This document shows, piece after piece, positions 1 through 64,000 of a DNA stretch of 64,000 bases. The stretch is from positions 1 to 64,000 of the forward strand of contig JANXRE010000071.1 in NCBI GenBank assembly GCA_025353165.1, read 5' to 3'. The notes under the pieces were generated by a model. It made no database searches. It was not told where the DNA came from and worked only from the letters and a program-made list of their open reading frames with translations. Both the position numbers and the translations under genes were made by a program. Origin of the DNA: Acidobacteriota bacterium. Lineage in GTDB: Bacteria > Acidobacteriota > Terriglobia > Bryobacterales > Bryobacteraceae. Numbering within the stretch: position 1 is the stretch's first letter; each line of letters begins with the position of its first letter.

Positions 1-69
1 GTCCGGTCGTGGGGTGGCAGGCGGCGCGGGCGCGACGGGAGCAGCCGAAGAGATTCCATTGTTCTTCAC
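1..69 (-). CDS. Possible N-terminus of an Ala/Pro-rich protein, cut by window edge
   Basis: A minus-strand frame opens with GTG at 69 and runs out of the window, giving VKNNGISSAAPVAPAPPATP. An AGGAA lies about five bases upstream. Ala/Pro-rich composition is common in linkers, but 23 codons cannot prove coding. An alternative ATG frame lies just inside it. The segment 70-178 shows nothing convincing. Confidence 0.2.
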   Translation of the reverse strand, partial: MKNNGISSAAPVAPAPPATPRPD

Positions 70-178
70 ATTGATTCCTGTTCTCGCCCTGCTCAGTAAT
101 TACGACCAGGAGAACTGTCTCATCAATGTTGGCACGGAGGGGGCGGTTAGAATGCGCCCGTCGCCTCCAGCAAACCCC

Positions 179-1699
179 TCAGTCCGGCCGCTCGAACCGG
201 GTCAGCCAGTCCTCGTTGAACTCAACGTGTTTGATCGAGTACCGCCGGAACGTGTAGATCAGGTGGATCGTTCCATCCGCAGTCTGCAGGGCCGATGGAT
301 AGGAGTACTCGCCTGGATCGCTTTCCAGCTTTAACGGCTCGCTCCAACTCCGGCCGTCGTCGGTCGACCGCGCGATGTGCAGCGGAGTTCGCGCATCGCT
401 CTGGTTGTTGAAAACCAGCAGAACGTGGCCGTTCGCGAGCTTCCGCATCGAAATTCCGGCGTCTGGATTGTTCCATTTCGTCGGACTCGGTTCAGTCCAC
501 GTGCGTCCCCCGTCCCGCGATTCCGAGGCGACGATCTTCGGCCGGACGCGCAGATACGCCAGCAGGGAACCGTCGTTCCTTTCGATGAAGGTCGGTTGCT
601 CGCCGCCGCGCATCATCCCGCTCTTCGTCCAGGTTTCGCCGTTGTCGCGGCTTGACAGGAAGAACGACAGGTCGACGCCACCCCCATTCCGCTCGTCGCT
701 GATCGGCAAAATCAGCGACCCATCCCGCAGGTGGACGGTCAAATTGCGAGGCAGCCAGCCCAGCGTGTCATGGAAGAACGGCTTGTCCGCGGTCCAGGTG
801 GTGCCGTTATCGGATGAAGTTCGAAAGAACAAGCGGCACGCGTCCCAGCCCGTTCCCCGCACCATCGGCTGCTCGCCTTCCATCCGGCCCCACACCAGCC
901 AAACGCGCTTCCGGCCGTCGGTGAACAGAACCGCGTTGCCTGGAGGCTTGCCCGGGCTTCGCACCAGCACGCGCGGCTTCGACCATTCGTGCGATCCCTT
1001 CGCGCGCCGGCTCAGAAAAATGACCTGGTCGTCGGACGATTCGTAACTACCGCCGTACCACGACACCAGCAGGTCGCCGTTCGAGGCCTCGGTGATGGTG
1101 GAGCAGTGATGTACGGGAGCGCCGGGAATCTCGTCGAAAATCAGCTCCGAGCGAAAATGGATCGACCCATACGGCGAACGGATCGCCCGCGGCGGCAAGA
1201 CTCTGCCGATCGGAGCGCCGTAAAAGGGCAACTCGACCGGAGGCGCGCCGCTTCCGTAGGTTTCCAGCGCGCGCCCGAGACCGGATAGCGGTCCGCGATA
1301 AACCAGTTTCCATTCCTTGTTCAGAAGAAACACCGCGGGAACTGCCGTCGCACCGAGCGCCGCGGCTGCTCGGCCCGACGGATCGATGTACACCGGGAAA
1401 TTGAAACCGCTCGCCTGTGAAAATGCGCGAATCTCGGCTGCCGTTTCACCCTCCGGGAACAATCCCGCGAACACGACGCGGCGATGCCGGTATTTCTGAT
1501 TGAGTGCGGTGATTTCGGCGGCAACCGTATCAAGCTGGTTGTCCCGCGCCGACAGGTAGATCAGTACCGTTCCCGCCCGCGCGGGATTTGCACCCACGAC
1601 AACCGGATCGCCCTCGGGGGTCTTCACTCGGAGCGGTCCCGGATCCGCCGCCCAACAACACCCGGCGAATAGGAAACCAAGGAGAATATGATGACTCAT
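179..1699 (-). CDS. Secreted redoxin-like / sialidase (BNR) fusion protein
   Basis: This 506-residue exported protein starts MSHHILLGFLFAGCCWA, a signal peptide that may carry a lipobox-like cysteine. Residues about 20-160 resemble a thioredoxin/AhpC fold (beta strand TVLIYLSA, then VYIDPSGRAAAALGATAVPAVFLLN with a cis-Pro-like AVPAVF) but lack a CxxC. Residues about 180-500 form a sialidase/BNR propeller with several Asp-box motifs (SSDNGTTWT, SRDNGETWT, SRDGGRTWT, STDDGRSWS). Exo-sialidases and related hydrolases with this fold act on sialosides or other uronic/ulosonic glycans outside the cytoplasm. The start is fixed by an ATGA overlap with the upstream transporter stop. It is the last gene of an operon with kdsB and an aldolase. 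The substrate is unknown and the redoxin part may be only structural. Confidence 0.8.
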   Translation of the reverse strand: MSHHILLGFLFAGCCWAADPGPLRVKTPEGDPVVVGANPARAGTVLIYLSARDNQLDTVAAEITALNQKYRHRRVVFAGLFPEGETAAEIRAFSQASGFNFPVYIDPSGRAAAALGATAVPAVFLLNKEWKLVYRGPLSGLGRALETYGSGAPPVELPFYGAPIGRVLPPRAIRSPYGSIHFRSELIFDEIPGAPVHHCSTITEASNGDLLVSWYGGSYESSDDQVIFLSRRAKGSHEWSKPRVLVRSPGKPPGNAVLFTDGRKRVWLVWGRMEGEQPMVRGTGWDACRLFFRTSSDNGTTWTADKPFFHDTLGWLPRNLTVHLRDGSLILPISDERNGGGVDLSFFLSSRDNGETWTKSGMMRGGEQPTFIERNDGSLLAYLRVRPKIVASESRDGGRTWTEPSPTKWNNPDAGISMRKLANGHVLLVFNNQSDARTPLHIARSTDDGRSWSEPLKLESDPGEYSYPSALQTADGTIHLIYTFRRYSIKHVEFNEDWLTRFERPD

Positions 1700-2988
1700 A
1701 ATAGTGCGGCTTCCGCAGCCAGCTCCAACCGGAGCCGTTCGGTGTCGCGCGGCGCAAACCGCAACGCCGCGACAGTCAGCAGCAACGCCGCCACCCAGTA
1801 CGCCGACGCCGCCATCGCGATCGCGTTGCTCAACCCGAAGCGCTCGGACAGCCACCCGACCAGCACGGGAGCGGTGCCGCCGCCGACCAGCCACCCCATA
1901 AAATTCATGACGCCTGTCGCGGTGCCGCGCGCCTCCGGCCGGATCACGTCGAAAACGGATGCGAAGATATTCGCTTCGTACAGTCCCTTGAAAAAACCCC
2001 AGAACATCAGCCCCGCGATCAGCCAGCCCATGTTCCCGGTCAGAGCGCAAAGCACTGCGAACGGAGCTTCGCAGAAAATTCCGAAGGCCTGCACCAAAAT
2101 GCGTCCTCCCGGCAAACGCCGCCGCAATGAATCCGCCATCCAGCCCCCGAGCGGCGAACCCAGCAAGCTCGTTACCTGGATGTACAACGTCGCGGTGAGC
2201 GCGGCCATGGGCAAGTTTAGATGAAATTTCTCATACAAAAACGTCGGCATCCAAGTAAAAATCACCATCGCTGTGAAGTTCTCGCACATGAACGCGGCCA
2301 TCAGCAGCAGCACCGTGGGCCGTCCCAGGATCACGCGAACGAATTCGCGAACCGGCATGCGCACGTGCTTGTGCGGAACCGCGCCCTGGGCTAGATCGGC
2401 AATGTCGGCGGCGCCCCGCTCGGGCTCAATCAAAAAGCGCTGCAAAGCCAGACCCAGCAGAACTCCGCAGCCGCCGAAGATCACGAATGCCGCCCGCCAG
2501 CCGAGATGTTTCGCGATCAGTCCCGCAAGAAATCCGCCGGCGATGATGCCCACGTAGACGCTCGTCTGGTGCGTGCCCATGGCGCGGGACCGCGTGGCCT
2601 TCCCGTGATAGTCGCTGATGAGCGACATCGACGCGGGAAAATATGCGGTCTCGCCGAGCCCTTCCGCCGCGCGAAACAAAAGGAGGTGCGTGAAGTTGCG
2701 CGACAGCGCCGTCGCCATGCAGATCAGGCTCCAGGTCTGCAACCCTGTGAGGATCGCCGTCTTCCGGCGGACCCGGTCGATGATATTGCCGACCAACGGC
2801 GCGGCGATCCCATATACCAGCGCGAACGACGACCCGAGCATGCCGAGTTGAACGCGGCTTAGGTGGAACTCCTTCGCCAGAAGCGGGAACACCGAGTAGA
2901 TGGCCTGCCGGTCGGCGTAGTTGAAAAACGCCATCCACCACAACATCGCGACGACATACCACTTGTAGCGCCCGGATGTCGCCGTCAT
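1696..2988 (-). CDS. MFS transporter (ACS-like sugar-acid family)
   Basis: A 430-residue inner-membrane permease with about 12 hydrophobic segments. The N-terminus KWYVVAMLWWMAFFNYADRQAIYSVFPLL is typical of the anion:cation symporter branch (hexuronate, galactonate and glucarate uptake), and a loop 2-3 basic motif (DRVRRKTAI) is present. It overlaps the gene on each side by ATGA, so it is translationally coupled to the unknown enzyme upstream and the sialidase downstream. Inference: it imports the monosaccharide or acid sugar released by the sialidase-like protein. The family is secure, the substrate is not. Confidence 0.85.
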   Translation of the reverse strand: MTATSGRYKWYVVAMLWWMAFFNYADRQAIYSVFPLLAKEFHLSRVQLGMLGSSFALVYGIAAPLVGNIIDRVRRKTAILTGLQTWSLICMATALSRNFTHLLLFRAAEGLGETAYFPASMSLISDYHGKATRSRAMGTHQTSVYVGIIAGGFLAGLIAKHLGWRAAFVIFGGCGVLLGLALQRFLIEPERGAADIADLAQGAVPHKHVRMPVREFVRVILGRPTVLLLMAAFMCENFTAMVIFTWMPTFLYEKFHLNLPMAALTATLYIQVTSLLGSPLGGWMADSLRRRLPGGRILVQAFGIFCEAPFAVLCALTGNMGWLIAGLMFWGFFKGLYEANIFASVFDVIRPEARGTATGVMNFMGWLVGGGTAPVLVGWLSERFGLSNAIAMAASAYWVAALLLTVAALRFAPRDTERLRLELAAEAALL

Positions 2989-4139
2989 AGAACTCGTTTC
3001 GCCTCCCGGTACATCTCCTCACGGTCGAGGAACCGGACGCCGGTGGTGATCCACTCGCGCATCCGCTTGCCATGCTCGCTTTCCTGCGGCGCGGACATAA
3101 AGTCGAGCCGGATCCCAAGCCGCTCCTCCAGGCCAGCGGCGATGATCGGCCACGCTGCACCGATGTCCGCCGTGACCGGAATGCTGGTTTCCAGGCGCGC
3201 GAAGCCCGACATCTCCATGCGGAATGGAATACCGGTGCTCTTCGTTTTGGGCAAGCCCTGGTCCACCGCATTCTGCACGCTGGAGCCTTCACGCTCCAGC
3301 GACCAGGCGCGCTCCAGATTCGGGTCGAGATCGATCCGCACGAGCGTCTTGCCCTGGAGGCTATAGGTGGAAAGATAATCCCACGCCGCCCAAACACCGT
3401 GACCTGTATATGTTTCGAAGGGGCCGTCGTGAATTTCCTGTGTCAGCGCGATGGCGGATTCGATAATCACGTCGGCGCTCGAAAGCAACTCGGCGACCGC
3501 CCGCGCCCGCCGGCTGATGGACCACGTATCCCCGATCGCGAGCCCCACCGCGCCGCCGCCGATCAGTTGAGGAATCGAGACTACGACAGGGACGTTCATC
3601 CGCGCGCCCGCGCCGATCATCGTCATCGGATCGGCGCCGAAACCGGCGAAGCGCTCCAGTGAAACTCCATACTGCACGGCCGCGGATTGAATTTCGCGAG
3701 CCAGTCGCTCGGTGCGCAGCCCCATCGGCCACGCCATGTTTCCGGCCGCTTTGATGATGCTCTGTCCTGGCTCGGCGAGCAGAGTATCGTATACATCCCA
3801 GCCGTCCGGCATCTCTTTTGCGATCGTCGCGCGTTGCGCGGCATCGAGCATCGTAATCTCGAACGTCCCTCCGCGCGGCATGATGTCGAGCGGCAAGGGC
3901 GGCCGAGCCGGAACTCGCCATACGCGATCGAGCGTGCCGGCCATTTCATGAGCGACCACCGCCGAACTGGTGATGACGCCGTCGACCACCTTCTTGCGAA
4001 TTAACTCCGCGATCAGCGTCGTGACGCCCTCGTGGATGTTGGGGCCGCTGCCCGTGATGACGACAACCCGCTTGCCGTTCTCTTTTGCCGCAACGATACT
4101 GCGGATTGCCGACTCGAGATGTTCGGCCGTTGGTGTCAT
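2985..4139 (-). CDS. Unrecognised Rossmann-like enzyme in the sugar-acid operon
   Basis: 384 residues with no signal peptide or membrane segment. Residues 20-60 (VVVITGSGPNIHEG, then LIRKKVVDGVITSSAVVAHE) resemble the dinucleotide-binding part of deoxyhypusine-synthase-like or LOR/SDH (TIGR00300-like) proteins. A second Gly-rich stretch (FAGFGADPMTMIGAGARMNVP, about 165-185) and IPQLIGGGAVGLAIGD (about 189-204) also look cofactor- or phosphate-binding. I cannot name its reaction. ATGA overlaps with the transporter downstream and kdsB upstream place it firmly in the operon. It may convert an unusual ulosonate or its open-chain form, which is inference from context only. Confidence 0.6.
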   Translation of the reverse strand: MTPTAEHLESAIRSIVAAKENGKRVVVITGSGPNIHEGVTTLIAELIRKKVVDGVITSSAVVAHEMAGTLDRVWRVPARPPLPLDIMPRGGTFEITMLDAAQRATIAKEMPDGWDVYDTLLAEPGQSIIKAAGNMAWPMGLRTERLAREIQSAAVQYGVSLERFAGFGADPMTMIGAGARMNVPVVVSIPQLIGGGAVGLAIGDTWSISRRARAVAELLSSADVIIESAIALTQEIHDGPFETYTGHGVWAAWDYLSTYSLQGKTLVRIDLDPNLERAWSLEREGSSVQNAVDQGLPKTKSTGIPFRMEMSGFARLETSIPVTADIGAAWPIIAAGLEERLGIRLDFMSAPQESEHGKRMREWITTGVRFLDREEMYREAKRVL

Positions 4140-4858
4140 GCCAGAATCCGCCGCACGCGCTCAAGATCCTGCGCGGTGTCGACCGACACGATCTCTCCGT
4201 CGCATTGCGTCTCGGCGAGGTAGATCGCGAGCCCGTTTTCCAGCGCGCGCAATTGTTCCAACCCTTCGATCTCCTCGAGTGGAGTCGGCGGCAGTTGCGC
4301 GAGTGTTAGGAGCGCTTCGCGAGTGTAAGCGTACAGTCCGATATGTTCGAACACCCGGAATCGCGCGGTGCGTGTGCGCGGAAATGGAATCAGCGATCGC
4401 GAAAAGTACATCGCTCTCCCTTTCAAATCGCAAACTACCTTCACCACGCCGCTGTCGCCATACGCGTCCTCCGGCACGCACTTCATCAGCGTGGCCAGCG
4501 CCGCGCCCGGATTCGATTCCAGCACCGCCACACATTCGTCGATCATTCGCGGATCGATCAGCGGCTCGTCACCCTGAATGTTCACGAAGATTTCACCCGG
4601 CATCGATTCCGCCACTTCGGCAACGCGCTCGGTGCCGCAAGTATGATCCGCTCGCGTCATCACCGCGCGCCCCCCGAGTTCTTCGATAGCCTGCAGGATC
4701 CGCTGGTCGTCGGTCGCAACCACCACCGCGTCTAGCGACCTCGCCCGCGATGCCCGCTCGAAAACATGCCAAATCATCGGCCTGCCATGTATATCGGCGA
4801 GCGGCTTGCCTTCCAGCCGCGTCGATTTGTAGCGCGCGGGAATTACGCCTACAACCAT
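4136..4858 (-). CDS. kdsB: 3-deoxy-manno-octulosonate cytidylyltransferase (CMP-Kdo synthetase)
   Basis: 240 residues with the family N-terminus VVGVIPARYKSTRLEGKPLADI (nucleotide-binding loop) followed by the GRPMIWHVFERA and ATDD signatures. NIQGDEPLID (about residues 91-100) is the metal/CTP-binding motif, and FSRSLIPFPR and HIGLYAYTREAL complete the KdsB pattern. The reaction is CTP + Kdo to CMP-Kdo, normally for lipopolysaccharide. ATG 4858 is chosen because it precedes the conserved loop directly. It overlaps the aldolase stop by ten bases. Placement inside a sialidase/transport/aldolase operon rather than an LPS locus is unusual and may mean it activates another ulosonic acid. Confidence 0.9.
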   Translation of the reverse strand: MVVGVIPARYKSTRLEGKPLADIHGRPMIWHVFERASRARSLDAVVVATDDQRILQAIEELGGRAVMTRADHTCGTERVAEVAESMPGEIFVNIQGDEPLIDPRMIDECVAVLESNPGAALATLMKCVPEDAYGDSGVVKVVCDLKGRAMYFSRSLIPFPRTRTARFRVFEHIGLYAYTREALLTLAQLPPTPLEEIEGLEQLRALENGLAIYLAETQCDGEIVSVDTAQDLERVRRILA

Positions 4859-5712
4859 CGCTGGACCCACGCTTCGAAGTCGGCGATGGCGGCCTTTCGC
4901 GACTCCGCCACAGGCTGATGCAATGGGCCGTTGGGAATACCGCGGACCTCCAAACCGATACGCACGCCCCACGGTATCGGCATCTGGACCAGCTTTTCGA
5001 TCAACTCATCCAACACGCGCTGTTGTGCCACAGCATCCGCCATCTCGCCGCGCCGGAAGGCGCGGTAGATGGACCCAACCAGGTCGGGCGCGAAGCATGC
5101 GATGCCGGAGATGACGCCGTCCCAACCCGCGTTCAAAGCAGGCAGCAGCAGGCTGTCGTCGCCTACCATCACGGACACGGGACAGCGGCGGAGGGGCTCG
5201 AGGTTCTTCTCGTCACCGCTCGAATCCTTAATGCCCACCAGGTTTGGAACCGATTCGACGAGACGCGCCATTGTCTCCACCGTGAGGCCGGCCGTGAACG
5301 ACGGGAGGTTGTACAGCAGACATGGGGTCGAAACCGACTCGCACACTTGCTCGCAGAAAGCAGCCAGATCGTCCTGGTTGTAGTTGAAGAAGTAGGGCAT
5401 CGGAACCAGCAGATAGCTGGCCCCATGATCTTCGGCGCAGTGCGCGAGTTGAAGAGTCGTATGGATGGAAGAGGTCCCAACCGATGCGATGAGAATGCCC
5501 GATCCATCGAGCCGCTTGCTTACCTGGGCGATCATCGACGCGCGCTCCGCGAGGGTGAAGTGAGGGTACTCGCCGGTGCCGCCTCCGACTACGACGCCGT
5601 CCATCCCGCGGTCCATTACGAAATCGACTACCCGGTCGAGCGTCGGCAAGTCGGCTGCTCCGTATTCGCCGGTCGGCGTGATCAGGGCGGCGAATACGCC
5701 GGACAGTCGCAT
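4849..5712 (-). CDS. DapA/NanA-family (DHDPS-like) lyase
   Basis: 287 residues forming a class I pyruvate-aldolase TIM barrel. Visible hallmarks are GGTGEYPHFTLAER near the N-terminus (the usual GTTGE loop becomes GGTGE), YNLPSFTAG with the catalytic Tyr, and GIKDSSGD with the Schiff-base Lys. The family includes dihydrodipicolinate synthase, N-acetylneuraminate lyase and keto-deoxy sugar aldolases. A biosynthetic DapA role is unlikely given the neighbours, so a ulosonate aldolase is the preferred inference. ATG 5712 is taken instead of an upstream TTG at 5721. It is the first gene of the operon and diverges from the IclR regulator. Confidence 0.8.
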   Translation of the reverse strand: MRLSGVFAALITPTGEYGAADLPTLDRVVDFVMDRGMDGVVVGGGTGEYPHFTLAERASMIAQVSKRLDGSGILIASVGTSSIHTTLQLAHCAEDHGASYLLVPMPYFFNYNQDDLAAFCEQVCESVSTPCLLYNLPSFTAGLTVETMARLVESVPNLVGIKDSSGDEKNLEPLRRCPVSVMVGDDSLLLPALNAGWDGVISGIACFAPDLVGSIYRAFRRGEMADAVAQQRVLDELIEKLVQMPIPWGVRIGLEVRGIPNGPLHQPVAESRKAAIADFEAWVQRWL

Positions 5713-5755
5713 AGAAAGCAAATTATCACACCGGCGGACATATCGTCAACAAAAC

Positions 5756-5781
5756 TGAAACGATGTTTTATATTTGAAACA
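5756..5781. promoter_or_regulatory. Candidate operator between the aldolase operon and the IclR gene
   Basis: Two direct TGAAAC copies (5756-5761 and 5775-5780) lie 19 bases apart in an AT-rich stretch of the 97-bp divergent region. The inner TGTTT/AAACA (5764-5768 and 5777-5781) form an inverted repeat. Position and symmetry suit an IclR-type operator controlling both directions. No footprint or comparative support is available. Confidence 0.35.
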
Positions 5782-5809
5782 CCGACGAAGCCGGTGATAA
5801 GATATCTCT

Positions 5810-6574
5810 GTGGTGGCCAAGCCCCGTTATTTCTCGCAAGCCATCGGTAACGCTCTCGCCGTGCTCGAGACACTGCAAGGAAGCGGTTCGCCGCTGACTT
5901 TAAGCGAGGTCACGAGTCGGACGAAGCTGCCGAAGAGCTCGGCATTCCGTATTCTGCGAACGTTGGAAATCACGGGATATGCGGAGCGCGTCGACGGAGA
6001 TCGATTCCGGTTGGGAGACAAAGGCTCCGGCTCTTTTCTCGCCAAACTGGCGACGTCGATCACGGCTGCGGCCGCCACGCCGATGCGCCAGCTCGGCCGT
6101 GAGTTTCGGGAAACGGTAAGCCTGGCTATTCTGTTCAACAGCCACATCGAGGTGGCCGCGGTGGTCGAAAGTCCGCAGCGCGTCCGCATGGGCAACGTGG
6201 TGGGTGGCCTGATTCCGCCGCATGCCAGTTCGCTCGGAAAATGCGTTACCGCGTTTCAACCGGACGAGGACCGCGACCGGCTGATTCGTTCGTACGGGGT
6301 CATGAAGATGACCGAGAAGACCATCACCGAGGAGCTGCTTCTGCATCGCGAGCTCGAACTGGTGCGGGCGCGAGGCTATGCGACGGACCTCGAGGAGAGT
6401 GCGATGGACGGATGCTGCCTGGCCGCGCCCATCATGAGCCGCGACGGGAAGGTGGTGGCGGCCATCAGCATCTCCATGCCGAAGATGCGCTTCAAGAACC
6501 GGGAGAGGCTGATCGCGGCAGTTCGCGACGCCGCGGCCGAGATCACGAAAGGCATGGCTAAACGGAGCCCTTAA
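5810..6574 (+). CDS. IclR-family transcriptional regulator
   Basis: 254 residues starting at GTG. Residues about 8-65 form the IclR winged helix-turn-helix (AIGNALAVLETL, TLSEVTSRTKLPKSSAFRILRTLE, GYAERVDGDRFRLG). Residues about 80-250 are the effector-binding domain (PHASSLGKCVTAF, YATDLEESAMDGCCLAAPI, AAISISMPKMR). It is divergent from the aldolase/kdsB operon with a 97-bp shared control region, so it most likely senses a sugar acid and controls that operon. It converges on the second sialidase, sharing four bases. Confidence 0.92.
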   Translation: MVAKPRYFSQAIGNALAVLETLQGSGSPLTLSEVTSRTKLPKSSAFRILRTLEITGYAERVDGDRFRLGDKGSGSFLAKLATSITAAAATPMRQLGREFRETVSLAILFNSHIEVAAVVESPQRVRMGNVVGGLIPPHASSLGKCVTAFQPDEDRDRLIRSYGVMKMTEKTITEELLLHRELELVRARGYATDLEESAMDGCCLAAPIMSRDGKVVAAISISMPKMRFKNRERLIAAVRDAAAEITKGMAKRSP

Positions 6575-7662
6575 GGCTGCCAGATGGTTGCCGCGATGAA
6601 GCGCTCCGCAGTGCAGTCCGTGTTGTAGTAGTACACCGTGACGACTTTGCCGTCGGGCCGCTGCGTGCTTCGCGTGTAGCCGAGGTCCCAGCAGCCGCCG
6701 TCCGTTCGCAACACATTTTCGGGGCTCCATGTTTTTCCCTCATCGGCGCTGATGCGCGCTCGGATTCCGAACGGAGCCTCGCGCCGGCCGTACGTCAAGA
6801 CGAGTCGCCGATCTGTAAGATGGATCAGGCTCGGCGGATTCTCGACTCCGGGCGCCGGACGCCCAACGTATTGCCAAGTCGCCCCGTTGTCGTCCGTGCG
6901 GTAGAGATCGATCCATTCGCGGTAACGCACGGCGGTGAGCATGGTCCGAGGAGAGAGCCGCACGGAAGAGGGCATGATGGCATGGTCCGCTCCTGCGGGT
7001 TCGGGCGTCACGTACGAAATGAGTTTCCAGGTCTGACCGCCGTCGGAGGTTCGCACGCAGATCACCCGCCCCTCCTTACGATTTGACTTGGCGGCGGTGA
7101 GGAATACAGTCAGGGTTTCGGGGCCGTCCACGATATAGTCCGTGCGGGCGGCGATTCCCTTTTGGCCAAAGCTTGGGACGCGAAATGGCCCTTTCCAATT
7201 CTTCCCCTTGTCGCTTGTATAGTAGAAGCGCGATGGGCCGATGTCGATGTCTTCCATTCGGAAGGTGATCGCAAATCCGGGATTCGCGAAATCCATCCTG
7301 CCCATAAACTCCGTCAAACGTGGCCCGCCTGGTTCCGTTGGAACTCCCGCGATCTTGGCTCCGGGCGGCGGCTTCAGGCCCGAGGGTTCTTCGACGCTCC
7401 AGGTCTCGCCTCCGTCCAGACTGCGGGCGAGCAGATGATTTTCGGCCAGTGTGTAATCGATGGAGTGCTCGTGCTCGCCGGGACGGCGCGCATGGAAATA
7501 GCCGGCTTCGAAACCCACGACTATTTCATTGCCCCACGACCAGACGCCGTGGTTCGCAGGCCATCCGGCAAAACGCTCCGGCTGCCGATACACGACCACC
7601 GTCTTGGAAGTATCGGCCGCGCTGGCCACGAGCGTGACGAATGCAAGGAATCGCAGAATCAT
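6571..7662 (-). CDS. Secreted sialidase-like (BNR) protein
   Basis: 363 residues with a short signal peptide (MILRFLAFVTLVASAADT). Asp-box/BNR repeats occur at ARSLDGGETWSVE, TSDKGKNWKG, RTSDGGQTWKL, RTDDNGATWQ and ISADEGKTWSPE, covering a six-bladed propeller of typical sialidase length. The mature protein would act outside the inner membrane on glycans. It lies four bases from the zinc dehydrogenase gene, so it may end the six-gene sugar operon upstream. It is distinct from the fusion at 179-1699, as it has no redoxin part. Exact specificity cannot be read from the sequence. Confidence 0.8.
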   Translation of the reverse strand: MILRFLAFVTLVASAADTSKTVVVYRQPERFAGWPANHGVWSWGNEIVVGFEAGYFHARRPGEHEHSIDYTLAENHLLARSLDGGETWSVEEPSGLKPPPGAKIAGVPTEPGGPRLTEFMGRMDFANPGFAITFRMEDIDIGPSRFYYTSDKGKNWKGPFRVPSFGQKGIAARTDYIVDGPETLTVFLTAAKSNRKEGRVICVRTSDGGQTWKLISYVTPEPAGADHAIMPSSVRLSPRTMLTAVRYREWIDLYRTDDNGATWQYVGRPAPGVENPPSLIHLTDRRLVLTYGRREAPFGIRARISADEGKTWSPENVLRTDGGCWDLGYTRSTQRPDGKVVTVYYYNTDCTAERFIAATIWQP

Positions 7663-7665
7663 AGT

Positions 7666-8676
7666 CTAAGGCTCGATCAGCACCTTCAGGCACTCATCGC
7701 TTCCGGTGGCTTTGAATGCCTCGAGTCCTTCGTTTAACGGGTACCGGTGCGTCGCCACGGCATCCGCGTTCAAGCGGCCGGAGATCAACAAGTCCAGCGC
7801 GCGCGACATTGTATTGGGATTGTTGTACGATCCCCGAATCGTAATCTCAGCATCATTGATCCAGAACGGATTCACAACCAGGTCGTGATCTTTATGGCAG
7901 ACGCCATAGAGCATCACGGTTCCGCCACGCATCACGATGGCCATCGCCACCTTGACGGCTTCGACGTTTCCGGAACAATCGAACACTACCTCAGCGCCGT
8001 CGGGATGCCGCGATCGAATGGCGGCCGCGCCGGATTCCCGCGCCGGATCGATGGTCCACGACGCTCCCAGGGCCTCGGCGCGCTTGCGCCTTCCCGGCTG
8101 AGGGTCGATGACAATCACTTCACTGGCTCCCTGTATCAGCGCCAGTTGCAGAATGATGGCACCCATGGGGCCCGCGCCGAAAATGACCACGCGGTCGCCG
8201 GAGACAATTCCGGCGAGATCGACTCCGCGCAAGCAGCAGCCCACCGGCTCCGCGAGGGCCGCGTGAGCCAGCGGGAAATCGCGAGGGAGTTGATACGCCT
8301 GGGCGACCGGCACCGAGCAGAATTCCGCGAAACCGCCGGGAATGTTCACGCCCAGCGCCACCAGGTTCTTGCATAGGTGCGACTTCCCTCGGCGGCAAAA
8401 CGAGCAGGTACCGCAGAGAATATTCGGGTCGACGGCGACGTGATCTCCGGCCGTAAAGCCGTCCACTCCATCGCCCACCGCTTCCACGACGCCCGCAAAT
8501 TCGTGTCCCGGAACGAGGGGCAGGTTGGCCGGGTACAGGCCGTGCAGGATGTGGGGGTCCGTACCGCAAATGCCCGAAGCGGCGACCCGTACCAGGAGGG
8601 CTCCGGGACGGACTTCGGGTTTCGGCAGAGAGACGAGAGCGAGTTGTCCGATTTGAGGAATCTGGAGTACGAGCAT
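7666..8676 (-). CDS. Zinc-dependent medium-chain alcohol/polyol dehydrogenase
   Basis: 336 residues. The catalytic zinc site shows as GICGTDPH and GHEFAGVVEAVG, and the structural zinc site as CGTCSFCRRGKSHLC with four cysteines. The Rossmann motif is VVIFGAGPMGAIILQLA, and AEPVGCCLRGVDLA is typical of the sorbitol/threonine dehydrogenase branch. The reaction would be NAD(P)-dependent oxidation of a secondary alcohol on a sugar or polyol. ATG 8676 follows the isomerase stop by seven bases. It sits in an operon with SIS, epimerase and PfkB genes, consistent with catabolism of an unusual sugar. Confidence 0.9.
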   Translation of the reverse strand: MLVLQIPQIGQLALVSLPKPEVRPGALLVRVAASGICGTDPHILHGLYPANLPLVPGHEFAGVVEAVGDGVDGFTAGDHVAVDPNILCGTCSFCRRGKSHLCKNLVALGVNIPGGFAEFCSVPVAQAYQLPRDFPLAHAALAEPVGCCLRGVDLAGIVSGDRVVIFGAGPMGAIILQLALIQGASEVIVIDPQPGRRKRAEALGASWTIDPARESGAAAIRSRHPDGAEVVFDCSGNVEAVKVAMAIVMRGGTVMLYGVCHKDHDLVVNPFWINDAEITIRGSYNNPNTMSRALDLLISGRLNADAVATHRYPLNEGLEAFKATGSDECLKVLIEP

Positions 8677-8683
8677 CGTGGGC

Positions 8684-9751
8684 CTAGAAGTACGTGTCTC
8701 CGGCAGCGAAAGGCACGACGTGCATGTACTTATAATCTTCCAGATCGATGCCGCGGCTGGTCGCACGGTAATAGAGAAGCCAGAGCTGCGATTGGTAGAG
8801 CACCAACGCGTCGAGCATCGGATGCGCGCCGGGCGCAAGCTCCGCGGCATCGAAGACGGCCACACGCGCTCCGTTGGCCTGGCCGAATGCGATGCCCGAT
8901 TGCGAGAATTGCCGCGAGCCGTCGTTGCCCATGAGGAACAGCATGGTCGGCTCGCCGGGCCGCACGGTTTCGAGCGGGCCGTGACGGAACTCTCCTGCGT
9001 GAATGAACGCGCAGTGGTCCTTTAGGAATTCGCCGAACATGTCGTAAGCCATCATGTGGCCGAGCGTGTAAGCCGCGCCTGCGGCCAACACAACCAGCTT
9101 GCCTCCCTCGACTTTAGCGGCGATGCGTTCCGCCATTTGACGGCTCGGCTCGTAGATGCTCCGCAATAGCGAGGGGAGGGATTCCAACGCCTCTTCGAAG
9201 CGGTCCAGCTCCGCGGATCCTTCGCCGCGAAGACGCGCCAGTTCGATGGCGAGCGCCATCGTGAGATAGGCAGGCGAGCTGTACAGCGCGATCGATTCGT
9301 AGGTGATGGACCACGTCGCTCCCTTCGCCAGCTCCGCGTCGGCGCGGCGGGTGATGGCAAAGAGCGGAGCGCCTTGTTGCAGGACGATGCCTTTTGCCTG
9401 AATCGTGTCGACGGTTTTGCCGGAGTAGCTTGCGCCGATGGCGACGGAGTGTTGGTCGAGTATTCCCGGTTGTGCGGCGACGAGGTCGGGGGCGAGCAGG
9501 TAATGAACCGGGAGCTTCAGGTAATGCAGGGCCGCCCAGTAGCCGCTGTAGAGGGCTGCGGAAGATCCGCCGCTGCCGAAGAATACGATGTTGCGAGGTT
9601 TTCTCGCGTGTATTTCGCGGGCTACCTCTTGAATGCCAGCGCGCTTCTCTTTCCACATTCGCGCGAGCTCATCGGCGACGACGGGCGCCGAGAAGATTTC
9701 GGCTTTGAGGTTTTTTTGGGAAAGTTCCGCAAGGGTCATGGTTTGGGACAT
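8684..9751 (-). CDS. SIS-domain sugar isomerase / deaminase-like protein
   Basis: 355 residues with two SIS (phosphosugar-binding) domains. The first has NIVFFGSGGSSAALYSGYWA and SYSGKTVDTIQA, the second LVVLAAGAAYTLGHMMAYDMFGEFLKDHCAFIHAGEFRHGP. The EFRHGP motif is shared with GlmS-type and AgaS/FrlB-type isomerases, which interconvert amino-sugar or ketosamine phosphates. There is no glutaminase domain. The start is either ATG 9751 or ATG 9739, the latter giving an ATGA overlap with the epimerase stop. It is part of the LacI-divergent operon. Confidence 0.82.
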   Translation of the reverse strand: MSQTMTLAELSQKNLKAEIFSAPVVADELARMWKEKRAGIQEVAREIHARKPRNIVFFGSGGSSAALYSGYWAALHYLKLPVHYLLAPDLVAAQPGILDQHSVAIGASYSGKTVDTIQAKGIVLQQGAPLFAITRRADAELAKGATWSITYESIALYSSPAYLTMALAIELARLRGEGSAELDRFEEALESLPSLLRSIYEPSRQMAERIAAKVEGGKLVVLAAGAAYTLGHMMAYDMFGEFLKDHCAFIHAGEFRHGPLETVRPGEPTMLFLMGNDGSRQFSQSGIAFGQANGARVAVFDAAELAPGAHPMLDALVLYQSQLWLLYYRATSRGIDLEDYKYMHVVPFAAGDTYF

Positions 9752-10650
9752 AAGTTGATGGCTTCGTCGAGCGAATCCTCGACGCGATATTTCGGCGCAT
9801 AGCCGATAAGGTTCCGGGCTTTCTCGATGCTCAGCGAGTAGGAATGAATTCCAGCGCATCGCAATGCGACTGGTTCCGCGCCAAGCCGGCACGCCAGCGC
9901 GGGGCCGACTTTGGTGTATTGGAACGGCGCGGGGCCCGCTATGTTGAACGCCTGGCCGGGCGCGTTTTCGCTTTCCAGGGCGAGGACGACGGCTTCGGCC
10001 GCGTCCCTGGCATCGCAGATGTGCTCGGTGAAGGGGCTCCCGTCCTGTTCGAGGGGAATCGCGACCACTCGGTTGCGCTCCCACTGGCTTCGTTCTTCGA
10101 CCGCCGTGAAGTCCTTGTAGGGCGCCTTTGTAAATAGTCCCAGTATCTCGGGCGCATCCAGCGTCCATACGAATCGGAGGCGGACTGCTGGGACGCCGCC
10201 CATCTCCTGGTAGTAGAGGGCCATGCGTTCGCCGAGCACCTTCGAGAGGCCGTAGAAGACTGTCGGGTGGTGGGCGGCGTCCTCGTCGATGGGTTCGGTG
10301 TAGCCCGTTAGGCTCCAGCCGGTGCAGTACGTCGCGTCGGAGCTGGCGAAGAGGAATCGGGGCTTGCCTCGTTCCGAGGCGGCGCGGAGGAGGCGGCGGG
10401 TTCCTTCGATGTTGGTTTGGAATACTTCGTCGTCGGAGGCCGGCGGCATTACTCCGGCAAGGTGGATAATGGCGTGGACGCCGGCGACGGATTCTTCCGG
10501 CATGCCGACGGACTCCACTTCGTTGGCCCAGTCGGAGGGCAAGGGCGTGCGATGGACTAGACAGCGCACGGCATATCCGCGGTCGAGAAGTAGGGGGACT
10601 ACGCGGCGCCCGATGCGGCCGCTTGCTCCGGTGACTAGGATTCGCTTCAC
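9736..10650 (-). CDS. NAD-dependent epimerase/dehydratase (extended SDR)
   Basis: 304 residues with the N-terminal dinucleotide motif ILVTGASGRIGRRV and the active-site pair YGLSK (Tyr/Lys) at about residue 150. Conserved segments IIHLAGVM and DARDAAEAVVLAL match extended SDR sugar epimerases and uronate dehydrogenases. A GTG at 10650 directly before the Rossmann motif is used as start. It is the third gene from the 3' end of a catabolic operon, so it probably acts on a free or acid sugar rather than a nucleotide sugar. An 82-bp gap separates it from yjbQ upstream. Confidence 0.82.
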   Translation of the reverse strand: MKRILVTGASGRIGRRVVPLLLDRGYAVRCLVHRTPLPSDWANEVESVGMPEESVAGVHAIIHLAGVMPPASDDEVFQTNIEGTRRLLRAASERGKPRFLFASSDATYCTGWSLTGYTEPIDEDAAHHPTVFYGLSKVLGERMALYYQEMGGVPAVRLRFVWTLDAPEILGLFTKAPYKDFTAVEERSQWERNRVVAIPLEQDGSPFTEHICDARDAAEAVVLALESENAPGQAFNIAGPAPFQYTKVGPALACRLGAEPVALRCAGIHSYSLSIEKARNLIGYAPKYRVEDSLDEAINLCPKP

Positions 10651-10732
10651 GTTGCTATCCCCGGGCAGCGGGACGTCCCGAGCGGTCCGGGAGGACCGCC
10701 CCACTTGGCACACGCAGTACTGGTGAATAGCC

Positions 10733-11179
10733 TCATGTGCCGGTCACCTGGAGGAAGATTGTGCGGGCTAGCGGGCCGTCGTATTCGACGAAGTACACTC
10801 GTTGGCGGCTGCCTTTAAGCACGGCTCCATTTTCGATGGCGAACATCGCGCTTACGCCTCCCAGAATGCTTTTAAGATGGTCGCCCGCGTTGAATCCCAG
10901 ACGGCCGTCGAAGTCCAGAAGGCGGTTATGGTAGTACCCGAATGTGCCCGGCTCGGGGTTCTTCGGGGCCAGCCTTTCGAGGTGCAGCGGGACGTCTCGC
11001 TCCAGACACTCGACTCCTTCGGTCACGACAATGCTGGAGGTGGTGTGGGCGGTCATCACGAACACCATTCCATCGGCGACGGCGCATTCCTGTACGAAAG
11101 CTTCGACCTGCGGCGTGAGGTCGATCATCTCGAATTCCTTGCGCGAAATCACTTCGATGCGGCGAGAGCGGATAATCAT
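10733..11179 (-). CDS. YjbQ family (secondary thiamine-phosphate synthase-type) protein
   Basis: 148 residues covering the whole UPF0047/YjbQ family. Motifs are VFVMTAHTTSSIVVTEG, DVPLHLERLAP, GDHLKSILGGVS and GSRQRVYFVEYDGP. Some members have weak thiamine-phosphate synthase activity, but the cellular role is unsettled. The start ATG 11179 overlaps the amidohydrolase stop (ATGA). It lies within the sugar operon, so a role in that pathway is possible. I see no evidence for thiamine biosynthesis nearby. Confidence 0.85.
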   Translation of the reverse strand: MIIRSRRIEVISRKEFEMIDLTPQVEAFVQECAVADGMVFVMTAHTTSSIVVTEGVECLERDVPLHLERLAPKNPEPGTFGYYHNRLLDFDGRLGFNAGDHLKSILGGVSAMFAIENGAVLKGSRQRVYFVEYDGPLARTIFLQVTGT

Positions 11180-12030
11180 GCCCGGCCTCCCAGCAGCCGT
11201 TCCGCGTTGCCACGGAAAACAAGTTCGAGGCATTCTTCGGAAAGCCCGAGCGAGCGCACCGCCTTCGCCATCGCCTTCGTCTCGATTCTCGGGTTGTCCG
11301 AGCCGAACACGAGCTGCTTGCGCAGACTGCGCTCGAAGACGGTGAGCGGAACCTGCTGGGTCATCGCGTACCGCAGGAAATCCACCGGGTTGTCGAAGTA
11401 GAGGGCTGCCGTGTCGAGGTACACGTTGGGGTACTTCAAGGCCAGCGCTACCGCGTCCACTACCCACGGCCAGGCTAGGTGCGCCAGTACAATGTTCAGT
11501 TCCGGGAACGTCGCCGCCACGTCTTCAAACCGCAGCGGGTGGCCGTATTTAAGCTTGGCACCGGGCTGCCAGCTTAGTCCGGCGTGGAACAGGATGGGGA
11601 TGCCGAGCGTGCTCGCTTTCTCGTAGACGGGGAAGGCCAGCGGATCGTCGGGGGAGAACTCCTGGAATGCGGGCGCGAGTTTCAAGCCGCGCAGGCCGAG
11701 GGTGGACACGGCATGCTCGAGCTTTTCCGGCGCGCCGGCCTGCCTCGGATCCACGCTGGCGAAACCGATCAGGCGATCCGACATCGCGCAGATTTCCACG
11801 ATCTGCTCGTTCGTATACACAGTGGCGTTGCGGCTGGTGGTCGCGTCGACGGGAACTACGACGGCCTTGTCGATGCCGCAGAGGTCCATTTCAAGCAGCA
11901 TCACTTCGAGAGGCTGGAAGTTGTTCCCGACGAAGAATATTTCGCGGGCCGCGCGCTCGAGTTCCGGATGGAGGGCCACCATTTCGCGCGCCAGCACGGG
12001 ATGGGTGTGAAAATCGATTCCGCCTTTCAT
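11176..12030 (-). CDS. TIM-barrel amidohydrolase (amidohydrolase 2 family)
   Basis: 284 residues. The N-terminal metal motif is GIDFHTHP, followed by ILFHAGLSW and IVLAHLAWPW (further metal-binding His) and VFGSDNPR (the catalytic Asp). This pattern matches the ACMSD/lactonase branch, which hydrolyses lactones or decarboxylates acids. It is coupled by ATGA overlaps to PfkB upstream and yjbQ downstream. A sugar lactone is a likely substrate given the kinase, epimerase and dehydrogenase in the same operon, which is inference. Confidence 0.85.
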   Translation of the reverse strand: MKGGIDFHTHPVLAREMVALHPELERAAREIFFVGNNFQPLEVMLLEMDLCGIDKAVVVPVDATTSRNATVYTNEQIVEICAMSDRLIGFASVDPRQAGAPEKLEHAVSTLGLRGLKLAPAFQEFSPDDPLAFPVYEKASTLGIPILFHAGLSWQPGAKLKYGHPLRFEDVAATFPELNIVLAHLAWPWVVDAVALALKYPNVYLDTAALYFDNPVDFLRYAMTQQVPLTVFERSLRKQLVFGSDNPRIETKAMAKAVRSLGLSEECLELVFRGNAERLLGGRA

Positions 12031-12944
12031 GGTTGCTCCTGTGCCAGCGCCTCCGCCTCGGTTGCCTGGGCTCCGGTTCCTCCCAGCGCCCTGGTGGAGA
12101 AAGCTCCGCAGGCTACGCCGAGTCTCAGGGCCTCCTCGATGGGCCGCTTGCGCAGCCATGCGTGCAGGAAGCCGGCGTTGAAATTGTCGCCCGCGCCGGT
12201 GGGGTCCAGGGGTGTGATGACCGGTGCGGGCACATGAACGATGCGCCCGTCTTGCAAAGCCATGGCACCATCGGCACCCAGTTTCACCAGTGGAACGCGG
12301 CAGATTCCGGCGAGGGCTCTTAATCCGTCGGCGGGATCGGCCTCGCTGGTAACTCCGCGCAGTTCCGTTTCGTTGGGCAGAAAGACGTCGACGTGGCGCA
12401 GCGTGTCCAGTAGTCCGGACTTCCATTCGAGGGCCGGGTCGCAGGCGGGATCTAGAGATACTGTCAATCCGTGCTCCTTTGCTCTCCGGAAGACATCGGC
12501 GAAACCGTGCGGAAGCATTCCGGATTGCAGAAAGTACGAAGAACTGTGCAGGTGGTCGAAGCCGCGGAAATATTCGTCGGAGATGTCGGTGGGCCGTAGG
12601 TAGGGGATGGTTCCAAGGAACGTGACGAGACTGCGGTCGACGGGCGATGCGATGGCGACGGTCACGGCGGTTTTGTGGGCGGCATCCACGCGGGTTCGCG
12701 CGCTGTCGATGCCGAGCGCAGCCAGGCGATCGAGGCAGAATGCGCCTCCCGGGTCCGCTCCCACCAGTCCTGCGAAGGCGGCTGTGTCGCCCAGTCGGAC
12801 CATGCCGGCTCCGGTGATTGCGGTGGAACTGCCCAGGGTCATGACGAAGTCGTCGACAAGAGTTTCGCGTCCCGGGCAGGGGAATGTGCGGTAGCCGTGG
12901 AGGATCATGTCCACGTTCATATCGCCGACCAGGAGAATGTTCAT
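12027..12944 (-). CDS. PfkB-family carbohydrate kinase
   Basis: 305 residues of ribokinase fold. The N-terminus NILLVGDMNVDMILHGY and the anion-hole/catalytic motif DPTGAGDNFNAGF (about residues 248-260, catalytic Asp in GAGD) are clear. The substrate is a sugar, keto-sugar acid or nucleoside, phosphorylated with ATP. It is the first gene of the operon, transcribed away from the LacI regulator. Its start ATG is 113 bases from the regulator start across a shared control region containing a GTHECVRH-type repeat. Confidence 0.9.
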   Translation of the reverse strand: MNILLVGDMNVDMILHGYRTFPCPGRETLVDDFVMTLGSSTAITGAGMVRLGDTAAFAGLVGADPGGAFCLDRLAALGIDSARTRVDAAHKTAVTVAIASPVDRSLVTFLGTIPYLRPTDISDEYFRGFDHLHSSSYFLQSGMLPHGFADVFRRAKEHGLTVSLDPACDPALEWKSGLLDTLRHVDVFLPNETELRGVTSEADPADGLRALAGICRVPLVKLGADGAMALQDGRIVHVPAPVITPLDPTGAGDNFNAGFLHAWLRKRPIEEALRLGVACGAFSTRALGGTGAQATEAEALAQEQP

Positions 12945-13014
12945 GCGTTACAGTTACCGCTAAAGTAGTGTATGCTGTTTTTCAGACTGGCGTCAACACG
13001 GGCGTTGCCAGAAA

Positions 13015-13053
13015 GTGGCGCCGCGGCACGCAGGAGTGCGTGCGCCACGCACG
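13015..13053 (+). repeat. Palindromic gene-leader repeat, copy A
   Basis: The core GCACGCAGGAGTGCGTGC flanked by GGCGCCGCG and GCCACG matches copies at 53416-53473 and 61871-61996. Translated it reads WRRGTQECVRH. It ends about five bases before the LacI-gene ATG and lies in the sense orientation to it, as do copies B and D for their genes. Confidence 0.75.
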
Positions 13054-13057
13054 GAAC

Positions 13058-14077
13058 ATGGCAATTCGAATGAAAGATGTTGCGCGGGACCTGAATGTCT
13101 CGGTGATGACGGTGTCCAAGGTTCTGCGCAACCACGGCGATATCGGCCGGGAGACTCGTGACCGGGTGCTCAAGCGGGTGCGGGAGCTGAACTATACTCC
13201 CAATCGCGCGGCGAGAAGCTTGGCGACGGGCCGGACCTCGGCGATCGGACTGGTGGTTCCGGATCTGGAACATCCGTTTTTCAGCGAAATCGCCAAGGCG
13301 ATCGCCCGGCGCATCCGGACTCGCGACTACGGGCTGATTATCGCTTCCTCGGAAGATAGCCCGGCGGTCGAGCAGAGCGAATTGGAACGCATGCTGGCGC
13401 GCCAGGTGGATGCAGTGATCCTGGCCTCCGTGCAGACCTCGAGTGCGAGTCCCGTGTTCGCGCGCCTGAAGGAATCCGGAGTTCCGTACGTACTGATCGA
13501 CCGGGATTTCCCCGAATTGGGGGCGAACTATGTGGGCGTGGACGATGTCGAAGTCGGGCGCGTCGCCACCGGGCACCTGATCGAACGGGGCTGCCGCCGG
13601 ATCGCGCACCTGCGCGGGCCCGATGTAAGCACGGCCGCCGGGCGTCTTCAGGGTTACGAAGAGGCGCTCCGGAAGCGCCAGATGGCCCTCCGGGCGGGGT
13701 ATGTGGTGAAAGTGAAAGGCGGCGACGCCCGATCCGAGGAGCAGGGCTACCGGGCCATGAATCGCCTGCTCGCGATGGAGCAGAGGCCCGACGGCGTGTT
13801 CTGTTACAACGACGAGGTGGCGATCGGCGCTCTGCGGGCCATCCTGATGGCCGGCTTGCGGGCGCCCGGCGACATCGCCGTTATTGGGGTGGACAACATC
13901 CGGTACGCCGATCTGTTGCGAGTTCCACTGAGCAGCGTCGACCAGCACAGCTACAAGATAGGCGAACGCGCCGCGCAACTGGCGTTGAACTCGATCGAGG
14001 CGGAGGAGCCGCCGCCGGCCAGGCGGATTGTCCTTCCGGTGGAGCTGGTGGCGCGGGAGTCCACGTTTCACATGTAA
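13058..14077 (+). CDS. LacI-family transcriptional regulator
   Basis: 339 residues. The N-terminal helix-turn-helix is MKDVARDLNVSVMTVSKVLRNHGDIGRETRDRV followed by the hinge helix NRAARSLATGRT. Residues about 60-335 are a periplasmic-binding-like sugar sensor (IGLVVPDLEHPFFSEIAKAI, VIDRDFPELGANYVGVDD, FCYNDEVAIGALRA, VIGVDN). Starts at 13058 or 13070 are both possible. It is divergent from the PfkB operon and lies 92 bases before the TonB receptor, whose promoter holds a LacI-like palindrome. It probably controls both. Confidence 0.93.
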   Translation: MAIRMKDVARDLNVSVMTVSKVLRNHGDIGRETRDRVLKRVRELNYTPNRAARSLATGRTSAIGLVVPDLEHPFFSEIAKAIARRIRTRDYGLIIASSEDSPAVEQSELERMLARQVDAVILASVQTSSASPVFARLKESGVPYVLIDRDFPELGANYVGVDDVEVGRVATGHLIERGCRRIAHLRGPDVSTAAGRLQGYEEALRKRQMALRAGYVVKVKGGDARSEEQGYRAMNRLLAMEQRPDGVFCYNDEVAIGALRAILMAGLRAPGDIAVIGVDNIRYADLLRVPLSSVDQHSYKIGERAAQLALNSIEAEEPPPARRIVLPVELVARESTFHM

Positions 14078-14108
14078 AACTCGTTTCAAAAAGTATTGAT
14101 CTTCGCTT

Positions 14109-14118
14109 TCACCGGTGA
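14109..14118. promoter_or_regulatory. LacI-type operator candidate before the TonB receptor
   Basis: TCACCGGTGA is a perfect 10-bp palindrome with a central CG, the usual symmetry of LacI/GalR operators. It sits 51 bases before the receptor start and 32 bases after the LacI stop. Confidence 0.5.
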
Positions 14119-14169
14119 TACACTGGCCAAAATCGCCTAGGAGTCTGAGAGAGCCAAGGAGCACAGCCC

Positions 14170-17100
14170 ATGTCACCGAACAAGTCAGCGTATTTGCTCG
14201 CCGCGTTGTTTGCTTTCGCGGCCGTTTCACTCGTTGCCGCCGACGTCACTGGAGCCATCGACGGAATCGTGAAGGACCCAAGCGGCGCGGTAGCCCCGGG
14301 CGTGGGAGTCACGGCCACCAATACGGGTACAAACGCGGTGTTCCGCTCGAAGACGGACTCGGCGGGAATTTACAGCCTGCGCGGTCTGCCCGCGGGCTTG
14401 TACCAGCTCGGCACCGAGCCGAAGGGCTTCAAGAAGTATGTCGCCAAGGACCTGCGCGTGCAGGTGAATGAGACGCTGCGCGTCGATGTCGCCCTACAGG
14501 TAGGAGATGTCGCGCAAACGGTGGAGGTCTCGGGCGCGGCTCAAACGGTGGATACCGAATCGATCACTCTGAAGAGTGTCGTGGACGAACAGCGAATCGA
14601 GAGCCTGCCGCTCAACGGCCGGAATCCGACGCAGTTGATGCAACTCGTCGCCGGGGTTCAGTCGGACGTATTGAACTCCAACGTGACCTCGGGGACGACG
14701 TATCCGGGCGTCACGCCGGTGTCGGTGAACGGCGGGCGGGCGAACACGACCAATTACATTTTGGACGGCGCGCAGAACAACGACCACTACAGCAACGCGC
14801 CGAACCCGATGCCGAATCCGGACGCGCTCCAGGAGTTCAGCGTCCAGACGAACGCTTTTTCGGCGGAGTTCGGGCGCAACGTCGGAGGCATCGTCAACGC
14901 GGTTACGCGCTCGGGCACCAATCAGTTGCACGGGAGCGCCTTTGAATATGTCCGGAACAACGCGTTGAACGAGCCGAACTACTTCGCGCCGGCCAATCCC
15001 GACGGATCCAAGCAGGACGACGGGCTGAAGCGGAACCAGTACGGCGCGACGGTGGGTGGGCCGGTGATGTTGCCCAAGATCTACGACGGCCGCAACCGGA
15101 CCTTCTTCTTCTTCTCGTACCAGGGGACAACGATCCGGCAATCGCCTTCGAAGGTGCAACAGCAGGTGCCCACGAACGAGCAGCGCGCGGGCGACTTCTC
15201 CGCGCTGGGACGTCCGATCACGGATCCGTTCAATGGCGGCTCGCCTTATCCGAACAACAAAATACCAAGCTCGGAGTTCAGCCCGGTCAGCACGGCGATC
15301 CTGAACAGCTACATCCCCGCGCCGGCGGCGGGCCAATCGACCATTAGCTACGCGCTGCCGAACAACCTGGACGACGATCAGTTCCTGGTTCGCGTGGACC
15401 AGGATATTACTTCCAAGAACCGGTTGAGCGGGAGGTTTTTCACCTCCAAGGCTAACCAGCAGGCTTTCCTGGCGGCGGGAAACTACTTTTCCTCGCAGCC
15501 CGGCTCTGGCTGGCGGAACACGAGCGTGTCGGGCACCGACACACACACGATCAGCCCGACGATCGTCAACACCGCGCTGTTCTCTTACAACCGCACCTAC
15601 AACCTGAACCAGCCGATCTTGCCGTCGAAAGGCTTTGCCGATCTCGGGGCGCAGATGTACAACGACAAGACTCCGGAGATCTATCTGCAGGTGAACGGAT
15701 ACTTCCTTCTGGACACGAACGACACCAACAGCTTCCTGCGCGAGGAGTTTCAAGTCAATGATACCGTGCGTTGGACGAAGGGGCCGCACCAACTGAGCAT
15801 GGGCGGGGAGTACGGCCACGGGCTGGGCGACATCAACAACGACTACCGGGCGAACGGCTATTTCAGTTTCGACGGGTCGGCTCCGTTCACGAGCGACGCC
15901 CTGGCCGATTTTACGGTTGGGAAGTTCTACAACCTTACGCAGGGCGTAGGCGAGTACAAGAACACTCGGTTCAACATCTTTTCCGCTTTCGCGCAGGATT
16001 CTTATCGTGTGACCCGCCGTCTCACGCTCGACCTTGGTTTTCGCTGGGACCCGTTCTTCCCTTATACGGACCTGCACGGGAAGATGGCGACGTATCATCC
16101 GGGCGCGCAGTCCTCGCGGTATGTGAACGCGCCTCCGGGCATACTCTACGCGGGAGATCCGGGCCTTCCTCCCGGTGTGTTTCCGCGGCAGTGGACGAAC
16201 TTCGGCCCGCGCGTGGGCCTGGCCTGGGACGTATTTGGCGACGGCAAGACAGCGGTGCGCGCAGGGTATGGTATCTATTACGACCATCCCAACACGATCT
16301 CCACCAACGCCCAGGCCAACCAGGCTCCGTTCGGCACGGTCGTGAACGTGAACGGGAATGCGAGCAACAGCCTGAGTAATCCGTATGCGGGCGGAACGAA
16401 TCCCTTCCCGTCCAGTGTCACTCCACCCAAGGACGTACCGTTCCTGTTGCCGGACGTGGCATACATGGCGACTGCGGGTTTGCGGAACGCTCAGTTGCAG
16501 AGTTGGAATTTGACCGTTGAACGCCAGTTATTGGGCAACATAATTGCCAGAATCGCGTATGCGGCGTCGAAGGGGTCGCGTCTGGCGAGCCTGCGCGAGG
16601 GGAACGCGGGGGTGTACATAGCCGGCAGCAGCTTAACGACAGATCAGCGGCGCCCGCTGTATCCGAATTTCGGACAGATGACGTTGGTCGAACCGGGCGA
16701 TAACTCGAGTTATCACTCGCTTCAGCTCAACCTGGAGCGGCGGTTTATGAACCGCTTCACTGTTCTGGCGAATTACACGTGGAGTAAGTCGATCGACACG
16801 GGTTCATATAACAAGCAGACAGGCCAGACAGTGACTAACCCCTATACCCGTAGTTTCGATCGCGGCCTGTCCGACTTCAATCACGCGCACCTCTTCAACC
16901 TGTCCGGCTTGTGGGATCTTCCCATCAAGCCAGTTAGCCGTTTGGCGGAAACGCTGATCGGGGGGTGGCAGCTCTCGGGCATCGTTTCGCTGCACAGCGG
17001 CCAGCCATTCCCGCTGTACAGCGACGTGGACAACGCGAATTCGGGAATCGGCAGCGACCGGCCGGACCTGATCGGGAATCCCTACCTCTCCGGCGGCAGG

Positions 17101-17409
17101 AGCCTCGAAGCGCGAATCCAGAAATGGCTCAATCCGGCGGCGTTCGCGGTGAACACTCTGGGAACGTTCGGCAATGTAGGGCGGAACGTTTTCATTGGCC
17201 CCGGGTATGCGTCGACCGACCTGGCTTTGCAGAAAGACTTCAAGGTGATCGAGCGGGCATCGATCCAATTCCGCGCGGAAGCGTTCAACGCCTTCAACCG
17301 GGCGAACTTGCAGAATCCGACGGGCGATCTGCTGTCGGGTAACTTCATGGTGATCAACTCGGCTTTCGATCCGCGGATTTTGCAGTTCGCGGTGAGAGTG
17401 AAGTGGTAA
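14170..17409 (+). CDS. Oar-like TonB-dependent outer-membrane receptor
   Basis: 1079 residues, the usual length for acidobacterial Oar-like receptors. A signal peptide (MSPNKSAYLLAALFAFAAVSLVAA) precedes a carboxypeptidase-regulatory-like domain (about 27-110: GAIDGIVKDPSGAVAPGVGVTA, GIYSLRGLPAGLYQL). The plug region follows (about 125-260: LPLNGRNPTQLMQLVAGVQ, NYILDGAQNNDHYSN, EFSVQTNAFSAEFGRNVGGIVNAVTRSGTN). The C-terminal beta barrel ends in RILQFAVRVKW with an aromatic last residue. Such receptors import oligosaccharides or other bulky ligands. AAGGAG lies nine bases upstream of ATG. Proximity to a LacI gene and palindrome suggests sugar-dependent expression. Confidence 0.93.
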   Translation: MSPNKSAYLLAALFAFAAVSLVAADVTGAIDGIVKDPSGAVAPGVGVTATNTGTNAVFRSKTDSAGIYSLRGLPAGLYQLGTEPKGFKKYVAKDLRVQVNETLRVDVALQVGDVAQTVEVSGAAQTVDTESITLKSVVDEQRIESLPLNGRNPTQLMQLVAGVQSDVLNSNVTSGTTYPGVTPVSVNGGRANTTNYILDGAQNNDHYSNAPNPMPNPDALQEFSVQTNAFSAEFGRNVGGIVNAVTRSGTNQLHGSAFEYVRNNALNEPNYFAPANPDGSKQDDGLKRNQYGATVGGPVMLPKIYDGRNRTFFFFSYQGTTIRQSPSKVQQQVPTNEQRAGDFSALGRPITDPFNGGSPYPNNKIPSSEFSPVSTAILNSYIPAPAAGQSTISYALPNNLDDDQFLVRVDQDITSKNRLSGRFFTSKANQQAFLAAGNYFSSQPGSGWRNTSVSGTDTHTISPTIVNTALFSYNRTYNLNQPILPSKGFADLGAQMYNDKTPEIYLQVNGYFLLDTNDTNSFLREEFQVNDTVRWTKGPHQLSMGGEYGHGLGDINNDYRANGYFSFDGSAPFTSDALADFTVGKFYNLTQGVGEYKNTRFNIFSAFAQDSYRVTRRLTLDLGFRWDPFFPYTDLHGKMATYHPGAQSSRYVNAPPGILYAGDPGLPPGVFPRQWTNFGPRVGLAWDVFGDGKTAVRAGYGIYYDHPNTISTNAQANQAPFGTVVNVNGNASNSLSNPYAGGTNPFPSSVTPPKDVPFLLPDVAYMATAGLRNAQLQSWNLTVERQLLGNIIARIAYAASKGSRLASLREGNAGVYIAGSSLTTDQRRPLYPNFGQMTLVEPGDNSSYHSLQLNLERRFMNRFTVLANYTWSKSIDTGSYNKQTGQTVTNPYTRSFDRGLSDFNHAHLFNLSGLWDLPIKPVSRLAETLIGGWQLSGIVSLHSGQPFPLYSDVDNANSGIGSDRPDLIGNPYLSGGRSLEARIQKWLNPAAFAVNTLGTFGNVGRNVFIGPGYASTDLALQKDFKVIERASIQFRAEAFNAFNRANLQNPTGDLLSGNFMVINSAFDPRILQFAVRVKW

Positions 17410-18117
17410 CGGAGTTGGGCCGCGGATGAACGCGAATTTTTGCGGGAGCTGAGCCGGGCGATTCGTACATTCAGGAGGATGTTCCGAACCCGTGCCCATT
17501 AGGCCACCGGCGCACGCCCGAAACTTACCCCGGGGAACTCGGAGTGCGACATTGTTGAAAGAACTTCGCCGACCGTAGCCCGGATGGTGGCTACCATGAG
17601 GCGGACTCCTTGTCTGTTCATTAACGGACCTGGGGCGATGGGAGCCTTCGATTTACGCTTGAGGTGCTGCTGCAGGCTCCGAGCCGAGGGTTTCGTAGCG
17701 GAGCAGCTCAACGGAGAGGCTGAGAAACTCGGCCGAACCACACGGCAGGTGGGCGATTTCGGCGAGGAACGGTTGATTGCCGCCCTGAAGGAGCATCACG
17801 GGTGCCCCGCTTCCGAGGCAATGGAGGCGACTGTCCGCGAGGAGCAGGAGCGCGTCGGCCCGCAACCAGGCGACCAGGCCGACGACTTGACGGATCAGGA
17901 TTCCCGGCCCCGCTGTATTGGCTTACGGAATGTGGCGGCTGTATCGCAGCGAGTCCTCGCGGCCCCAGTCGCAGCGTCGGTGATCGGGAGGCTACCACAC
18001 GGCTCGGCGGCCTCAAGTTGGGCTCTTGGAGATGTACCGAGTGGCCGCAGGCCCGGGCCGCTCTCCTGAATCGGCTCGGTTTAGCTGTTGTTGGGCGTTA
18101 AGTGCCATTATCGCTAG
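17410..18117. other. Degenerate stretch at the left edge of the mobile island
   Basis: About 700 bases without a convincing gene. A minus-strand frame near 17653-17920 (Leu-rich, ending RYETLGSEPAAAPQA) and another at 17499-17741 look weakly protein-like but lack good starts and recognisable motifs. They are best read as eroded coding sequence. No terminator hairpin was identified after the TonB receptor. Confidence 0.4.
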
Positions 18118-18408
18118 CTAGGTATTTCGTTCGGCAGAATCGCCGCCGCCAATGGCCGCTGCACGCATGCGCCCGGCCTCTACCGGGAAGCTGGCGATGA
18201 ACGCTTCCAAATCCCCGTCGCTCAGGCCTTCCCGGCCGCCGTCGAGGTGAACGATTTCCGTCAGAGCTCCCTTTGCATCTATCCGCCTGGTGCAAGTGGA
18301 GTTGGCCAGGTTCGCGGGACCATACACGCTTTGAATCACCACTCGAAAGCTCTCCCCGGACTCCCCTCTCCGTCGCTCCAGAGCTTTGAGTCTCGCTTTG
18401 AGATTGAT
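18118..18408 (-). pseudogene. Small phage-like protein, second of a tandem pair, no clear start
   Basis: The frame INLKARLKALERRRGESGES followed by FRVVIQSVYGPANLANSTCTRR and a Glu/Asp-rich tail looks coding for about 96 residues but has no ATG, GTG or TTG at its natural beginning. It resembles the upstream gene (NRRLDRLEARATPSGTPLEFEIQFV), suggesting tandem duplication and then loss of the start, or a frameshift joining the two. Function unknown. An acidic C-terminus and an N-terminal coiled-coil-like helix are all that can be seen. Confidence 0.4.
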
Positions 18409-18617
18409 GGTAGCCCTTCTACCGGAAGCGCCGACCGCTCTTGCCCGCTTCCCTCGTTGTCTTGCCGTTCCTGTCGACCGCCCCCGACGAAAAGCGTGCT
18501 CGACACGGCTCCCGTCTGGGCGCACACAAACTGAATCTCGAACTCTAACGGGGTGCCGGAAGGCGTGGCACGGGCCTCCAGGCGGTCCAGTCGCCGATTG
18601 AGGTTCCTGCCCATCAT
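18336..18617 (-). CDS. Small phage-like hypothetical protein
   Basis: 93 residues beginning MMGRNLNRRLDRLEARATPS, a basic helix, then LEFEIQFVCAQTGAVSSTLFVGG. Its ATG overlaps the stop of the HTH gene upstream (ATGA), so the two are co-translated. The C-terminal third (after about residue 55) is low-complexity and may be out of the ancestral frame, because the paralogous frame resumes in the next reading frame. I do not recognise a family. Confidence 0.5.
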   Translation of the reverse strand: MMGRNLNRRLDRLEARATPSGTPLEFEIQFVCAQTGAVSSTLFVGGGRQERQDNEGSGQERSALPVEGLPSISKRDSKLWSDGEGSPGRAFEW

Positions 18618-19009
18618 CTGCGTGTCCCCTTCGACACCTCCGCAGCGCGTTCCAATTCCGCCACGCGCGCCTCGACATCTTCCAATTCGATAGCCTTGGC
18701 CCCGTGTGTCAAAACCAAGTCGGCGGCCCGGAGCCGCGTGGAGGCTGGTGTGTGCTGATCCACCATGATCTTCAGCACAGAGGAGACAGCCTCGCCCGAC
18801 GCCTGCTGCAACCGCGCCGTGCCTTGCCCGAACGCAACGCGGCGCGCCCTCCGATAGGCCGTGTCGAATTCCGGGTCCTTGAGCCATCGCCAAAGCGTTC
18901 TGGGTGGGACCTTGGCAGCATGAGCCGCTTCGTCCACGCTCCGGTTGGAGAGGAGGGCGGTAATGGCTTCTTGCTGTTTGGGCTTCAATTCTGTGCCATT
19001 TCGCGCCAT
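18614..19009 (-). CDS. HTH protein resembling phage terminase small subunit
   Basis: 131 residues. LKPKQQEAITALLSNRSVDEAAHAAKVPPRTLWRWLKD is a clear helix-turn-helix with the recognition helix PPRTLWRWL, followed by a helical tail (RRARRVAFGQGTARLQQAS, then a Glu-rich end). This architecture is common in phage small terminase-like or transposon-associated DNA-binding proteins. No large terminase is adjacent, so its present role is unknown. It heads a small operon with the two tandem small proteins and supports a prophage origin for this part of the island. Confidence 0.6.
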   Translation of the reverse strand: MARNGTELKPKQQEAITALLSNRSVDEAAHAAKVPPRTLWRWLKDPEFDTAYRRARRVAFGQGTARLQQASGEAVSSVLKIMVDQHTPASTRLRAADLVLTHGAKAIELEDVEARVAELERAAEVSKGTRR

Positions 19010-19180
19010 TTACTGCCACCTGGATGGTTCGTCAGCCTTCAGAATCGACCCCTCGCCAACCCCCCATCGCCAAGCCATTCGCCAACGTCGATTTGGAGCA
19101 GAATAGCCATGCTTTTCAAGCACTTCGGAGTGATCCATGTCCATGACCGCGCGGAAGCGCGGAATATAAGGAGATTGCAA

Positions 19181-19861
19181 ATGAGAACGTTCACCATCGA
19201 CAACGAGAACAACATCAGCGTGTTCGCCACCCAAGAGGAGGCCACCGCCGCAACCACGACACCCTTCGACAGCTTCACCAGCCAGCAGGAACTTGGAAAA
19301 CTGGCTGCGGTATGGCCCATTGGACGACTGGCGGAGGTTTGGAACGGCTTCGCCGGAGTGGCCCCGTTTGGCGACCTGAAGCCGGTCACGAAGTTCACGG
19401 ACCGAAAAACGGCGATCAAGCGCATCTGGACCGTCATCCAGAAGCTGGCGGAAGCTGCAGAAATGGAACAGCAACGCGCTGGCATTCGAGACGCGGAAAC
19501 GAAACTGAAAGCCGCGCAGCAGGGGAACGCGATTGCCCCCGCCGCGCCACAGGCGGCCGACGTTGCGCCGCTGAAGGGACGGGCGAGTAAGAAGGCCACC
19601 CCTGCGAAGGCCGCGCCCAAGGGCCAGAAAGCCGCCAAGGCGCAGGAAGCCGGCGCGCCGCGCGAGGGGAGCAAGACTGCTCAGGTTGTGGCAATGCTGG
19701 AACGAGAGGGCGGAGCTACCCTGGCCGAGATCATGGAGAAAATGGGCTGGCAGCGGCACACGGTCCGCGGGTTCATGGCCGGTGCCATGAAAAAAGCCGG
19801 TCACATCGTCGAGTCCTTCAAGCCCGAGGGCGGGGAGCGCACGTACCGGATCACCAAGTAG
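19181..19861 (+). CDS. DUF3489 domain protein
   Basis: 226 residues. A strong AAGGAG eight bases before ATG 19181 decides the start over an in-frame ATG at 19109. The N-terminal half (FTIDNENNISVFATQEEA, WPIGRLAEVWNGFAGVAPFGDLKPVTKFTDRKTAIKRIW) is followed by an Ala/Lys-rich linker (about 125-165). The C-terminal DUF3489 domain (SKTAQVVAMLEREGGATLAEIMEKMGWQRHTVRGFMAGAMKK) looks like a winged helix. Such proteins are frequent on phages and integrative elements. Function unknown, probably DNA binding. A good terminator follows. Confidence 0.75.
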   Translation: MRTFTIDNENNISVFATQEEATAATTTPFDSFTSQQELGKLAAVWPIGRLAEVWNGFAGVAPFGDLKPVTKFTDRKTAIKRIWTVIQKLAEAAEMEQQRAGIRDAETKLKAAQQGNAIAPAAPQAADVAPLKGRASKKATPAKAAPKGQKAAKAQEAGAPREGSKTAQVVAMLEREGGATLAEIMEKMGWQRHTVRGFMAGAMKKAGHIVESFKPEGGERTYRITK

Positions 19862-19863
19862 CA

Positions 19864-20348
19864 TCAACCCCCTCGCTTCCGCCCGCCCGGCTCCGGCCGC
19901 GGCGGGCTTTTTCTGCTTCTGGGCCCACGCATTTCCCGTGGTTGGCCAACAACGCCAGCGGCCTCGGGGCGCGCGGCTGTTTTGTCTGGGTCAGCGATCG
20001 AGCGATCACAGCACGGCCGTTCTGGAGGTCCGCCCACCGAAGTGCCAGCACTTCGCCGCGGCGCGCACCAGTCGCGGCGCACATTTCTAAGAACATCGAG
20101 AGGCACCACGGGCCGCTGGCGCCCTCCAGAACAAGCTGCTGCTGAACCGGAGTGAGGGCAATCCCCCTCCGTTTCTTCGGGACCGACGGTTCGCTGGCCG
20201 TTACGGGATTCACAGTGACGAGCCCCCACTTATTTGTCGAGCGAGAGGATTTCAAGAAACTGTTCGGCGTGCGTTTGGCAGCTGCAAATCCCGCCCTCTC
20301 ACGGCCGTCATGCACCGCGGAGGGCGCTGATGCACCTGCGTACGGCAT
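19864..20348 (-). pseudogene. Tyrosine recombinase/integrase remnant
   Basis: The frame contains NPVTASEPSVPKKRRGIALTP followed by MFLEMCAATGARRGEVLALRWADLQN, the hallmark box I of tyrosine integrases including the first catalytic Arg (GARRGE). After SLTQTKQPR the frame degenerates, and the His-x-x-Arg box and the catalytic Tyr are missing. The N-terminal arm is also absent or shifted. This is a truncated integrase, consistent with a dead integrative element. Overlap with the terminator region suggests the 3' half was replaced. Confidence 0.7.
19881..19912 (+). terminator. Rho-independent terminator after the DUF3489 gene
   Basis: The stem GCCCGCC (19881-19887) pairs with GGCGGGC (19901-19907) and is followed by TTTTT. 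It lies 20 bases after the stop codon. Confidence 0.75.
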
Positions 20349-20596
20349 TCCGGTGGCGGTCTGACGTACAAGTCCTTCCGAAGGGCGCTAACTGGGCCGC
20401 CGGAACCGCTGGTCTCGTCTGCTCCACCTTGGTTTGGGCGGCCGTAAAGCGGGCCACTCAAGGTATGCAGCCCAGGCTCGATCTCGGTGGGCCGGTCTCA
20501 GCCATCCCTGCGGAGCGGGCCCGCGCGCAGACCGCCGTACGTGCAATAATTCGGGCAGAAGTGGACCTGAGCTTTTTAGGGAGCCGTGTTCGTAAA

Positions 20597-21643
20597 GTGG
20601 AATCGCATCTTTTGATGACCGGGTCAACAGGCGCGATTGGACGTCGTTGGCTACCGTTGCTGCTTGCAGCCGACGAATCGCGCCACGTTACGCTTCTGGT
20701 TCGCGACCCTGGCGCAGCATTCAAACATGCGCGCGTCTCGGTGATTACCGGGGACGTGCGAACTCCACAGTTGAGTCTCGATCGTGCCATTTGGGATTCG
20801 TTGGCGAACACGATCACCGAGATTGTGCATTGCGCCGCCGATATTCGGTTCACCCGCCCGATTGAAGACGCGCGCGTCGTCAACACAGCCGGTACCCGCA
20901 CGATGCTCAGCCTTGCGCGGCAGGCGAGAAGACTGAAGCGCTTCGCACACCTCAGCACGACCTACATAATGGGTCGAGATCAGGGTGAACTTCCGGAGTC
21001 GCAGTATCGCAATTCCAGCGGCTTCGTCAACACGTATGAGCAGGCGAAGTATGAAGCCGAAGGCGAGGCGTTTGCTGCCATGCGCGACATTCCCACGGCT
21101 GTATTTCGTCTCAGCTCAGTTGCTTCAACGCAGACCAATTATTTCCATCAGGCTCTTCGGCTGATTCCGCGCAATCCATTCCCGCTCATGCCCGGCGTCG
21201 CGGATTGTCGGATCGATCTAATATCTGAAGCGTGGGCGGTCGGCACGCTTTCGCGTCTTTTCGAGCGACATTTTCGCACTGGCGCGGTGTATCACGTCTG
21301 TGCCGGTCCAAGGGCCTCGATTCCCGTCAGTAATCTTTTGGAATTGGCGTTCGCCGCTATGGGCGGTGCCCGGCGGCCGGCGATGGTGCCTCTGAAAGAC
21401 TTCGAGCGGTTTACCGCGCACTTCCTGCGTAACGGAGAGCGAGAGGCGATGAAAGCGATTCTCCGGTCGGTTTCGTCGTTCCTGCCGCATCTGGCGATTG
21501 ACCAGACGTTTCAGAACGCCGCCACGATGGCACTGCTGAAGGACGACAACATTGCTCTTTGCGATAGCTTAGAGGTGGTGCGCGGCGTACTCTCGCTCGC
21601 CTCAACGGACATGCCGATACCAGCGAGCCAGTCGATACGGTGA
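20597..21643 (+). CDS. SDR reductase of the thioester-reductase / NAD_binding_4 type
   Basis: 348 residues from GTG 20597, directly before HLLMTGSTGAIGRRWLPLLLAA, the GxxGxxG NAD(P) motif. VHCAADIRFT, HLSTTYIMG and YEQAKYEAE (active-site Tyr-x-x-x-Lys) match the extended SDR group containing fatty-acyl/thioester reductases. It has no carrier or adenylation domain, so it is a stand-alone reductase or epimerase. It converges on the glycosyltransferase with a 42-bp overlap of coding 3' ends. It is the first gene of the island cargo. Upstream 20349-20596 shows no gene. Confidence 0.7.
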   Translation: MESHLLMTGSTGAIGRRWLPLLLAADESRHVTLLVRDPGAAFKHARVSVITGDVRTPQLSLDRAIWDSLANTITEIVHCAADIRFTRPIEDARVVNTAGTRTMLSLARQARRLKRFAHLSTTYIMGRDQGELPESQYRNSSGFVNTYEQAKYEAEGEAFAAMRDIPTAVFRLSSVASTQTNYFHQALRLIPRNPFPLMPGVADCRIDLISEAWAVGTLSRLFERHFRTGAVYHVCAGPRASIPVSNLLELAFAAMGGARRPAMVPLKDFERFTAHFLRNGEREAMKAILRSVSSFLPHLAIDQTFQNAATMALLKDDNIALCDSLEVVRGVLSLASTDMPIPASQSIR

Positions 21644-22282
21644 AACTCCCGCCCAATACAGGACTTGCAGCGTGATCCAGAGCGCCCATACTCTCGCATA
21701 CCTTGGTCCCGCGAACCGGCGTGCCGATGTAAAGATCCGCGTCTCGAGGTGAACGAACTTTCCATGCCGCTTCATGCGCCGGATCAGATCCAAATCCTCA
21801 AACAGCGGGAAAGGGCGGCATCCGCCCATAGCTTCGTAACCAGACCGCCTGATGAAAATGCCCGCATCACCATAGCTCAATCCGAGCCATCGAAGGTAGG
21901 GATAAATGGCGGTCATCTGCCGCGCGGAATAGTGTTCACCCTCAAAAACCAACCAGAAGTTACCGCCGATCACGGCACTGTCGCTCAGGGCGTTAGCGAT
22001 CGCTTCGAGCGCTCCGGGTTCCGGACGGCTGTCGGCGTGCACAAACCACAAGACATCGCCCCTTGCCTCAGCCGCCGCGGTTCGAATTTGGTAGCCGCGA
22101 CCGCGTTGGGACGACACAACGCGAACTCCCAGTTCCACCGCAATGGCGGGCGTGCGGTCTTCACTGCCTCCGTCGGCGATCAGAATCTCCTTCTCACCCG
22201 GCAACGCTTGCAGTGTTCGGATGGTTTCGGCAATAGCTGCCTCTTCGTTCAGCGTTGGCACAACAATGCTTACCAATGTCAC
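21602..22282 (-). CDS. TIGR04283-family glycosyltransferase (arsenosugar-associated, GT2)
   Basis: 226 residues from GTG 22282. LVSIVVPTLNEEAAIAETI and EILIADGGSEDRTPAIA form the nucleotide-sugar site, VLWFVHADSRPEPGALEAI carries a DxD-like HAD, and FPLFEDLDLIRRMKRHGKF is the acceptor-side motif of this subfamily. A C-terminal hydrophobic helix (VWALWITLQVLYWAGV) ends in basic residues. TIGR04283 members cluster with arsenosugar genes in many bacteria, though biochemical proof is thin. It is divergent from its usual partner TIGR04282, 28 bp away. Confidence 0.85.
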   Translation of the reverse strand: MTLVSIVVPTLNEEAAIAETIRTLQALPGEKEILIADGGSEDRTPAIAVELGVRVVSSQRGRGYQIRTAAAEARGDVLWFVHADSRPEPGALEAIANALSDSAVIGGNFWLVFEGEHYSARQMTAIYPYLRWLGLSYGDAGIFIRRSGYEAMGGCRPFPLFEDLDLIRRMKRHGKFVHLETRIFTSARRFAGPRYARVWALWITLQVLYWAGVSPYRLARWYRHVR

Positions 22283-22310
22283 TCTAAAGTTCTCAGGATG
22301 AAAGTCGTAA

Positions 22311-22946
22311 ATGCTCCGTGCCCTTCTCATTATATTTGCTAAGGCTCCCATCGCGGGGCGAGCAAAAACCCGGCTTTGCCCACCGTTGACACCCGTTGAG
22401 GCGGCCGATCTGCACTCTGCGCTCCTGATGGACATGGTCAACATGCTGATGTCGTTGGATAGCTCCATCAATGTGGAACTATCAACGGATGTTCCGACAG
22501 ACGCCTGGCCGGGTCTCGCGTTGACCAGATCGATCCAGATCGAAGGCGACCTCGGAGCGCGGTTGTTCCACGCGCTGAAGCAGGGACTCTCGACGGGAAG
22601 CGAAATCGTAATGGTGCTTGGAAGCGATTCTCCGGGTTTGCCGCCCGCGCACGTCACCGAGCTGCTTCGCTCCAGTGCGGACGTTACACTTGGCCCAACA
22701 CTTGATGGCGGTTTTTTTGCCATCGCCTGCCGCGCTGTTCGCCAGGAAATGTTTTCGGGCGTTCGCTGGTCGTCCGAATGCGCGCTGGCTGATGTTGTGC
22801 GACAGGCGTCGGCGTGCGGCTTAACCGTCGCCGTTGGACCTTCATGGTTTGACGTGGATGTGGAAACGGATTTGCTTCGGCTGCTGGACATGCCCGATTT
22901 ACAGCAAAACACGGCCGTCTGGGCGCGGAGACATCGAGAGCGATGA
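22311..22946 (+). CDS. TIGR04282-family (DUF2064) glycosyltransferase-like protein
   Basis: 211 residues. The start MLRALLIIFAKAPIAGRAKTRLCPPLTP is the nucleotide-binding loop of the family (FAKAPxxGxxKTRL). MVLGSDSPGLPPAHVTELL (Asp-Ser-Pro) and VTLGPTLDGGFFAIACR are equally diagnostic. The fold is GT-A, related to nucleotidyltransferases, and it is almost always paired with TIGR04283 as here. ATGA overlap couples it to the sterol-desaturase-like gene. Predicted role: sugar or sugar-phosphate transfer in synthesis of a modified sugar, arsenosugar being the known association. Confidence 0.87.
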   Translation: MLRALLIIFAKAPIAGRAKTRLCPPLTPVEAADLHSALLMDMVNMLMSLDSSINVELSTDVPTDAWPGLALTRSIQIEGDLGARLFHALKQGLSTGSEIVMVLGSDSPGLPPAHVTELLRSSADVTLGPTLDGGFFAIACRAVRQEMFSGVRWSSECALADVVRQASACGLTVAVGPSWFDVDVETDLLRLLDMPDLQQNTAVWARRHRER

Positions 22947-23869
22947 GACGACTTTCCCCATGGGCTGTCGGTCCGTTGATTGCCGGTGTCTTTGTTCTGC
23001 TGACTTGGCAAGAAAGACGGCGGCCCCTTCGCAAACGAATTGAGCCCAGCACCGGACACTGCGTTCGCAACCTCGCTATCGCCGGTGTCGGCGCTCTCAC
23101 CATGGTTGTTTTTGAGTCACCGCTCATTCAGCCTCTTGCACGCCTGGTGGAGCAAAGGCGGTGGGGACTCCTGGGCGTTTTTCAATTGCCGGTCTGGGCC
23201 GAAGCCGCCGCCGCGCTTGTCTTGATGGATTATACGTTTTACCTCTGGCACGTACTCTTGCATCGTGTTCTGTTGCTCTGGAGATTCCATGCTGTGCACC
23301 ACGTCGATCTGGACCTTGACACGTCCACGGCGCTCCGCTTCCACTTCGGCGAATTGTTTCTTTCGGTACCGTGGAGAGCGGCCCAGGTGGCACTCATCGG
23401 GCTCAGTCCGTTTACATTTGGCGTATGGCAAGTGTGGTTCGCTCTCTGCGTGATGTTCCACCACTCGAATCTTCGGCTTCCGATCGCGTTGGAGCGCATA
23501 ATCAATAGGGTTCTTGTCACGCCGCGAATGCACGGGGTGCATCACTCGAACCATCCCGAGGAGACGAACAGCAATTGGTCGAGCGGATTGACCATCTGGG
23601 ACTGGCTGCACGGAACTCTTCGGGTGGCTATCCCACAAGTAACTATTGAAATCGGTGTGCCTGCGTATCAGGATGCGAGCAGCGTGGCCTTGCCGAAGCT
23701 GATGCAAATGCCGTTCGAAGATCAGCCGGATTACTGGCGCTCCCGACGGGAGAGAGCCGGAGCTGCGGCCCAGTCCAAAATCCGATCTTCTGCTGCCCTG
23801 ATCTTTCTCAGAACCACAGCTTTGCGCCGAGTTGGAGAACGCGCGGCGGCGACGAACAAGCCGGTTTAG
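22943..23869 (+). CDS. Sterol desaturase / fatty-acid hydroxylase family membrane protein
   Basis: 308 residues with several N-terminal hydrophobic segments. The di-iron histidine clusters are visible: WHVLLHR, FHAVHHVD, MFHHSNLR and MHGVHHSNH, the spacing expected for the FA_hydroxylase superfamily. Such integral membrane oxygenases hydroxylate or desaturate lipids. It is co-translated with the TIGR04282 gene, so it may modify the lipid part of the product, for example a glyco- or arsenolipid. That link is inference. Confidence 0.85.
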   Translation: MRRLSPWAVGPLIAGVFVLLTWQERRRPLRKRIEPSTGHCVRNLAIAGVGALTMVVFESPLIQPLARLVEQRRWGLLGVFQLPVWAEAAAALVLMDYTFYLWHVLLHRVLLLWRFHAVHHVDLDLDTSTALRFHFGELFLSVPWRAAQVALIGLSPFTFGVWQVWFALCVMFHHSNLRLPIALERIINRVLVTPRMHGVHHSNHPEETNSNWSSGLTIWDWLHGTLRVAIPQVTIEIGVPAYQDASSVALPKLMQMPFEDQPDYWRSRRERAGAAAQSKIRSSAALIFLRTTALRRVGERAAATNKPV

Positions 23870-23873
23870 TGGA

Positions 23874-24217
23874 TTAGTCCGTCACCGGACCCTGATAGTT
23901 GACTTGGTTAAACGCATTCTGTGCTTTCAAACGAAGTTGCAGGCGCAAGCCCTCATGAATCGTAAAGGTCCGGAACAATGACAGGTCGGCGCTACGGTAC
24001 CCATCGCCTCGCACGATGTTGCGTCCGCTGTTGCCGAAGATGCCAAGTGCGGGAAGCGTGAAATTCGCGGAATTGTAACGAGTCCTGGTACCGGCGCCGC
24101 ATGAATTCCTGGCACAATATTCAACTGGTTGTATGCTTCATTGCGATATGGATCGAACTGGCTTGTATACGTGAACGGCTGTCCGGACTGAAGAGTAACG
24201 AGCCCATTGAGAAGCAT
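23874..24217 (-). pseudogene. C-terminal fragment of an Oar-like TonB receptor
   Basis: The minus strand encodes LQSGQPFTYTSQFDPYRNEAYNQL, then after a frameshift FTLPALGIFGNSGRNIVRGD, YRSADLSLFRTFTI and LQLRLKAQNAFNQVNYQGPVT before TAA at 23876-23874. This matches the last barrel strands of receptors like 14170-17409. The upstream part is missing at the transposase junction near 24220. It is an insertion or deletion scar inside the island. Confidence 0.75.
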
Positions 24218-24220
24218 CCC

Positions 24221-24601
24221 GAAGCCAGTTCCGGATCATCTCCGACAACGGGCCGCAGTGCATCGCGCGAGACCTCAAGGAGTTCAGTCGGATTTCGGGT
24301 ATGACGCACGTGAGAACCTCGCCGTACTATCCGCAATCCAACGGCAAGATCGAACGTTGGCCCAAATCGCTGAAAGGAGAATGCATCCGGCCGGGTACGC
24401 CGTTGACGTCGGAAGACGCGCGGCGGCTCATCCAGGAGTATGTGGACCACTACAATACCGTGCGCCTGCAACAGCGCCAGCGGTTTTGTCACACCTGCGG
24501 ACATGCTGGCGGGGCGCCAGGCGGAGATCCTGGCGGCGCGAGATCGCAGGCTGAAAGAGGCGCGTCAGCAGAGGCAAAAGCGCTGGCAGAAGGCGGCGTG
24601 A
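24221..24601 (+). pseudogene. IS3/IS481-type (rve) transposase C-terminal fragment, frameshifted
   Basis: The frame RIISDNGPQCIARDLKEF, then THVRTSPYYPQSNGKIERW, carries the second Asp region and the catalytic Glu of the DDE integrase core. YVDHYNTVRL is the usual downstream motif. A frameshift near 24478 moves the end (GFVTPADMLAGRQAEILA, RRLKEARQQRQ) to another frame. The N-terminal half is absent, so the copy is inactive. Confidence 0.75.
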
Positions 24602-24770
24602 AAAGTCGAGCTACAATGGCATTGCCAGGTGAAACGGAAGCGGGCTCTGCAGGGATGCAACCATGCCAAGGGATAGCTTGGTGGGCTTATCGAAACGAAG
24701 CTAAGCGCGGGGGTTCGCCTTTCGCCCCAAAACCACATCGGATCGGTAGACCCTAATGCCTTGAAAATCC

Positions 24771-24787
24771 CCGCCCCGAAGGGGCGG
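24771..24787 (+). terminator. Stem-loop in the DUF547 leader
   Basis: CCGCCCC pairs with GGGGCGG around a GAA loop, with no T-run. It may be a relic IS end or a leader hairpin 61 bases before the DUF547 start. Confidence 0.3.
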
Positions 24788-24847
24788 AAACACTTGTTAA
24801 CGGTGGAACGGCCTCTCTCCATTTTCACGCTGAACCGGAACACAACG

Positions 24848-25945
24848 ATGAGCAGAATGCTTGGGCTATTGGGCTGGCTCGCCGTCGGCATTTCGGTCAA
24901 AGGCCAGGACATCGACCATGGAAAGTGGACCGCCCTCCTTCAGAAGTATGTAACGTCACAGTCACGCGTTAACTACGCGCAGCTGAGTTCGGATGGAACC
25001 GGCGATCTCGATAAATACCTCAACGAGATCGCCAAGCCGTGGCCGGAGAGAATGGACGCGGACGCTACCGAAGCAGCGTTGATCGACGCCTACAACGCCT
25101 TGACTGTGCGTTGGATCGTATCGAATTTCCCGGTAGCGAGCATCTGGAGAACTCATGGTCCGTTTCGCATCGCGCGCCACAAGGTGGACGGGAAACTCGA
25201 GTCGCTCGACAGCATCGAAACCCGCCTCCGGAATATGGGCGACCCTCGCATTCATGGCGCGCTGGTCTGTGCCGCCCGAAGTTGCCCGCCTCTTCGGCGG
25301 GAGGCGTACGCGAAGCCGACGTTGAATGATCAACTTGACGACAACCTCCGTGCGTGGCTGGCCGAGCCATCTCGTAATCAGTTTCTGCCGGATAGACAGT
25401 TGGCAAAGGTGAGCAAGATATTCCAATGGTATGCGGGGGACTTCCAGAAAATCGGCGGCGTACCGGCGGTTCTCGAAAGATTTGCGCCGCCAAACTCCTT
25501 CGCGATCTCGAACAAACTGGAATACCAGAAATACAACTGGGGCCTGAACGACAGCGGTTCGGTGGGGGCCGCGTATTCCGGATTCGACTTCTATATTGAC
25601 TATGTCCGGAATGGATACCTGGTCTCTGATATCAAGGGTTGGTTTCTTGGACTTGGGGAGCGTTACGGCGTGAACCCCCTGATCTTCGGCAGCATTTATG
25701 TGGGTGCGATTCCATTCTTCTCGTTATCGATCGCGTGGCTAGTCCGCAATCTGCGGCGCGGACGGTCGGCTGTCGCGCCTCTGCTTTCCGCGGCATTCTT
25801 TTTTGTCTCCGCGTACCTGTACCTACTCGTCGCAGGCCAGAACATTCCCGTTTGGGTCTATATCGTAATCGCCGGGATGCTTGCGTTCGGCGTCTGGTCG
25901 ACGGTCCGCAAGGTGCTTAGCCAAGTGGGCCGGAGGGCCGCATGA
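24848..25945 (+). CDS. DUF547 domain membrane protein
   Basis: 365 residues. A signal peptide (MSRMLGLLGWLAVGISVKGQ) precedes DUF547 (about 20-240). Conserved signatures are SQSRVNYAQL, AALIDAYNALTVRWIVSNFPVASI, IHGALVCAARSCPPLRREAY (conserved Cys pair) and RKFLPD-like NQFLPDRQ. Beyond the domain, YNWGLND is followed by three C-terminal transmembrane helices (about 290-355). DUF547 has no assigned activity, and the conserved His/Cys suggest an enzyme. ATGA overlap couples it to the flavoprotein gene, a pairing that suggests joint redox work at the membrane. Confidence 0.8.
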   Translation: MSRMLGLLGWLAVGISVKGQDIDHGKWTALLQKYVTSQSRVNYAQLSSDGTGDLDKYLNEIAKPWPERMDADATEAALIDAYNALTVRWIVSNFPVASIWRTHGPFRIARHKVDGKLESLDSIETRLRNMGDPRIHGALVCAARSCPPLRREAYAKPTLNDQLDDNLRAWLAEPSRNQFLPDRQLAKVSKIFQWYAGDFQKIGGVPAVLERFAPPNSFAISNKLEYQKYNWGLNDSGSVGAAYSGFDFYIDYVRNGYLVSDIKGWFLGLGERYGVNPLIFGSIYVGAIPFFSLSIAWLVRNLRRGRSAVAPLLSAAFFFVSAYLYLLVAGQNIPVWVYIVIAGMLAFGVWSTVRKVLSQVGRRAA

Positions 25946-27402
25946 CCACGGATTACGACATGGTCGTGATTGGCGGAGGAGCGGCGGGCCTGACCGCCGC
26001 GGGCATGTCGGCTGTTTTGGGAGCCAAAACTGCTCTCATTTCCGACGACAAGTTAGGCGGCGATTGCACTTGGCAGGGATGCGTTCCGAGCAAGAGCCTG
26101 CTGAAGGCCGCCAAGGTTGCGCACGCGATGCGCTCCGCCGCAAAGTACGGTCTGGAGCCGTCGAATGTCTCACATGAATGGCTGCGGATCATCGAGCGGG
26201 TCCACGCGATTCGCGAGGACGTGTACGAAGGTGCGGACGCGCCCCCGAACATGGAAAAGCTGGGCGTCGAAGTGATCGCGGCGCAGGCTCGCTTCGTGGA
26301 TCGCAATTCAGTCGAGATAACCTCTTCAGAGACCGCGGGCAGGCGGGTCGTAACATCGCGCTATTTCATCATTGCGACTGGGAGCAGACCAGACATCCCG
26401 AAAATTGAAGGTATGGATCGTGTACAGGTCCTGACGAACGAGATACTGTTCGAACTCAAGGAAAGGCCGCAGCGTTTGCTGGTATTGGGAGCGGGACCGG
26501 TCGGGGTCGAAATGGCCCAGGCTTTTCAACGGCTTGGTTCCAGCGTGACGGTTGTTGGCCGCTCGGCCAGAATTCTCGAACGCGACGACCGGGAACTCGC
26601 AACGATGTTGAGGAAGTGTTTGGAAGTCGAAGGCGTGGGGCTGCGGCTGGGCGAGCAGATCGAACGATTCGAACCGGGCTTGGCGCATCTTAAGAGTGGC
26701 GAAACCGTTCCTCTGGACGCAGTGCTGGTGGCTGCGGGACGACGGCCGAATGTGGAAAGTCTCCAACTGCAAGCCGCTGGCGTCAGCGCGACGGAAAAAG
26801 GCATCACGGTTGACCGCCATTGCCGGACCAACGTAAACAATGTCTTTGCCTGCGGGGACGTCACCGGAAAATTTCTATTCACTCACATGGCCGAGCACAC
26901 CGCCAAGGTCGCGGTCATGAATGCGATTTTGCGCGTGCCCGCGTCGACGAAGAATGACCGGGTCTGCTGGTGCACCTTCACCGATCCTGAATTGGCTCAT
27001 ACGGGGCTGGGCGAGGAGGAACTTCGAAAACGAGGCAAGAAGTTTCAGGTTTACCGGTTTCCGTTTTCCAGGCTCGATCGGGCAATCACCGAGTCAGAAT
27101 CTACCGGTCTGGTGAAGGTATTCGCAAATTCCAGGGGTAAAGTTCTGGGTGCTTCGATCCTCGGCGCGCAGGCCGGCGAGATGATCGCAGAGTACGCACT
27201 GGCAATCGAGGCGAAAGCCGGTTTGGGGACTATCTCCTCCACCATTCATCCGTACCCGACCTATGCGCTAGGAAACCGGAGAGCCGCCGATACCTTTGCC
27301 ACGAAGGTGCTAACGCCTTCGCGAGTTGCCTGGATCAGGCGCATTTTCCGGCTCCGCGGCAGCACTCAGGGAATCGTCAGCCTGCGGCACTCTGTCGATT
27401 AA
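25942..27402 (+). CDS. MerA/Lpd-like pyridine nucleotide-disulfide oxidoreductase
   Basis: 486 residues. FAD motif: DMVVIGGGAAGLTAAGMSAVLG. The redox-active pair is in GGDCTWQGCVPSKSLLKAA (CxxxxC with the unusual TWQG spacer). NAD motif: RLLVLGAGPVGVEMAQAF. FAD signature: VFACGDVTG. C-terminal His-Glu partner motif: STIHPYPTYAL. There is no heavy-metal-associated N-terminal domain and no C-terminal Cys pair, so true mercuric reductase activity is doubtful. It is translationally coupled to the DUF547 membrane protein. Confidence 0.88.
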   Translation: MTTDYDMVVIGGGAAGLTAAGMSAVLGAKTALISDDKLGGDCTWQGCVPSKSLLKAAKVAHAMRSAAKYGLEPSNVSHEWLRIIERVHAIREDVYEGADAPPNMEKLGVEVIAAQARFVDRNSVEITSSETAGRRVVTSRYFIIATGSRPDIPKIEGMDRVQVLTNEILFELKERPQRLLVLGAGPVGVEMAQAFQRLGSSVTVVGRSARILERDDRELATMLRKCLEVEGVGLRLGEQIERFEPGLAHLKSGETVPLDAVLVAAGRRPNVESLQLQAAGVSATEKGITVDRHCRTNVNNVFACGDVTGKFLFTHMAEHTAKVAVMNAILRVPASTKNDRVCWCTFTDPELAHTGLGEEELRKRGKKFQVYRFPFSRLDRAITESESTGLVKVFANSRGKVLGASILGAQAGEMIAEYALAIEAKAGLGTISSTIHPYPTYALGNRRAADTFATKVLTPSRVAWIRRIFRLRGSTQGIVSLRHSVD

Positions 27403-27418
27403 TAAGAGACTTCATCAA

Positions 27419-28093
27419 ATGGCCAGGATTATTGTTTTCGATGTGAACGAGACATTGCTGGACGTGCAGACCCTCAGTCCGTACTTCGAACATATGTTCG
27501 GGGATAAGAACGCGTTGAAGGAGTGGTTTTCGCTTCTCCTCCTGCACTCCGAAGCCGCCACGCTTGCCGGTCCGTACTTCGAGTTCGGCACGCTGGCCGG
27601 GGCCACTCTCGATATGGTCGGCGCCGCCCGGTCGCAGCCGGTTGCGGAGGCCGAAAAGAAGAGAATCCTCGAAGCCATCCTCCATCTGCCGCCTCATTCG
27701 GAAGTGAAACAGGCACTCGGTATCCTGAAGAACGCGGGATTGCGGATGGTTACCCTCACCAACTCCAGCCAGAAAGCGGTTGAGCAGCAGGTGCATCATG
27801 CCGGCCTGACGGAGTTCTTTGAAAAGAACTTCTCAGTGGATTCGATCAAGCGTTACAAGCCCGCGCCCGAAACCTACCGCATGGTTGCCGCCGGCCTCGG
27901 AGTCGAGATCGGGCAACTCCGCCTCGTGGCTGCTCATGCCTGGGACATTCTGGGTGCGATGCAGGCTGGTTGCTCCGCTGCATTCGTCGCGCGAAAAGGC
28001 CAGAGCTTGTTTCCACTGGTAAAACCGCCGGATGTAATTGGTTCTGACCTCAGCGCCGTAGCCGAACGAATTATACTTCGCGAAAAGGGCTAG
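27419..28093 (+). CDS. HAD-superfamily hydrolase, haloacid dehalogenase type II
   Basis: 224 residues. Motif I is IIVFDVNETLLDV with nucleophile Asp. The cap helix follows (FSLLLLHSEAATLAGPYFEFGTLA), motif II is MVTLTNSS, motif III Lys lies in RYKPAPETYRM, and motif IV is LVAAHAWDILGAMQAGC. DVNETLLD and HAWDxxGA are typical of L-2-haloacid dehalogenases, but related enzymes dephosphorylate sugars. It lies 16 bases after the flavoprotein stop. Phosphosugar phosphatase is an equally plausible role in this cluster. Confidence 0.85.
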   Translation: MARIIVFDVNETLLDVQTLSPYFEHMFGDKNALKEWFSLLLLHSEAATLAGPYFEFGTLAGATLDMVGAARSQPVAEAEKKRILEAILHLPPHSEVKQALGILKNAGLRMVTLTNSSQKAVEQQVHHAGLTEFFEKNFSVDSIKRYKPAPETYRMVAAGLGVEIGQLRLVAAHAWDILGAMQAGCSAAFVARKGQSLFPLVKPPDVIGSDLSAVAERIILREKG

Positions 28094-28100
28094 ACGCAAG

Positions 28101-29048
28101 TTACTCGTGCTTTGCCAGCAGTCTCAATAGAGAGTCATGGAACGAGGCCGGCGCCTCGGAGCAGTAGAGCGCAGCTTGCTGTAAGACGATTGAGCGGCGA
28201 ACGAGCAGATATGGTTTCCGCCGACCGCCGGGTCCGGCAACTGTGTCGTCCGGGAGCTCCTCGATGCGCACTTGGAGCCGATCACATCGAAAGCCATCAG
28301 GTGAAATGGCATATCCGACCGCTAGCGTGTCGAAGGGGTTGAAGCCCTCGGCGGCAAGGCTGTCCTGCCAATACACGAGCCAATCCTCCGCGGCATCGAG
28401 TACCCATGCGAGTGAGACATCGGACGATCGAAGATTGGCTAAATCTGCCCCACGCATCCAAACCTTGGACGAGATCTCCCACGGCGCCAGCACCAGTGCA
28501 ACGTGCGAATCCAGGAGGACCTGAAAGCTTGGTGCATCCAATTCGAAATTGAAATCGCGGAACGCCGGGGCGCGCGAGGAAGTGGAAAATCTCTGGTTCG
28601 GCCGTCTGCCAGCCACCGCCACGATCTTCTTGATGCGATTTCGAAGCTCCGGATGATTGCGTAAAACCGTTGCCACGTTGGTCGCTGGTCCCAGCATCAC
28701 GATCGTCATTTTTTCACGGCGTAGCGCGGCGGCCAATGCTCGGGAAGCGTCTGTTTCCACTCCGAGATCGTTCGCGGACGCGGCCCCGCTCGCTACCTTC
28801 AACCCCGGCGGACCGAAGTCGCGGACCAGGCGCTGTGCGATGGGGAAGGCCGCGCTAAGGGGAGCGTTGCCGAAAACCACGCTGACGCCGCGAACCTTAA
28901 GCGCCGACGAATGAAATGCCTGAACCAGCGCAAGGCCGTCATCCACTTCATGACCACCCCGAGCGACGGAGGGATCCGTGTCGATCCAAACCGGAACGGA
29001 TGCGCAAGCCAAGCCTCCCGCCATCAGCATCAGGAGCATGGCTTTCAT
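28101..29048 (-). CDS. Exported nucleoside hydrolase (IUNH family)
   Basis: 315 residues. A signal peptide (MKAMLLMLMAGGLACAS) is followed by VWIDTDPSVARGGHEVDDGLALVQAF, the calcium-binding aspartate motif in a variant form. MTIVMLGPATNVATVLRNHPEL and RNHPEL/KIVAVAG further match the family. NFELDAPSFQVLL replaces the usual NxxxDPEAA segment. It cleaves N-glycosidic bonds of ribonucleosides or analogues. ATGA overlap with the kinase upstream implies one function. The export signal is odd beside a kinase, as kinases need cytosolic ATP. Confidence 0.8.
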   Translation of the reverse strand: MKAMLLMLMAGGLACASVPVWIDTDPSVARGGHEVDDGLALVQAFHSSALKVRGVSVVFGNAPLSAAFPIAQRLVRDFGPPGLKVASGAASANDLGVETDASRALAAALRREKMTIVMLGPATNVATVLRNHPELRNRIKKIVAVAGRRPNQRFSTSSRAPAFRDFNFELDAPSFQVLLDSHVALVLAPWEISSKVWMRGADLANLRSSDVSLAWVLDAAEDWLVYWQDSLAAEGFNPFDTLAVGYAISPDGFRCDRLQVRIEELPDDTVAGPGGRRKPYLLVRRSIVLQQAALYCSEAPASFHDSLLRLLAKHE

Positions 29049-30073
29049 GCTGCGCGGCCTTTTGTAACCAATGCCCCCGATAATTGCAAGAATTCCGCTT
29101 TGCGCTCCAAGCTGAACTTCGCCGGAAGCTGAGCGACGCCGATCAACCGGCGCATGATTTCAACGCCCGCGAACTGCAGGGCGAGACTGCGGTCCAACGA
29201 AGCGACTTCGGCGTAGCGTGAGAAAAGGCCATTGATCGATGATGGCGATTGTCCGGCGAAGTATAGGTGAGCAGCCATAACCCCCAGATCCCATTCCGGC
29301 GGCCCGTAGAAACAGAACTCCGGGTCGATGACGTACACGCTTTGCCGGGCTCTCAGCCAGCTTCCTGGGAAGAAGTCCCCATGGATGAGGCAGACACCGC
29401 GCGATATGTTCAGGTACCGCTCACCAAGCGAGCTAACTTCGCCGCAGTACGTGGGGTCAGCTTGCAAACGGATCGCCAGTGCGGAGAGTCCTGGCGTGAT
29501 TGCATCCAGATCCAGTCCATTATCTTTGCGGAGCGGGAGCGCAAAGACGTGCTCGTGATTTAGTATGCGCATCTCGGTGTTGGGGAATGCGCCAGCAATC
29601 TCGGGGCCTCGCAAGGACGTGTGGAGTGCACCGAGGAAATGGATCAGACCGTTAAACTCCGGCTCTTCCAGCCGCCTCCCCCCGTCCGAGTAGAGGAAGG
29701 TGAAATCCTGTGCCTCGCCCAGGTCTTCTACCATCAGCAGGCGCTCTTTGGAGTCGAAGCCGAGCAACTTTGGCAGATACTTCGCGACCGTTTGCCGCGA
29801 CTCGACTTCTCGATAGAAGCGGGCCTCCATTAGTGCCCGATCCCAAGGCGCGGCAATACCCGGATACTTCTCAACCCAAGGTCTCGATTGCTTCAAAATG
29901 AACGAGCGCCGGGATGTCACGGCCCGCAGCACACAATTCATATTGCCTTCGCCAGCAGGCGAGATTGTCTCGACAACTTCATTCGGCATCAACCAATCCA
30001 TGGAGGAAAGGTACGCCGCGACTGTGAGAACGTCAGCCGTAAGGAAGAAATTTCCTGCAAATACAGCTGTCAT
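29045..30073 (-). CDS. Phosphotransferase resembling methylthioribose kinase (MtnK-like)
   Basis: 342 residues of APH-like kinase fold. The ATP-binding Lys lies in SFILKQSRPW. The catalytic loop is LIHGDFFPGSWL, and the metal motif is VYVIDPEFCFYGPPEWDLGVMAAHL. IDPEF-FYGP--DLG is the signature separating methylthioribose kinases from general APH enzymes. MtnK phosphorylates methylthioribose at C1 in methionine salvage. It is coupled to a nucleoside hydrolase, so the pair could process MTA-like nucleosides, including 5'-arsinoyl analogues. ATG 30073 overlaps the preceding stop (ATGA). Confidence 0.75.
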   Translation of the reverse strand: MTAVFAGNFFLTADVLTVAAYLSSMDWLMPNEVVETISPAGEGNMNCVLRAVTSRRSFILKQSRPWVEKYPGIAAPWDRALMEARFYREVESRQTVAKYLPKLLGFDSKERLLMVEDLGEAQDFTFLYSDGGRRLEEPEFNGLIHFLGALHTSLRGPEIAGAFPNTEMRILNHEHVFALPLRKDNGLDLDAITPGLSALAIRLQADPTYCGEVSSLGERYLNISRGVCLIHGDFFPGSWLRARQSVYVIDPEFCFYGPPEWDLGVMAAHLYFAGQSPSSINGLFSRYAEVASLDRSLALQFAGVEIMRRLIGVAQLPAKFSLERKAEFLQLSGALVTKGRAA

Positions 30074-30510
30074 TTCTTGCGCCGCAGTTTCTCGCCGTCG
30101 CTCTCGTGAGACGACCACGTTTGATCCACGTTCAGTCCCAACTCCTGCTGCTGATTTGGTGACGAATTTTTCGGCGGAAGCCCCGCGCACATTCTGCGCA
30201 TTCTAATGTCCCGCCAAAACAGTTGCGCGTCGCGGAGCAGGTGCTGCGGCGCCTGGTATCCTTCCACCCGCCAAACTGATGTCGTTCCTGTCGAGGATCA
30301 TGCAGAGAATATTACACCATTAGTTGGCGCGTGCTTCCGACTGAAGCCATTTGCTGCAAGTTCTCCAGAGCGAAGGACTCGAGATGATTGTCGCCATTCA
30401 TGTACGACCATCACGGTCCAGGATGCCTGAACAAGCTCCGCGTTAGCGCATCCGATATCGGCGCACCAAATGGCAGCGAACAATAAAAGTGATCCGGCGG
30501 CAATTCGCAA
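30070..30510 (-). pseudogene. Exported hypothetical protein with an in-frame TGA
   Basis: A TTG start at 30510 has a strong GGGAGGG eight bases upstream and encodes a signal peptide (MRIAAGSLLLFAAIWCADIGCANA). The same frame continues for 146 codons to TGA at 30072-30070, overlapping the kinase ATG, but holds TGA at 30300-30298 (codon 71). After it come SSTGTTSVWRVEGYQAPQHL and a basic tail. Either this is a recent nonsense mutation or two short genes. No family is recognised, and the residues around the TGA (FSA, SST) are not selenoprotein-like. Confidence 0.4.
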
Positions 30511-30570
30511 GGATCATCCCTCCCAGGCGACCCATGCCTTTCTAGTTCTGACTTTGGCACTTAATAATAA

Positions 30571-30590
30571 GTAATTGATTAGCGGGTCGA
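30571..30590 (+). repeat. Left terminal inverted repeat of the IS66 element
   Basis: GTAATTGATTAGCGGGTCGA is a perfect 20-base complement of 32017-32036. Confidence 0.9.
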
Positions 30591-30657
30591 TGGAGGCTGT
30601 AGGCGCGAGGACGAAATTAATCCTTGTGTGTAAACCAGAATCGTTCCAAGATGTCGT

Positions 30658-32028
30658 ATGGCCGATCTGGAATCGCTGAGCCGGGAGGATCTGATCGCAG
30701 TGCTCAGGGACCAGCAGCAGTTGATCGCGGAACTGCGGGCCGAGATCGAACGGCTGAAGCGGTCGCAACATGGGTCGGCCGCTCCCTTCTCCAAGGGGCA
30801 GCGAAAGTCTGATCCGCAAAGACCCGGCCGCAAACCTGGACAAGGGCCATTCCTGCGTCGGGGCGCACCGGCGCAAGGGCCCAGTGAGACGGTGATGGCG
30901 CAGCTTCCGGCGAACTGCCCGGCCTGCGGCGGGCCGCTGCAGTTGGAGGTCGAAGAAGTGGCCACGATCACAGAGTTGCCGGTGAATCCGCAGCCCGTGG
31001 TGACCGCCTATCGGGTTCCGCTGTGCCGATGTCAACAATGCGGCAAGCGGGTACGGGGAACAGCGCCCGGCTTAGCGGCGGATCAGACCGGAGCCACTGC
31101 GCACCGGGTTGGGCCGGGAGTGATGGCTGCGGCCCACGCGCTGCACTACGGAGTGGGGATACCGGTGAGAAAGGTACCGTCGGTGCTGCGCGAGTTGACC
31201 GGAGTGTCACTGACGCAGAGCGCTGTGACCCAGGATGGGTTGCGTCGAGCAGCGGGGCCCGTGGGGGCGGCTTATGAAAAGTTGAGGTGCGCAGTGGGCG
31301 AGGCTCCCGTGGTGTACTCCGACGACACGGGCTGGCGGGTCGGAGGCCAGGCGGCGTTTCTCATGGGGTTCGATACGGAACAGGCATCGGTGTATCAGAT
31401 TCGCCCTCGGCATCGTAACCAAGAAGTTCGCGAGATCGTCCCTGGCGACTACCAGGGGCTGCTGGTGAGCGACCGAGGCAAGAGCTACGATGCCGAGGAG
31501 TTGGCCGGCCTCAAGCAGCAAAAATGCCTGTCCCACCTGCTGCGGAATGTGACTGATGTGGTGGAGTCCAAACAGGGCCGGGCACGCCAGTTCGGAGCCA
31601 CGCTGAAGGTTCTGCTGCGAGCGGGGTTGACGCTGTGGCATGCGCGTGGCGACCTCTGCGCGCAAGACTTTCAGTCTCGATCCCGGCAACTGAATCAGCA
31701 ACTGACCCATCATCTCCGCATCCGTGTTCTGCTGGACGGGGATAACCAGCGTCTGCTGGACGGAATTGGGCTCCAGCAAAATCGGGGACGCCTGCTTCGG
31801 TTCCTGGAAGTAGAGGGTGTTGAGCCGGCCAACAATCGCGCCGAGCGCATGCTTCGGCCAGCGGTCATCGCCCGCAAGGTGTCTCAGTGTTCAAAGAACA
31901 AGGCCGGAGCCGATGCCTTTGCTGCCTTCCTGAGTGTAACTCAAACAATCCGTGAGACCGCCCGGACAAGCATTTCCCAAGGACTACTCGCACTCTTCTT
32001 GCAGCCATCGACGGTGTCGACCCGCTAA
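30658..32028 (+). CDS. tnpC: IS66-family transposase
   Basis: 456 residues. An N-terminal coiled coil (LIAVLRDQQQLIAELRAEIERLKR), a zinc-ribbon-like region (CPACGGPLQ, CRCQQCGKRV) and the DDE core follow in the IS66 order. Catalytic segments are VVYSDDTGWRV (first Asp), LLVSDRGKSYDAEE (second Asp) and VEPANNRAERMLRPAV (Glu). The frame is intact, and the gene stops inside the right end region. The element may still be active. A related solo end occurs at 43339. Confidence 0.92.
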   Translation: MADLESLSREDLIAVLRDQQQLIAELRAEIERLKRSQHGSAAPFSKGQRKSDPQRPGRKPGQGPFLRRGAPAQGPSETVMAQLPANCPACGGPLQLEVEEVATITELPVNPQPVVTAYRVPLCRCQQCGKRVRGTAPGLAADQTGATAHRVGPGVMAAAHALHYGVGIPVRKVPSVLRELTGVSLTQSAVTQDGLRRAAGPVGAAYEKLRCAVGEAPVVYSDDTGWRVGGQAAFLMGFDTEQASVYQIRPRHRNQEVREIVPGDYQGLLVSDRGKSYDAEELAGLKQQKCLSHLLRNVTDVVESKQGRARQFGATLKVLLRAGLTLWHARGDLCAQDFQSRSRQLNQQLTHHLRIRVLLDGDNQRLLDGIGLQQNRGRLLRFLEVEGVEPANNRAERMLRPAVIARKVSQCSKNKAGADAFAAFLSVTQTIRETARTSISQGLLALFLQPSTVSTR

Positions 32029-32036
32029 TCAATTAC
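32017..32036 (-). repeat. Right terminal inverted repeat of the IS66 element
   Basis: TCGACCCGCTAATCAATTAC is the complement of the left end. It is also 19/20 identical to the orphan end at 43339-43358. Confidence 0.9.
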
Positions 32037-32040
32037 TACA

Positions 32041-32672
32041 ATAAACGATAATGCGCGCCGCATGGCGGAAGAAGGCGCGGGCAATCGTGAGCATATGTCG
32101 GCGACCTGGCAAGTCATTGCCAGGTATCAGAATCACCTCACGACCCCGCAGCGTTGCGGTGTACTCGGCAGCCACGCCGCTGAAGCTCCGCCGGCATTCG
32201 TTGTTGCGACGAAACCCTGTGCGCGAAGAGTCTCGGCGTCTTTTTCACCTTCCACAACGAACACGATCGGTGCTTCCAGAACCTCGCGCAAGTGATATAG
32301 GACCTGGCGCTTTGCTTTCTTGTTTATCCAATTGCCCTGCCCGTCAGGATGTCGCTGGAAGAACCCTTTCGGCTCGGTGCGAACCACCTGAAAAAGCACC
32401 TGGCCGACCTCGTCCCTGTAATCGTACGTCGCCGCGACGGCGGACCGGTCAACCCGCTGGACGCGCTGACGCTCCGGCCAGAGACCACGGGCGTCCAGCG
32501 CCTCGATTACCCTGCGTTGATCGCAACCCGCGTGGCAATGCACCAGAACCTTGCCGTCAACGTCGCGCAGGCTAAGCGATGGATTCTTGTCCATATGCGC
32601 GGGGCAATACGCCAGCCAGTCTGCGCCCGACTTTCGCCCGTGCAGGCGCGCTGCGATGTCAGCCGCGGTCAA
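32041..32672 (-). pseudogene. Phage/plasmid-type primase (CHC2 zinc finger + TOPRIM) truncated by the IS
   Basis: From a TTG at 32672 the frame gives WLAYCPAHMDKNPSLSLRD and VLVHCHAGCDQRRVIEALDARG, a CHC2-type zinc finger. FVVEGEKDAETLRAQGFVATTNAGGASAAW is the TOPRIM motif. A frameshift near 32165 shifts to EYTATLRGREVILIPGNDLPGR and IARAFFRHAARIIVY, after which the IS end at 32036 cuts it. Such proteins act in phage or plasmid replication. Both frameshift and insertion make it dead. Confidence 0.75.
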
Positions 32673-32723
32673 GATTCACCTTCATCGAGGAGTTTCATCA
32701 TGATGAAATGCCCGGCAATGAAA

Positions 32724-32761
32724 AGGGCGCCGCTGGCTTGCGGCGCCCTGAGGTCCTTTTT
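32724..32761 (+). terminator. Terminator-like hairpin in the island's right end
   Basis: AGGGCGCCGC (32724-32733) pairs with GCGGCGCCCT (32740-32749), a 10-bp stem with a 6-base loop. TTTTT follows after eight bases. No intact gene precedes it, so it is a relic of a deleted gene. The rest of 32673-33070 shows no gene. Confidence 0.5.
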
Positions 32762-32983
32762 CGTTGTGTTTTTGCCTGTTAATTACTGGGTCGGCTCGAC
32801 CGGCAACAGAGCCGATTCCCTGGTCCGATAGGCTCGATTCTGTGCAGCGTTTCGAGCGTGCGCTGCCACCGCGCTGCCACCACGGCACTTCGTAGCCGCC
32901 CTTGCGTGAATCGCCGCGTACCAAGTGAACGTAGAATGAAAGACTTAGACCGAACTGGACCGTACTGAACTGGCGCTATAAAC

Positions 32984-33008
32984 GTTCGATTCCCGTTAGC
33001 GCTACCAA
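32984..33008 (+). other. tRNA 3'-end fragment, possible attachment-site remnant
   Basis: The segment CGTTCGATTCCCGT followed by TAGCGCTACCA reads as a tRNA T-loop plus acceptor 3' strand with encoded CCA. No matching 5' acceptor AGCGCTA lies about 70 bases upstream, so it is not a complete tRNA. Integrative elements commonly leave such a fragment at their distal end. No second copy was found in this window. Confidence 0.5.
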
Positions 33009-33076
33009 CCCCTTCCCCGGTCGTACCGTAACACTCTGCACCGGTTTAAAGCGTCTGCTAAGGTATAGGATGTAAG

Positions 33077-33101
33077 GTTTTCTCTAAGAAAACGTTATAC
33101 T
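33077..33101 (+). promoter_or_regulatory. Promoter with inverted-repeat operator of the caspase/kinase operon
   Basis: GTTTTCT and AGAAAAC (33077-33083, 33087-33093) form a perfect 7-bp inverted repeat with a CTA centre. A TATACT -10-like box (33096-33101) follows directly, 27 bases before the GTG start. A repressor bound here would block RNA polymerase. Confidence 0.5.
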
Positions 33102-33128
33102 TGTGGGGGTCTCTGGAAGGGTGTTTTT

Positions 33129-35534
33129 GTGCATCGCTTACTTGTTGCTTGCCTCTTAGCTTCCACCACTCTGTTCTCCGGCGTCCTGGTTTCGCGCTCC
33201 GATAAGGGCTATCAGTTCACGGACGCCCTTACCATCACCATCAACGGCAAGAACAAGGTGCTGAACCTGGGCAGCCAGCCCCAGATCGCAGGGCCCATCG
33301 GGAAACTGCCCTCGGGCAAGCTCGGGGGAACCTTGTTGAAGGACCGGGACTCGAGCACGGTGGCCTCCTACGAGCAAGGCGCGCTGGAATTCCTCCTCCC
33401 GTCCGGCCTGCAGAAGAACACCGCCCCGGTTCCGGCAGCCATCTGGAAGACGGCCACCATCTCCTACAAGAACCCGTCGTCCGGTAAAACCGCGATCGAC
33501 GTTCCCGCGGAGCAGTTCGTCGCTTTCCTGCCGGAGGGCCTGGCGGAGCTCGCGCGGATTTGCATGGATACCCGTGCCCTGGAAGTGATCGGGGGCAAAG
33601 GAAAGGCCTTTCCGACGCAGGTGGAATTTTTGTCCGCGACGGTCAAAGCCTACCCTGCCGATCCCGCCGTGGCGCCGTTAAAAAGCTACGTGGAAGGATC
33701 CATGCGGGGACGCTACGAGCAGTTCGAGGGCGGCACTGTGGGAACGGATGTCCTGGCCGAAGGCCTCAAGTTCGCCGAGTTGTCCCAGGCGGCTTACCCC
33801 AACGATCCGGCACAGGACCACCTGCGCAAAGCGCTGAGGGACCGGAGAACCTGGCTCGACCGCAAGATCGCCATCCTGCACTCGCTCACGGCGGCGGAAC
33901 AGTGGGATGCTTTCCTGCTCGGGTTCCACGACTTCGAGAACTACGAGCTGGCCTTTCCGGACATGGTAGCCAAACACCGGGAGGCCTTGAAGCAGAGCCA
34001 GCAATACCACCACCAGCTCGCAAGCAGCCGGCAGGCGGAAGGCGACCTGGGAGCGGTCGTCCGGGAATTGCAGATCGCCATCTCCCGCCAGCCTTCCGAT
34101 GGCACCATGCAAGAGGAAGCCCAGCAGGCCTGGACGAATTACTCCCGCCGGGTGGCGATAGACCGGCAGGGGAAGCGGGAAAAGCTCAATCCGGGCCAGC
34201 TCACCGCGGTGAAAAAGTACTTGTCCTTCGCCGAACAGGATAGGCAGGCGAACAGTCTGGACAGAGCCTTAGCGAACGTGGTCTCCGCGGAAGGGGTTTT
34301 GAGCAAAGCGCTGCCGGCCGGCGCCGTCGCCCCCGAGTCCCTGAAAGTGCAGTACAAGAAGGCGGAGATTCTCGCCGCTCAAGGCAGAGTTTCGGAAGCG
34401 CTCTCGACCCTGGACGACTACGACAAGCTGGCCACCGACGAAGACCGGGAGCCTGGAAACGAACTTCGCAACCAGCTCCTGCACAAACTAACGAGCAACC
34501 TGGCGGAGGTCAAAGGCCAGTTGCAGAAGGCCTGGGATGGGTCGCGTTACCACCAGGTCCGGGATATGTGCGTACAGTCGCTGGCCTTGAAGAAAGACGA
34601 CGCGGACCTGCTGTACTACGCCGGCGTGGCATCCCTGGTTACCCGCCACCCGCAGGAGTCCCGGGAGTACCTGAGGCGTTATCTCCAGGTGTCCGACACC
34701 CTCGACGCCAACGCCGAGCAGCGGGCTCGCGTCCGGCACCTGCTGCCAACCATCGCCGATGCGGGCGGCCCCGAACAAGGGGAAGCGAACTGGCTCTCGG
34801 GGAAGAGGCTTCCCAAAGGCGTCTACTATTGCCCCATCAGCCTTGCGTTTCAGCCCAGGATCGAGCGCATTGACGCCTCTAATAAGCTGAAGGTGGCGTA
34901 CGAATGGGGCGGCGACCGCCTGAAGACCATTGTCCCGGAGTTCGACAAGGACGTCCATGTCACCGACGAGAAGAAGATCGCGTTCCTGTACGACGACGGT
35001 GTCCCCCAGGTAGCCGCGGCCGCGGAGGAAAACGAAACGCTGCCCCCGCTCGGATCCGATCCCGATGAAGCGTTCCGGCGTTTTTCGGTCAAGCTGTCGA
35101 ACAACCGTTTCGCGGATCCGCTCGCGATCCAGAAGCTCACCGGGCAAAACGTCACCATCGGGATTTCCGGCAACCGCTTCTTTCATCCCTTTGTATGGGA
35201 GAAGATCTACTACTTCCGGCTCGCTTATGACGACAAGGGGCGGGTCGGTGAAGCGCACGAATTCAACCCCAAGACCGGGGCTCTCACCGATCTGACCCTT
35301 CGATTCGACTGGAACGGGGTTCAGCTCACCGGGGTACACGGATATCAGGGGCGGGAGCAGGTATACGAGCGGAGGCTTCAGTATCAGGAAGGCCGGCTTG
35401 TTTCCGAGGAGATTCAGGGCCAGGGTAAAGGGGCGCGGATCACATACACTTACAACGGGAGTAAAATGGCATCCGCGAAATGCGACAAGGATCCGAGCCT
35501 AGACGGCCGGTCCAGGGTGGTGACCTTCCGGTAA
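33129..35534 (+). CDS. Large exported repeat protein (TPR-like), first gene of caspase/kinase operon
   Basis: 801 residues from a GTG with GGAAGG nine bases upstream. A signal peptide (MHRLLVACLLASTTLFSGVLV) leads to a beta-rich N-terminal part. Long alpha-helical repeats follow (about 180-560: ALRDRRTWLDRKIAILHSL, AEILAAQGRVSEALSTLDDY, SLALKKDDADLLYYAGVASL) that look like divergent TPRs. The C-terminal 150 residues (FRLAYDDKGRVGEAHEF, GRLVSEEIQGQGKGARITYTYN) resemble YD/RHS-like beta repeats. No catalytic motif is evident. It probably works as a scaffold outside the inner membrane for the neighbouring caspase and kinase. Confidence 0.75.
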   Translation: MHRLLVACLLASTTLFSGVLVSRSDKGYQFTDALTITINGKNKVLNLGSQPQIAGPIGKLPSGKLGGTLLKDRDSSTVASYEQGALEFLLPSGLQKNTAPVPAAIWKTATISYKNPSSGKTAIDVPAEQFVAFLPEGLAELARICMDTRALEVIGGKGKAFPTQVEFLSATVKAYPADPAVAPLKSYVEGSMRGRYEQFEGGTVGTDVLAEGLKFAELSQAAYPNDPAQDHLRKALRDRRTWLDRKIAILHSLTAAEQWDAFLLGFHDFENYELAFPDMVAKHREALKQSQQYHHQLASSRQAEGDLGAVVRELQIAISRQPSDGTMQEEAQQAWTNYSRRVAIDRQGKREKLNPGQLTAVKKYLSFAEQDRQANSLDRALANVVSAEGVLSKALPAGAVAPESLKVQYKKAEILAAQGRVSEALSTLDDYDKLATDEDREPGNELRNQLLHKLTSNLAEVKGQLQKAWDGSRYHQVRDMCVQSLALKKDDADLLYYAGVASLVTRHPQESREYLRRYLQVSDTLDANAEQRARVRHLLPTIADAGGPEQGEANWLSGKRLPKGVYYCPISLAFQPRIERIDASNKLKVAYEWGGDRLKTIVPEFDKDVHVTDEKKIAFLYDDGVPQVAAAAEENETLPPLGSDPDEAFRRFSVKLSNNRFADPLAIQKLTGQNVTIGISGNRFFHPFVWEKIYYFRLAYDDKGRVGEAHEFNPKTGALTDLTLRFDWNGVQLTGVHGYQGREQVYERRLQYQEGRLVSEEIQGQGKGARITYTYNGSKMASAKCDKDPSLDGRSRVVTFR

Positions 35535-35547
35535 GGGGGAACACAAG

Positions 35548-37383
35548 ATGCCGCGAATCACAGGTTTTGGCCGATATGCAATCCCGCTAGCGTGTTTGTG
35601 CCTGTCTCTTCCGGCGGCCGCTCAGCAGGACGAAAGCAAGCGGGTAGCGCTAATCATCGGGAATGCGTCGTATTCCATTCGCCCTTTGAAGAACGCCGTC
35701 AACGACGCGCGCCTCATGGATCAAGCGCTCAAGACCGCCGGTTTTAAGACGACGCTGATCGAAAACGCTACCAAGGACCAGATGGAGGAAGCTCTGGGCG
35801 TATTCGCCGATAAGCTCGGCCCGGACGTGGTGGCGCTGTTCTATTACGCGGGACACGCGTTTCAGACCTCGGACGAGAATTTCCTGGTGCCGGTCACCTT
35901 CCAACCTGCCAACGGCATCGCCCAGACGAAAAGCAGGAGCGTCTCCGTGGCGACGATGCTGTTCGAGCAGTTAAAGAGCTCTCGGGCAAAGATCAAAATC
36001 GTCATCCTCGACGCTTGCCGCGTGAATCCGATCGTCGACTCGAACTCTCTGACCGCCGGCCTGGCGGAGCCGATGAACGCCGGGACGGAGACCTACATTG
36101 CTTTTTCCACGGCGCCCAAGAAGGTGGCGGCGGACAATCCCGACGGCAAGAACAGTTGGTTCACCGAGGCGCTGGCGAAAATGATCTCGCAGAGCGGTCC
36201 CAGCCCCGATATCGACGATGTCTTCCTGCGCGTCCGGAAGCGTGTTCAGACCGATACCGAGGGCCAGCAGTCGCCGTGGTCCACTTCGAATCTGACGAAG
36301 CACTTCTACTTCCACCAGCCGCTCAACGAAGACGCGGAGAACGATCCCACAACTTGGGAGAAATGGGTGCAGGATGCCCGGCAGCGGGAGCAGCGCGAAG
36401 ATTGGCCGCAGGCCATAGAACTGCTGAACCAGGTTCTGCGGAAGAAGCCGGGCGGCGCGTTGGAAGAAGAGGCCAGGAGCAGGCTGGCATATTTGACCGC
36501 GCGCAAGGATGCGCAGGACCGCTTCGAGGTCCTGGATTTCGCCAAGGCGGCAGACCTTTATGTCCAGGCTTTCAAACTCGATGCGTTCTCCATCGACGCC
36601 GCCTTTCAAGCGGTCGATAGTTACTTGTTGACCGAGAACCTGCCGCAGGCTCTTAGCCTCCTGAAAGCGATTCGGGTCCGCGGAACGTCCGACTCCATCA
36701 AGCGAGCGAGCGCGATGTTGCAGGAACTGGCGGCGGTGTACCCCGAAGCGGGACAGGAACTGAAGGCGGATCCGCCCCAGCCACCCGCCCTGGACGAGGT
36801 ATTCAGCGCCGCGCATTTCGGCGTACCCGACTGGGACGCCGGGCAGCGGCATTTACAGGACGCCCCCGTGCCGCTGTCACGCTGGGTGAACGAACTGGCG
36901 GAAGCCGCCCCGCCCCCGGTTTCCCCGGTCCCGGCCGCCGCGCATCCCGTCACGGTTGCCGCGGGGACGGCCGTCCAAGCCCCGCCTCAGGCCGGACAGG
37001 CCCCCACCGAGGCAGCTTCGATCGCCGACCAGATTTTTCACGTGGAGGTGCTTTCGCAGGCGGGCAGCCGGGAAATGGACTACGACCCCGTAGCGGACAA
37101 AGACCCGGGCACGGTGTCAGTCAATAAATCCCGGACACGCGGCAGAGGCTCAAAAGCGAAGAGCGGCGGAACGATGGAATTCGGTTTTCTCCAGTTCGAT
37201 GGCACGGCGGCCGACGCGGTCGTTATGGTGGATGGCAAACAGGCCAGCCCAGCGGACCGGGGCAGACTACAACTCCCCACCGGCAAGTATGTGATTCGGT
37301 CCATGCAGTCAGGCAAGGTTGTCCAGGAGCAGGAAGTGGAAATCAAATCCTCCCGCACAACGCCAATCGTGCTGAAGCGATAG
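35548..37383 (+). CDS. Exported caspase-family (peptidase C14) protein with PEGA-like tail
   Basis: 611 residues. A signal peptide (about 1-25) precedes a caspase/metacaspase domain (about 30-265): RVALIIGNASYSIRPLKNAVNDA, the catalytic His in LFYYAGHAF (His103) and the catalytic Cys in IVILDACR (Cys157). TPR-like helices follow (about 275-410), then a Pro/Ala-rich linker and a C-terminal beta domain (AVVMVDGKQASPADRG, LPTGKYVIRSM) resembling PEGA. Bacterial caspase homologues cleave after basic residues and may act in stress or cell-death signalling. It lies 13 bases after the upstream gene and six before the next, so the three are one operon. Confidence 0.88.
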   Translation: MPRITGFGRYAIPLACLCLSLPAAAQQDESKRVALIIGNASYSIRPLKNAVNDARLMDQALKTAGFKTTLIENATKDQMEEALGVFADKLGPDVVALFYYAGHAFQTSDENFLVPVTFQPANGIAQTKSRSVSVATMLFEQLKSSRAKIKIVILDACRVNPIVDSNSLTAGLAEPMNAGTETYIAFSTAPKKVAADNPDGKNSWFTEALAKMISQSGPSPDIDDVFLRVRKRVQTDTEGQQSPWSTSNLTKHFYFHQPLNEDAENDPTTWEKWVQDARQREQREDWPQAIELLNQVLRKKPGGALEEEARSRLAYLTARKDAQDRFEVLDFAKAADLYVQAFKLDAFSIDAAFQAVDSYLLTENLPQALSLLKAIRVRGTSDSIKRASAMLQELAAVYPEAGQELKADPPQPPALDEVFSAAHFGVPDWDAGQRHLQDAPVPLSRWVNELAEAAPPPVSPVPAAAHPVTVAAGTAVQAPPQAGQAPTEAASIADQIFHVEVLSQAGSREMDYDPVADKDPGTVSVNKSRTRGRGSKAKSGGTMEFGFLQFDGTAADAVVMVDGKQASPADRGRLQLPTGKYVIRSMQSGKVVQEQEVEIKSSRTTPIVLKR

Positions 37384-37388
37384 CGGCC

Positions 37389-38600
37389 ATGAACAGACGG
37401 ACAATGTTGCTAACGGCGCTGCTTGCGATCTCCACTCTGGCCGCGACCTGGACGGATCGCAACGAATACGACCTCGCATTGGCCGTCCGCGCTGAAGCGG
37501 TATCGGCCAAGAAGCTGGAGTTGCTCGATCAATGGAAGGCGAAGTACCCGAAGTCGGAACTCCGGCAACAGCGGCGCGAGTTATACCTGTCGGCTTACCA
37601 ATCGATGGGCGAACCGTCCAAGATGCTGGAGGTCGCCCGCGAGATCCAGGCCGACCAGCCGGACAATCTTGTGGGCCTGTACTGGTGCGCGGTGCTGATC
37701 CCGGGCACGAGCGAGCCGTCGCCCGACTTGTTGAGCTTGGGAGAGAAGGCGGCCACCCAACTGCTGAGCGGCATCGACGGATATTTCAGCCCGGCCAAGA
37801 AGCCCGCCGCAACGACGGACATCGACTGGAAGACGCGCAAGAGCGCCGTCACCCTTCTCGCGCACCGCGATCTGGGTTGGGTTCAGTTGCAACGGCGGAA
37901 CTATCCCGCGGCGGAAAAGGAGTTCACCGTTTACTTGCAGCAGAGCCCGAATGCCGCGGAGATCTCCGCCTGGTTCGGGACTGTGTCCGCGTTGCAGAAG
38001 GAGCCGGAGAGGAAGGTGGCGGCGTTGTGGCACCTGGCGCGGGCGGCCGACTTGCGCGGCGACGGGGCCTTGCCCGAGGCTCAACAGCGGCAGATCGGCA
38101 GCCTCGTGGAGAAGCTGTACGTTTCTTATCACGGCGATTCCGGTGGCCTGGATCAACTGCGCTCGCAAGCGTTGACCGCGCCTTTGCCGCCGGCGAATTT
38201 TACGATCGAATCCGGCGCGTCCATCGCCGAGCGAAAGCTGCTGGAGGAACTGGATCGCACGAACCCGGAGCTGGCGGCATGGGTGCGCCTCAAGAATCGG
38301 CTCGAAGCGCCCGACGGGGACAAGTACTTCGCGGATTCCCTGCACAACTCTCCGCTGCCGAAGCTGAAGGGCGTGCTGATTCGTTTCTCTCCGGCGGGGA
38401 AGCCCAATGAGATCGTGCTCGCCATCGGCGACGCGGTTTCCGAAGAAGTGATCCTGAAGCTCAGTTCACCATTTCCGAACGAGGCCGCCGCCGGTGTTCA
38501 ACTGACGTTCGAAGGCACGGCCGAATCTTTCTCGCAGAAGCCCTTTAGCCTGACGGTTACCGCCGACCGCGAAAAGGTCGAGGGGTGGCCGCGCCGGTGA
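37389..38600 (+). CDS. Exported TPR-like hypothetical protein
   Basis: 403 residues with a signal peptide (MNRRTMLLTALLAISTLAA). Helical repeats cover about 25-220 (YDLALAVRAEAVSAKKLELLDQWKAKYP, LGWVQLQRRNYPAAEKEFTVYLQQSP), a TPR pattern typical of protein-binding scaffolds. The last 120 residues form a beta-rich domain (LKGVLIRFSPAGKPNEIVLAIGD) with no known motif. It belongs to the caspase/kinase operon, with six bases from the caspase stop and 21 to the kinase start. It probably binds partner proteins. Confidence 0.7.
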   Translation: MNRRTMLLTALLAISTLAATWTDRNEYDLALAVRAEAVSAKKLELLDQWKAKYPKSELRQQRRELYLSAYQSMGEPSKMLEVAREIQADQPDNLVGLYWCAVLIPGTSEPSPDLLSLGEKAATQLLSGIDGYFSPAKKPAATTDIDWKTRKSAVTLLAHRDLGWVQLQRRNYPAAEKEFTVYLQQSPNAAEISAWFGTVSALQKEPERKVAALWHLARAADLRGDGALPEAQQRQIGSLVEKLYVSYHGDSGGLDQLRSQALTAPLPPANFTIESGASIAERKLLEELDRTNPELAAWVRLKNRLEAPDGDKYFADSLHNSPLPKLKGVLIRFSPAGKPNEIVLAIGDAVSEEVILKLSSPFPNEAAAGVQLTFEGTAESFSQKPFSLTVTADREKVEGWPRR

Positions 38601-38621
38601 TTCCGGATCGGCTGGGGTGAG

Positions 38622-40250
38622 ATGCAGGATCCGGAGCGTATCGGCAAGTATGAACTCGAGCAGTTCCTGGGTGGGGGCATGTCGCACGTGTACCGCGCGC
38701 GCGACACGGTGCTGGGCCGGACCGTCGCGGTAAAAATCCTGACCGAGGCCGGCTGCGCGGACGCCGACGCCAAAGCCCGCTTCCTCGCCGAAGCCCGCAT
38801 GGCGGGCAGCATTACTCACGACAACATCCTGAGCATCTACGATTTCGGCGAGGATGAGCAGCACCGGCCGTTCATGGTCATGTAGTTCCTGCGCGGCGAG
38901 AACCTGCGCCACGCAATGACCAGCGGCCACCTGCCGGACCTGACCGCCAGGCTCAGGATTCTGGTGCAAGTCGCGCGCGCCTTGGAACACATCCACAAAC
39001 TGAAGATCATTCACCGCGACATCAAGCCTGAAAACGTGCACATCCTCCCTTCGGGCGTGGCTAAACTGATCGATTTCGGAATCGCCAAGACCGAGGGTCT
39101 CGCCATGACCCGTGCCGGGTATGTGCTGGGCACGCCGTACTACATGGCTCCCGAGCAACTGAGGGGACAGAACGTCACCGAGCAGGTGGACGTGTACGCC
39201 TTCGGCATCCTGACGTTTGAGCTGCTGACGGGCGTGAAGCCGATCACCGGCGACGACATGGCGCAGTTGTTCCACCGCATCCTGAACGAGCCGCTGGATT
39301 TCGAGCCGCTGAAAAAGGCCGGCGTTCCGCAACCGATCTGCGACCTGGTCGCGAAGTGCACGAAGAAACACGCCGCCGAAAGGCCGCAGGGATTCGCTCC
39401 GGTCATCGCGGAATTGGAGCGGGCCATCGCAGTGCTCGAGCCGTCCACTGAAACCGTGGCCATGGAGCCGTCCGGCTTGACGGCGCTTCCCAACTGGCGG
39501 TTGCTGATCGCCGCCGGGATCGTGGTGGCGCTGCTCTTCGCGGCCGGAGTATTCCTGGCTTTGCGCCGCAGCCGGGGGCCGGACCTTGCGAAGACTTTGT
39601 CCACTCCCACCGGCGAGATGGTCCTGGTGCCCGCCGGGGAGTTCCGGTTCGGCAAAGGCGGAACTACGGTCACGCTCCCTGCCTACTACATTGACAAGAC
39701 CGAAGTCACAAACGAGGCGTACGCAAAGTTCTGCACGGCAACGAACCGGCTTCTGCCAAAAAATTTTCCCGGTGACAAACTGGCTTACCCGGTCGTAAAC
39801 GTGTCCATTCTCGATGCGCGCGATTTCGCAAAATGGGCGGAGAAGCGGCTGCCAAACTCCCGCGAATGGGAGAAGGCGGCGCGCGGCCCGGACGGGCGAA
39901 TGTTCCCCTGGGGTAACGAACGCGACCCGTCACGCGCCAACGTGGGCACGGCCGGGCTTCGGCCCGTCGACGCATTTACAGACGGAGCAAGCCCGTACGG
40001 AGCGCTGCAAATGGTTGGAAATGCCATGGAACTTGTGCAAGAGTTGTCCCAGCCAAGCCAGAAGGCGGTGGAGAACTTTAAGAAAGTCCTCGACCCTGCG
40101 CCTGGCCCGGGCGAGGCTTGGTACACGATTCGCGGCCTGTCATTCAGCAGCGGCACTCTTACCGAGGCTGCAATCTGGGACTCCACGGAAGTGCCCGTGC
40201 GGTGGGCGGGCAAGAGCATCGGATTCCGGTGCGTCAAGGATCCCCCGTAG
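38622..40250 (+). pseudogene. Ser/Thr kinase with C-terminal FGE-sulfatase domain, interrupted by an amber codon
   Basis: Without the TAG at 38883-38885 (codon 88) the frame would encode 542 residues. Kinase motifs are complete: LGGGMSHVYRA, VAVKIL (Lys), IIHRDIKPEN, LIDFGIAKTEG and MAPEQL. The TAG stands in FMVM*FLRGENL, where kinases have Glu at the hinge, so a single GAG to TAG change explains it. After a transmembrane helix (LLIAAGIVVALLFAAGVFLAL) comes an FGE/SUMF1-type domain (MVLVPAGEFRFG, YYIDKTEVTNEAYAKF, GRMFPWGNE, IGFRCVKDP). The rest of the frame shows no decay, suggesting a very recent mutation, readthrough or an assembly error. Confidence 0.85.
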
Positions 40251-40305
40251 TACTCCGATCCAACGAGACCCCCGTTCCGGGACATATAATTCGTAGTGCC
40301 GCGCG

Positions 40306-42678
40306 ATGCTCCCTCTCGATGAACTGAACAATCTCGGCTCGCAGGTAGAGAACGCCACCGATCTGGACGTGCTGAGGCCGATCTTCGACCGCATGACGGC
40401 GATCGCGAGAGAGAACCCCGACGATTTTGAGGTCGTGCTGACGGTCGACCGGGTGCGCCAGCAGATTGTCGATCGCGGCCTGGCGCTACGCGCACAGCCT
40501 CCCAGAGCATCGCCGCGGGTTGAGCCCCCGCCGCCTCCAGTCGTCCCTTCAGAGGAACTGTGGAGCGCTTCCACGCTGGATACCGCCGCGCCCGCCGCTC
40601 CCGCCGACGATCTATTCCACGACGCTCCGCAGGCGACGGCCGCGCCGCCGCCTCCGGTAGTTCCCGCGGTTCCTCCACCTCCCGTGCAGCGCCCACCGGT
40701 TGCGAAGCCTCCGGCCACGGCGGCAAATCGGCGCCGCACCCTGATGATGGGCGGCGGGCTGGGCGCCGCCGCTTTGCTGGTGGCCATAGTTGTCGTGGTC
40801 CTGGTAACGCGGAAAAGCCCCGCGCCGCCGGCGGCCGCCACCGTCCCGGTGGACATCGCCACCGTGCCGGCCGGGGCCACCGTGCAGATCAACGGCGAGG
40901 CGCGCTGCAAATCCAACTGCCGCGTGGATCTCGCTCCGGGTAGCTACCAGGTGACCGCGCTTCTGGATGGCTTCGAGACGGGCGCTTCTTCCATCGCGGT
41001 CGCCGCGGGAAAACCGGCTGCCGTGAGCCTGAACCTGACAGCGCAGCAGACGAGCCTGCGGTTGCTCGCGGATCTGGACAGCGGAACCGTGGAAGTGGAT
41101 GGCCAGCCGGCCGGGGCGATTCTGGATGGCCAATTCGCGCTCGACCACGTCGCTCCGGGCAAGCATTCCGTCCGTGTCACCGGAAAGAGCGCTCAGGTCT
41201 CATTTTCGTTCGAAAGCGAGGGCGGAAGGGCTCCAGTAATCACGCAACCGGTTGTCGCGAAAAACATGCTGGCGGTTCTCGTCGCGAGCCTGGGAAGTAA
41301 CGCCCGAGTGTACAGCAGCTCGCCCGCGCCGGTGAAGGTGGCGCTCAACGATCAACCTCAAGGAGAGGCAGGCCCGCAGGGTCTGGAGCTGAAGAACGTC
41401 CCGATGGGAGATCAGAATCTGACAGTAGGCGAGGGCCAGAATCAGCATCCACTGGTCGTTTCGTTGTTGCCGGCGCCGGCGATCTCCGCATTCCTCAAAT
41501 CGGATGTCAACACCGGGACTCTGGTTGTCTCCACGGTTGAGGACGACGTGACCGTGTTCCTCAACGGGAAGGAGTACCGGCGGAAAACGAAGCGGGGCTC
41601 GTTGCGCGTTCAGACGCTGGGCAACGTGGTAGTTCGCGTGGCCAAACCCGGTTTCCAGCAGGAGCCGGATCAGACCGCGACGATCAAGAAAGGCGACGAG
41701 ACCAAAGTCGTCTTCAACTTGAAGCCGCTGCCGAAGTTCGCTGCGCTGCAGGTGCACAACGGTGTTCCCGGAACGCAAATAATCCTCGAGGACCAGGCGC
41801 TGGGGCGCGTGGGGCCGGACGGCACTTTCGCGGCCGCGAATGTGGCTCCCGGCGAACACGCGATCGAGGCGCGCCGCGAGGGGTTTGTCGCGCGGCGCAT
41901 TCAACGAACGCTGAAGGCCGGAGAGACGCTGGTCATCAACGGCGCGGATATTGCCCTGACCGCTGCAACCGGTTCGCTCCACGTGGTGACAACGCCACCG
42001 GAGGCCACGGTCTTATATCGACGCACCAGTGAATCTCAACTGCATGTTGCCCGGGAATCGACGCTCAAATTGGAGCCGGGCGCTTACGTCTTTGTCGCGC
42101 GCGCGCCGGGCTTCGTGGAAGGGTCCACGCAGACGACAGTCGCGGCGGGCGAGACGCGCAGCGTGGAGATCGCGCTGGCGCGCGAAAGAGTCGCGGAAGT
42201 GGTAAAGCCCAAGCCCGCCGTGAGTTGGGCCGGGTGGACGAAGGAGGGCGACGAATATGTTCGCAAGGGCGGGAACCGCGTAGTTCTATGTTCGGGACCT
42301 TTCACCGGGACGATCGCGTTCACGGCCCACCTGCGGAAGGCAGGCGGTGTGTTCCGCGGCGGCAAACTGCGATGGTTCATCGAAGACAGCGCCGGCAGCA
42401 CGCAGTTCGAAGCAGACAAGAAACGGTTCCAGGCCAAAGGGCCAGCGGGATCGCGATCCGAGGAGCACGCCCGGGAGCGCGCGGGCGAGGACGAACGCAC
42501 CTACACGTTCGAGATCGACATCCTGCCCGACCGGATCGTGCACCGGATGAAGGCCGGGAATGCGTGGGTGACGGTGGACGACTTTACCGCCAAGTGGGGC
42601 GCCACCGGAAAGTTCGGGCTGGTCATTCCCGGCAGCGACGAGATCGGGATCTCGGGTCTCCGCCTCACTCCCAAATAA
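40306..42678 (+). CDS. PEGA-repeat membrane protein
   Basis: 790 residues. An N-terminal cytosolic helix domain (1-65), a Pro-rich linker (70-140) and one transmembrane helix (about 153-169) are followed by an extracytoplasmic series of PEGA-type beta domains. Examples are ATVPVDIATVPAGATVQINGE, SGTVEVDGQPAGAILDG, VEDDVTVFLNGKEYRRKTKRG, IILEDQALGRVGPDG and TTPPEATVLYRR. A C-terminal domain (about 640-790, RKGGNRVVLCSGPFTGTIAF, IVHRMKAGNAWVTVDDFTA) resembles a LamG/glucanase-like sandwich. PEGA proteins often bind cell wall or partner with Ser/Thr kinases, matching the gene upstream (55-bp gap). Confidence 0.8.
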   Translation: MLPLDELNNLGSQVENATDLDVLRPIFDRMTAIARENPDDFEVVLTVDRVRQQIVDRGLALRAQPPRASPRVEPPPPPVVPSEELWSASTLDTAAPAAPADDLFHDAPQATAAPPPPVVPAVPPPPVQRPPVAKPPATAANRRRTLMMGGGLGAAALLVAIVVVVLVTRKSPAPPAAATVPVDIATVPAGATVQINGEARCKSNCRVDLAPGSYQVTALLDGFETGASSIAVAAGKPAAVSLNLTAQQTSLRLLADLDSGTVEVDGQPAGAILDGQFALDHVAPGKHSVRVTGKSAQVSFSFESEGGRAPVITQPVVAKNMLAVLVASLGSNARVYSSSPAPVKVALNDQPQGEAGPQGLELKNVPMGDQNLTVGEGQNQHPLVVSLLPAPAISAFLKSDVNTGTLVVSTVEDDVTVFLNGKEYRRKTKRGSLRVQTLGNVVVRVAKPGFQQEPDQTATIKKGDETKVVFNLKPLPKFAALQVHNGVPGTQIILEDQALGRVGPDGTFAAANVAPGEHAIEARREGFVARRIQRTLKAGETLVINGADIALTAATGSLHVVTTPPEATVLYRRTSESQLHVARESTLKLEPGAYVFVARAPGFVEGSTQTTVAAGETRSVEIALARERVAEVVKPKPAVSWAGWTKEGDEYVRKGGNRVVLCSGPFTGTIAFTAHLRKAGGVFRGGKLRWFIEDSAGSTQFEADKKRFQAKGPAGSRSEEHARERAGEDERTYTFEIDILPDRIVHRMKAGNAWVTVDDFTAKWGATGKFGLVIPGSDEIGISGLRLTPK

Positions 42679-42867
42679 CGAATCGGTTATGCACGGGAAG
42701 ATAGTTTAGCGGCCAGCACTGTTTGGTGGTACGGTAGGGCTCCACTTCCGGGGAAACCATCTTGAGTACTTTGTGGAATCCGAGACGCAGCCAGAATTGC
42801 TTACTCCACGTAGCGGCTTGCGATTCGCCGCGGCAATGTGCCTCATTCAGCTCATCCAGTTCGCTGC

Positions 42868-43332
42868 GAACGCCAACCCAGCAATAACGATCACGAACAC
42901 CAGCAGGGCGAGAGCACTTTCTTTGTAGTTAATGACAATTTTCTCATCAATATCACGGGCGGTGCCGCCAACTTGGCCGTCACCGTGACGCTGACTAAGA
43001 ACGGCATCAATCAGGGGACGAATGTCCCTGAGGGAACCACCAACGCGAGCGGAAATTTTCAGCTGGCTGGCTATATGCTGGGGACGTCAGTGGGAACTTG
43101 GACAGAAACCTGGTATGTGGGAGGATCGCAGGCAGCTCCTGTGTTGCAATTCCCGGTAGTTAACCAGCCTTCGGTCGCAATCAGCAATTCTACGCGGGGA
43201 GGCAGCAATAGCTTTCTAGTCGGTGACAATTTCGCGGTCACCATCACCTCAAGCCAGCCCAGCACCTCAGTCACCGTAGCATCGACAAAAACCGGCGCCA
43301 GCCATGGCAACGATCCGCCCGGTCCGTCTTGA
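42868..43332 (+). pseudogene. Fragment of a secreted repeat protein (Ig-like/adhesin)
   Basis: Two copies of one beta repeat are visible: STFFVVNDNFLINITGGAANLAVTVTLTKNG and NSFLVGDNFAVTITSSQPSTSVTVASTKTG, each preceded by a Ile-Thr/Ser-Asn box. A one-base shift near 42905 breaks the first repeat, and the second ends beside the orphan IS end at 43339. Both ends of the original protein are lost. Nothing is seen in 42679-42867. Confidence 0.6.
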
Positions 43333-43338
43333 CCCGTC

Positions 43339-43358
43339 TCAACCCGCTAATCAATTAC
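43339..43358 (-). repeat. Orphan IS66 terminal repeat
   Basis: TCAACCCGCTAATCAATTAC differs at one position from the right end of the IS at 30571-32036. No transposase lies nearby, so this is a deletion scar of a second copy. Confidence 0.8.
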
Positions 43359-43714
43359 TTCCAGTCGAACAGGTCGATCAATGTCAGCTTGATTTGATTT
43401 GGCAGGAAGGGTCCCGAGAGATGCTCCCAAACCCCGTCGGATTGCGGGTTTACGAACATTGTGGGAAGGTTCCCCATCTCGAGGCCCGGCACAACTCGAT
43501 AGGAAGGCCCAAAGACAGGCCGCTCGGGGTCTGCCGGTTCAGCAAGAGGCTCCAGGCGCCTCGTAACCAGCCCCCGAAACAACTCGGCATGAAGCTTCTC
43601 AAAATCCCTGACTGACTCCCAATCGCGAAAGCGCTCGTCTCGCCAGTAGTGCATGTTCTACAAAGACTGGAGTGCCAGACGATAACTTTGAACTATTTCC
43701 GTCGCAAGTGTCAT
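43355..43714 (-). pseudogene. Hypothetical protein gene with in-frame TAG
   Basis: From ATG 43714 (MTLATEIVQSYRLALQSL) the frame meets TAG at 43660-43658, codon 19. It continues in the same frame as NMHYWRDERFRDWESVRDFE, then FRGLVTRRLE, FGPSYRVVPGLEMGN and LIDLFDWK before TAA inside the orphan IS end. A TGG (Trp) to TAG change would explain the break. Alternatively a 99-residue protein starts at Met 43654. I do not recognise the family. Confidence 0.5.
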
Positions 43715-43990
43715 GGGAATTAATATATACTCTGACGGAGAAAGTAGTTCGGGCCGGGATCGTTCAAACCCTCCTGCCGCGAGGGATACCACAAACATTG
43801 AACCGGATCGAGGTGCCAGCCGATCCAATGCCAATGCAGTGGGCCCCCCCATCCGCTCCTATCGATCGCTTGCCATTTGTGCATTGTCAGCTTATTCGCG
43901 GTGGTGCACATCCCGCTCCCATCCTTCGTGCCTGCCTTTGAAGCGCCTACTTTGCTGTATTGTAGCCGGATCGTGATTTCCCCGGGATGT

Positions 43991-44146
43991 TCACCTACGT
44001 TTCCTTTTGAGGAGAGGGCTCCCCAGGACCAGCCGCTGCGGGCCATCCACCAGTCGGAGCACGAAGTTCTCCGGGCGATGGCCAACCACTTGGACGGCCT
44101 GCACGCGAAGACAGGGCGGAAGTCCCGTGTCTTCGTAGCCAATCAT
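43991..44146 (-). CDS. Possible 51-residue basic small protein
   Basis: ATG 44146 opens MIGYEDTGLPPCLRVQAVQV, then HRPENFVLRLVDGPQRLVLG and ends with KRKRR. No ribosome-binding site of note precedes it and no family is recognised. It is reported because the composition is protein-like and no better gene covers this stretch (43715-44206). Confidence 0.25.
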   Translation of the reverse strand: MIGYEDTGLPPCLRVQAVQVVGHRPENFVLRLVDGPQRLVLGSPLLKRKRR

Positions 44147-44206
44147 CTGGCGCTACCCCCATTGACCCCGCTCCTCGCCGGGCGTATAACAGGCGCGGAG
44201 GCAAAT

Positions 44207-44464
44207 ATGTCCGCTATTTGGATCATCCTGGCTTACGGGCTCGCATTCGCCCTCGCGATTATTCTTCTCCGGTTCTTCCATGGGCAGCATTGCCATTGGT
44301 ATTGGCACGTCGCCGCGATAGCCCTCGCATTCGCGATCGGTCTGACACCACCGCCCGAAGGGTGGGCGGGACCGCATCTCGACCTGGCCGTCGGGTCGGC
44401 GTTCGTCTTCCTGATCATGTGGGGTGCAGCCGCGCCGCTATTTCGTGTGCATCATCATAAGTGA
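44207..44464 (+). CDS. Small integral membrane protein
   Basis: 85 residues with three predicted transmembrane helices (IWIILAYGLAFALAIILL, WHVAAIALAFAIGLT, LAVGSAFVFLIMWGAA) and His-rich ends (HGQHCHWYWH, RVHHHK). GGAGG lies five bases before ATG 44207. The stop overlaps a possible GTG start of the malic enzyme gene, so the two may be co-transcribed. Function unknown. The His clusters hint at metal binding, which is speculation. Confidence 0.65.
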   Translation: MSAIWIILAYGLAFALAIILLRFFHGQHCHWYWHVAAIALAFAIGLTPPPEGWAGPHLDLAVGSAFVFLIMWGAAAPLFRVHHHK

Positions 44465-44466
44465 GT

Positions 44467-46749
44467 ATGAGCGTTCGAAAAGAAGAAGCTCTTGAGTATC
44501 ATTCCGCCTCCCCGGCAGGCAAGATATCGGTGACGCCCACCAAGCCCTGCCTTACGCAGCGCGATCTGAGCCTCGCCTATACGCCCGGAGTCGCCGTTCC
44601 CTGCCTCGAGATCGAGCGCGACCCGAGCCTCGCCTACAAATACACCGCCAAGGGCAACCTGGTGGCGGTGGTGTCCAACGGGACGGCCGTCCTCGGGCTC
44701 GGCAACATCGGCGCGCTCGCCAGCAAGCCCGTGATGGAAGGCAAGGGCGTGCTGTTCAAGCGGTTCGCCGATATCGACGTGTTCGACATCGAGCTGAATA
44801 CGAAAGACCCGAAGGAAGTCGTCCTGGCGTGCCAACTGCTGGAACCGACTTTCGGCGGCATCAATCTCGAGGACATCAAGGCCCCCGACTGTTTCTATAT
44901 CGAAGAGGAACTGCGGCGAACGCTGAACATCCCCGTGTTCCACGACGATCAGCACGGCACCGCCATCATCTCCGGAGCCGCGCTGCTGAACGCGCTGGCG
45001 ATCGCGGGCAAGAAGATCGAGGAAGTGCGGGTGCTGTTCAATGGCGCCGGCGCGAGTGCGATCGCTTGCGCCGAGCACGCGATTCGGCTCGGAGTGTGCC
45101 GCGATAACGTCATCCTTTGCGATTCGAAAGGCGTGGTGTACAAGGGCCGCATCGAAGGGATGAACAAGTACAAGGAGCGGCTCGCCTCCGAAACCAGCGC
45201 GCGCACTCTGTCCGAAGCGTTCGAAGGCGCGGACGTGTTCTTCGGGTTGTCGGTCGCGAATTGCGTGACCAAGGAGATGGTGAAGAAGATGTCGCCTACC
45301 CCCATCATCTTCGCCCTCTCCAATCCGGACCCAGAGATTTCGTATGAAGACGCGATCGAAGCGCGGCCGGACGCCATCATCGCGACCGGGCGCTCGGATT
45401 ATCCGAACCAGGTCAACAACGTCCTCGGATTCCCGTTTATCTTCCGCGGCGCGCTGGATGTCCGGGCCAAGGCCATCAACGACGAGATGAAGCTGGCCGC
45501 GACCCACGCGCTGGCGGCTTTGGCGCGCGAAGATGTGCCGGACTCGGTCCGCCGCATCTACGACGGCGAGGACCTCGAGTTTGGCCCGCGCTACATCATT
45601 CCCAAGCCGTTCGATCCCCGGATCCTGATCTACGAGGCATCGGCGGTGGCCAAGGCGGCGATGGAAACTGGTGTCGCGCAGCTTCAGGTCGACCTGGGCG
45701 AGTACCGGGAGCAACTGGAACGGCGGCTCGGGAAAGCGCACGAAGTGATGCGCATCATGATTCACAAGGCGCAGCGCAACCCACGCCGGGTCGTGTTTCC
45801 CGAAGGCGAGACCAGCAAGATCCTGCGAGCGGCGCAAATCCTGGTGGAAGAAAAGATCGCGCTTCCGATTCTGCTGGGCAACGAGGGCCGCATCCGCCAG
45901 CGCGCGGCCGAGGTGCGCGTGAACCTCGAGGGGATTCAGATCTGCGATCCGGCTTCTTCCCCCCGCCTCCCCGATTACACGAAAGAACTGCTCCGGCTGC
46001 GCCAACGGAAGGGGCTCACCATCCGGGAGGCCCAACGCAAAGTTCTCAACCCGAACACCTTCGGAGCGCTCATGGTCCACCTGGGCGACGCCGATGCGCT
46101 GATTGCCGGGGTGACGCAGCACTATCCCGACACCATCCGTCCCGCCCTCGAGGTGATTCCCGTCCGTGCAGGCCTAAGACGCGTGTCCGGCCTGTACCTG
46201 ATGATCACCATGAAGGGCGACCTCTATTTCTTCGCGGACGCCACCGTCAACATCGAGCCGTCGGCCGAGGATCTGGCGGAGATCGCCATCGAAGCGGCCG
46301 AGACAGCCCGGCGGTTCAACGTCGAACCGCGCGTCGCCATGCTTTCTTTCTCAAATTTCGGCTCGACGCGTCATCCCCTGACGGACAAAGTCCGCCAAGC
46401 CACGGAGATCGCCAGGAAACGCGCTCCGAATCTCTGCATCGATGGTGAGATGCAGGCCGACACCGCTGTCACGCCGGAGATTATCGAGAACACATATCCG
46501 TTCTCGACGCTCAAGGGCGGGGCCAACGTACTCGTCTTTCCGACGCTGGAAGCCGGGAATGTTGCGTACAAGCTGCTACAAAAGATCGGCGGCGCCGAGG
46601 CCATCGGACCGATCCTGATGGGTCTCTCAAAACCGGTCCATGTGCTGCACCGGGAAGCCGAGGTAAACGATATCGTCAACGTTGCCGCTATCGCGGTAGT
46701 GGATGCGCAGGCATTGGACAGCCGTAGCGCGGATGTTCTCGCCGGCTGA
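44467..46749 (+). CDS. maeB: NADP-dependent malic enzyme with phosphotransacetylase-like C-terminus
   Basis: 760 residues from ATG 44467 (an in-frame GTG lies at 44461). The malic enzyme domain (about 10-425) shows [37 protein letters not shown], the catalytic/metal segment [20 protein letters not shown] and the Rossmann-like [18 protein letters not shown]. Residues about 440-760 are the PTA-like domain ([25 protein letters not shown]-like [34 protein letters not shown]), usually regulatory in MaeB. It converts malate to pyruvate, CO2 and NADPH. The frame is complete, and a long antisense open frame over it is not a gene. Confidence 0.95.
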
Positions 46750-46751
46750 TC

Positions 46752-47675
46752 CTATTCGACGAACCCGAGCTTTCGCAGCGTATCGGCCGGCTCGTTGTCC
46801 TCGAACCGGGCGATGGGAGCGCTTTCGTGCCCGTTCTCGATCGCCACGCCAAACGGCGGATCTCCGAACGGAAACAGCTTCTTGAGCCTGTCGGACTCGA
46901 GACTCGTTCCCGCTTTCAGGCCAGTATCGCTGAGGAATGCCTCGGCGAACTGCTTCTCGCGTGTCGGAATCGCGACGACGCGGGTATCCTTCCAGTTGTA
47001 CTTCGACATTCTGCGCGCCGCGCGATCGCAATGCATGCACTCGGGATCGTAGAAATACAGGAAGATCTTCCCATGCTCCAGCGAATACGCCTGGCCGTCG
47101 ACGGTGATCACGTCCGGCACGCGCTTTCCCGTCTGCCGCGCCGCGCTCACGCCGAAGAACACTCCGGCAAACACCACGATGGCTCCCAACACAACCGCGG
47201 CGGAGCGCACGCTGCGCGGCGGCGGTGCCCAAAAGCCCGCGATGGCCGCCAGCAGCAGCATGACTCCGTCGCCGACGAAGAACGCCGGGCTAACCGCGCG
47301 CTTCACCCACGGGAAACAACTGCAATCCTTCCCCGCGAGCGTCGAATAGTTGATGGCGAAATACAGCATGAAGCCGATCAGCAGCAGCCCCACCAGCCAC
47401 GCGCCCCAGCGCCGGAACCTCGGCACTAGAATCATGATGCCCGAAAATGTTTCGCCGACGCCGACCGCCAGGGTCAGGGGCATGCTGAACAGGTATGGTA
47501 CGCCGAGTTGTTCCACCATCGTCGTCCAGCGGAAGGGTTCGGTCAGCTTCCAGAGGCCGGAAACCAGGAACAAAAGCGCAAGCATCGCGGCCGCTACGTG
47601 GCTCGCGCCCATCTTCCAACCCGGTAGATCGAACGATGAGGCACGGCCCAGCGGGTGTGCCATACTGTCTTCCAT
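46752..47675 (-). CDS. DoxX/MauE-like membrane protein fused to a thioredoxin-like CxxC domain
   Basis: 307 residues. Four transmembrane helices (about 25-165: AAMLALLFLVSGLWKLTEP, LTLAVGVGETFSGIMILV, LVGLLLIGFMLYFAINY) carry the DoxX/MauE signature and a CSCF pair near the second loop. A fifth helix leads to a C-terminal thioredoxin-like domain with LYFYDPECMHCDRAARRM (CxxC). MauE-type proteins help disulphide formation or quinone-linked redox. ATG 47675 overlaps the divergent amidohydrolase start (CATG), and Met 47663 is an alternative. Confidence 0.75.
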   Translation of the reverse strand: MEDSMAHPLGRASSFDLPGWKMGASHVAAAMLALLFLVSGLWKLTEPFRWTTMVEQLGVPYLFSMPLTLAVGVGETFSGIMILVPRFRRWGAWLVGLLLIGFMLYFAINYSTLAGKDCSCFPWVKRAVSPAFFVGDGVMLLLAAIAGFWAPPPRSVRSAAVVLGAIVVFAGVFFGVSAARQTGKRVPDVITVDGQAYSLEHGKIFLYFYDPECMHCDRAARRMSKYNWKDTRVVAIPTREKQFAEAFLSDTGLKAGTSLESDRLKKLFPFGDPPFGVAIENGHESAPIARFEDNEPADTLRKLGFVE

Positions 47676-49278
47676 GTTCCTCATTCTACTATGCTTGAGC
47701 CTAGCCATATCGGGCTCGGCGTGGGCGCAGCCGGCGGACCTCGTTATCATCAACGCCCATATCTACACGCTGGACTCGGCGCACCCGGCCGCGACCGGAC
47801 TGGCCGTTCGTGGGGATCGCATCGTCGCCGTGGACTCCCGAGTAGACGCGCTGATCGGCCCGAAGACGCGAAAGATCGACGCTGCCGGAGCGACGATCGT
47901 ACCCGGGCTGATCGATTCGCACGGCCACATGGAAGGGCTCGGCGACATCCTCGAGACCTTCGACCTGCGCGAGGTTCGGACCGTGGAGGAAATCGCCAGC
48001 ATCGTCAAGAAGGCGGCCGCCTCGCGCGCGAAAGGCGAGTGGATTCGCGGACGAGCCTGGGACCAGACGAACTGGGGTGGAACATTTCCGACTCACGATG
48101 CTCTGACCGCCGCGGCCCCCAACAACCCTGTGTATCTCACTCGCGTCGATGGGCATGCCGGCTGGGTGAACTGGCGCGCTCTGGAAATCGCGGGCATCAC
48201 GAAGGACACCGCCGATCCCGACGGTGGAAAAATTCTCCGCGCGGCGAACGGGGAACCTACCGGTGTTTTCATCGATCGCGCCCAGGGCCTGGTCACCCGC
48301 AAGATCCCCGCTTCCACGGCGGAACAGGTGAAGCGCCGGCTCGAACTCGCCGCGAAGGAATGCGCCCGCCTGGGACTCACGACCGTCCACGATGCAGGAA
48401 TCAGCGCCGCCGACCTGGCTGCGTACCGGGAACTGCTGCGTGAAAACAAGCTGCCCGTCCGCGTGTACGCGATGATCGGCGGCGAGGGCGATCTCTGGCG
48501 GCGATATCTGAAGCGTGGGCCGGAGATCGGGGACCGGTTGACGGTGCGCACGATCAAACTGGTTGCGGACGGAGCGATGGGATCCCGCGGCGCGGCGTTC
48601 TGGCAGCCTTACTCGGACGACCCCGGCAACACGGGTCTCCTGATCCTGAACCGCGAAACCATCGAGAGGATCGGCCGCGAGGCTTACGGCCACGGGTTTC
48701 AGGTCGCGACGCACGCTATCGGCGACCGCGCCAACCGCACGGCGCTCGACGCGTACGGGGCCATATTGAAGGGCCGGAACGACCGGCGCTGGCGCATCGA
48801 GCACGCGCAGATCGTGTCGCTTCCCGACTTCCGCCTCTTCGCGGAAAACAGCGTCATCGCGTCGGTGCAAGCGACGCACGCCACCAGCGACATGCGGTGG
48901 GTGGCCCAACGGATCGGTCCCGACCGGATCGCTGGCGCTTACGCATGGCAGCGCTTCCTCAAGGCCGGCATTCACATGCCGAACGGGTCGGATTTCCCGG
49001 TAGAGAGTCCGAACCCGCTGCTCGGACTGTATGCCGCTATCACGCGAGGCGGCTGGACTCCGGATCAGCGTCTTAGCCCGGAACAGGCGCTCCGGAGCTG
49101 GACGGTGGAAGGCGCTTATGCCGCGTTCGAAGAAGACCGAAAGGGCCGGCTCGCGCCTGGGATGCTCGCCGATTTCGTCGTGCTCTCGGACGACATCCTG
49201 AGCGGCGATCCAGCGCGCATTTTGAAGGCGCACGTGAAGATGACTGTGCTCGGCGGCGAAGTAGTGTACTCCGAATGA
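47674..49278 (+). CDS. Exported amidohydrolase (YtcJ-like metal-dependent hydrolase)
   Basis: 534 residues. A signal peptide (MFLILLCLSLAISGSAWAQ) sets the start exactly at 47674. The amidohydrolase-3 domain includes DLVIINAHIYTLDSAHPAATGLAV, the metal motif VPGLIDSHGHMEG, TTVHDAGISAADLAAY, KLVADGAMGSRGAAF, VATHAIGDRANRTALDAY, RIEHAQIV and LPNGSDFPVE-like MPNGSDFPVES. Such enzymes hydrolyse amide-like or cyclic bonds, and most members have no assigned substrate. It is followed by a 47-residue membrane protein in ATGA overlap. Its promoter must lie inside the divergent DoxX-like coding region. Confidence 0.88.
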   Translation: MFLILLCLSLAISGSAWAQPADLVIINAHIYTLDSAHPAATGLAVRGDRIVAVDSRVDALIGPKTRKIDAAGATIVPGLIDSHGHMEGLGDILETFDLREVRTVEEIASIVKKAAASRAKGEWIRGRAWDQTNWGGTFPTHDALTAAAPNNPVYLTRVDGHAGWVNWRALEIAGITKDTADPDGGKILRAANGEPTGVFIDRAQGLVTRKIPASTAEQVKRRLELAAKECARLGLTTVHDAGISAADLAAYRELLRENKLPVRVYAMIGGEGDLWRRYLKRGPEIGDRLTVRTIKLVADGAMGSRGAAFWQPYSDDPGNTGLLILNRETIERIGREAYGHGFQVATHAIGDRANRTALDAYGAILKGRNDRRWRIEHAQIVSLPDFRLFAENSVIASVQATHATSDMRWVAQRIGPDRIAGAYAWQRFLKAGIHMPNGSDFPVESPNPLLGLYAAITRGGWTPDQRLSPEQALRSWTVEGAYAAFEEDRKGRLAPGMLADFVVLSDDILSGDPARILKAHVKMTVLGGEVVYSE

Positions 49279-49418
49279 GACCCGACACCGTGCGCACGGC
49301 ATCCACGGCGGCGCGGGCGATCGTCATCGCATTGAGCGTGGTCTGGGTGACGGTGTTGGCGTGGCTTCCGGGCCGCTGGGTTCTGCGCCAATGGCGGCGG
49401 CGCGATGGCCCCCAATAG
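49275..49418 (+). CDS. 47-residue single-span membrane protein
   Basis: ATG 49275 overlaps the amidohydrolase stop (ATGA) and TAG closes at 49418. One transmembrane helix (IVIALSVVWVTVLAWLPG) is flanked by basic residues, with an Arg-rich end (WRRRDGPQ) that would be cytosolic. Start coupling and hydrophobicity support translation. No family is recognised. Confidence 0.5.
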   Translation: MRPDTVRTASTAARAIVIALSVVWVTVLAWLPGRWVLRQWRRRDGPQ

Positions 49419-49454
49419 CGAGCCCCAGGCCGACCCGCTTGGTGGTGGACCGGC

Positions 49455-49814
49455 CTATTTCCCGACGGTCCCTAGTAGAGCCTTGACCGCATCCACGCAC
49501 AGTGCCGCCGCGTGCAGGGAAGTGGGCGGCAGCCCGCCGAGTGACTCCTCGATCACGTCGGTTCGAATCGCGGCAAGTTCGGCCCGGGATTTCCCCACCA
49601 TCCACTCCGTCAGCGCAGATCCCGCGGCGATCGACGCCGTGCATCCTCGTGTCCTGTACCGCGCCTCGGAAACCCGGTCGCCTTCGAACCGTGCGGACAG
49701 CTTCAGGACGTCGCCACAAGCGGGATTCTCAACCCGGACGGAAACCGCGGGCGCCTGCAAATCCCCGGTGTTCCGAGGGTTTTGAAAGTGATCCAGTAGC
49801 TTGTCGCTGAACAT
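49455..49814 (-). CDS. NifU/IscU-type iron-sulphur cluster scaffold
   Basis: 119 residues of the NifU N-terminal domain. The three cluster-ligand cysteines are in VENPACGDVLKL, RTRGCTASIAAGSAL and AALCVDAVKALLG, and LLDHFQNPRNTG is the family start. The protein is shorter than IscU at both ends of the beta sheet but complete in motifs. It assembles Fe-S clusters for transfer to apoproteins. No isc or suf genes lie beside it, so it is a stand-alone copy. Confidence 0.85.
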   Translation of the reverse strand: MFSDKLLDHFQNPRNTGDLQAPAVSVRVENPACGDVLKLSARFEGDRVSEARYRTRGCTASIAAGSALTEWMVGKSRAELAAIRTDVIEESLGGLPPTSLHAAALCVDAVKALLGTVGK

Positions 49815-49818
49815 GCCG

Positions 49819-49960
49819 TTAGTTATCGTTTGACTTCATTCTCAGCCCGAGGAATACGGCGAGATCCCGGGCGCCATGCACCACGGCGATGATCTCGACT
49901 GGGCTTTGCTGCCATAGAAAATCCAGAACCGATAGCTGGACGTCAGCAGCATCCGGCTAT
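49819..49960 (-). pseudogene. ParE/RelE-type toxin remnant
   Basis: The minus strand reads SSYRFWIFY in one frame and, after a shift, WQQSPVEIIAVVHGARDLAVFL in another. VExIxVxHGARDL is the typical C-terminal strand and helix of ParE toxins. No antitoxin gene is adjacent. The rest of 49961-50080 contains nothing identifiable. Confidence 0.6.
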
Positions 49961-50080
49961 ACCCGCGTGCTGCCAATATGCGCCAGAGTAGGGCGGCATG
50001 TAATGCGAGCGCCTACCGTGACTGACGTCCGCGGGCCCGGAACTCTTTTCCTTCTTCGTTGCGGTACGAATGACCATGTC

Positions 50081-50612
50081 TTACTCGTGCCGCAGAGCCG
50101 CCAGCGGGTCAATTCGGGACGCTCGCCTTGCCGGCGCATAGCCAGCGAGAATCGCGGCGCCTAGGAGGACGACACCGGCCAGCGCCAGAGTTCCCGGATT
50201 ATTGGGCTCGGTCTCGAACAGAAACGATTTGACCAGCCGGAACGCGATCAACGCGGCAGGCACGCTGATCGCGAGTCCCACCGCCGCCAGTAGTATAACG
50301 CGGCGCAGAACCATCCATATCACGGCGCCGCGTTGCGCGCCCAGAGCCATACGGAGTGCGACAGCCATAGCGGACATCCTGGCCAAGTTCCGAAAAAAAC
50401 CGTATCATCCAAATCTGCCGTGACTCTTCGTGCTTCAGTCCGACGTTGCCAAATCGCCGGCGCGCTTCAGCCCGGGCGCGCTCCGCCGTCATACCGTCTG
50501 CTTGCAGTTCCGCGGCTTTTTCCGCGAGGTGGAGTTCCATTTCCTCCCGCAGGGCCTCGCTGCGCTTGGCGCTTTCTATCCAATACCTCAGCCGTCGTAA
50601 CACGTCCGTCAC
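50081..50612 (-). pseudogene. ADOP-type ABC permease with large internal deletion
   Basis: The N-terminal part (MTDVLRRLRYWIESAKRSEALREEMELHLAEKAAEL, then ARAEARRRFGNVGLKHEESR) is the helical head of acidobacterial duplicated orphan permeases. It runs to FFSELGQDVRYG and then abruptly becomes the C-terminal FtsX core (AVALRMALGAQRGAVIWMVLRR, two helices, AGYAPARRASRIDPLAALRHE) in another frame. About 600 residues of the usual 800 are missing. The PadR regulator upstream (ATGA overlap) is intact. Confidence 0.8.
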
Positions 50613-50947
50613 TCCGCTCCCATCACGCTCGCGATCGCCAACGTGAGCTTGGCGTACTTCCGGGTTTCAACGGCCAGCTGTTTGCGGCCAGCCGCCGTGA
50701 TCTTGTAGATCCTCGCCCGCCGATTTTTCGACGTCACGCCCCAGACACCGTCGATCCAGCCATTTAGCTCCAGCCGCTGGAGAGCGGGGTACAGCGAGCC
50801 CTCCTCGACGAGGAGCTCATTATCGGACGATTGTTGAATGAACTGGACTATGCCGTATCCATGGAGGTCGCGCAGCGACAGCGTCCGCAGAATTAACATG
50901 TCCAGTGAACCGGGCAACGAATCGTTCTTTTGCGCCTTGCGTCCCAT
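50609..50947 (-). CDS. PadR-family transcriptional regulator
   Basis: 112 residues of winged helix: LDMLILRTLSLRDLHGYGIVQFI, EEGSLYPALQRLELNGWIDGVW and ARIYKITAAGRKQLAVE. The small PadR type with a short C-terminal dimer helix is the standard partner of ADOP permeases in Acidobacteria, as its ATGA coupling to the broken ADOP gene shows. It normally represses its own operon. With the permease deleted, its remaining targets are unknown. Confidence 0.92.
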   Translation of the reverse strand: MGRKAQKNDSLPGSLDMLILRTLSLRDLHGYGIVQFIQQSSDNELLVEEGSLYPALQRLELNGWIDGVWGVTSKNRRARIYKITAAGRKQLAVETRKYAKLTLAIASVMGAE

Positions 50948-51021
50948 ACCAAGAATTCTTGGCTTACAGCGACGAGATTACGCGAGTCAAGTGTGCTGAG
51001 AAGGTACCCTGGAAAGAACCG

Positions 51022-51414
51022 ATGCCAACTACTGTCGTTGTCGCCGCCGTTATCGAGAAGGACGGGTCGGTGTTGATCGGCCAGCGCCGGCGCGATGACC
51101 GCCACCCTCTCAAGTGGGAATTCCCGGGTGGAAAAGTCGAGGACGGCGAGACGCCGAGCGAGGGGCTGAGGCGCGAGTTGCAGGAGGAACTGAGCATCCA
51201 AGCCGAGATCGGGCCGGAGCTCTCACAATACGAATTCCAGTACCCGGAACGGCCGCCGGTTCTGTTGATCTTCCATCGGGTCACCGAATGGCGGGGAGAA
51301 ATGCGGAATGGCGCTTTCGAGCAGATCGTGTGGGAACGCCCGTCGCGTCTCCCGGACTACGATTTTCTGGAAGGTGACGTCGATTTCGTGCGGCGGCTCG
51401 CCGCGCGGCTCTAA
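51022..51414 (+). CDS. NUDIX hydrolase, MutT-like
   Basis: 130 residues. The Nudix box is GGKVEDGETPSEGLRRELQEEL, with the final Gly replaced by Ser (EELS). VVAAVIEKDGSVLIGQRRRDDRHPLKWEFPGG is the usual MutT-type N-terminus. Likely reaction: hydrolysis of an oxidised dNTP or another nucleoside diphosphate derivative. ATG 51022 lies 74 bases from the divergent PadR start. Substrate uncertain. Confidence 0.9.
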   Translation: MPTTVVVAAVIEKDGSVLIGQRRRDDRHPLKWEFPGGKVEDGETPSEGLRRELQEELSIQAEIGPELSQYEFQYPERPPVLLIFHRVTEWRGEMRNGAFEQIVWERPSRLPDYDFLEGDVDFVRRLAARL

Positions 51415-51419
51415 CGCCG

Positions 51420-52037
51420 CTACAGGGTAAATTCGACGTGACGCTCGTTGTTGAGCTGTCTCGAAAAGTCGCGGTCCACCAGCGTCAGTGAAATGCTGTT
51501 CTTGGATCCCTGCGACGTGATGTAGCTCAACGTATCGCCTTCGATCCAGTACCCCAGCGCTGGCATGATCGTATGGTCTTTCATGGCGATCAGGTAGATG
51601 GTGGGTTTGTCGTCCTGCCGCGCCGCCGGGGCGTGGTACGCCGTCTGTGGATCGCCGGTAGTCATCGCGGGACCGTCCGACCGGAAGTACTGGTTAATGA
51701 CGATTTGCGGAGCAGGCGCTTGGGCCGCTGGCTGCTGAACGACTACGGTCTGAGGCGGTGGCTCGGCCTGCGCGGGTTGTTCATAACCATACCCGTAGCC
51801 GTACCCGCCGTAGAATATGGGATAAGCGGCCACCACGCGCCTGGAGCGATATCCAGCGCCGCCGTGGCTCGGGGAGGACCATCCGGCATAGGGATTAGGC
51901 GGGTGACCTCCGGGGTACAGAATGCTTCCGAAACCGGAATTCGACCCGTAGCCGCTGGGTCGCATGCCGCCGCCATTCCGCTGGGCGAACACAGTGCCTG
52001 CCGCAAGGATTGCCAATACCGGGACCAGCGTTTTCAT
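51420..52037 (-). CDS. Exported Gly/Tyr-rich hypothetical protein
   Basis: 205 residues. A signal peptide (MKTLVPVLAILAAGTVFA) is followed by a Gly/Ser-rich low-complexity part (RNGGGMRPSGYGSNSGFG, IFYGGYGYGYGYEQP) and a Pro/Gln-rich linker. A conserved C-terminal domain (TIYLIAMKDHTIMPALGYWIEGDTLSYITSQGSKN, then LVDRDFSRQLNNER) follows. Similar exported proteins occur across Acidobacteria without known function. It converges on the NUDIX gene, with five bases between stops. Confidence 0.7.
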   Translation of the reverse strand: MKTLVPVLAILAAGTVFAQRNGGGMRPSGYGSNSGFGSILYPGGHPPNPYAGWSSPSHGGAGYRSRRVVAAYPIFYGGYGYGYGYEQPAQAEPPPQTVVVQQPAAQAPAPQIVINQYFRSDGPAMTTGDPQTAYHAPAARQDDKPTIYLIAMKDHTIMPALGYWIEGDTLSYITSQGSKNSISLTLVDRDFSRQLNNERHVEFTL

Positions 52038-52092
52038 GGAACCCCCTACACAGAGCTTAGCGCCGATGGCGGTTGGACGCACGCCGCCACGA

Positions 52093-53418
52093 TTACGGTT
52101 TCAGCAGTTCTTTTAAAGCGCCCGTGATGATCGGCGCGGCTTCCGGCCCCACCGAGTTCACTTCGCCGTACCAGCGCTTGGACGCTCCGTTGAGCCAGGG
52201 GGCCTGGTTGTCCCACTCGACTTTCGGAATGATGTAGCCGATCTCGTCGTCCGCCAGCCCAAACAACATGCGGTACGGCGCGGACATCAGGTCGCGCTTG
52301 ATGGCCGGCTCGAACGGCGCGTCGGGAAAATCCGCGCCGTCGTATTTCACGATCCCGCCGACGCTCAACTCGGGATACAATTCGCCGGGGATCAGCGCGA
52401 TTTCGAGAACCGGCTGGCCGCGCTCCAGCAGCCGCACAACACCGACCGGAGCGGAACTGGTTCCGTCCGCGTTGACCGGCTTCCGGCCCTTGTACAGGTC
52501 GGCTTTCGCCGCCAGTTGAAACCCCGGATTAGCGACCGGAATATGCACCATTCGCTCGACGAAATACGTGCCGTCGATCTCGACCGGCCGGCCCTCTTTC
52601 ACCGCCGCCGCAGCCATTTCCGCCACCCGCTTGCCGATGAAATTCGCCTTTTCGAACGTGTTGTCCTTCAGCCCCGGCAGCTTGGAGCCGAGCGGCGACT
52701 GCATGCCGCCGACGGCGCCGTTCATGAACACGGCCACGCCGCCGAGCTTCTCCTCGAGCGTCTTGTACAGCGAAGCCGGATAGTCGGCGGTCAGCAGAGT
52801 ATTCTTCGACCCCAGTGTCTCCGGGTGATTCGCCCAATTCACCAGCGTGCCTACGGGCGTGCCGTCGGCCCTCGTGATGCTCAAAGCGATCACCTCGCTG
52901 TCGTGCACGATGGGCGGGCGGTCGTCGTCGATGAACGTGTCGAGCTCCGGATCGTGCGTCTTGGCGAGCCGCGCCCGGGCCGGCTGCAATCCGTCGATGG
53001 CCGACTTCACCGCGCTGCGGATCTGGTCGACGACAAACGTGTTGTAGGCTTCGCTGATTCCGCTCTTCCCCTGGGCTTGTCCCCACAGCCCCATGGTGTC
53101 GGGCGATTCGTGATCGTGCATCGCGGCCACCACGATGTCGGCGTCGAATCCCTCGCGGACGCGCTTGACGTCGTCGTGGAACAGCCCGATGGAGTCGACC
53201 CCGCAAAACACGACCGGGCGCTTCGACGCCGCAATCGCCAGACACCGCGCGTAGAGATCGTCGTGAACGCCGGTAGCGCGGCGGTTGTTGCCAAAGCCCG
53301 CCAGATAAATCGGGCCGTGTTTGTCGAGGTCCGGCGTCACGACCGTCTTGGCGGCACCGGCGCGGAACTCAGCCGAAGCCGAGACCGCCGCCAGCAGGGC
53401 CAACGCAAATAATCTCAC
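52093..53418 (-). CDS. Neutral/alkaline ceramidase-like secreted hydrolase
   Basis: 441 residues from GTG 53418 (VRLFALALLAAVSASAEF, signal peptide). FRAGAAKTVVTPDLDKHGPIYLAGFGNNRRATGVHDDLYARCLAI matches the N-terminal region of the ceramidase superfamily (PF04734-like). VVAAMHDHESPDTMG (metal His), NWANHPETLG and FMNGAVGGMQSPLG follow in order. Many bacterial members are annotated only by family, and true ceramide hydrolysis is unproven. The GTG is part of repeat copy B, so the repeat supplies the start region. Confidence 0.75.
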   Translation of the reverse strand: MRLFALALLAAVSASAEFRAGAAKTVVTPDLDKHGPIYLAGFGNNRRATGVHDDLYARCLAIAASKRPVVFCGVDSIGLFHDDVKRVREGFDADIVVAAMHDHESPDTMGLWGQAQGKSGISEAYNTFVVDQIRSAVKSAIDGLQPARARLAKTHDPELDTFIDDDRPPIVHDSEVIALSITRADGTPVGTLVNWANHPETLGSKNTLLTADYPASLYKTLEEKLGGVAVFMNGAVGGMQSPLGSKLPGLKDNTFEKANFIGKRVAEMAAAAVKEGRPVEIDGTYFVERMVHIPVANPGFQLAAKADLYKGRKPVNADGTSSAPVGVVRLLERGQPVLEIALIPGELYPELSVGGIVKYDGADFPDAPFEPAIKRDLMSAPYRMLFGLADDEIGYIIPKVEWDNQAPWLNGASKRWYGEVNSVGPEAAPIITGALKELLKP

Positions 53419-53473
53419 TCCGACGTGGCGCACGCACTCGTGCGTGCCGCGTCGCCACTCCTGGCGGCGCCAG
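53416..53473 (-). repeat. Palindromic gene-leader repeat, copy B
   Basis: On the minus strand it reads GGAGTGGCGACGCGGCACGC followed by ACGAGTGCGTGCGCCACGTC and GGAGTG. The last GTG is the start codon of the ceramidase-like gene. It is aligned with copy A (13015-13053) and copy D (61943-61996). Confidence 0.8.
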
Positions 53474-53480
53474 TCTTCCC

Positions 53481-54440
53481 TCACACCCACCACGCCGCCG
53501 CCGTGGGGTCGCGAATGACGATCTGATTCAGGAAGTTCGCGGCCTTACTGAGCCCTTCTTCCGGAGACATCAGCGAATCCTCGTGCTCGATCGACAGCAC
53601 GTAATCGTAGCCGAACATGCGCAGCGTGGAGATGAATTCCGTCCACCACTGGTAGGCATGCCCGTACCCGACGGTGCGGAAAATCCAGGCGCGGTTGCGC
53701 TCATCGGTGTATTTCTTCGTATCGAGCACGCCCGTCCGCGGCAGGTTCGATTCGTAGACCTGGGTGTCCTTCGCGTGAACGTGAAAAATGGAATCGCCCA
53801 GTTCCCGGATCGCTTTGATGGGATCGATGCCCTGCCAGAACATATGGCTCGGGTCGTAGTTGCAGCCGACCGAGGGCCCGGCGATGGAGCGCAGCTTCAT
53901 CATCGTCTCCGGACTGTACACCACGAAGCCCGGATGCATTTCAATGGCGACCTTCACGCCGTGATCGGCGGCGAACTTGCCGTGCGCGGTCCAGTACGGG
54001 ATCACCTTCTTGTCCCACTGCCAGGCCAGCACATCGAGGTATTCCGTCGGCCACGGACACGTGACCCAATTGGGATACTTCGCGTTGTCGCTGTCGCCGG
54101 GGCAGCCCGAGAAATCGATCACTACCGGGATGCCGAGCTTCTCGGCCAGCCGGATGGTCTTGCGGCTCGTTTCCTTGTACGCCTTCGCCACCTCCGCGTT
54201 GGGATGCAGCGGGTTCCCGTGACAGCTCAACGCGCTGATGGTGAAGCCGTGGTCTTCCAGCTTCTTCTTGAACTCCTTCAACTCGCTCGCCTTGTCGAGC
54301 ATCGACAACTTGCAGTGCGGATCCCCGGGATAATTCCCGGTTCCCAACTCGACGGTGCTGATGTTCAGCGCCTTCAGTTTCTCGAAGACTGTTTCCAGCG
54401 GCAGTTGCGATAGCAACGCTGTAAATACGCCAACTCGCAT
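53481..54440 (-). CDS. Sugar phosphate isomerase/epimerase (AP endonuclease 2-like TIM barrel)
   Basis: 319 residues. VGVFTALLSQLPLETVFEKLKAL and VELGTGNYPG start the barrel. Metal-binding residues appear in ISALSCHGNPLHPN, VAIEMHPGFVVYSP (Glu, His), GCNYDPSHMFWQG (Asp-x-x-His), HVHAKDTQV and LSIEHEDSL. This is the xylose isomerase-like/IolE-type family acting on sugars. ATG 54440 is 45 bases from the divergent enolase-superfamily gene, suggesting a shared promoter and pathway. Confidence 0.85.
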   Translation of the reverse strand: MRVGVFTALLSQLPLETVFEKLKALNISTVELGTGNYPGDPHCKLSMLDKASELKEFKKKLEDHGFTISALSCHGNPLHPNAEVAKAYKETSRKTIRLAEKLGIPVVIDFSGCPGDSDNAKYPNWVTCPWPTEYLDVLAWQWDKKVIPYWTAHGKFAADHGVKVAIEMHPGFVVYSPETMMKLRSIAGPSVGCNYDPSHMFWQGIDPIKAIRELGDSIFHVHAKDTQVYESNLPRTGVLDTKKYTDERNRAWIFRTVGYGHAYQWWTEFISTLRMFGYDYVLSIEHEDSLMSPEEGLSKAANFLNQIVIRDPTAAAWWV

Positions 54441-54485
54441 GTAGGAAGTATATCGAATCGCTGATAGAATAGCGCTCTTAACCCT

Positions 54486-55817
54486 ATGCAACGCCGATCC
54501 TTCCTTCGCGCGGCCGCCGGCGCCGCGGCAACCGCGTTCTGGGCCGACGAAACCGTCGAGGCTTACCAGCAGCACGTCAATACCAACTCCAAGCCGTCCG
54601 ACTTGAAGATCACCGACCTGCGCATGTGCGTGCTGGGGCGCGCCCCCATGACCGATCCCATCCTGCGCATCGATACGAATCAGGGAATCTACGGGCTCGG
54701 CGAAGTGCGCGACGGCGCGAGCAAGACCTACGCGTTGATTCTTAAGAGCCGTCTGCTTGGCCAGAACCCGTGCAACATCGATAAGATCTTCCGGGGCATC
54801 AAGCAGTTCGGTTTCCACGGGCGCCAGGGCGGAGGCGTCTGCGGCATCGAAATGGCGCTCTGGGATCTGGCGGGCAAGGCCTACAACGCGCCGGTCTATC
54901 AGCTGCTCGGCGGGAAGTTCCGCGACTCTATCCGCTGCTATGCCGACACCACCGAATCGCACGACCCGGAAGTTTACGGGAAGCGCCTCCGGGCGCGGCG
55001 CGACGAAGGCTTCACGTGGCTGAAGATGGACCTCGGCGTCGACCTGATTGAGGACGTGCCCGGGGCGCTCACCATGCCGCTCGGCACCACGCTCAAGCAG
55101 CGCGGGATGGTGATGCACCCGTTCACCGGCAACGAGATCACCGAGAAGGGCGTGCAGCTTATGCTGGAGTACGTGCTGAAAATGCGCGAGATTATCGGCT
55201 GGGATATTCCGCTCGCCGCCGACCACTTCGGGCACATCGGAGTGAACTCCTGCATCCGGCTGGGCAAGGCGCTCGAGAAAGCGAACCTGGCGTGGCTGGA
55301 GGACATGATTCCCTGGCAGTACCCCGATCTTCTGAAGAAGGTCACCGACGCCGTGGATATCCCGACCATCACCGGAGAAGACATCTACCTCAAAGAAAGC
55401 TTCCAAACATTGTGCAAGGATCATGTGGTCGACATGATTCACCCCGACCTGGCGACCGCCGGCGGGATTCTCGAAACCAAGAAGATCGGCGACATGGCGC
55501 AGGAGTACGGTGTCGGCATGGCGATGCACTTCGCCGGCAGCCCCGTGTCGTGCTTCGCCAACGTTCACTGCGCGGCAGCGACCGAGAACGTCCTGGTGCT
55601 GGAAAACCACTCCGTCGACGTCCCGTGGTGGGGCGACCTGGTGGAGGGAGTCGAGAAGCCGATCATCAACAGGGGATTCATCAAGGTTCCGGAGAAACCC
55701 GGCCTCGGAATTACTCTGAACGATGCCGTGATGAAGCAGCACCTGATGGAGCCCGGCTATTTCGAGCCGACGCCGGAGTGGGACAAGGAACGGTCCTGGG
55801 ACCGTTTGTGGAGCTGA
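54486..55817 (+). CDS. Mandelate racemase/enolase-superfamily sugar acid dehydratase
   Basis: 443 residues. A Tat-type leader (MQRRSFLRAAAGAAATAF) is unusual for this mostly cytosolic family. The N-terminal capping domain (ITDLRMCVLGRAPMTDPIL) and barrel show GVCGIEMALWDLAGKAYNAPVYQLLGG, the base in FTWLKMDLGVD, metal ligands in AADHFG, EDMIPW and TGEDIYLK, and HFAGSPVSCFANVH. The likely reaction is dehydration of an aldonate or uronate. It is divergent from the isomerase and coupled (one-base overlap) to the acetyltransferase. Confidence 0.88.
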   Translation: MQRRSFLRAAAGAAATAFWADETVEAYQQHVNTNSKPSDLKITDLRMCVLGRAPMTDPILRIDTNQGIYGLGEVRDGASKTYALILKSRLLGQNPCNIDKIFRGIKQFGFHGRQGGGVCGIEMALWDLAGKAYNAPVYQLLGGKFRDSIRCYADTTESHDPEVYGKRLRARRDEGFTWLKMDLGVDLIEDVPGALTMPLGTTLKQRGMVMHPFTGNEITEKGVQLMLEYVLKMREIIGWDIPLAADHFGHIGVNSCIRLGKALEKANLAWLEDMIPWQYPDLLKKVTDAVDIPTITGEDIYLKESFQTLCKDHVVDMIHPDLATAGGILETKKIGDMAQEYGVGMAMHFAGSPVSCFANVHCAAATENVLVLENHSVDVPWWGDLVEGVEKPIINRGFIKVPEKPGLGITLNDAVMKQHLMEPGYFEPTPEWDKERSWDRLWS

Positions 55818-56620
55818 TGATCTTCGCGACCTTTCCGCTGGCCGCGCGGATCGAGCGAGCCGACGCGATGAACGCCGTGCAGGCGGTGGAGTCGCACGGC
55901 CGGCTTCATCCCGATAGCGGCGCGGCGGTCCAGCCCGCCGGCGGAGGAATGGCCACCTTCGCGTCGCCGGGATCTCCGATGACGCACGCGATCGGGCTCG
56001 GCATGAGCGGGCCGGTGGCCGAGACCGAAATCGAAGCGGTCGAGGAGTTCTACCGCGGCCACGGCTGCCCGGCGGTGAACATCGATCTCTGCCCGCTCGC
56101 CGACGTGTCGTTGTGCGAGGCGCTCGGCCGGAGAGGCTATCGCATCGTCGAGTACAACAACGTGCTGGCGCGGCGTGTCGAAAAATACGATACTTGGCCG
56201 CGGGACTCCCGCGTGCGGCAGGCCGGTGCCGGCGAGATGGACCTGTGGGCGTGCACGGTGATGGGCGGATTCTTCGAGAAGGACGAGCCGACCCCGGCAG
56301 AGGCGGATATCGGCGCGGTCCTGTTCGACATGCAAGGCGCGGCGGCCTTCATCGCCGGCGTGGCGGAGTGTCCGGCCGCGGGCGCCGGCATGTCCATACG
56401 CGAAGGGCTTGCCTGTTTGTTCGGCGACAGCACCCTGACCGCCTTTCGCGGGCTCGGACTGCATCGGTCCTTGATCGAAGCGCGTCTGGCGCACGCGGTA
56501 GCGGCCGGCTGCGATCTCGCCGTCGCGATGACCCTGCCGGGCACCGTTTCGCAGCGCAATTACGAGCGCGCCGGATTCCAGGTGCTCTACACCAAGATGA
56601 ACATGCAGCGGGATTCCTGA
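55817..56620 (+). CDS. GNAT-family acetyltransferase-like protein
   Basis: 267 residues. It has two weak GNAT halves. The C-terminal half carries the acetyl-CoA signature FGDSTLTAFRGLGLHRSLIEARLAHAVAAGCDLAVAMTLPGTVSQRNYERAGFQVLYTK. The N-terminal half (FYRGHGCPAVNIDLCPLADVSLCEALGRRGYRIVEYN) resembles the second GNAT lobe of tandem proteins. ATG 55817 shares one base with the dehydratase stop. The target is unknown. Confidence 0.8.
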   Translation: MIFATFPLAARIERADAMNAVQAVESHGRLHPDSGAAVQPAGGGMATFASPGSPMTHAIGLGMSGPVAETEIEAVEEFYRGHGCPAVNIDLCPLADVSLCEALGRRGYRIVEYNNVLARRVEKYDTWPRDSRVRQAGAGEMDLWACTVMGGFFEKDEPTPAEADIGAVLFDMQGAAAFIAGVAECPAAGAGMSIREGLACLFGDSTLTAFRGLGLHRSLIEARLAHAVAAGCDLAVAMTLPGTVSQRNYERAGFQVLYTKMNMQRDS

Positions 56621-57040
56621 AACGAAGGCGTCCGGCTGGCAATCGGAGGGATAGAAACCAGCCGGACGATCGAGGAGAAGTTATTGTCGGGAAAAGAACT
56701 TAGCGATGCCAAGCCCCGCCCGCCCCTCGTTTCCGCAATCCTACCGTGATTGGCCGGTCAGTTTCAACTAAAAAAACACAAAAACGGCAGAGAAGGTCAT
56801 CCCAACGCGCCTCAAAAGCAGGATGGGCGGCGCTCCGATGCAGCCTTCCCAAGCGTCGGCGGAGCACCCGTGGGAAGTCCCGATACCATTGCCCAAAACC
56901 CGAAATTCGGGTTAAATCCGGCGTCTTCGCCGGCCAGAACGCTCCCGAACCTGTTCGGCCAGTTGCAGATTACTTGGGGTTTGGCACGGGCTGGCTAAAC
57001 AAGTCAGGCAATTATTCAATCGTTACAAATTAAAATTACT
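56621..57040. other. Intergenic stretch with three stem-loops
   Basis: No gene is supported in these 420 bases between convergent genes. A 9-bp stem TCCGGCTGG/CCAGCCGGA (56631-56666), a perfect ACCCGAA-A-TTCGGGT palindrome (56898-56912) and CCGGCG-TCTT-CGCCGG (56918-56933) are visible, none with a clear T-run. They may end transcription from either side or belong to a small RNA. Confidence 0.45.
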
Positions 57041-58921
57041 TTATTTGCCGTCTACAGAGAAGGCGAGCAGTGCGTTCCCAGGCTGACCCACGATCCATCC
57101 ATACCCGGAGTTTAGAAATAATATTCCGCCGGCCAGAACGGGGCCGCCGGAATCGATGGAGCCGCCCGTGGCTGTAACCCCATTCACGGTTTCGAAACTC
57201 TTCCCGGTGTCGAAATCCCAGACCACCGCGCCGTCCTTGGATGCGTAAGCGCGCAAATGCCCGTCCATCGAACCCGAGAAAACCACGCCGGGAATGACCG
57301 TAACCGCGGCCGAGAGCGCCGGAAAACAGCCTCTCGCCCCCCAACTGCATTCGGGCTTCGGCGCGGGCGCTTGCCATACCTTCTCGCCGGTGGACATGCG
57401 GATCGCCGTGAGGCCGGGTTTTGCGTCTTCCTTCTTCGCAAACACATCCGAGATGGCGACGTAGAGATTCGTGTCGTCGGCGGCGGGCCCCCATTCGACG
57501 CCACCCAGCGTGCTGCCCGCTCCCACTTGCGCCGCCCACACAGTCTTTCCACGATGGTCGGGGTCCAGGGCATAAACGAACCCCGATTTCTGCCCGGCGA
57601 GAACGACCTGCTTCCCGTCCGGCATGGTGTGGAGAATGGGCGACGATCCGAAATCCACGTCCGGACCGGGATTCTTCGGGCAGTTTCCCGCACCGGGAAT
57701 CGGGCAGCCGACCAGGAACGCATCGTGCGCCGTCGCCTGATTCGACCACTTGAGGCTACCGGTATCCATGTCGATCGCAACAATCGCGTTGGACGTGTTC
57801 GTCTCGGACTCGGTGTAGGAATTGCCGGTGGCGGCGTAGACCACGCGCCGCTTCAGGTCGAGCGTCGGAGCGGACCACACCGCCGCGCCCGCTGGCCCGT
57901 ACATCTGCGTGCCGGCGGAGTTCTTCTGGAACGGCTTGGGAGGATCGGAGATGACCCGGGTCTTCCAGATCACTTTCCCCGTGTAGGCGTCGAGCGCCGC
58001 CACCGCGCCCTGAAACTTGCAGCATTCATATTTCGGGTTCGTCCCCAGGACTTCCTCGATGGACGAGACCGGCACGTACAGCCGGCCCTGGTACAGCACC
58101 GGGGAACCGGTGATTCGGGCCACCGGGTGGTCGTCCAGCTTCGTCTCCCACAGCAGGGTCCCGGTCGCGGCGTCGACAGCGTGGACGCGGGCCTTGTCAT
58201 CGCCGAAGTACGCGGCGTATCTTGCCGGCGAGCCCTCCGGCAGCGGCCCGATTTGAATGGCGCTGCGCACGCCGGCCTTATTGTCGATTACCCAGTGCAC
58301 GCACCCGCTCTTCGGGTCCAGGGAGTAGACTTTCCCGTTGGCGGTGGAGACGAACAGCCGCCCCCCGGCCACGGTAGGCTGCCCGAACACGCCGCGCTCG
58401 GGGTAACCGAAAGCCCATTTCACTTTGAGTCGCGGAACGTCGGCCGCGGAAATGCCGGGGGAGCCCTGATACCGGCGATTGGTGACGTCGTTGCCCCATC
58501 CGGTCCAAGAGGGCGCGTCGAGCGTGATGGACGGCGCCGGACCGGAGCAGTAGTTGACGGGAACGGCGCTCTTCGCTTTCGCGAACTCCTTGCCGGTGAC
58601 GAAACTCGCGACGGCGCGCATGTCGGCTTCGGGCATTCCGGCGGCCTGCTGCTTCATGTTGCCGGTGGTGAGCGCTCGAAGGACGTCCTCCGGCGCGCGG
58701 CCGGCAAGCGCGTCGCGCGTGGGCGCGCGGTCCAGGCTGCGGTCGTGACAAATGGCGCAGCGGTCTTTGTACAAGGCGGCGCCTTCGGGCCCGGCAGCGA
58801 ACGCGGCGGAAGCCAGCGCAGTGGCCAGGAAATAACCGGAGACTTTTGTGGGGCGAACCCCCTGGTTCGCGGCCGGCCCCCTGGCCAGCCTCGATCCGAG
58901 AGACACCCGAACGAGGCTCAT
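57041..58921 (-). CDS. PQQ-type quinoprotein dehydrogenase with cytochrome c domain
   Basis: 626 residues. A signal peptide ([14 protein letters not shown]) precedes a cytochrome c domain ([14 protein letters not shown], one CxxCH, about 45-120). An eight-bladed PQQ-type propeller follows (about 140-620) with repeated W-docking-like motifs ([70 protein letters not shown]). The order cytochrome then propeller matches polyvinyl-alcohol-dehydrogenase-like enzymes that oxidise alcohols in the periplasm. It is a single gene with no pqq genes nearby. Confidence 0.85.
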
Positions 58922-59062
58922 GGGCACGAAGTTAGCACACCCGCGCTTCAGAGAGAGCCTGGCGGGCGGAAGCAATCGACTTCTGCCGCCGTGAGCCGGT
59001 CCAACTCGGGAAACGGGGCATGTGCAGTTTATCGCGAAGCACGCGCCCCGTACAATGAAATA

Positions 59063-60283
59063 GTGGAATTCCCGCCAGTCGAAGAGCAGATCGCGTACCT
59101 CAAGAAGGGACTCGCCGAACTCATCCGCGAGGAAGATCTGCGCGAGCGCCTGACGGAGTCGGCGAAATCCGGGTGTCCCATCCGAGTGAAAGCGGGATTC
59201 GATCCGACCGCGCCGGACCTGCACCTGGGCCACACCGTTTTGATCCGCAAGCTGAAACACTTCCAGGATCTCGGCCACACGGTCATCTTCCTGATCGGCG
59301 ACATGACGGGGCTGATCGGCGATCCTACCGGGCGTAACATCACCCGTCCGCCGATGACGCGCGCGGAGATCGACGCGAACGCGGAGACCTACAAAACGCA
59401 GGTATTCAAGCTGCTTGATACGGCGAAGACCGAGGTGCGGTTCAACTCCGAATGGCTACAGCCTTTGCAGACTGAGGATTGGATTCGGCTCGCGTCGAAG
59501 TACACGGTGGCGCGCATTCTGGAGCGGGACGAGTTTTCGAAGCGGTTCAAGGAGGGAATGCCCATCTCCGTCCACGAACTGATGTATCCGCTGGCGCAGG
59601 CGTACGATTCGGTGGCGCTGCGCTGCGACGTCGAGATGGGCGGTACGGACCAGAAGTTCAACCTGCTGGTCGGCCGGGAGATCCAGCGCGATTACGGACA
59701 GAAGCCGCAGATCGTCGCCACGGTTCCGCTCCTTGAAGGGACCGACGGCGTCGAGAAAATGTCGAAGTCGAAGGGCAATTACATCGGCATCACCGAGCCT
59801 CCCGAGGTGATGTTACGTAAGGTAATGCTCATCGGCGACGAGCTGATGTTCCGGTACTACGAGTTGCTGACCGACGTGAGCGTCGAGGCAATCCAGCGGC
59901 TGCGCGAGTGCGTTGTGTCGGGCGCGCTGCATCCCAGGCAGGCGAAACTGGATCTCGCCAAGCGCATCGTCTCCGATTTCCATTCTCCCGAGGAGGCCGA
60001 AGCTGCGGCGGCGCAGTTTGAGAACGTGCTTTCCGAAGGCAAGGGAGCGGGGGCGGACGCGAGCGGTCGCGTTCCGATAACCGACTGGAGAATCAACCGT
60101 ATACTGGTCGAGACGGGGCTTGCGTCATCCGTGAAAGAGGCCGACCGGCTGGTGAAACAGGGCGCGGTGACCATCGCGGCCGCCGGCAGCGACTTCCGCG
60201 CGATTTCCAGCCCGGCGGAGCGGATGCCGCCCACCGAATATACGATCCGCGCGGGCAAAAACTACAAGCACGTCAGAAACTAA
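59063..60283 (+). CDS. tyrS: Tyrosyl-tRNA synthetase
   Basis: 406 residues from GTG 59063 (an ATG nine bases earlier is closed by TAG). The HIGH motif is HLGH (54-57), the Tyr-specific loop [13 protein letters not shown] follows, and KMSKS lies at 232-236. A C-terminal S4 RNA-binding domain (about 345-406: [33 protein letters not shown]) is complete. It charges tRNA-Tyr. The length and motif spacing fit the TyrZ-type branch. The folP start follows its TAA immediately. Confidence 0.96.
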
Positions 60284-61129
60284 ATGATTCGAAAAATCTA
60301 CGAATGGAAGTTGCGTAAGCAGTCGCTCCAAGTGGGAGACCGGACCCTCATCATGGGCGTCCTCAATGTCACGCCCGACTCGTTTTCCGATGGCGGCCGG
60401 TACGACGATCCGGACCGGGCGTTCGCGCGCGCGATCGAGCTTGAGGAGCAGGGGGCGGACATCCTCGATATCGGGGCGGAGTCGACGCGACCGGGCTCGG
60501 CGCGCATCTCCGAGGCCGAGGAATTACGCAGGCTCATCCCCATACTGAAGCGGCTCCAGGGAAAACTGACGATCCCCATCTCGGTGGATACGTACAAGGC
60601 CGCTGTCGCCCAGAAGGCGCTCGAGTACGACGCCGATATCATCAACGATCCGAGCGCGCTCACCTTCGACGTGCAACTGGCGAAGGTCTGCGCCAACGCC
60701 GATGCCGGCCTGATCCTGAATCACATGCGCGGCACGCCCGAGACGTGGGCGAAGCTGGGGCCCATGAAGGACCCGATCGTGACCATCCGGTCCGAGCTGG
60801 AAGCGGCGCTGAACCGGGCTCGACTCTCGGGAGTGGACCCGCACCGCATCGTCGTCGACCCGGGCATTGGATTCGGGAAGCGGAAAGAGCAGAATTCCGA
60901 GATCCTGGCCCGGTTGCGCGAGATCGCCGTTCTGGAGCGTCCGATCCTGGTCGGCGTTTCGCGGAAGGGTTTCCTGGCCCAAGCCACCGAGCAGGAAACC
61001 GAGGTCGCGAGCATCGCCGCGGGCGTCGCCGCCATCCTCTCCGGAGCCCACCTCGTACGGGTTCACGACGTCAAGGCGATGGTGGTGGCGGCCCGGGTGG
61101 CGGATGCGGTGCTGGCCTGCACCGTTTGA
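60284..61129 (+). CDS. folP: Dihydropteroate synthase
   Basis: 281 residues. LIMGVLNVTPDSFSDGGRY is the pterin/phosphate signature, then DILDIGAESTRPGSARIS, ISVDTYKAAVAQKALEYDADIINDPSAL, LNHMRGTPETW and VVDPGIGFGKRKEQNSEIL, all family hallmarks of the TIM barrel. It condenses pABA with the pterin pyrophosphate in folate synthesis and is the sulphonamide target. It begins directly after the tyrS stop with no gap, so the two are co-transcribed. Confidence 0.96.
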   Translation: MIRKIYEWKLRKQSLQVGDRTLIMGVLNVTPDSFSDGGRYDDPDRAFARAIELEEQGADILDIGAESTRPGSARISEAEELRRLIPILKRLQGKLTIPISVDTYKAAVAQKALEYDADIINDPSALTFDVQLAKVCANADAGLILNHMRGTPETWAKLGPMKDPIVTIRSELEAALNRARLSGVDPHRIVVDPGIGFGKRKEQNSEILARLREIAVLERPILVGVSRKGFLAQATEQETEVASIAAGVAAILSGAHLVRVHDVKAMVVAARVADAVLACTV

Positions 61130-61177
61130 ACCGCATTTTCTTTGCACGCCCCCCGGCCTGAATTCGTCAGAGCTTAT

Positions 61178-61834
61178 GTGACTTCTCGTCTCTTACGGGT
61201 GTTCTTCGCCCTGCCGGCAATTGGTTTCGTTTCGCATGCCGCCGACCCCGAAATCGGCCGCACTCTAAAGAGCATCGAGAAGCGGTACAACTCCGTAAAG
61301 ACGCTCGAAGCAGCGTTTTCAGAGACTTACAAACTCCAGGGACAGAGCCGGGCTGAAACCGGCGTGCTCTATCTGCGCAAGCCGGGGCGAATGCGCTGGG
61401 AGTACCGCAACCCGGAGGGCAAGCTTTTCATCTCAGACGGTAAGGACGCTTACTTCTACACGCCCGACAACCATCGCGCGGAGAAGATCAAGCTGAAGGA
61501 GACCGAAGATCTGCGTGCGCCCATGGCTTTCCTCCTCGGAAGACTGGACTTCAGCCGGGAGTTCCGCGATTTCAGCACGAAGGCAGAGGGATCCAGCACG
61601 TGGATCACGGCCCTCCCAAAGACCGACGATCTGCCTTACCGGCAAGTCCGGTTTCTGGCCGCGCCGGACTTCCGTATCGAGCGGCTGATTGTCACCGGCC
61701 AGGACGCTTCGGTGTTGGATTTCGTGTTCACCGGCGAGAAGAGAAACACCAAGGTGAACGACACGATGTTCCGTTTCAAGCTGCCGGCGGGAGCGCAGTT
61801 CGTGGACTCCTCGCAGGCCGGGGGCGAGCGGTAA
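61178..61834 (+). CDS. lolA: LolA-like outer-membrane lipoprotein carrier
   Basis: 218 residues from GTG 61178. A signal peptide (VTSRLLRVFFALPAIGFVSHAA) is followed by the LolA barrel: RTLKSIEKRYNSVKTLEAAFSETYKL, GVLYLRKPGRMRWEYRNPEGKLFISDGKDAYFYTPDN, LLGRLDFSREF and FRFKLPAGAQFVDSSQ. The pattern LxxPGRMRWxY is diagnostic. The protein ferries lipoproteins across the periplasm. It is the last gene of tyrS-folP-lolA. Confidence 0.9.
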   Translation: MTSRLLRVFFALPAIGFVSHAADPEIGRTLKSIEKRYNSVKTLEAAFSETYKLQGQSRAETGVLYLRKPGRMRWEYRNPEGKLFISDGKDAYFYTPDNHRAEKIKLKETEDLRAPMAFLLGRLDFSREFRDFSTKAEGSSTWITALPKTDDLPYRQVRFLAAPDFRIERLIVTGQDASVLDFVFTGEKRNTKVNDTMFRFKLPAGAQFVDSSQAGGER

Positions 61835-61870
61835 GTGTCAAGCAACAACATTGCCAATTTGGCAGGATTT

Positions 61871-61996
61871 GCGTGGCGGCACGCACTCGTGCGTGCCGCG
61901 TCGGCACTCATGCCGACGCTTGGCGAGCCCGGTTTACAATCGTGTCGCGAGGAGTCGCGACACGGCACGCACGAGTGCGTGCGCCACGTCGGAGTG
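61871..61996. repeat. Inverted pair of palindromic repeats, copies C and D
   Basis: Copy C (61871-61925, minus sense) and copy D (61943-61996, plus sense) share the core GCACGCACGAGTGCGTGC and the CCACGTCGGAGTG-type flank. They face each other across GCCCGGTTTACAATC. Copy D ends 12 bases before pilC. A large cruciform or RNA hairpin could form. Confidence 0.8.
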
Positions 61997-62008
61997 AGGC
62001 GCTAAGAC

Positions 62009-63226
62009 ATGCCGGAATGGAATCTTAAATACGCGGATTCGCGCGGTGAAATCCACCAGCAGATCGCGGTGGCGAACAGCGAGCGCGAACTGCGCGACCG
62101 TTACTCGGCGCAGGGTTTCCTCATTTACTCGATGAAGCCCCGCGGAGAAGCCGCCGCCGCCATCGGCGGGCGAAAGAAGAAGCTCGATCTCGAGAAGTTT
62201 CTCATCTTCAATCAGCAGTTCGTTACGCTCATCAAGGCAGGGCTGCCCATCCTGAAATCGCTGGACCTGCTGGCCGACCGCCTGACGGATCCGAAGCTGG
62301 GACCCCATGTCTCCGGCGTCCGCGACGAAGTCCGCACGGGCACGGTCCTGTCCGAGGCATTCGCCAAGCAGGGAGTCTTCCCGCCCATCTACGTCACAAC
62401 CGTCCTGGCGGGCGAGAAATCGGGCTCTCTGGCCGAAGTTCTGGACCGGTACATCAGTTACCAGCGGCTGACCCTGTCGGTTCGCAAAAAAGTCATGGTT
62501 TCGCTGATCTACCCCACCGTCCTGATGGTGCTGGTGATCTGCCTGATGGTGTTCCTGATCACCTTCGTGGTGCCGAATTTCGCGCAGTTGTATAACAGCA
62601 TGAACGCGCAACTGCCTGAGATGACCCAGATCCTGATCGCGGTGGGGACGACGGCTCGCGGCTACATCCTCGTGATGGTCGCGGCGGTAGTTGGCGCGGT
62701 CGTGGCGTTCCGGTTTTGGCTGCGGACCGATGGCGGCCGGACGGGGTGGGACCGCATCAAGCTCCGGACTCCGGGGATCGGAGAGGTCTGGATCAAGTAT
62801 CAAGTCGCGCAGTTCTCGCGCGTGCTCTCCACGCTGCTGGTCGGCGGCATACCGTTGATCCAGGCGCTGGAGACCGCATCGCAATCGCTCGGATCGCCGC
62901 TGATCGAAAAGGCGCTCGCCGCCGCGCGGAAATCGGTGAAGGAGGGGCAGACGTTATCTTCGTCGCTGACCGCGACGAAAATTTTCCCCGCCCTTTCGAC
63001 CGATATGATCGAGGTGGGAGAATCCACCGGCGCGCTTCCGCAAATGCTGAACAGCGTGGCGGAGTTTTTTGACGAGGACGTCAACACCCGCATCGGCGCG
63101 ACACTGGCGCTGATTGAGCCGGCCATTATGATCTTCATGGGCATTTTCGTGGCGTTCGTGCTGCTGGCGCTGTATCTGCCGATCTTCTCGCTGGCCGACT
63201 CGGCCGGAAGGCCCGGAGGAACATAG
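62009..63226 (+). CDS. pilC: Type IV pilus/type II secretion inner-membrane platform protein
   Basis: 405 residues. Two T2SSF domains are visible (FNQQFVTLIKAGLPILKSLDLLADR, then AQFSRVLSTLLVGGIPLIQALETASQSL) with transmembrane helices near 170-190, 220-240 and 375-395. ALxxGxPGxxALE-type motifs and VVPNFAQLYNSMNAQLP are characteristic of PilC/GspF. It anchors the assembly ATPase at the inner membrane. The pilB-like gene starts two bases after its stop. Confidence 0.93.
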   Translation: MPEWNLKYADSRGEIHQQIAVANSERELRDRYSAQGFLIYSMKPRGEAAAAIGGRKKKLDLEKFLIFNQQFVTLIKAGLPILKSLDLLADRLTDPKLGPHVSGVRDEVRTGTVLSEAFAKQGVFPPIYVTTVLAGEKSGSLAEVLDRYISYQRLTLSVRKKVMVSLIYPTVLMVLVICLMVFLITFVVPNFAQLYNSMNAQLPEMTQILIAVGTTARGYILVMVAAVVGAVVAFRFWLRTDGGRTGWDRIKLRTPGIGEVWIKYQVAQFSRVLSTLLVGGIPLIQALETASQSLGSPLIEKALAAARKSVKEGQTLSSSLTATKIFPALSTDMIEVGESTGALPQMLNSVAEFFDEDVNTRIGATLALIEPAIMIFMGIFVAFVLLALYLPIFSLADSAGRPGGT

Positions 63227-63228
63227 CC

Positions 63229-64000
63229 ATGGCGACCGACCGCCTCACCCTCACCGATCCGCTGCAGGAAATCGAACAGTCGCGCAAACTCGCGGCGCGG
63301 TACCGCTGCGAATTCGTGGACCTGCGCGAGCAGCGCATCAACCCCGACCTGTTCCACTCGGTGCCGGTGGACCTCATGTTCCGCTACAACTTCGTGCCGA
63401 TGGACGCGCAGAACGGCACGCTGGATATCGCGCTGGCCGATCCGCGCAATCTGAACCTGATCGACGAGCTGTCGATCCTGCTGGGCAAGAAACTGCGCGT
63501 GAAGGTGGCGACACTTTCGCAGATTTCCGACCTGCTTAAGAAGAGCGAGCAGTCGCAGCGCGTGCTCGAAGAAGTGACCGAGGGTTTCGCGCTCGACGTG
63601 GTGGGCGACGACGAGAACTCGGACGAGACGCTATCGATCGACAAGCTGACGGCGCAGGACAGCGACATCGCGCCGGTGATTAAGCTGGTGGACACGACAA
63701 TCTTCAACGCGCTTGAGCGGCGGGCGTCGGATATCCACATCGAAACGCGCGATCAGGAAGTCGCCATCAAGTACCGCATCGACGGCGTGCTGCACTACGC
63801 CATGCCTCCGATCTCGAAGGACTGGCACTCCATGATCCTCTCGCGCATCAAGGTGATGAGCGAGCTGGATATCGCCGAGCGCCGCGTGCCGCAGGACGGG
63901 CGTTTTCGAGTCCGCTACAAGGGCCGCCTGATCGACTTCCGCGTTTCCATCATGCCGACTATTCACGGCGAAGACGCCGTGCTCCGCGTGCTCGACAAGG
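63229..64000 (+). CDS. pilB: Type IV pilus assembly ATPase PilB/GspE, 5' part
   Basis: The first 257 residues are present and the window ends inside the gene. The GspE/PilB N-terminal domain (about 15-150: VDLREQRINPDLFHSVPVDLMFRYNFVPM, LDIALADPRNLNLIDEL) leads into the core ATPase (APVIKLVDTTIFNALERRASDIHIETRDQEVAIKYRIDGVL). RIKVMSELDIAERRVPQDGRF and RVSIMPTIHGEDAVLRVLD follow. Walker A lies beyond the edge. It powers pilus extension or type II secretion with PilC. Confidence 0.94.
   Translation, partial: MATDRLTLTDPLQEIEQSRKLAARYRCEFVDLREQRINPDLFHSVPVDLMFRYNFVPMDAQNGTLDIALADPRNLNLIDELSILLGKKLRVKVATLSQISDLLKKSEQSQRVLEEVTEGFALDVVGDDENSDETLSIDKLTAQDSDIAPVIKLVDTTIFNALERRASDIHIETRDQEVAIKYRIDGVLHYAMPPISKDWHSMILSRIKVMSELDIAERRVPQDGRFRVRYKGRLIDFRVSIMPTIHGEDAVLRVLDK

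Follow-up and report, generated by a model that had tools for sequence, protein, structure and literature searches.

Nine genes at positions 20597-30073 of the window, by which we mean the whole 64,000-nt stretch of contig JANXRE010000071.1 (assembly GCA_025353165.1; Acidobacteriota, Bryobacterales) that was analysed, form one conserved unit, and apparently a mobile one. We propose, with somewhat less than even confidence, that this cassette starts from a nucleoside-like compound and makes or remodels a ribose-type glycoside. All genes named in a preliminary description of the region were recovered by Pfam and NCBIfam profile searches, and its outer ends, the GTG start of the SDR gene at 20597 and the ATG start of the kinase gene at 30073, agree with that description. 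The cassette and its flanks are as follows.

18614-19009, minus strand: transposon-type helix-turn-helix ORF, left flank (PF13022, 31.4 bits, cut-off 27.9)
20597-21643, plus strand: SDR reductase (NAD_binding_4 / thioester-reductase-like, profile matches)
21602-22330, minus strand: TIGR04283 glycosyltransferase (203.8 bits, cut-off 182), start at ATG 22330 or GTG 22282
22311-22946, plus strand: TIGR04282 protein (DUF2064; CofC-like; TIGR04282 140 bits, cut-off 134; PF01983 CofC 32.3 bits, cut-off 22)
22943-23869, plus strand: membrane hydroxylase-like protein (FA_hydroxylase, PF04116, above cut-off), its ATG overlapping the TIGR04282 stop
24301-24756, plus strand: transposase integrase-core remnant (rve_3, profile match), between the hydroxylase and DUF547 genes
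24848-25945, plus strand: DUF547 protein (DUF547 above cut-off), N-terminus signal-like by eye
25942-27402, plus strand: FAD disulfide oxidoreductase, lipoamide-dehydrogenase/MerA-like (Pyr_redox_2 above cut-off), with a CTWQGC redox motif, its ATG overlapping the DUF547 stop
27419-28093, plus strand: HAD type II hydrolase (TIGR01428, 168.7 bits, cut-off 125.4)
28101-29048, minus strand: nucleoside hydrolase (PF01156, 111.3 bits, cut-off 34.2) with a signal-like N-terminus, its ATG overlapping the kinase stop
29045-30073, minus strand: MtnK-like sugar kinase (APH superfamily; TIGR01767, 103.5 bits, below the cut-off of 275)
30658-32028, plus strand: IS66 transposase, right flank (profile match)
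32133-32672, minus strand: primase-like zinc-finger protein (CHC2, 25.2 bits, cut-off 24.9), possibly of mobile-element origin

Conservation of the cassette

The order SDR, TIGR04283, TIGR04282, hydroxylase-like protein, DUF547, FAD oxidoreductase, HAD, nucleoside hydrolase and kinase is repeated in another Bryobacterales genome (G347), which holds all nine genes on two contigs that both break off inside the DUF547 gene. There the intact genes are 67-84% identical to those of the window, the hydrolase gene lacks an internal part and encodes 123 aa, and no room is left for the rve_3 remnant at the corresponding site. In another phylum, F. frigidarium and Flavobacterium sp. 14A carry 8 of the 9 families inside about 19 kb, one of them, the hydroxylase, matched at the Pfam level only; across ten Flavobacterium stretches the flavoprotein was found in three and the SDR in none. 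The collinearity of G347 and the clustering of the families in Flavobacterium bear out the earlier view of the nine genes as one unit. Genes in the comparison loci were called with our own ORF script, which can miss or split genes and which masked the window TIGR04282 in the cross-locus family table, the gene itself being present by profile match. The GC content is 58.0% in 20597-30073, against 61.9% in 1-20000 and 62.3% in 33000-64000.

A TonB receptor adjoins the hydrolase-kinase pair in Flavobacterium. The clusters of Flavobacterium, like G104, contain a GH113-like gene; it was excluded from the cassette because the window lacks it. MsrA/MsrB were likewise rejected as core members, MsrA being confined to Flavobacterium among the compared gene sets.

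Linkage of the hydrolase-kinase pair with TIGR04282 and TIGR04283

The preliminary description had called for co-occurrence of the pair with TIGR04282/04283 in other genomes, and this was found in several lineages. Among the best 80 of 192 kinase relatives, comprising 28 loci with an adjacent hydrolase and 52 others, one or other family lies near the kinase in 16 of the 28 and in 1 of the 52 (p 1.6e-8), or in 5/16 and 1/52 when Flavobacterium is counted once (p 0.002); in the other 12 of the 28 it was not found within 10 kb, some of these loci being on short contigs. TIGR04283 directly adjoins the pair in G038, G133 and L162, and TIGR04282/04283 fusions do so in L104 and L132.

Genome-wide counts of TIGR04283 and of ArsS cover 30 genomes of these 80 relatives, among them 26 of the 28 hydrolase-adjacent cases, all but L131 and L175. 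L131 belongs to G133, which is covered instead by a 150-genome sample of the order. Of the 26 genomes with a hydrolase-type kinase, 23 have a TIGR04283 above cut-off; with Flavobacterium set aside the figure is 10 of 13, and among 14 control genomes it is 1. The family is also common without the pair, in 55 of the 150 order genomes. On the TIGR04283 tree, which classes L124 as ArsS-linked and includes a minority of the Flavobacterium copies, the pair-linked members are scattered and supported branches force at least four changes, which we read as repeated association or repeated loss.

The hydrolase and the kinase

The earlier assignment of a nucleosidase with an MtnK-like kinase stands in kind, by fold and motifs, but not as regards the clade of the kinase. 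The best fold matches of the kinase's predicted model are MtnK chains (Z 33.9-36.9, the highest from an integrative model), followed by PsiK at 31.4, and its motifs GxGNxN, HGDxxxGS, IDPEF and ExxRRxIG recur in the majority of the 8 MtnK rows compared but are not shared by the 8 APH rows. Nevertheless, in a quick tree (row L130 had one stop entered as X) the 85 kinase rows form a clade of their own (SH-aLRT 99) with the 8 MtnK references apart (94), and the TIGR01767 score likewise falls below its cut-off. Moreover, among the best 80 of 192 relatives, kinases are partnered by a phosphomannose isomerase in 6 and by an ADP-ribosylglycohydrolase-family protein in 13, and activity as a C1-ribose kinase is not assured because related kinases pair with these other enzymes. 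Unlike MtnK, or DrdK of 5-deoxyribose disposal, the window kinase is accompanied by a PF01156 hydrolase and not by MtnA and an aldolase; the fold and motif comparisons are with MtnK.

For the hydrolase, N-ribohydrolases top the fold matches of the predicted model, with a Trichomonas riboside hydrolase among them. It shares with the inosine-uridine nucleoside hydrolases (PF01156; RihA, YeiK, plant NRh) the fold and the DxD, DD, T-N and final D elements, but has a longer DTDP-to-DD loop. In addition, F239 and D165, invariant in 14 of 14 sequences, replace an H and an E of the aligned solved enzyme (one chain), which we take to be site residues of that nucleoside hydrolase. A signal-like stretch, as described before, is visible by eye at the N-terminus, and the hydrolase looks exported.

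Relation to arsenosugar loci

The names of TIGR04282 and TIGR04283 that refer to arsenosugars derive from annotation. With arsenosugar-type loci (ArsM, ArsS, TIGR04282, TIGR04283; on ArsS, Xue et al. 2019, as cited in PMC8552651) the cassette shares both of these families above cut-off, and such loci elsewhere hold, beside ArsS, a hydroxylase and a flavoprotein (L090), a hydroxylase (L226) or a DUF547 gene (L211). The cassette differs in its additional hydrolase-kinase-HAD block and in lying in a genome without ArsS. The whole-genome search proposed in the preliminary description recovered arsM on another contig (C54, 377 bits, cut-off 263), unlinked to the cassette, but no ArsS (TIGR04167), the radical-SAM enzyme with which arsenosugar synthesis is known to begin, in this 98.4% complete genome (best 31 bits, cut-off 300).

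All six genomes searched for ArsM have it above cut-off (6 of 6). In the order sample, where 31 of the 150 genomes carry ArsS, all 5 that have the kinase, the source genome included, lack it. So do 25 of 30 genomes with the kinase outside this sample (completeness of the 30 not given). Mutual exclusion of ArsS and the pair within the order was considered and dropped, 0/5 against 31/150 being too few. Across 20 ArsS regions of 6.5-16 kb each, taken from the 31 ArsS-bearing genomes of the order, no gene was labelled as hydrolase or kinase (in one, L231, the ORF script lost ArsS itself), and both labels are absent from L090 as well. F. tegetincola has its ArsS locus and its hydrolase-kinase cluster on separate contigs, with a TIGR04283 in each. 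The arsenosugar chemistry first suggested for the region is therefore not borne out, ArsS being absent here and from most kinase genomes examined. Since most of the examined genomes with the pair have TIGR04283 and no ArsS, the arsenosugar label itself may be mistaken or cover too little. In G038 the pair has a radical-SAM gene next to it that was considered as a substitute for ArsS; it proved to be RlmN (354 bits).

In one locus the two sets do meet. Inside about 12 kb, L124, from Verrucomicrobia, combines a true ArsS (432 bits) with both members of the pair and with a gene of TIGR04283 type (174 bits, cut-off 182); because it joins ArsS with the pair, an arsenosugar role in some lineages is possible. 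Its hydrolase shows no signal peptide by eye, and the locus also has genes for a molybdopterin oxidoreductase and for a transporter resembling Pit/sulfate permeases, each scoring below its cut-off. Furthermore, the window TIGR04283 grouped with two ArsS-linked ones with moderate support (84/90).

Proposed pathway and alternative readings

In the glycoside reading that we tentatively favour, the hydrolase would remove the base from a nucleoside or riboside outside the cytoplasm, and the freed sugar would be taken up and phosphorylated at C1 by the kinase in the manner of MtnK. TIGR04282, a glycosyltransferase by its NCBI name and a putative nucleotidyltransferase by its resemblance to CofC, would convert the sugar-1-phosphate to an NDP-sugar, TIGR04283 would place the sugar onto an acceptor, and the HAD protein, hydroxylase, SDR and flavoprotein could tailor the product. 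That these four belong to broad families counts against the reading. Either unmodified ribose or ribose substituted at position 5 may be the sugar, and an arsenic nucleoside from ArsS would not be needed. No sugar importer, needed between an exported hydrolase and a cytosolic kinase, was identified within the cassette. A hopanoid side-chain role was considered and dropped.

We think it unlikely that the pair feeds sugar-1-phosphate to TIGR04282 for nucleotidyl transfer and TIGR04283 for ribosyl transfer in an NDP-ribose-type route which, in ArsS-bearing lineages such as that of L124, would constitute the middle of arsenosugar biosynthesis. If this is true, the L124 steps would bridge the arsenic nucleoside and the finished glycoside. 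Neither such a route nor this cassette was found described in the literature searched (mostly open full texts), and searches by name for TIGR04283 and DUF2064 gave nothing. TIGR04282/TIGR04283 are now tied to a kinase clade resembling MtnK and to a nucleoside hydrolase of variant type, and the cassette offers a short, testable order of reactions, with L124 as a direct test of the post-ArsS steps.

Rather doubtful, in our view, is that the pair serves to salvage carbon and adenine from extracellular nucleosides or 5'-deoxynucleosides (MTA, 5'-deoxyadenosine), much as the DHAP shunt (nucleosidase, MtnK, MtnA, Ald2) does, with an exported hydrolase, an MtnK-like kinase, MtnA from elsewhere and glycosyltransferase genes that are neighbours with another job. 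The cassette shares the nucleosidase and kinase logic of that shunt. Six genomes that carry the pair or the hydrolase were searched for MtnA: five have it above cut-off, among them the source genome (contig C120, 435 bits, cut-off 279), and the sixth, G133, has a sub-cut-off match at a contig start. Precedents are reported in three papers, on MtnK-type kinases of a clade separate from the canonical one that use 5-deoxyribose (PMC6079011), on growth of E. coli carrying the DHAP shunt on 5'-deoxynucleosides (PMC10986504) and on a periplasmic hydrolase of P. aeruginosa cleaving adenosine (PMC5522865). The TonB receptor of Flavobacterium would also fit, as would an HpcH/HpaI-type aldolase gene that in G139 lies about 0.5 kb away from the pair, although of another family than the DHAP-shunt aldolase. 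Yet unlike the shunt, the cassette has no isomerase inside and its glycosyltransferases are linked: the 10 genes annotated between 20234 and 32028 include neither an isomerase nor an aldolase, MtnA lies on another contig and is absent from the part of the neighbouring genes annotated with Pfam or NCBIfam, and the repeated TIGR04282/04283 linkage is left unexplained.

Within one kinase clade the partner may be the hydrolase, an ADP-ribosylglycohydrolase-family protein or a phosphomannose isomerase. This would suit another reading, in which an enzyme like riboside hydrolases and an aldose kinase from a wider family, with lineage-dependent partners, act on a non-nucleoside riboside or another sugar. 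The F and D of the hydrolase and the Trichomonas match are consistent with this, but the kinase is closest in motifs and fold to MtnK, a ribose C1 kinase, and we consider this reading improbable.

Quite improbable, too, is the chain first proposed, in which the pair turns 5'-deoxy-5'-dimethylarsinoyl-adenosine into arsinoyl-ribose-1-phosphate for arsenosugar glycosyltransferases; in genomes without ArsS the arsenic nucleoside would have to be scavenged. The presence of arsM in all six genomes tested, the gene set of L124 and the grouping of the window TIGR04283 speak for it, and the distribution of ArsS, the ArsS regions without hydrolase or kinase labels and the separate loci of F. tegetincola against it. 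Of the two outcomes that the preliminary description named as refuting its proposal, a kinase outside the MtnK clade was observed in the quick tree, and a lack of co-occurrence was not. As a whole, the preliminary interpretation is partly supported.

Finally, transposon-type genes in and around the region and its reduced GC would suit unrelated cargo collected by chance on a mobile island, a highly improbable reading that is largely refuted because the nine genes are collinear in G347 and most of the families cluster in another phylum.

The nine-gene cassette and its collinear copy

The cassette is a real, conserved unit, and the gene identifications of the preliminary description are borne out by gene calls and profile matches:

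20597-30073: SDR, TIGR04283, TIGR04282, FA_hydroxylase-type protein, DUF547, FAD disulfide oxidoreductase, HAD type II, nucleoside hydrolase, kinase

Three start/stop overlaps (TIGR04282/hydroxylase, DUF547/flavoprotein and kinase/hydrolase) suggest three coupled gene pairs. The stretch has a GC content of 58.0% against about 62% on both flanks, transposon-type genes lie on both sides and a transposase remnant within, and the cassette is apparently mobile. All nine genes recur in unchanged order in the Bryobacterales isolate BP_13 (G347), split over two contigs that both terminate inside DUF547:

L243: SDR to DUF547
L102: DUF547 to kinase

Intact genes are 67-84% identical to those of the window, and DUF547 adjoins the hydroxylase so closely that the window's transposase remnant would not fit between them. 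The hydrolase gene of this MAG (L102:1545-1916) is shortened internally and in frame to 123 aa, either by genuine decay or by assembly error. The surroundings of the island in the window hold:

12884-17409: left of the island, LacI-type regulator, then TonB-type outer-membrane receptor
18704-19861: DUF3489-domain ORF between a mobile-element gene and the cassette
35548-37383: right of the island, protein with a caspase domain (Peptidase_C14)

Linkage of the hydrolase-kinase pair in other genomes

Among 150 genomes of the order, the window's own included, strong kinase relatives (E 1e-60 or better) occur in 5 and strong hydrolase relatives in the same 5 plus G149, and 55 genomes have TIGR04283-like genes (E 1e-20 or better) and 68 have TIGR04282 (E 1e-15 or better). 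The hydrolase adjoins the kinase in all five kinase genomes, four of which have both TIGR proteins; in the fifth, G139 (88% complete), neither was found. In G038 and G133 the pair, TIGR04283 and DUF547 form one same-strand run. In G139 an HpcH/HpaI-type aldolase gene (L085:3313-4218) lies about 0.5 kb from the pair on the opposite strand.

A wider scan, restricted to one genome for each species, found 192 kinase relatives, and in the best 80 of these the kinase neighbour is the hydrolase in 28, an ADP-ribosylglycohydrolase-family protein in 13, a phosphomannose isomerase in 6 and none of these in 33. The predicted linkage of the pair with TIGR04282/04283 holds here: such a gene lies within 10 kb in 16/28 hydrolase-type loci versus 1/52 others (Fisher 1.6e-8), most of the 16 being Flavobacterium and resting on a DUF2064 protein, upstream of a TonB receptor, that scores 79.6 bits against a TIGR04282 cut-off of 134; with Flavobacterium counted as one, it is 5/16 versus 1/52 (0.002). 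Assignments in L104, L132 and L162 exceed the NCBI cut-off, and the two proteins are fused in L132 and L104, in opposite order. Genome-wide, TIGR04283 passes its cut-off in 23/26 hydrolase-type genomes (10/13 without Flavobacterium) versus 1/14 controls.

The ADP-ribosylglycohydrolase-family protein follows the kinase, replacing the hydrolase, in L123, L143, L144, L155, L161 and 8 more loci (Verrucomicrobiota, Bacteroidota), its PF03747 identity being confirmed in L143 and L155. The phosphomannose-isomerase-like gene adjoins a same-clade kinase in L106, L107, L112, L118, L122 and L156 (Gemmatimonadota, Latescibacterota; L118 is an uncultured bacterium).

The cluster of F. frigidarium (L237, L255) comprises:

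First part: kinase, hydrolase, MsrA, MsrB, HAD, GH113-like protein, flavoprotein, sigma factor
Middle: two GT2-type glycosyltransferases, possible GT87 protein (under cut-off), Fe-S protein, oxidoreductase
Then: TIGR04283 (229 bits), DUF547, FA_hydroxylase, DUF2064-like protein

Identity to the window is 43% for the kinase, 31% hydrolase, 43% HAD, 36% flavoprotein, 37% DUF547, 32% TIGR04283 and 27% TIGR04282; the hydroxylases match at Pfam level only. In L236-L238 (Flavobacterium) kinase and TIGR04283 are about 14-16 kb apart. Kinase, hydrolase, HAD, TIGR04283-type protein and DUF547 occur together in 8 of ten Flavobacterium stretches, close relatives taken as one event, the other two being fetched pieces that stop short of the pair. 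Of the ten, 7 have the hydroxylase, 5 a TIGR04282-type protein, 3 the flavoprotein and 0 SDR; several of the stretches stop before they reach these genes. A GH113-like glycosidase lies near the pair in G104 (L084:2270-3985) and in the Flavobacterium clusters (L237:5797-6876).

Kinase and nucleoside hydrolase

MtnK is the kinase's top match among solved structures (1.8e-27), and the kinase model (pLDDT 90.1) matches MtnK chains first (Z 33.9-36.9), then PsiK (31.4) and LxmK (25.5). GxGNxN, HGDxxxGS, IDPEF and ExxRRxIG are common to the kinase and most of 8 MtnK references and are absent from the 8 APH rows printed. The arsenosugar proposal had named a kinase outside the MtnK clade as a result that would count against it; in a quick tree 85 kinase rows group together (99) and 8 MtnK rows stand separately (94). 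No kinase above the MtnK cut-off occurs in 199 sampled genomes of the phylum.

The leading fold matches of the hydrolase model (pLDDT 92.4) include plant NRh, YeiK and RihA, and residues invariant in 14 rows include D23, D25, D36, D37, T123, N124, D165, N167 and D240. F239 and D165 replace H and E of one aligned solved enzyme, at positions presumably devoted to the leaving group and to the 5'-OH. Judged by eye, most pair-linked hydrolases have a signal-like or long leader, in contrast to those of L124, L162 and L164.

The arsenic question

The arsenosugar role first proposed for the cassette does not follow from the evidence, ArsS being absent here and from most kinase genomes examined. The suggested whole-genome search did recover arsM, on a different contig and unlinked to the cassette (it passes its cut-off in 6/6 genomes tested), and gave no ArsS (best 31 bits, cut-off 300). 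ArsS occurs in 0/5 kinase genomes of the order sample, versus 31/150 overall, and is missing from 25/30 kinase genomes outside it (30 of the best 80 of 192 relatives); in the same 30, TIGR04283 exceeds its cut-off in 25. Twenty ArsS regions fetched within the order carry no kinase or hydrolase label; in L090 and L226 ArsS is accompanied by TIGR04283, TIGR04282 and a hydroxylase, in L090 also by a flavoprotein. In F. tegetincola the ArsS locus and the hydrolase-kinase cluster lie on different contigs, each with a TIGR04283, which points to separate pathways.

The only locus seen to combine ArsS with the pair is L124, where about 12 kb hold the hydrolase, ArsS (432 bits), a Pit/sulfate-permease-like transporter, a molybdopterin oxidoreductase, the kinase and a TIGR04283-type protein (174 bits, slightly below cut-off). 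In ArsS-bearing lineages the pair may still have an arsenic role. The oxidoreductase (L124:7376-9973), between ArsS and kinase, has formate dehydrogenase and ArrA-type matches below cut-offs.

A possible glycoside pathway

Nucleosidase-plus-kinase logic has a precedent in 5-deoxyribose disposal and the DHAP shunt (PMC6079011 and PMC10986504). MtnA is encoded in the window's genome, and plain salvage of external nucleosides or 5'-deoxynucleosides through it, in our analysis rather unlikely, therefore stays the main rival to the favoured glycoside pathway. The data show families, predicted folds and gene linkage; the inferred glycoside pathway would run in the order base removal, sugar import, C1 phosphorylation of the sugar, nucleotidyl transfer by TIGR04282, glycosyl transfer by TIGR04283 and product tailoring. 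The TIGR04282 protein matches PF01983 (CofC) over cut-off, and the TIGR04283 protein has weak kinship to glucosyl-3-phosphoglycerate synthase.
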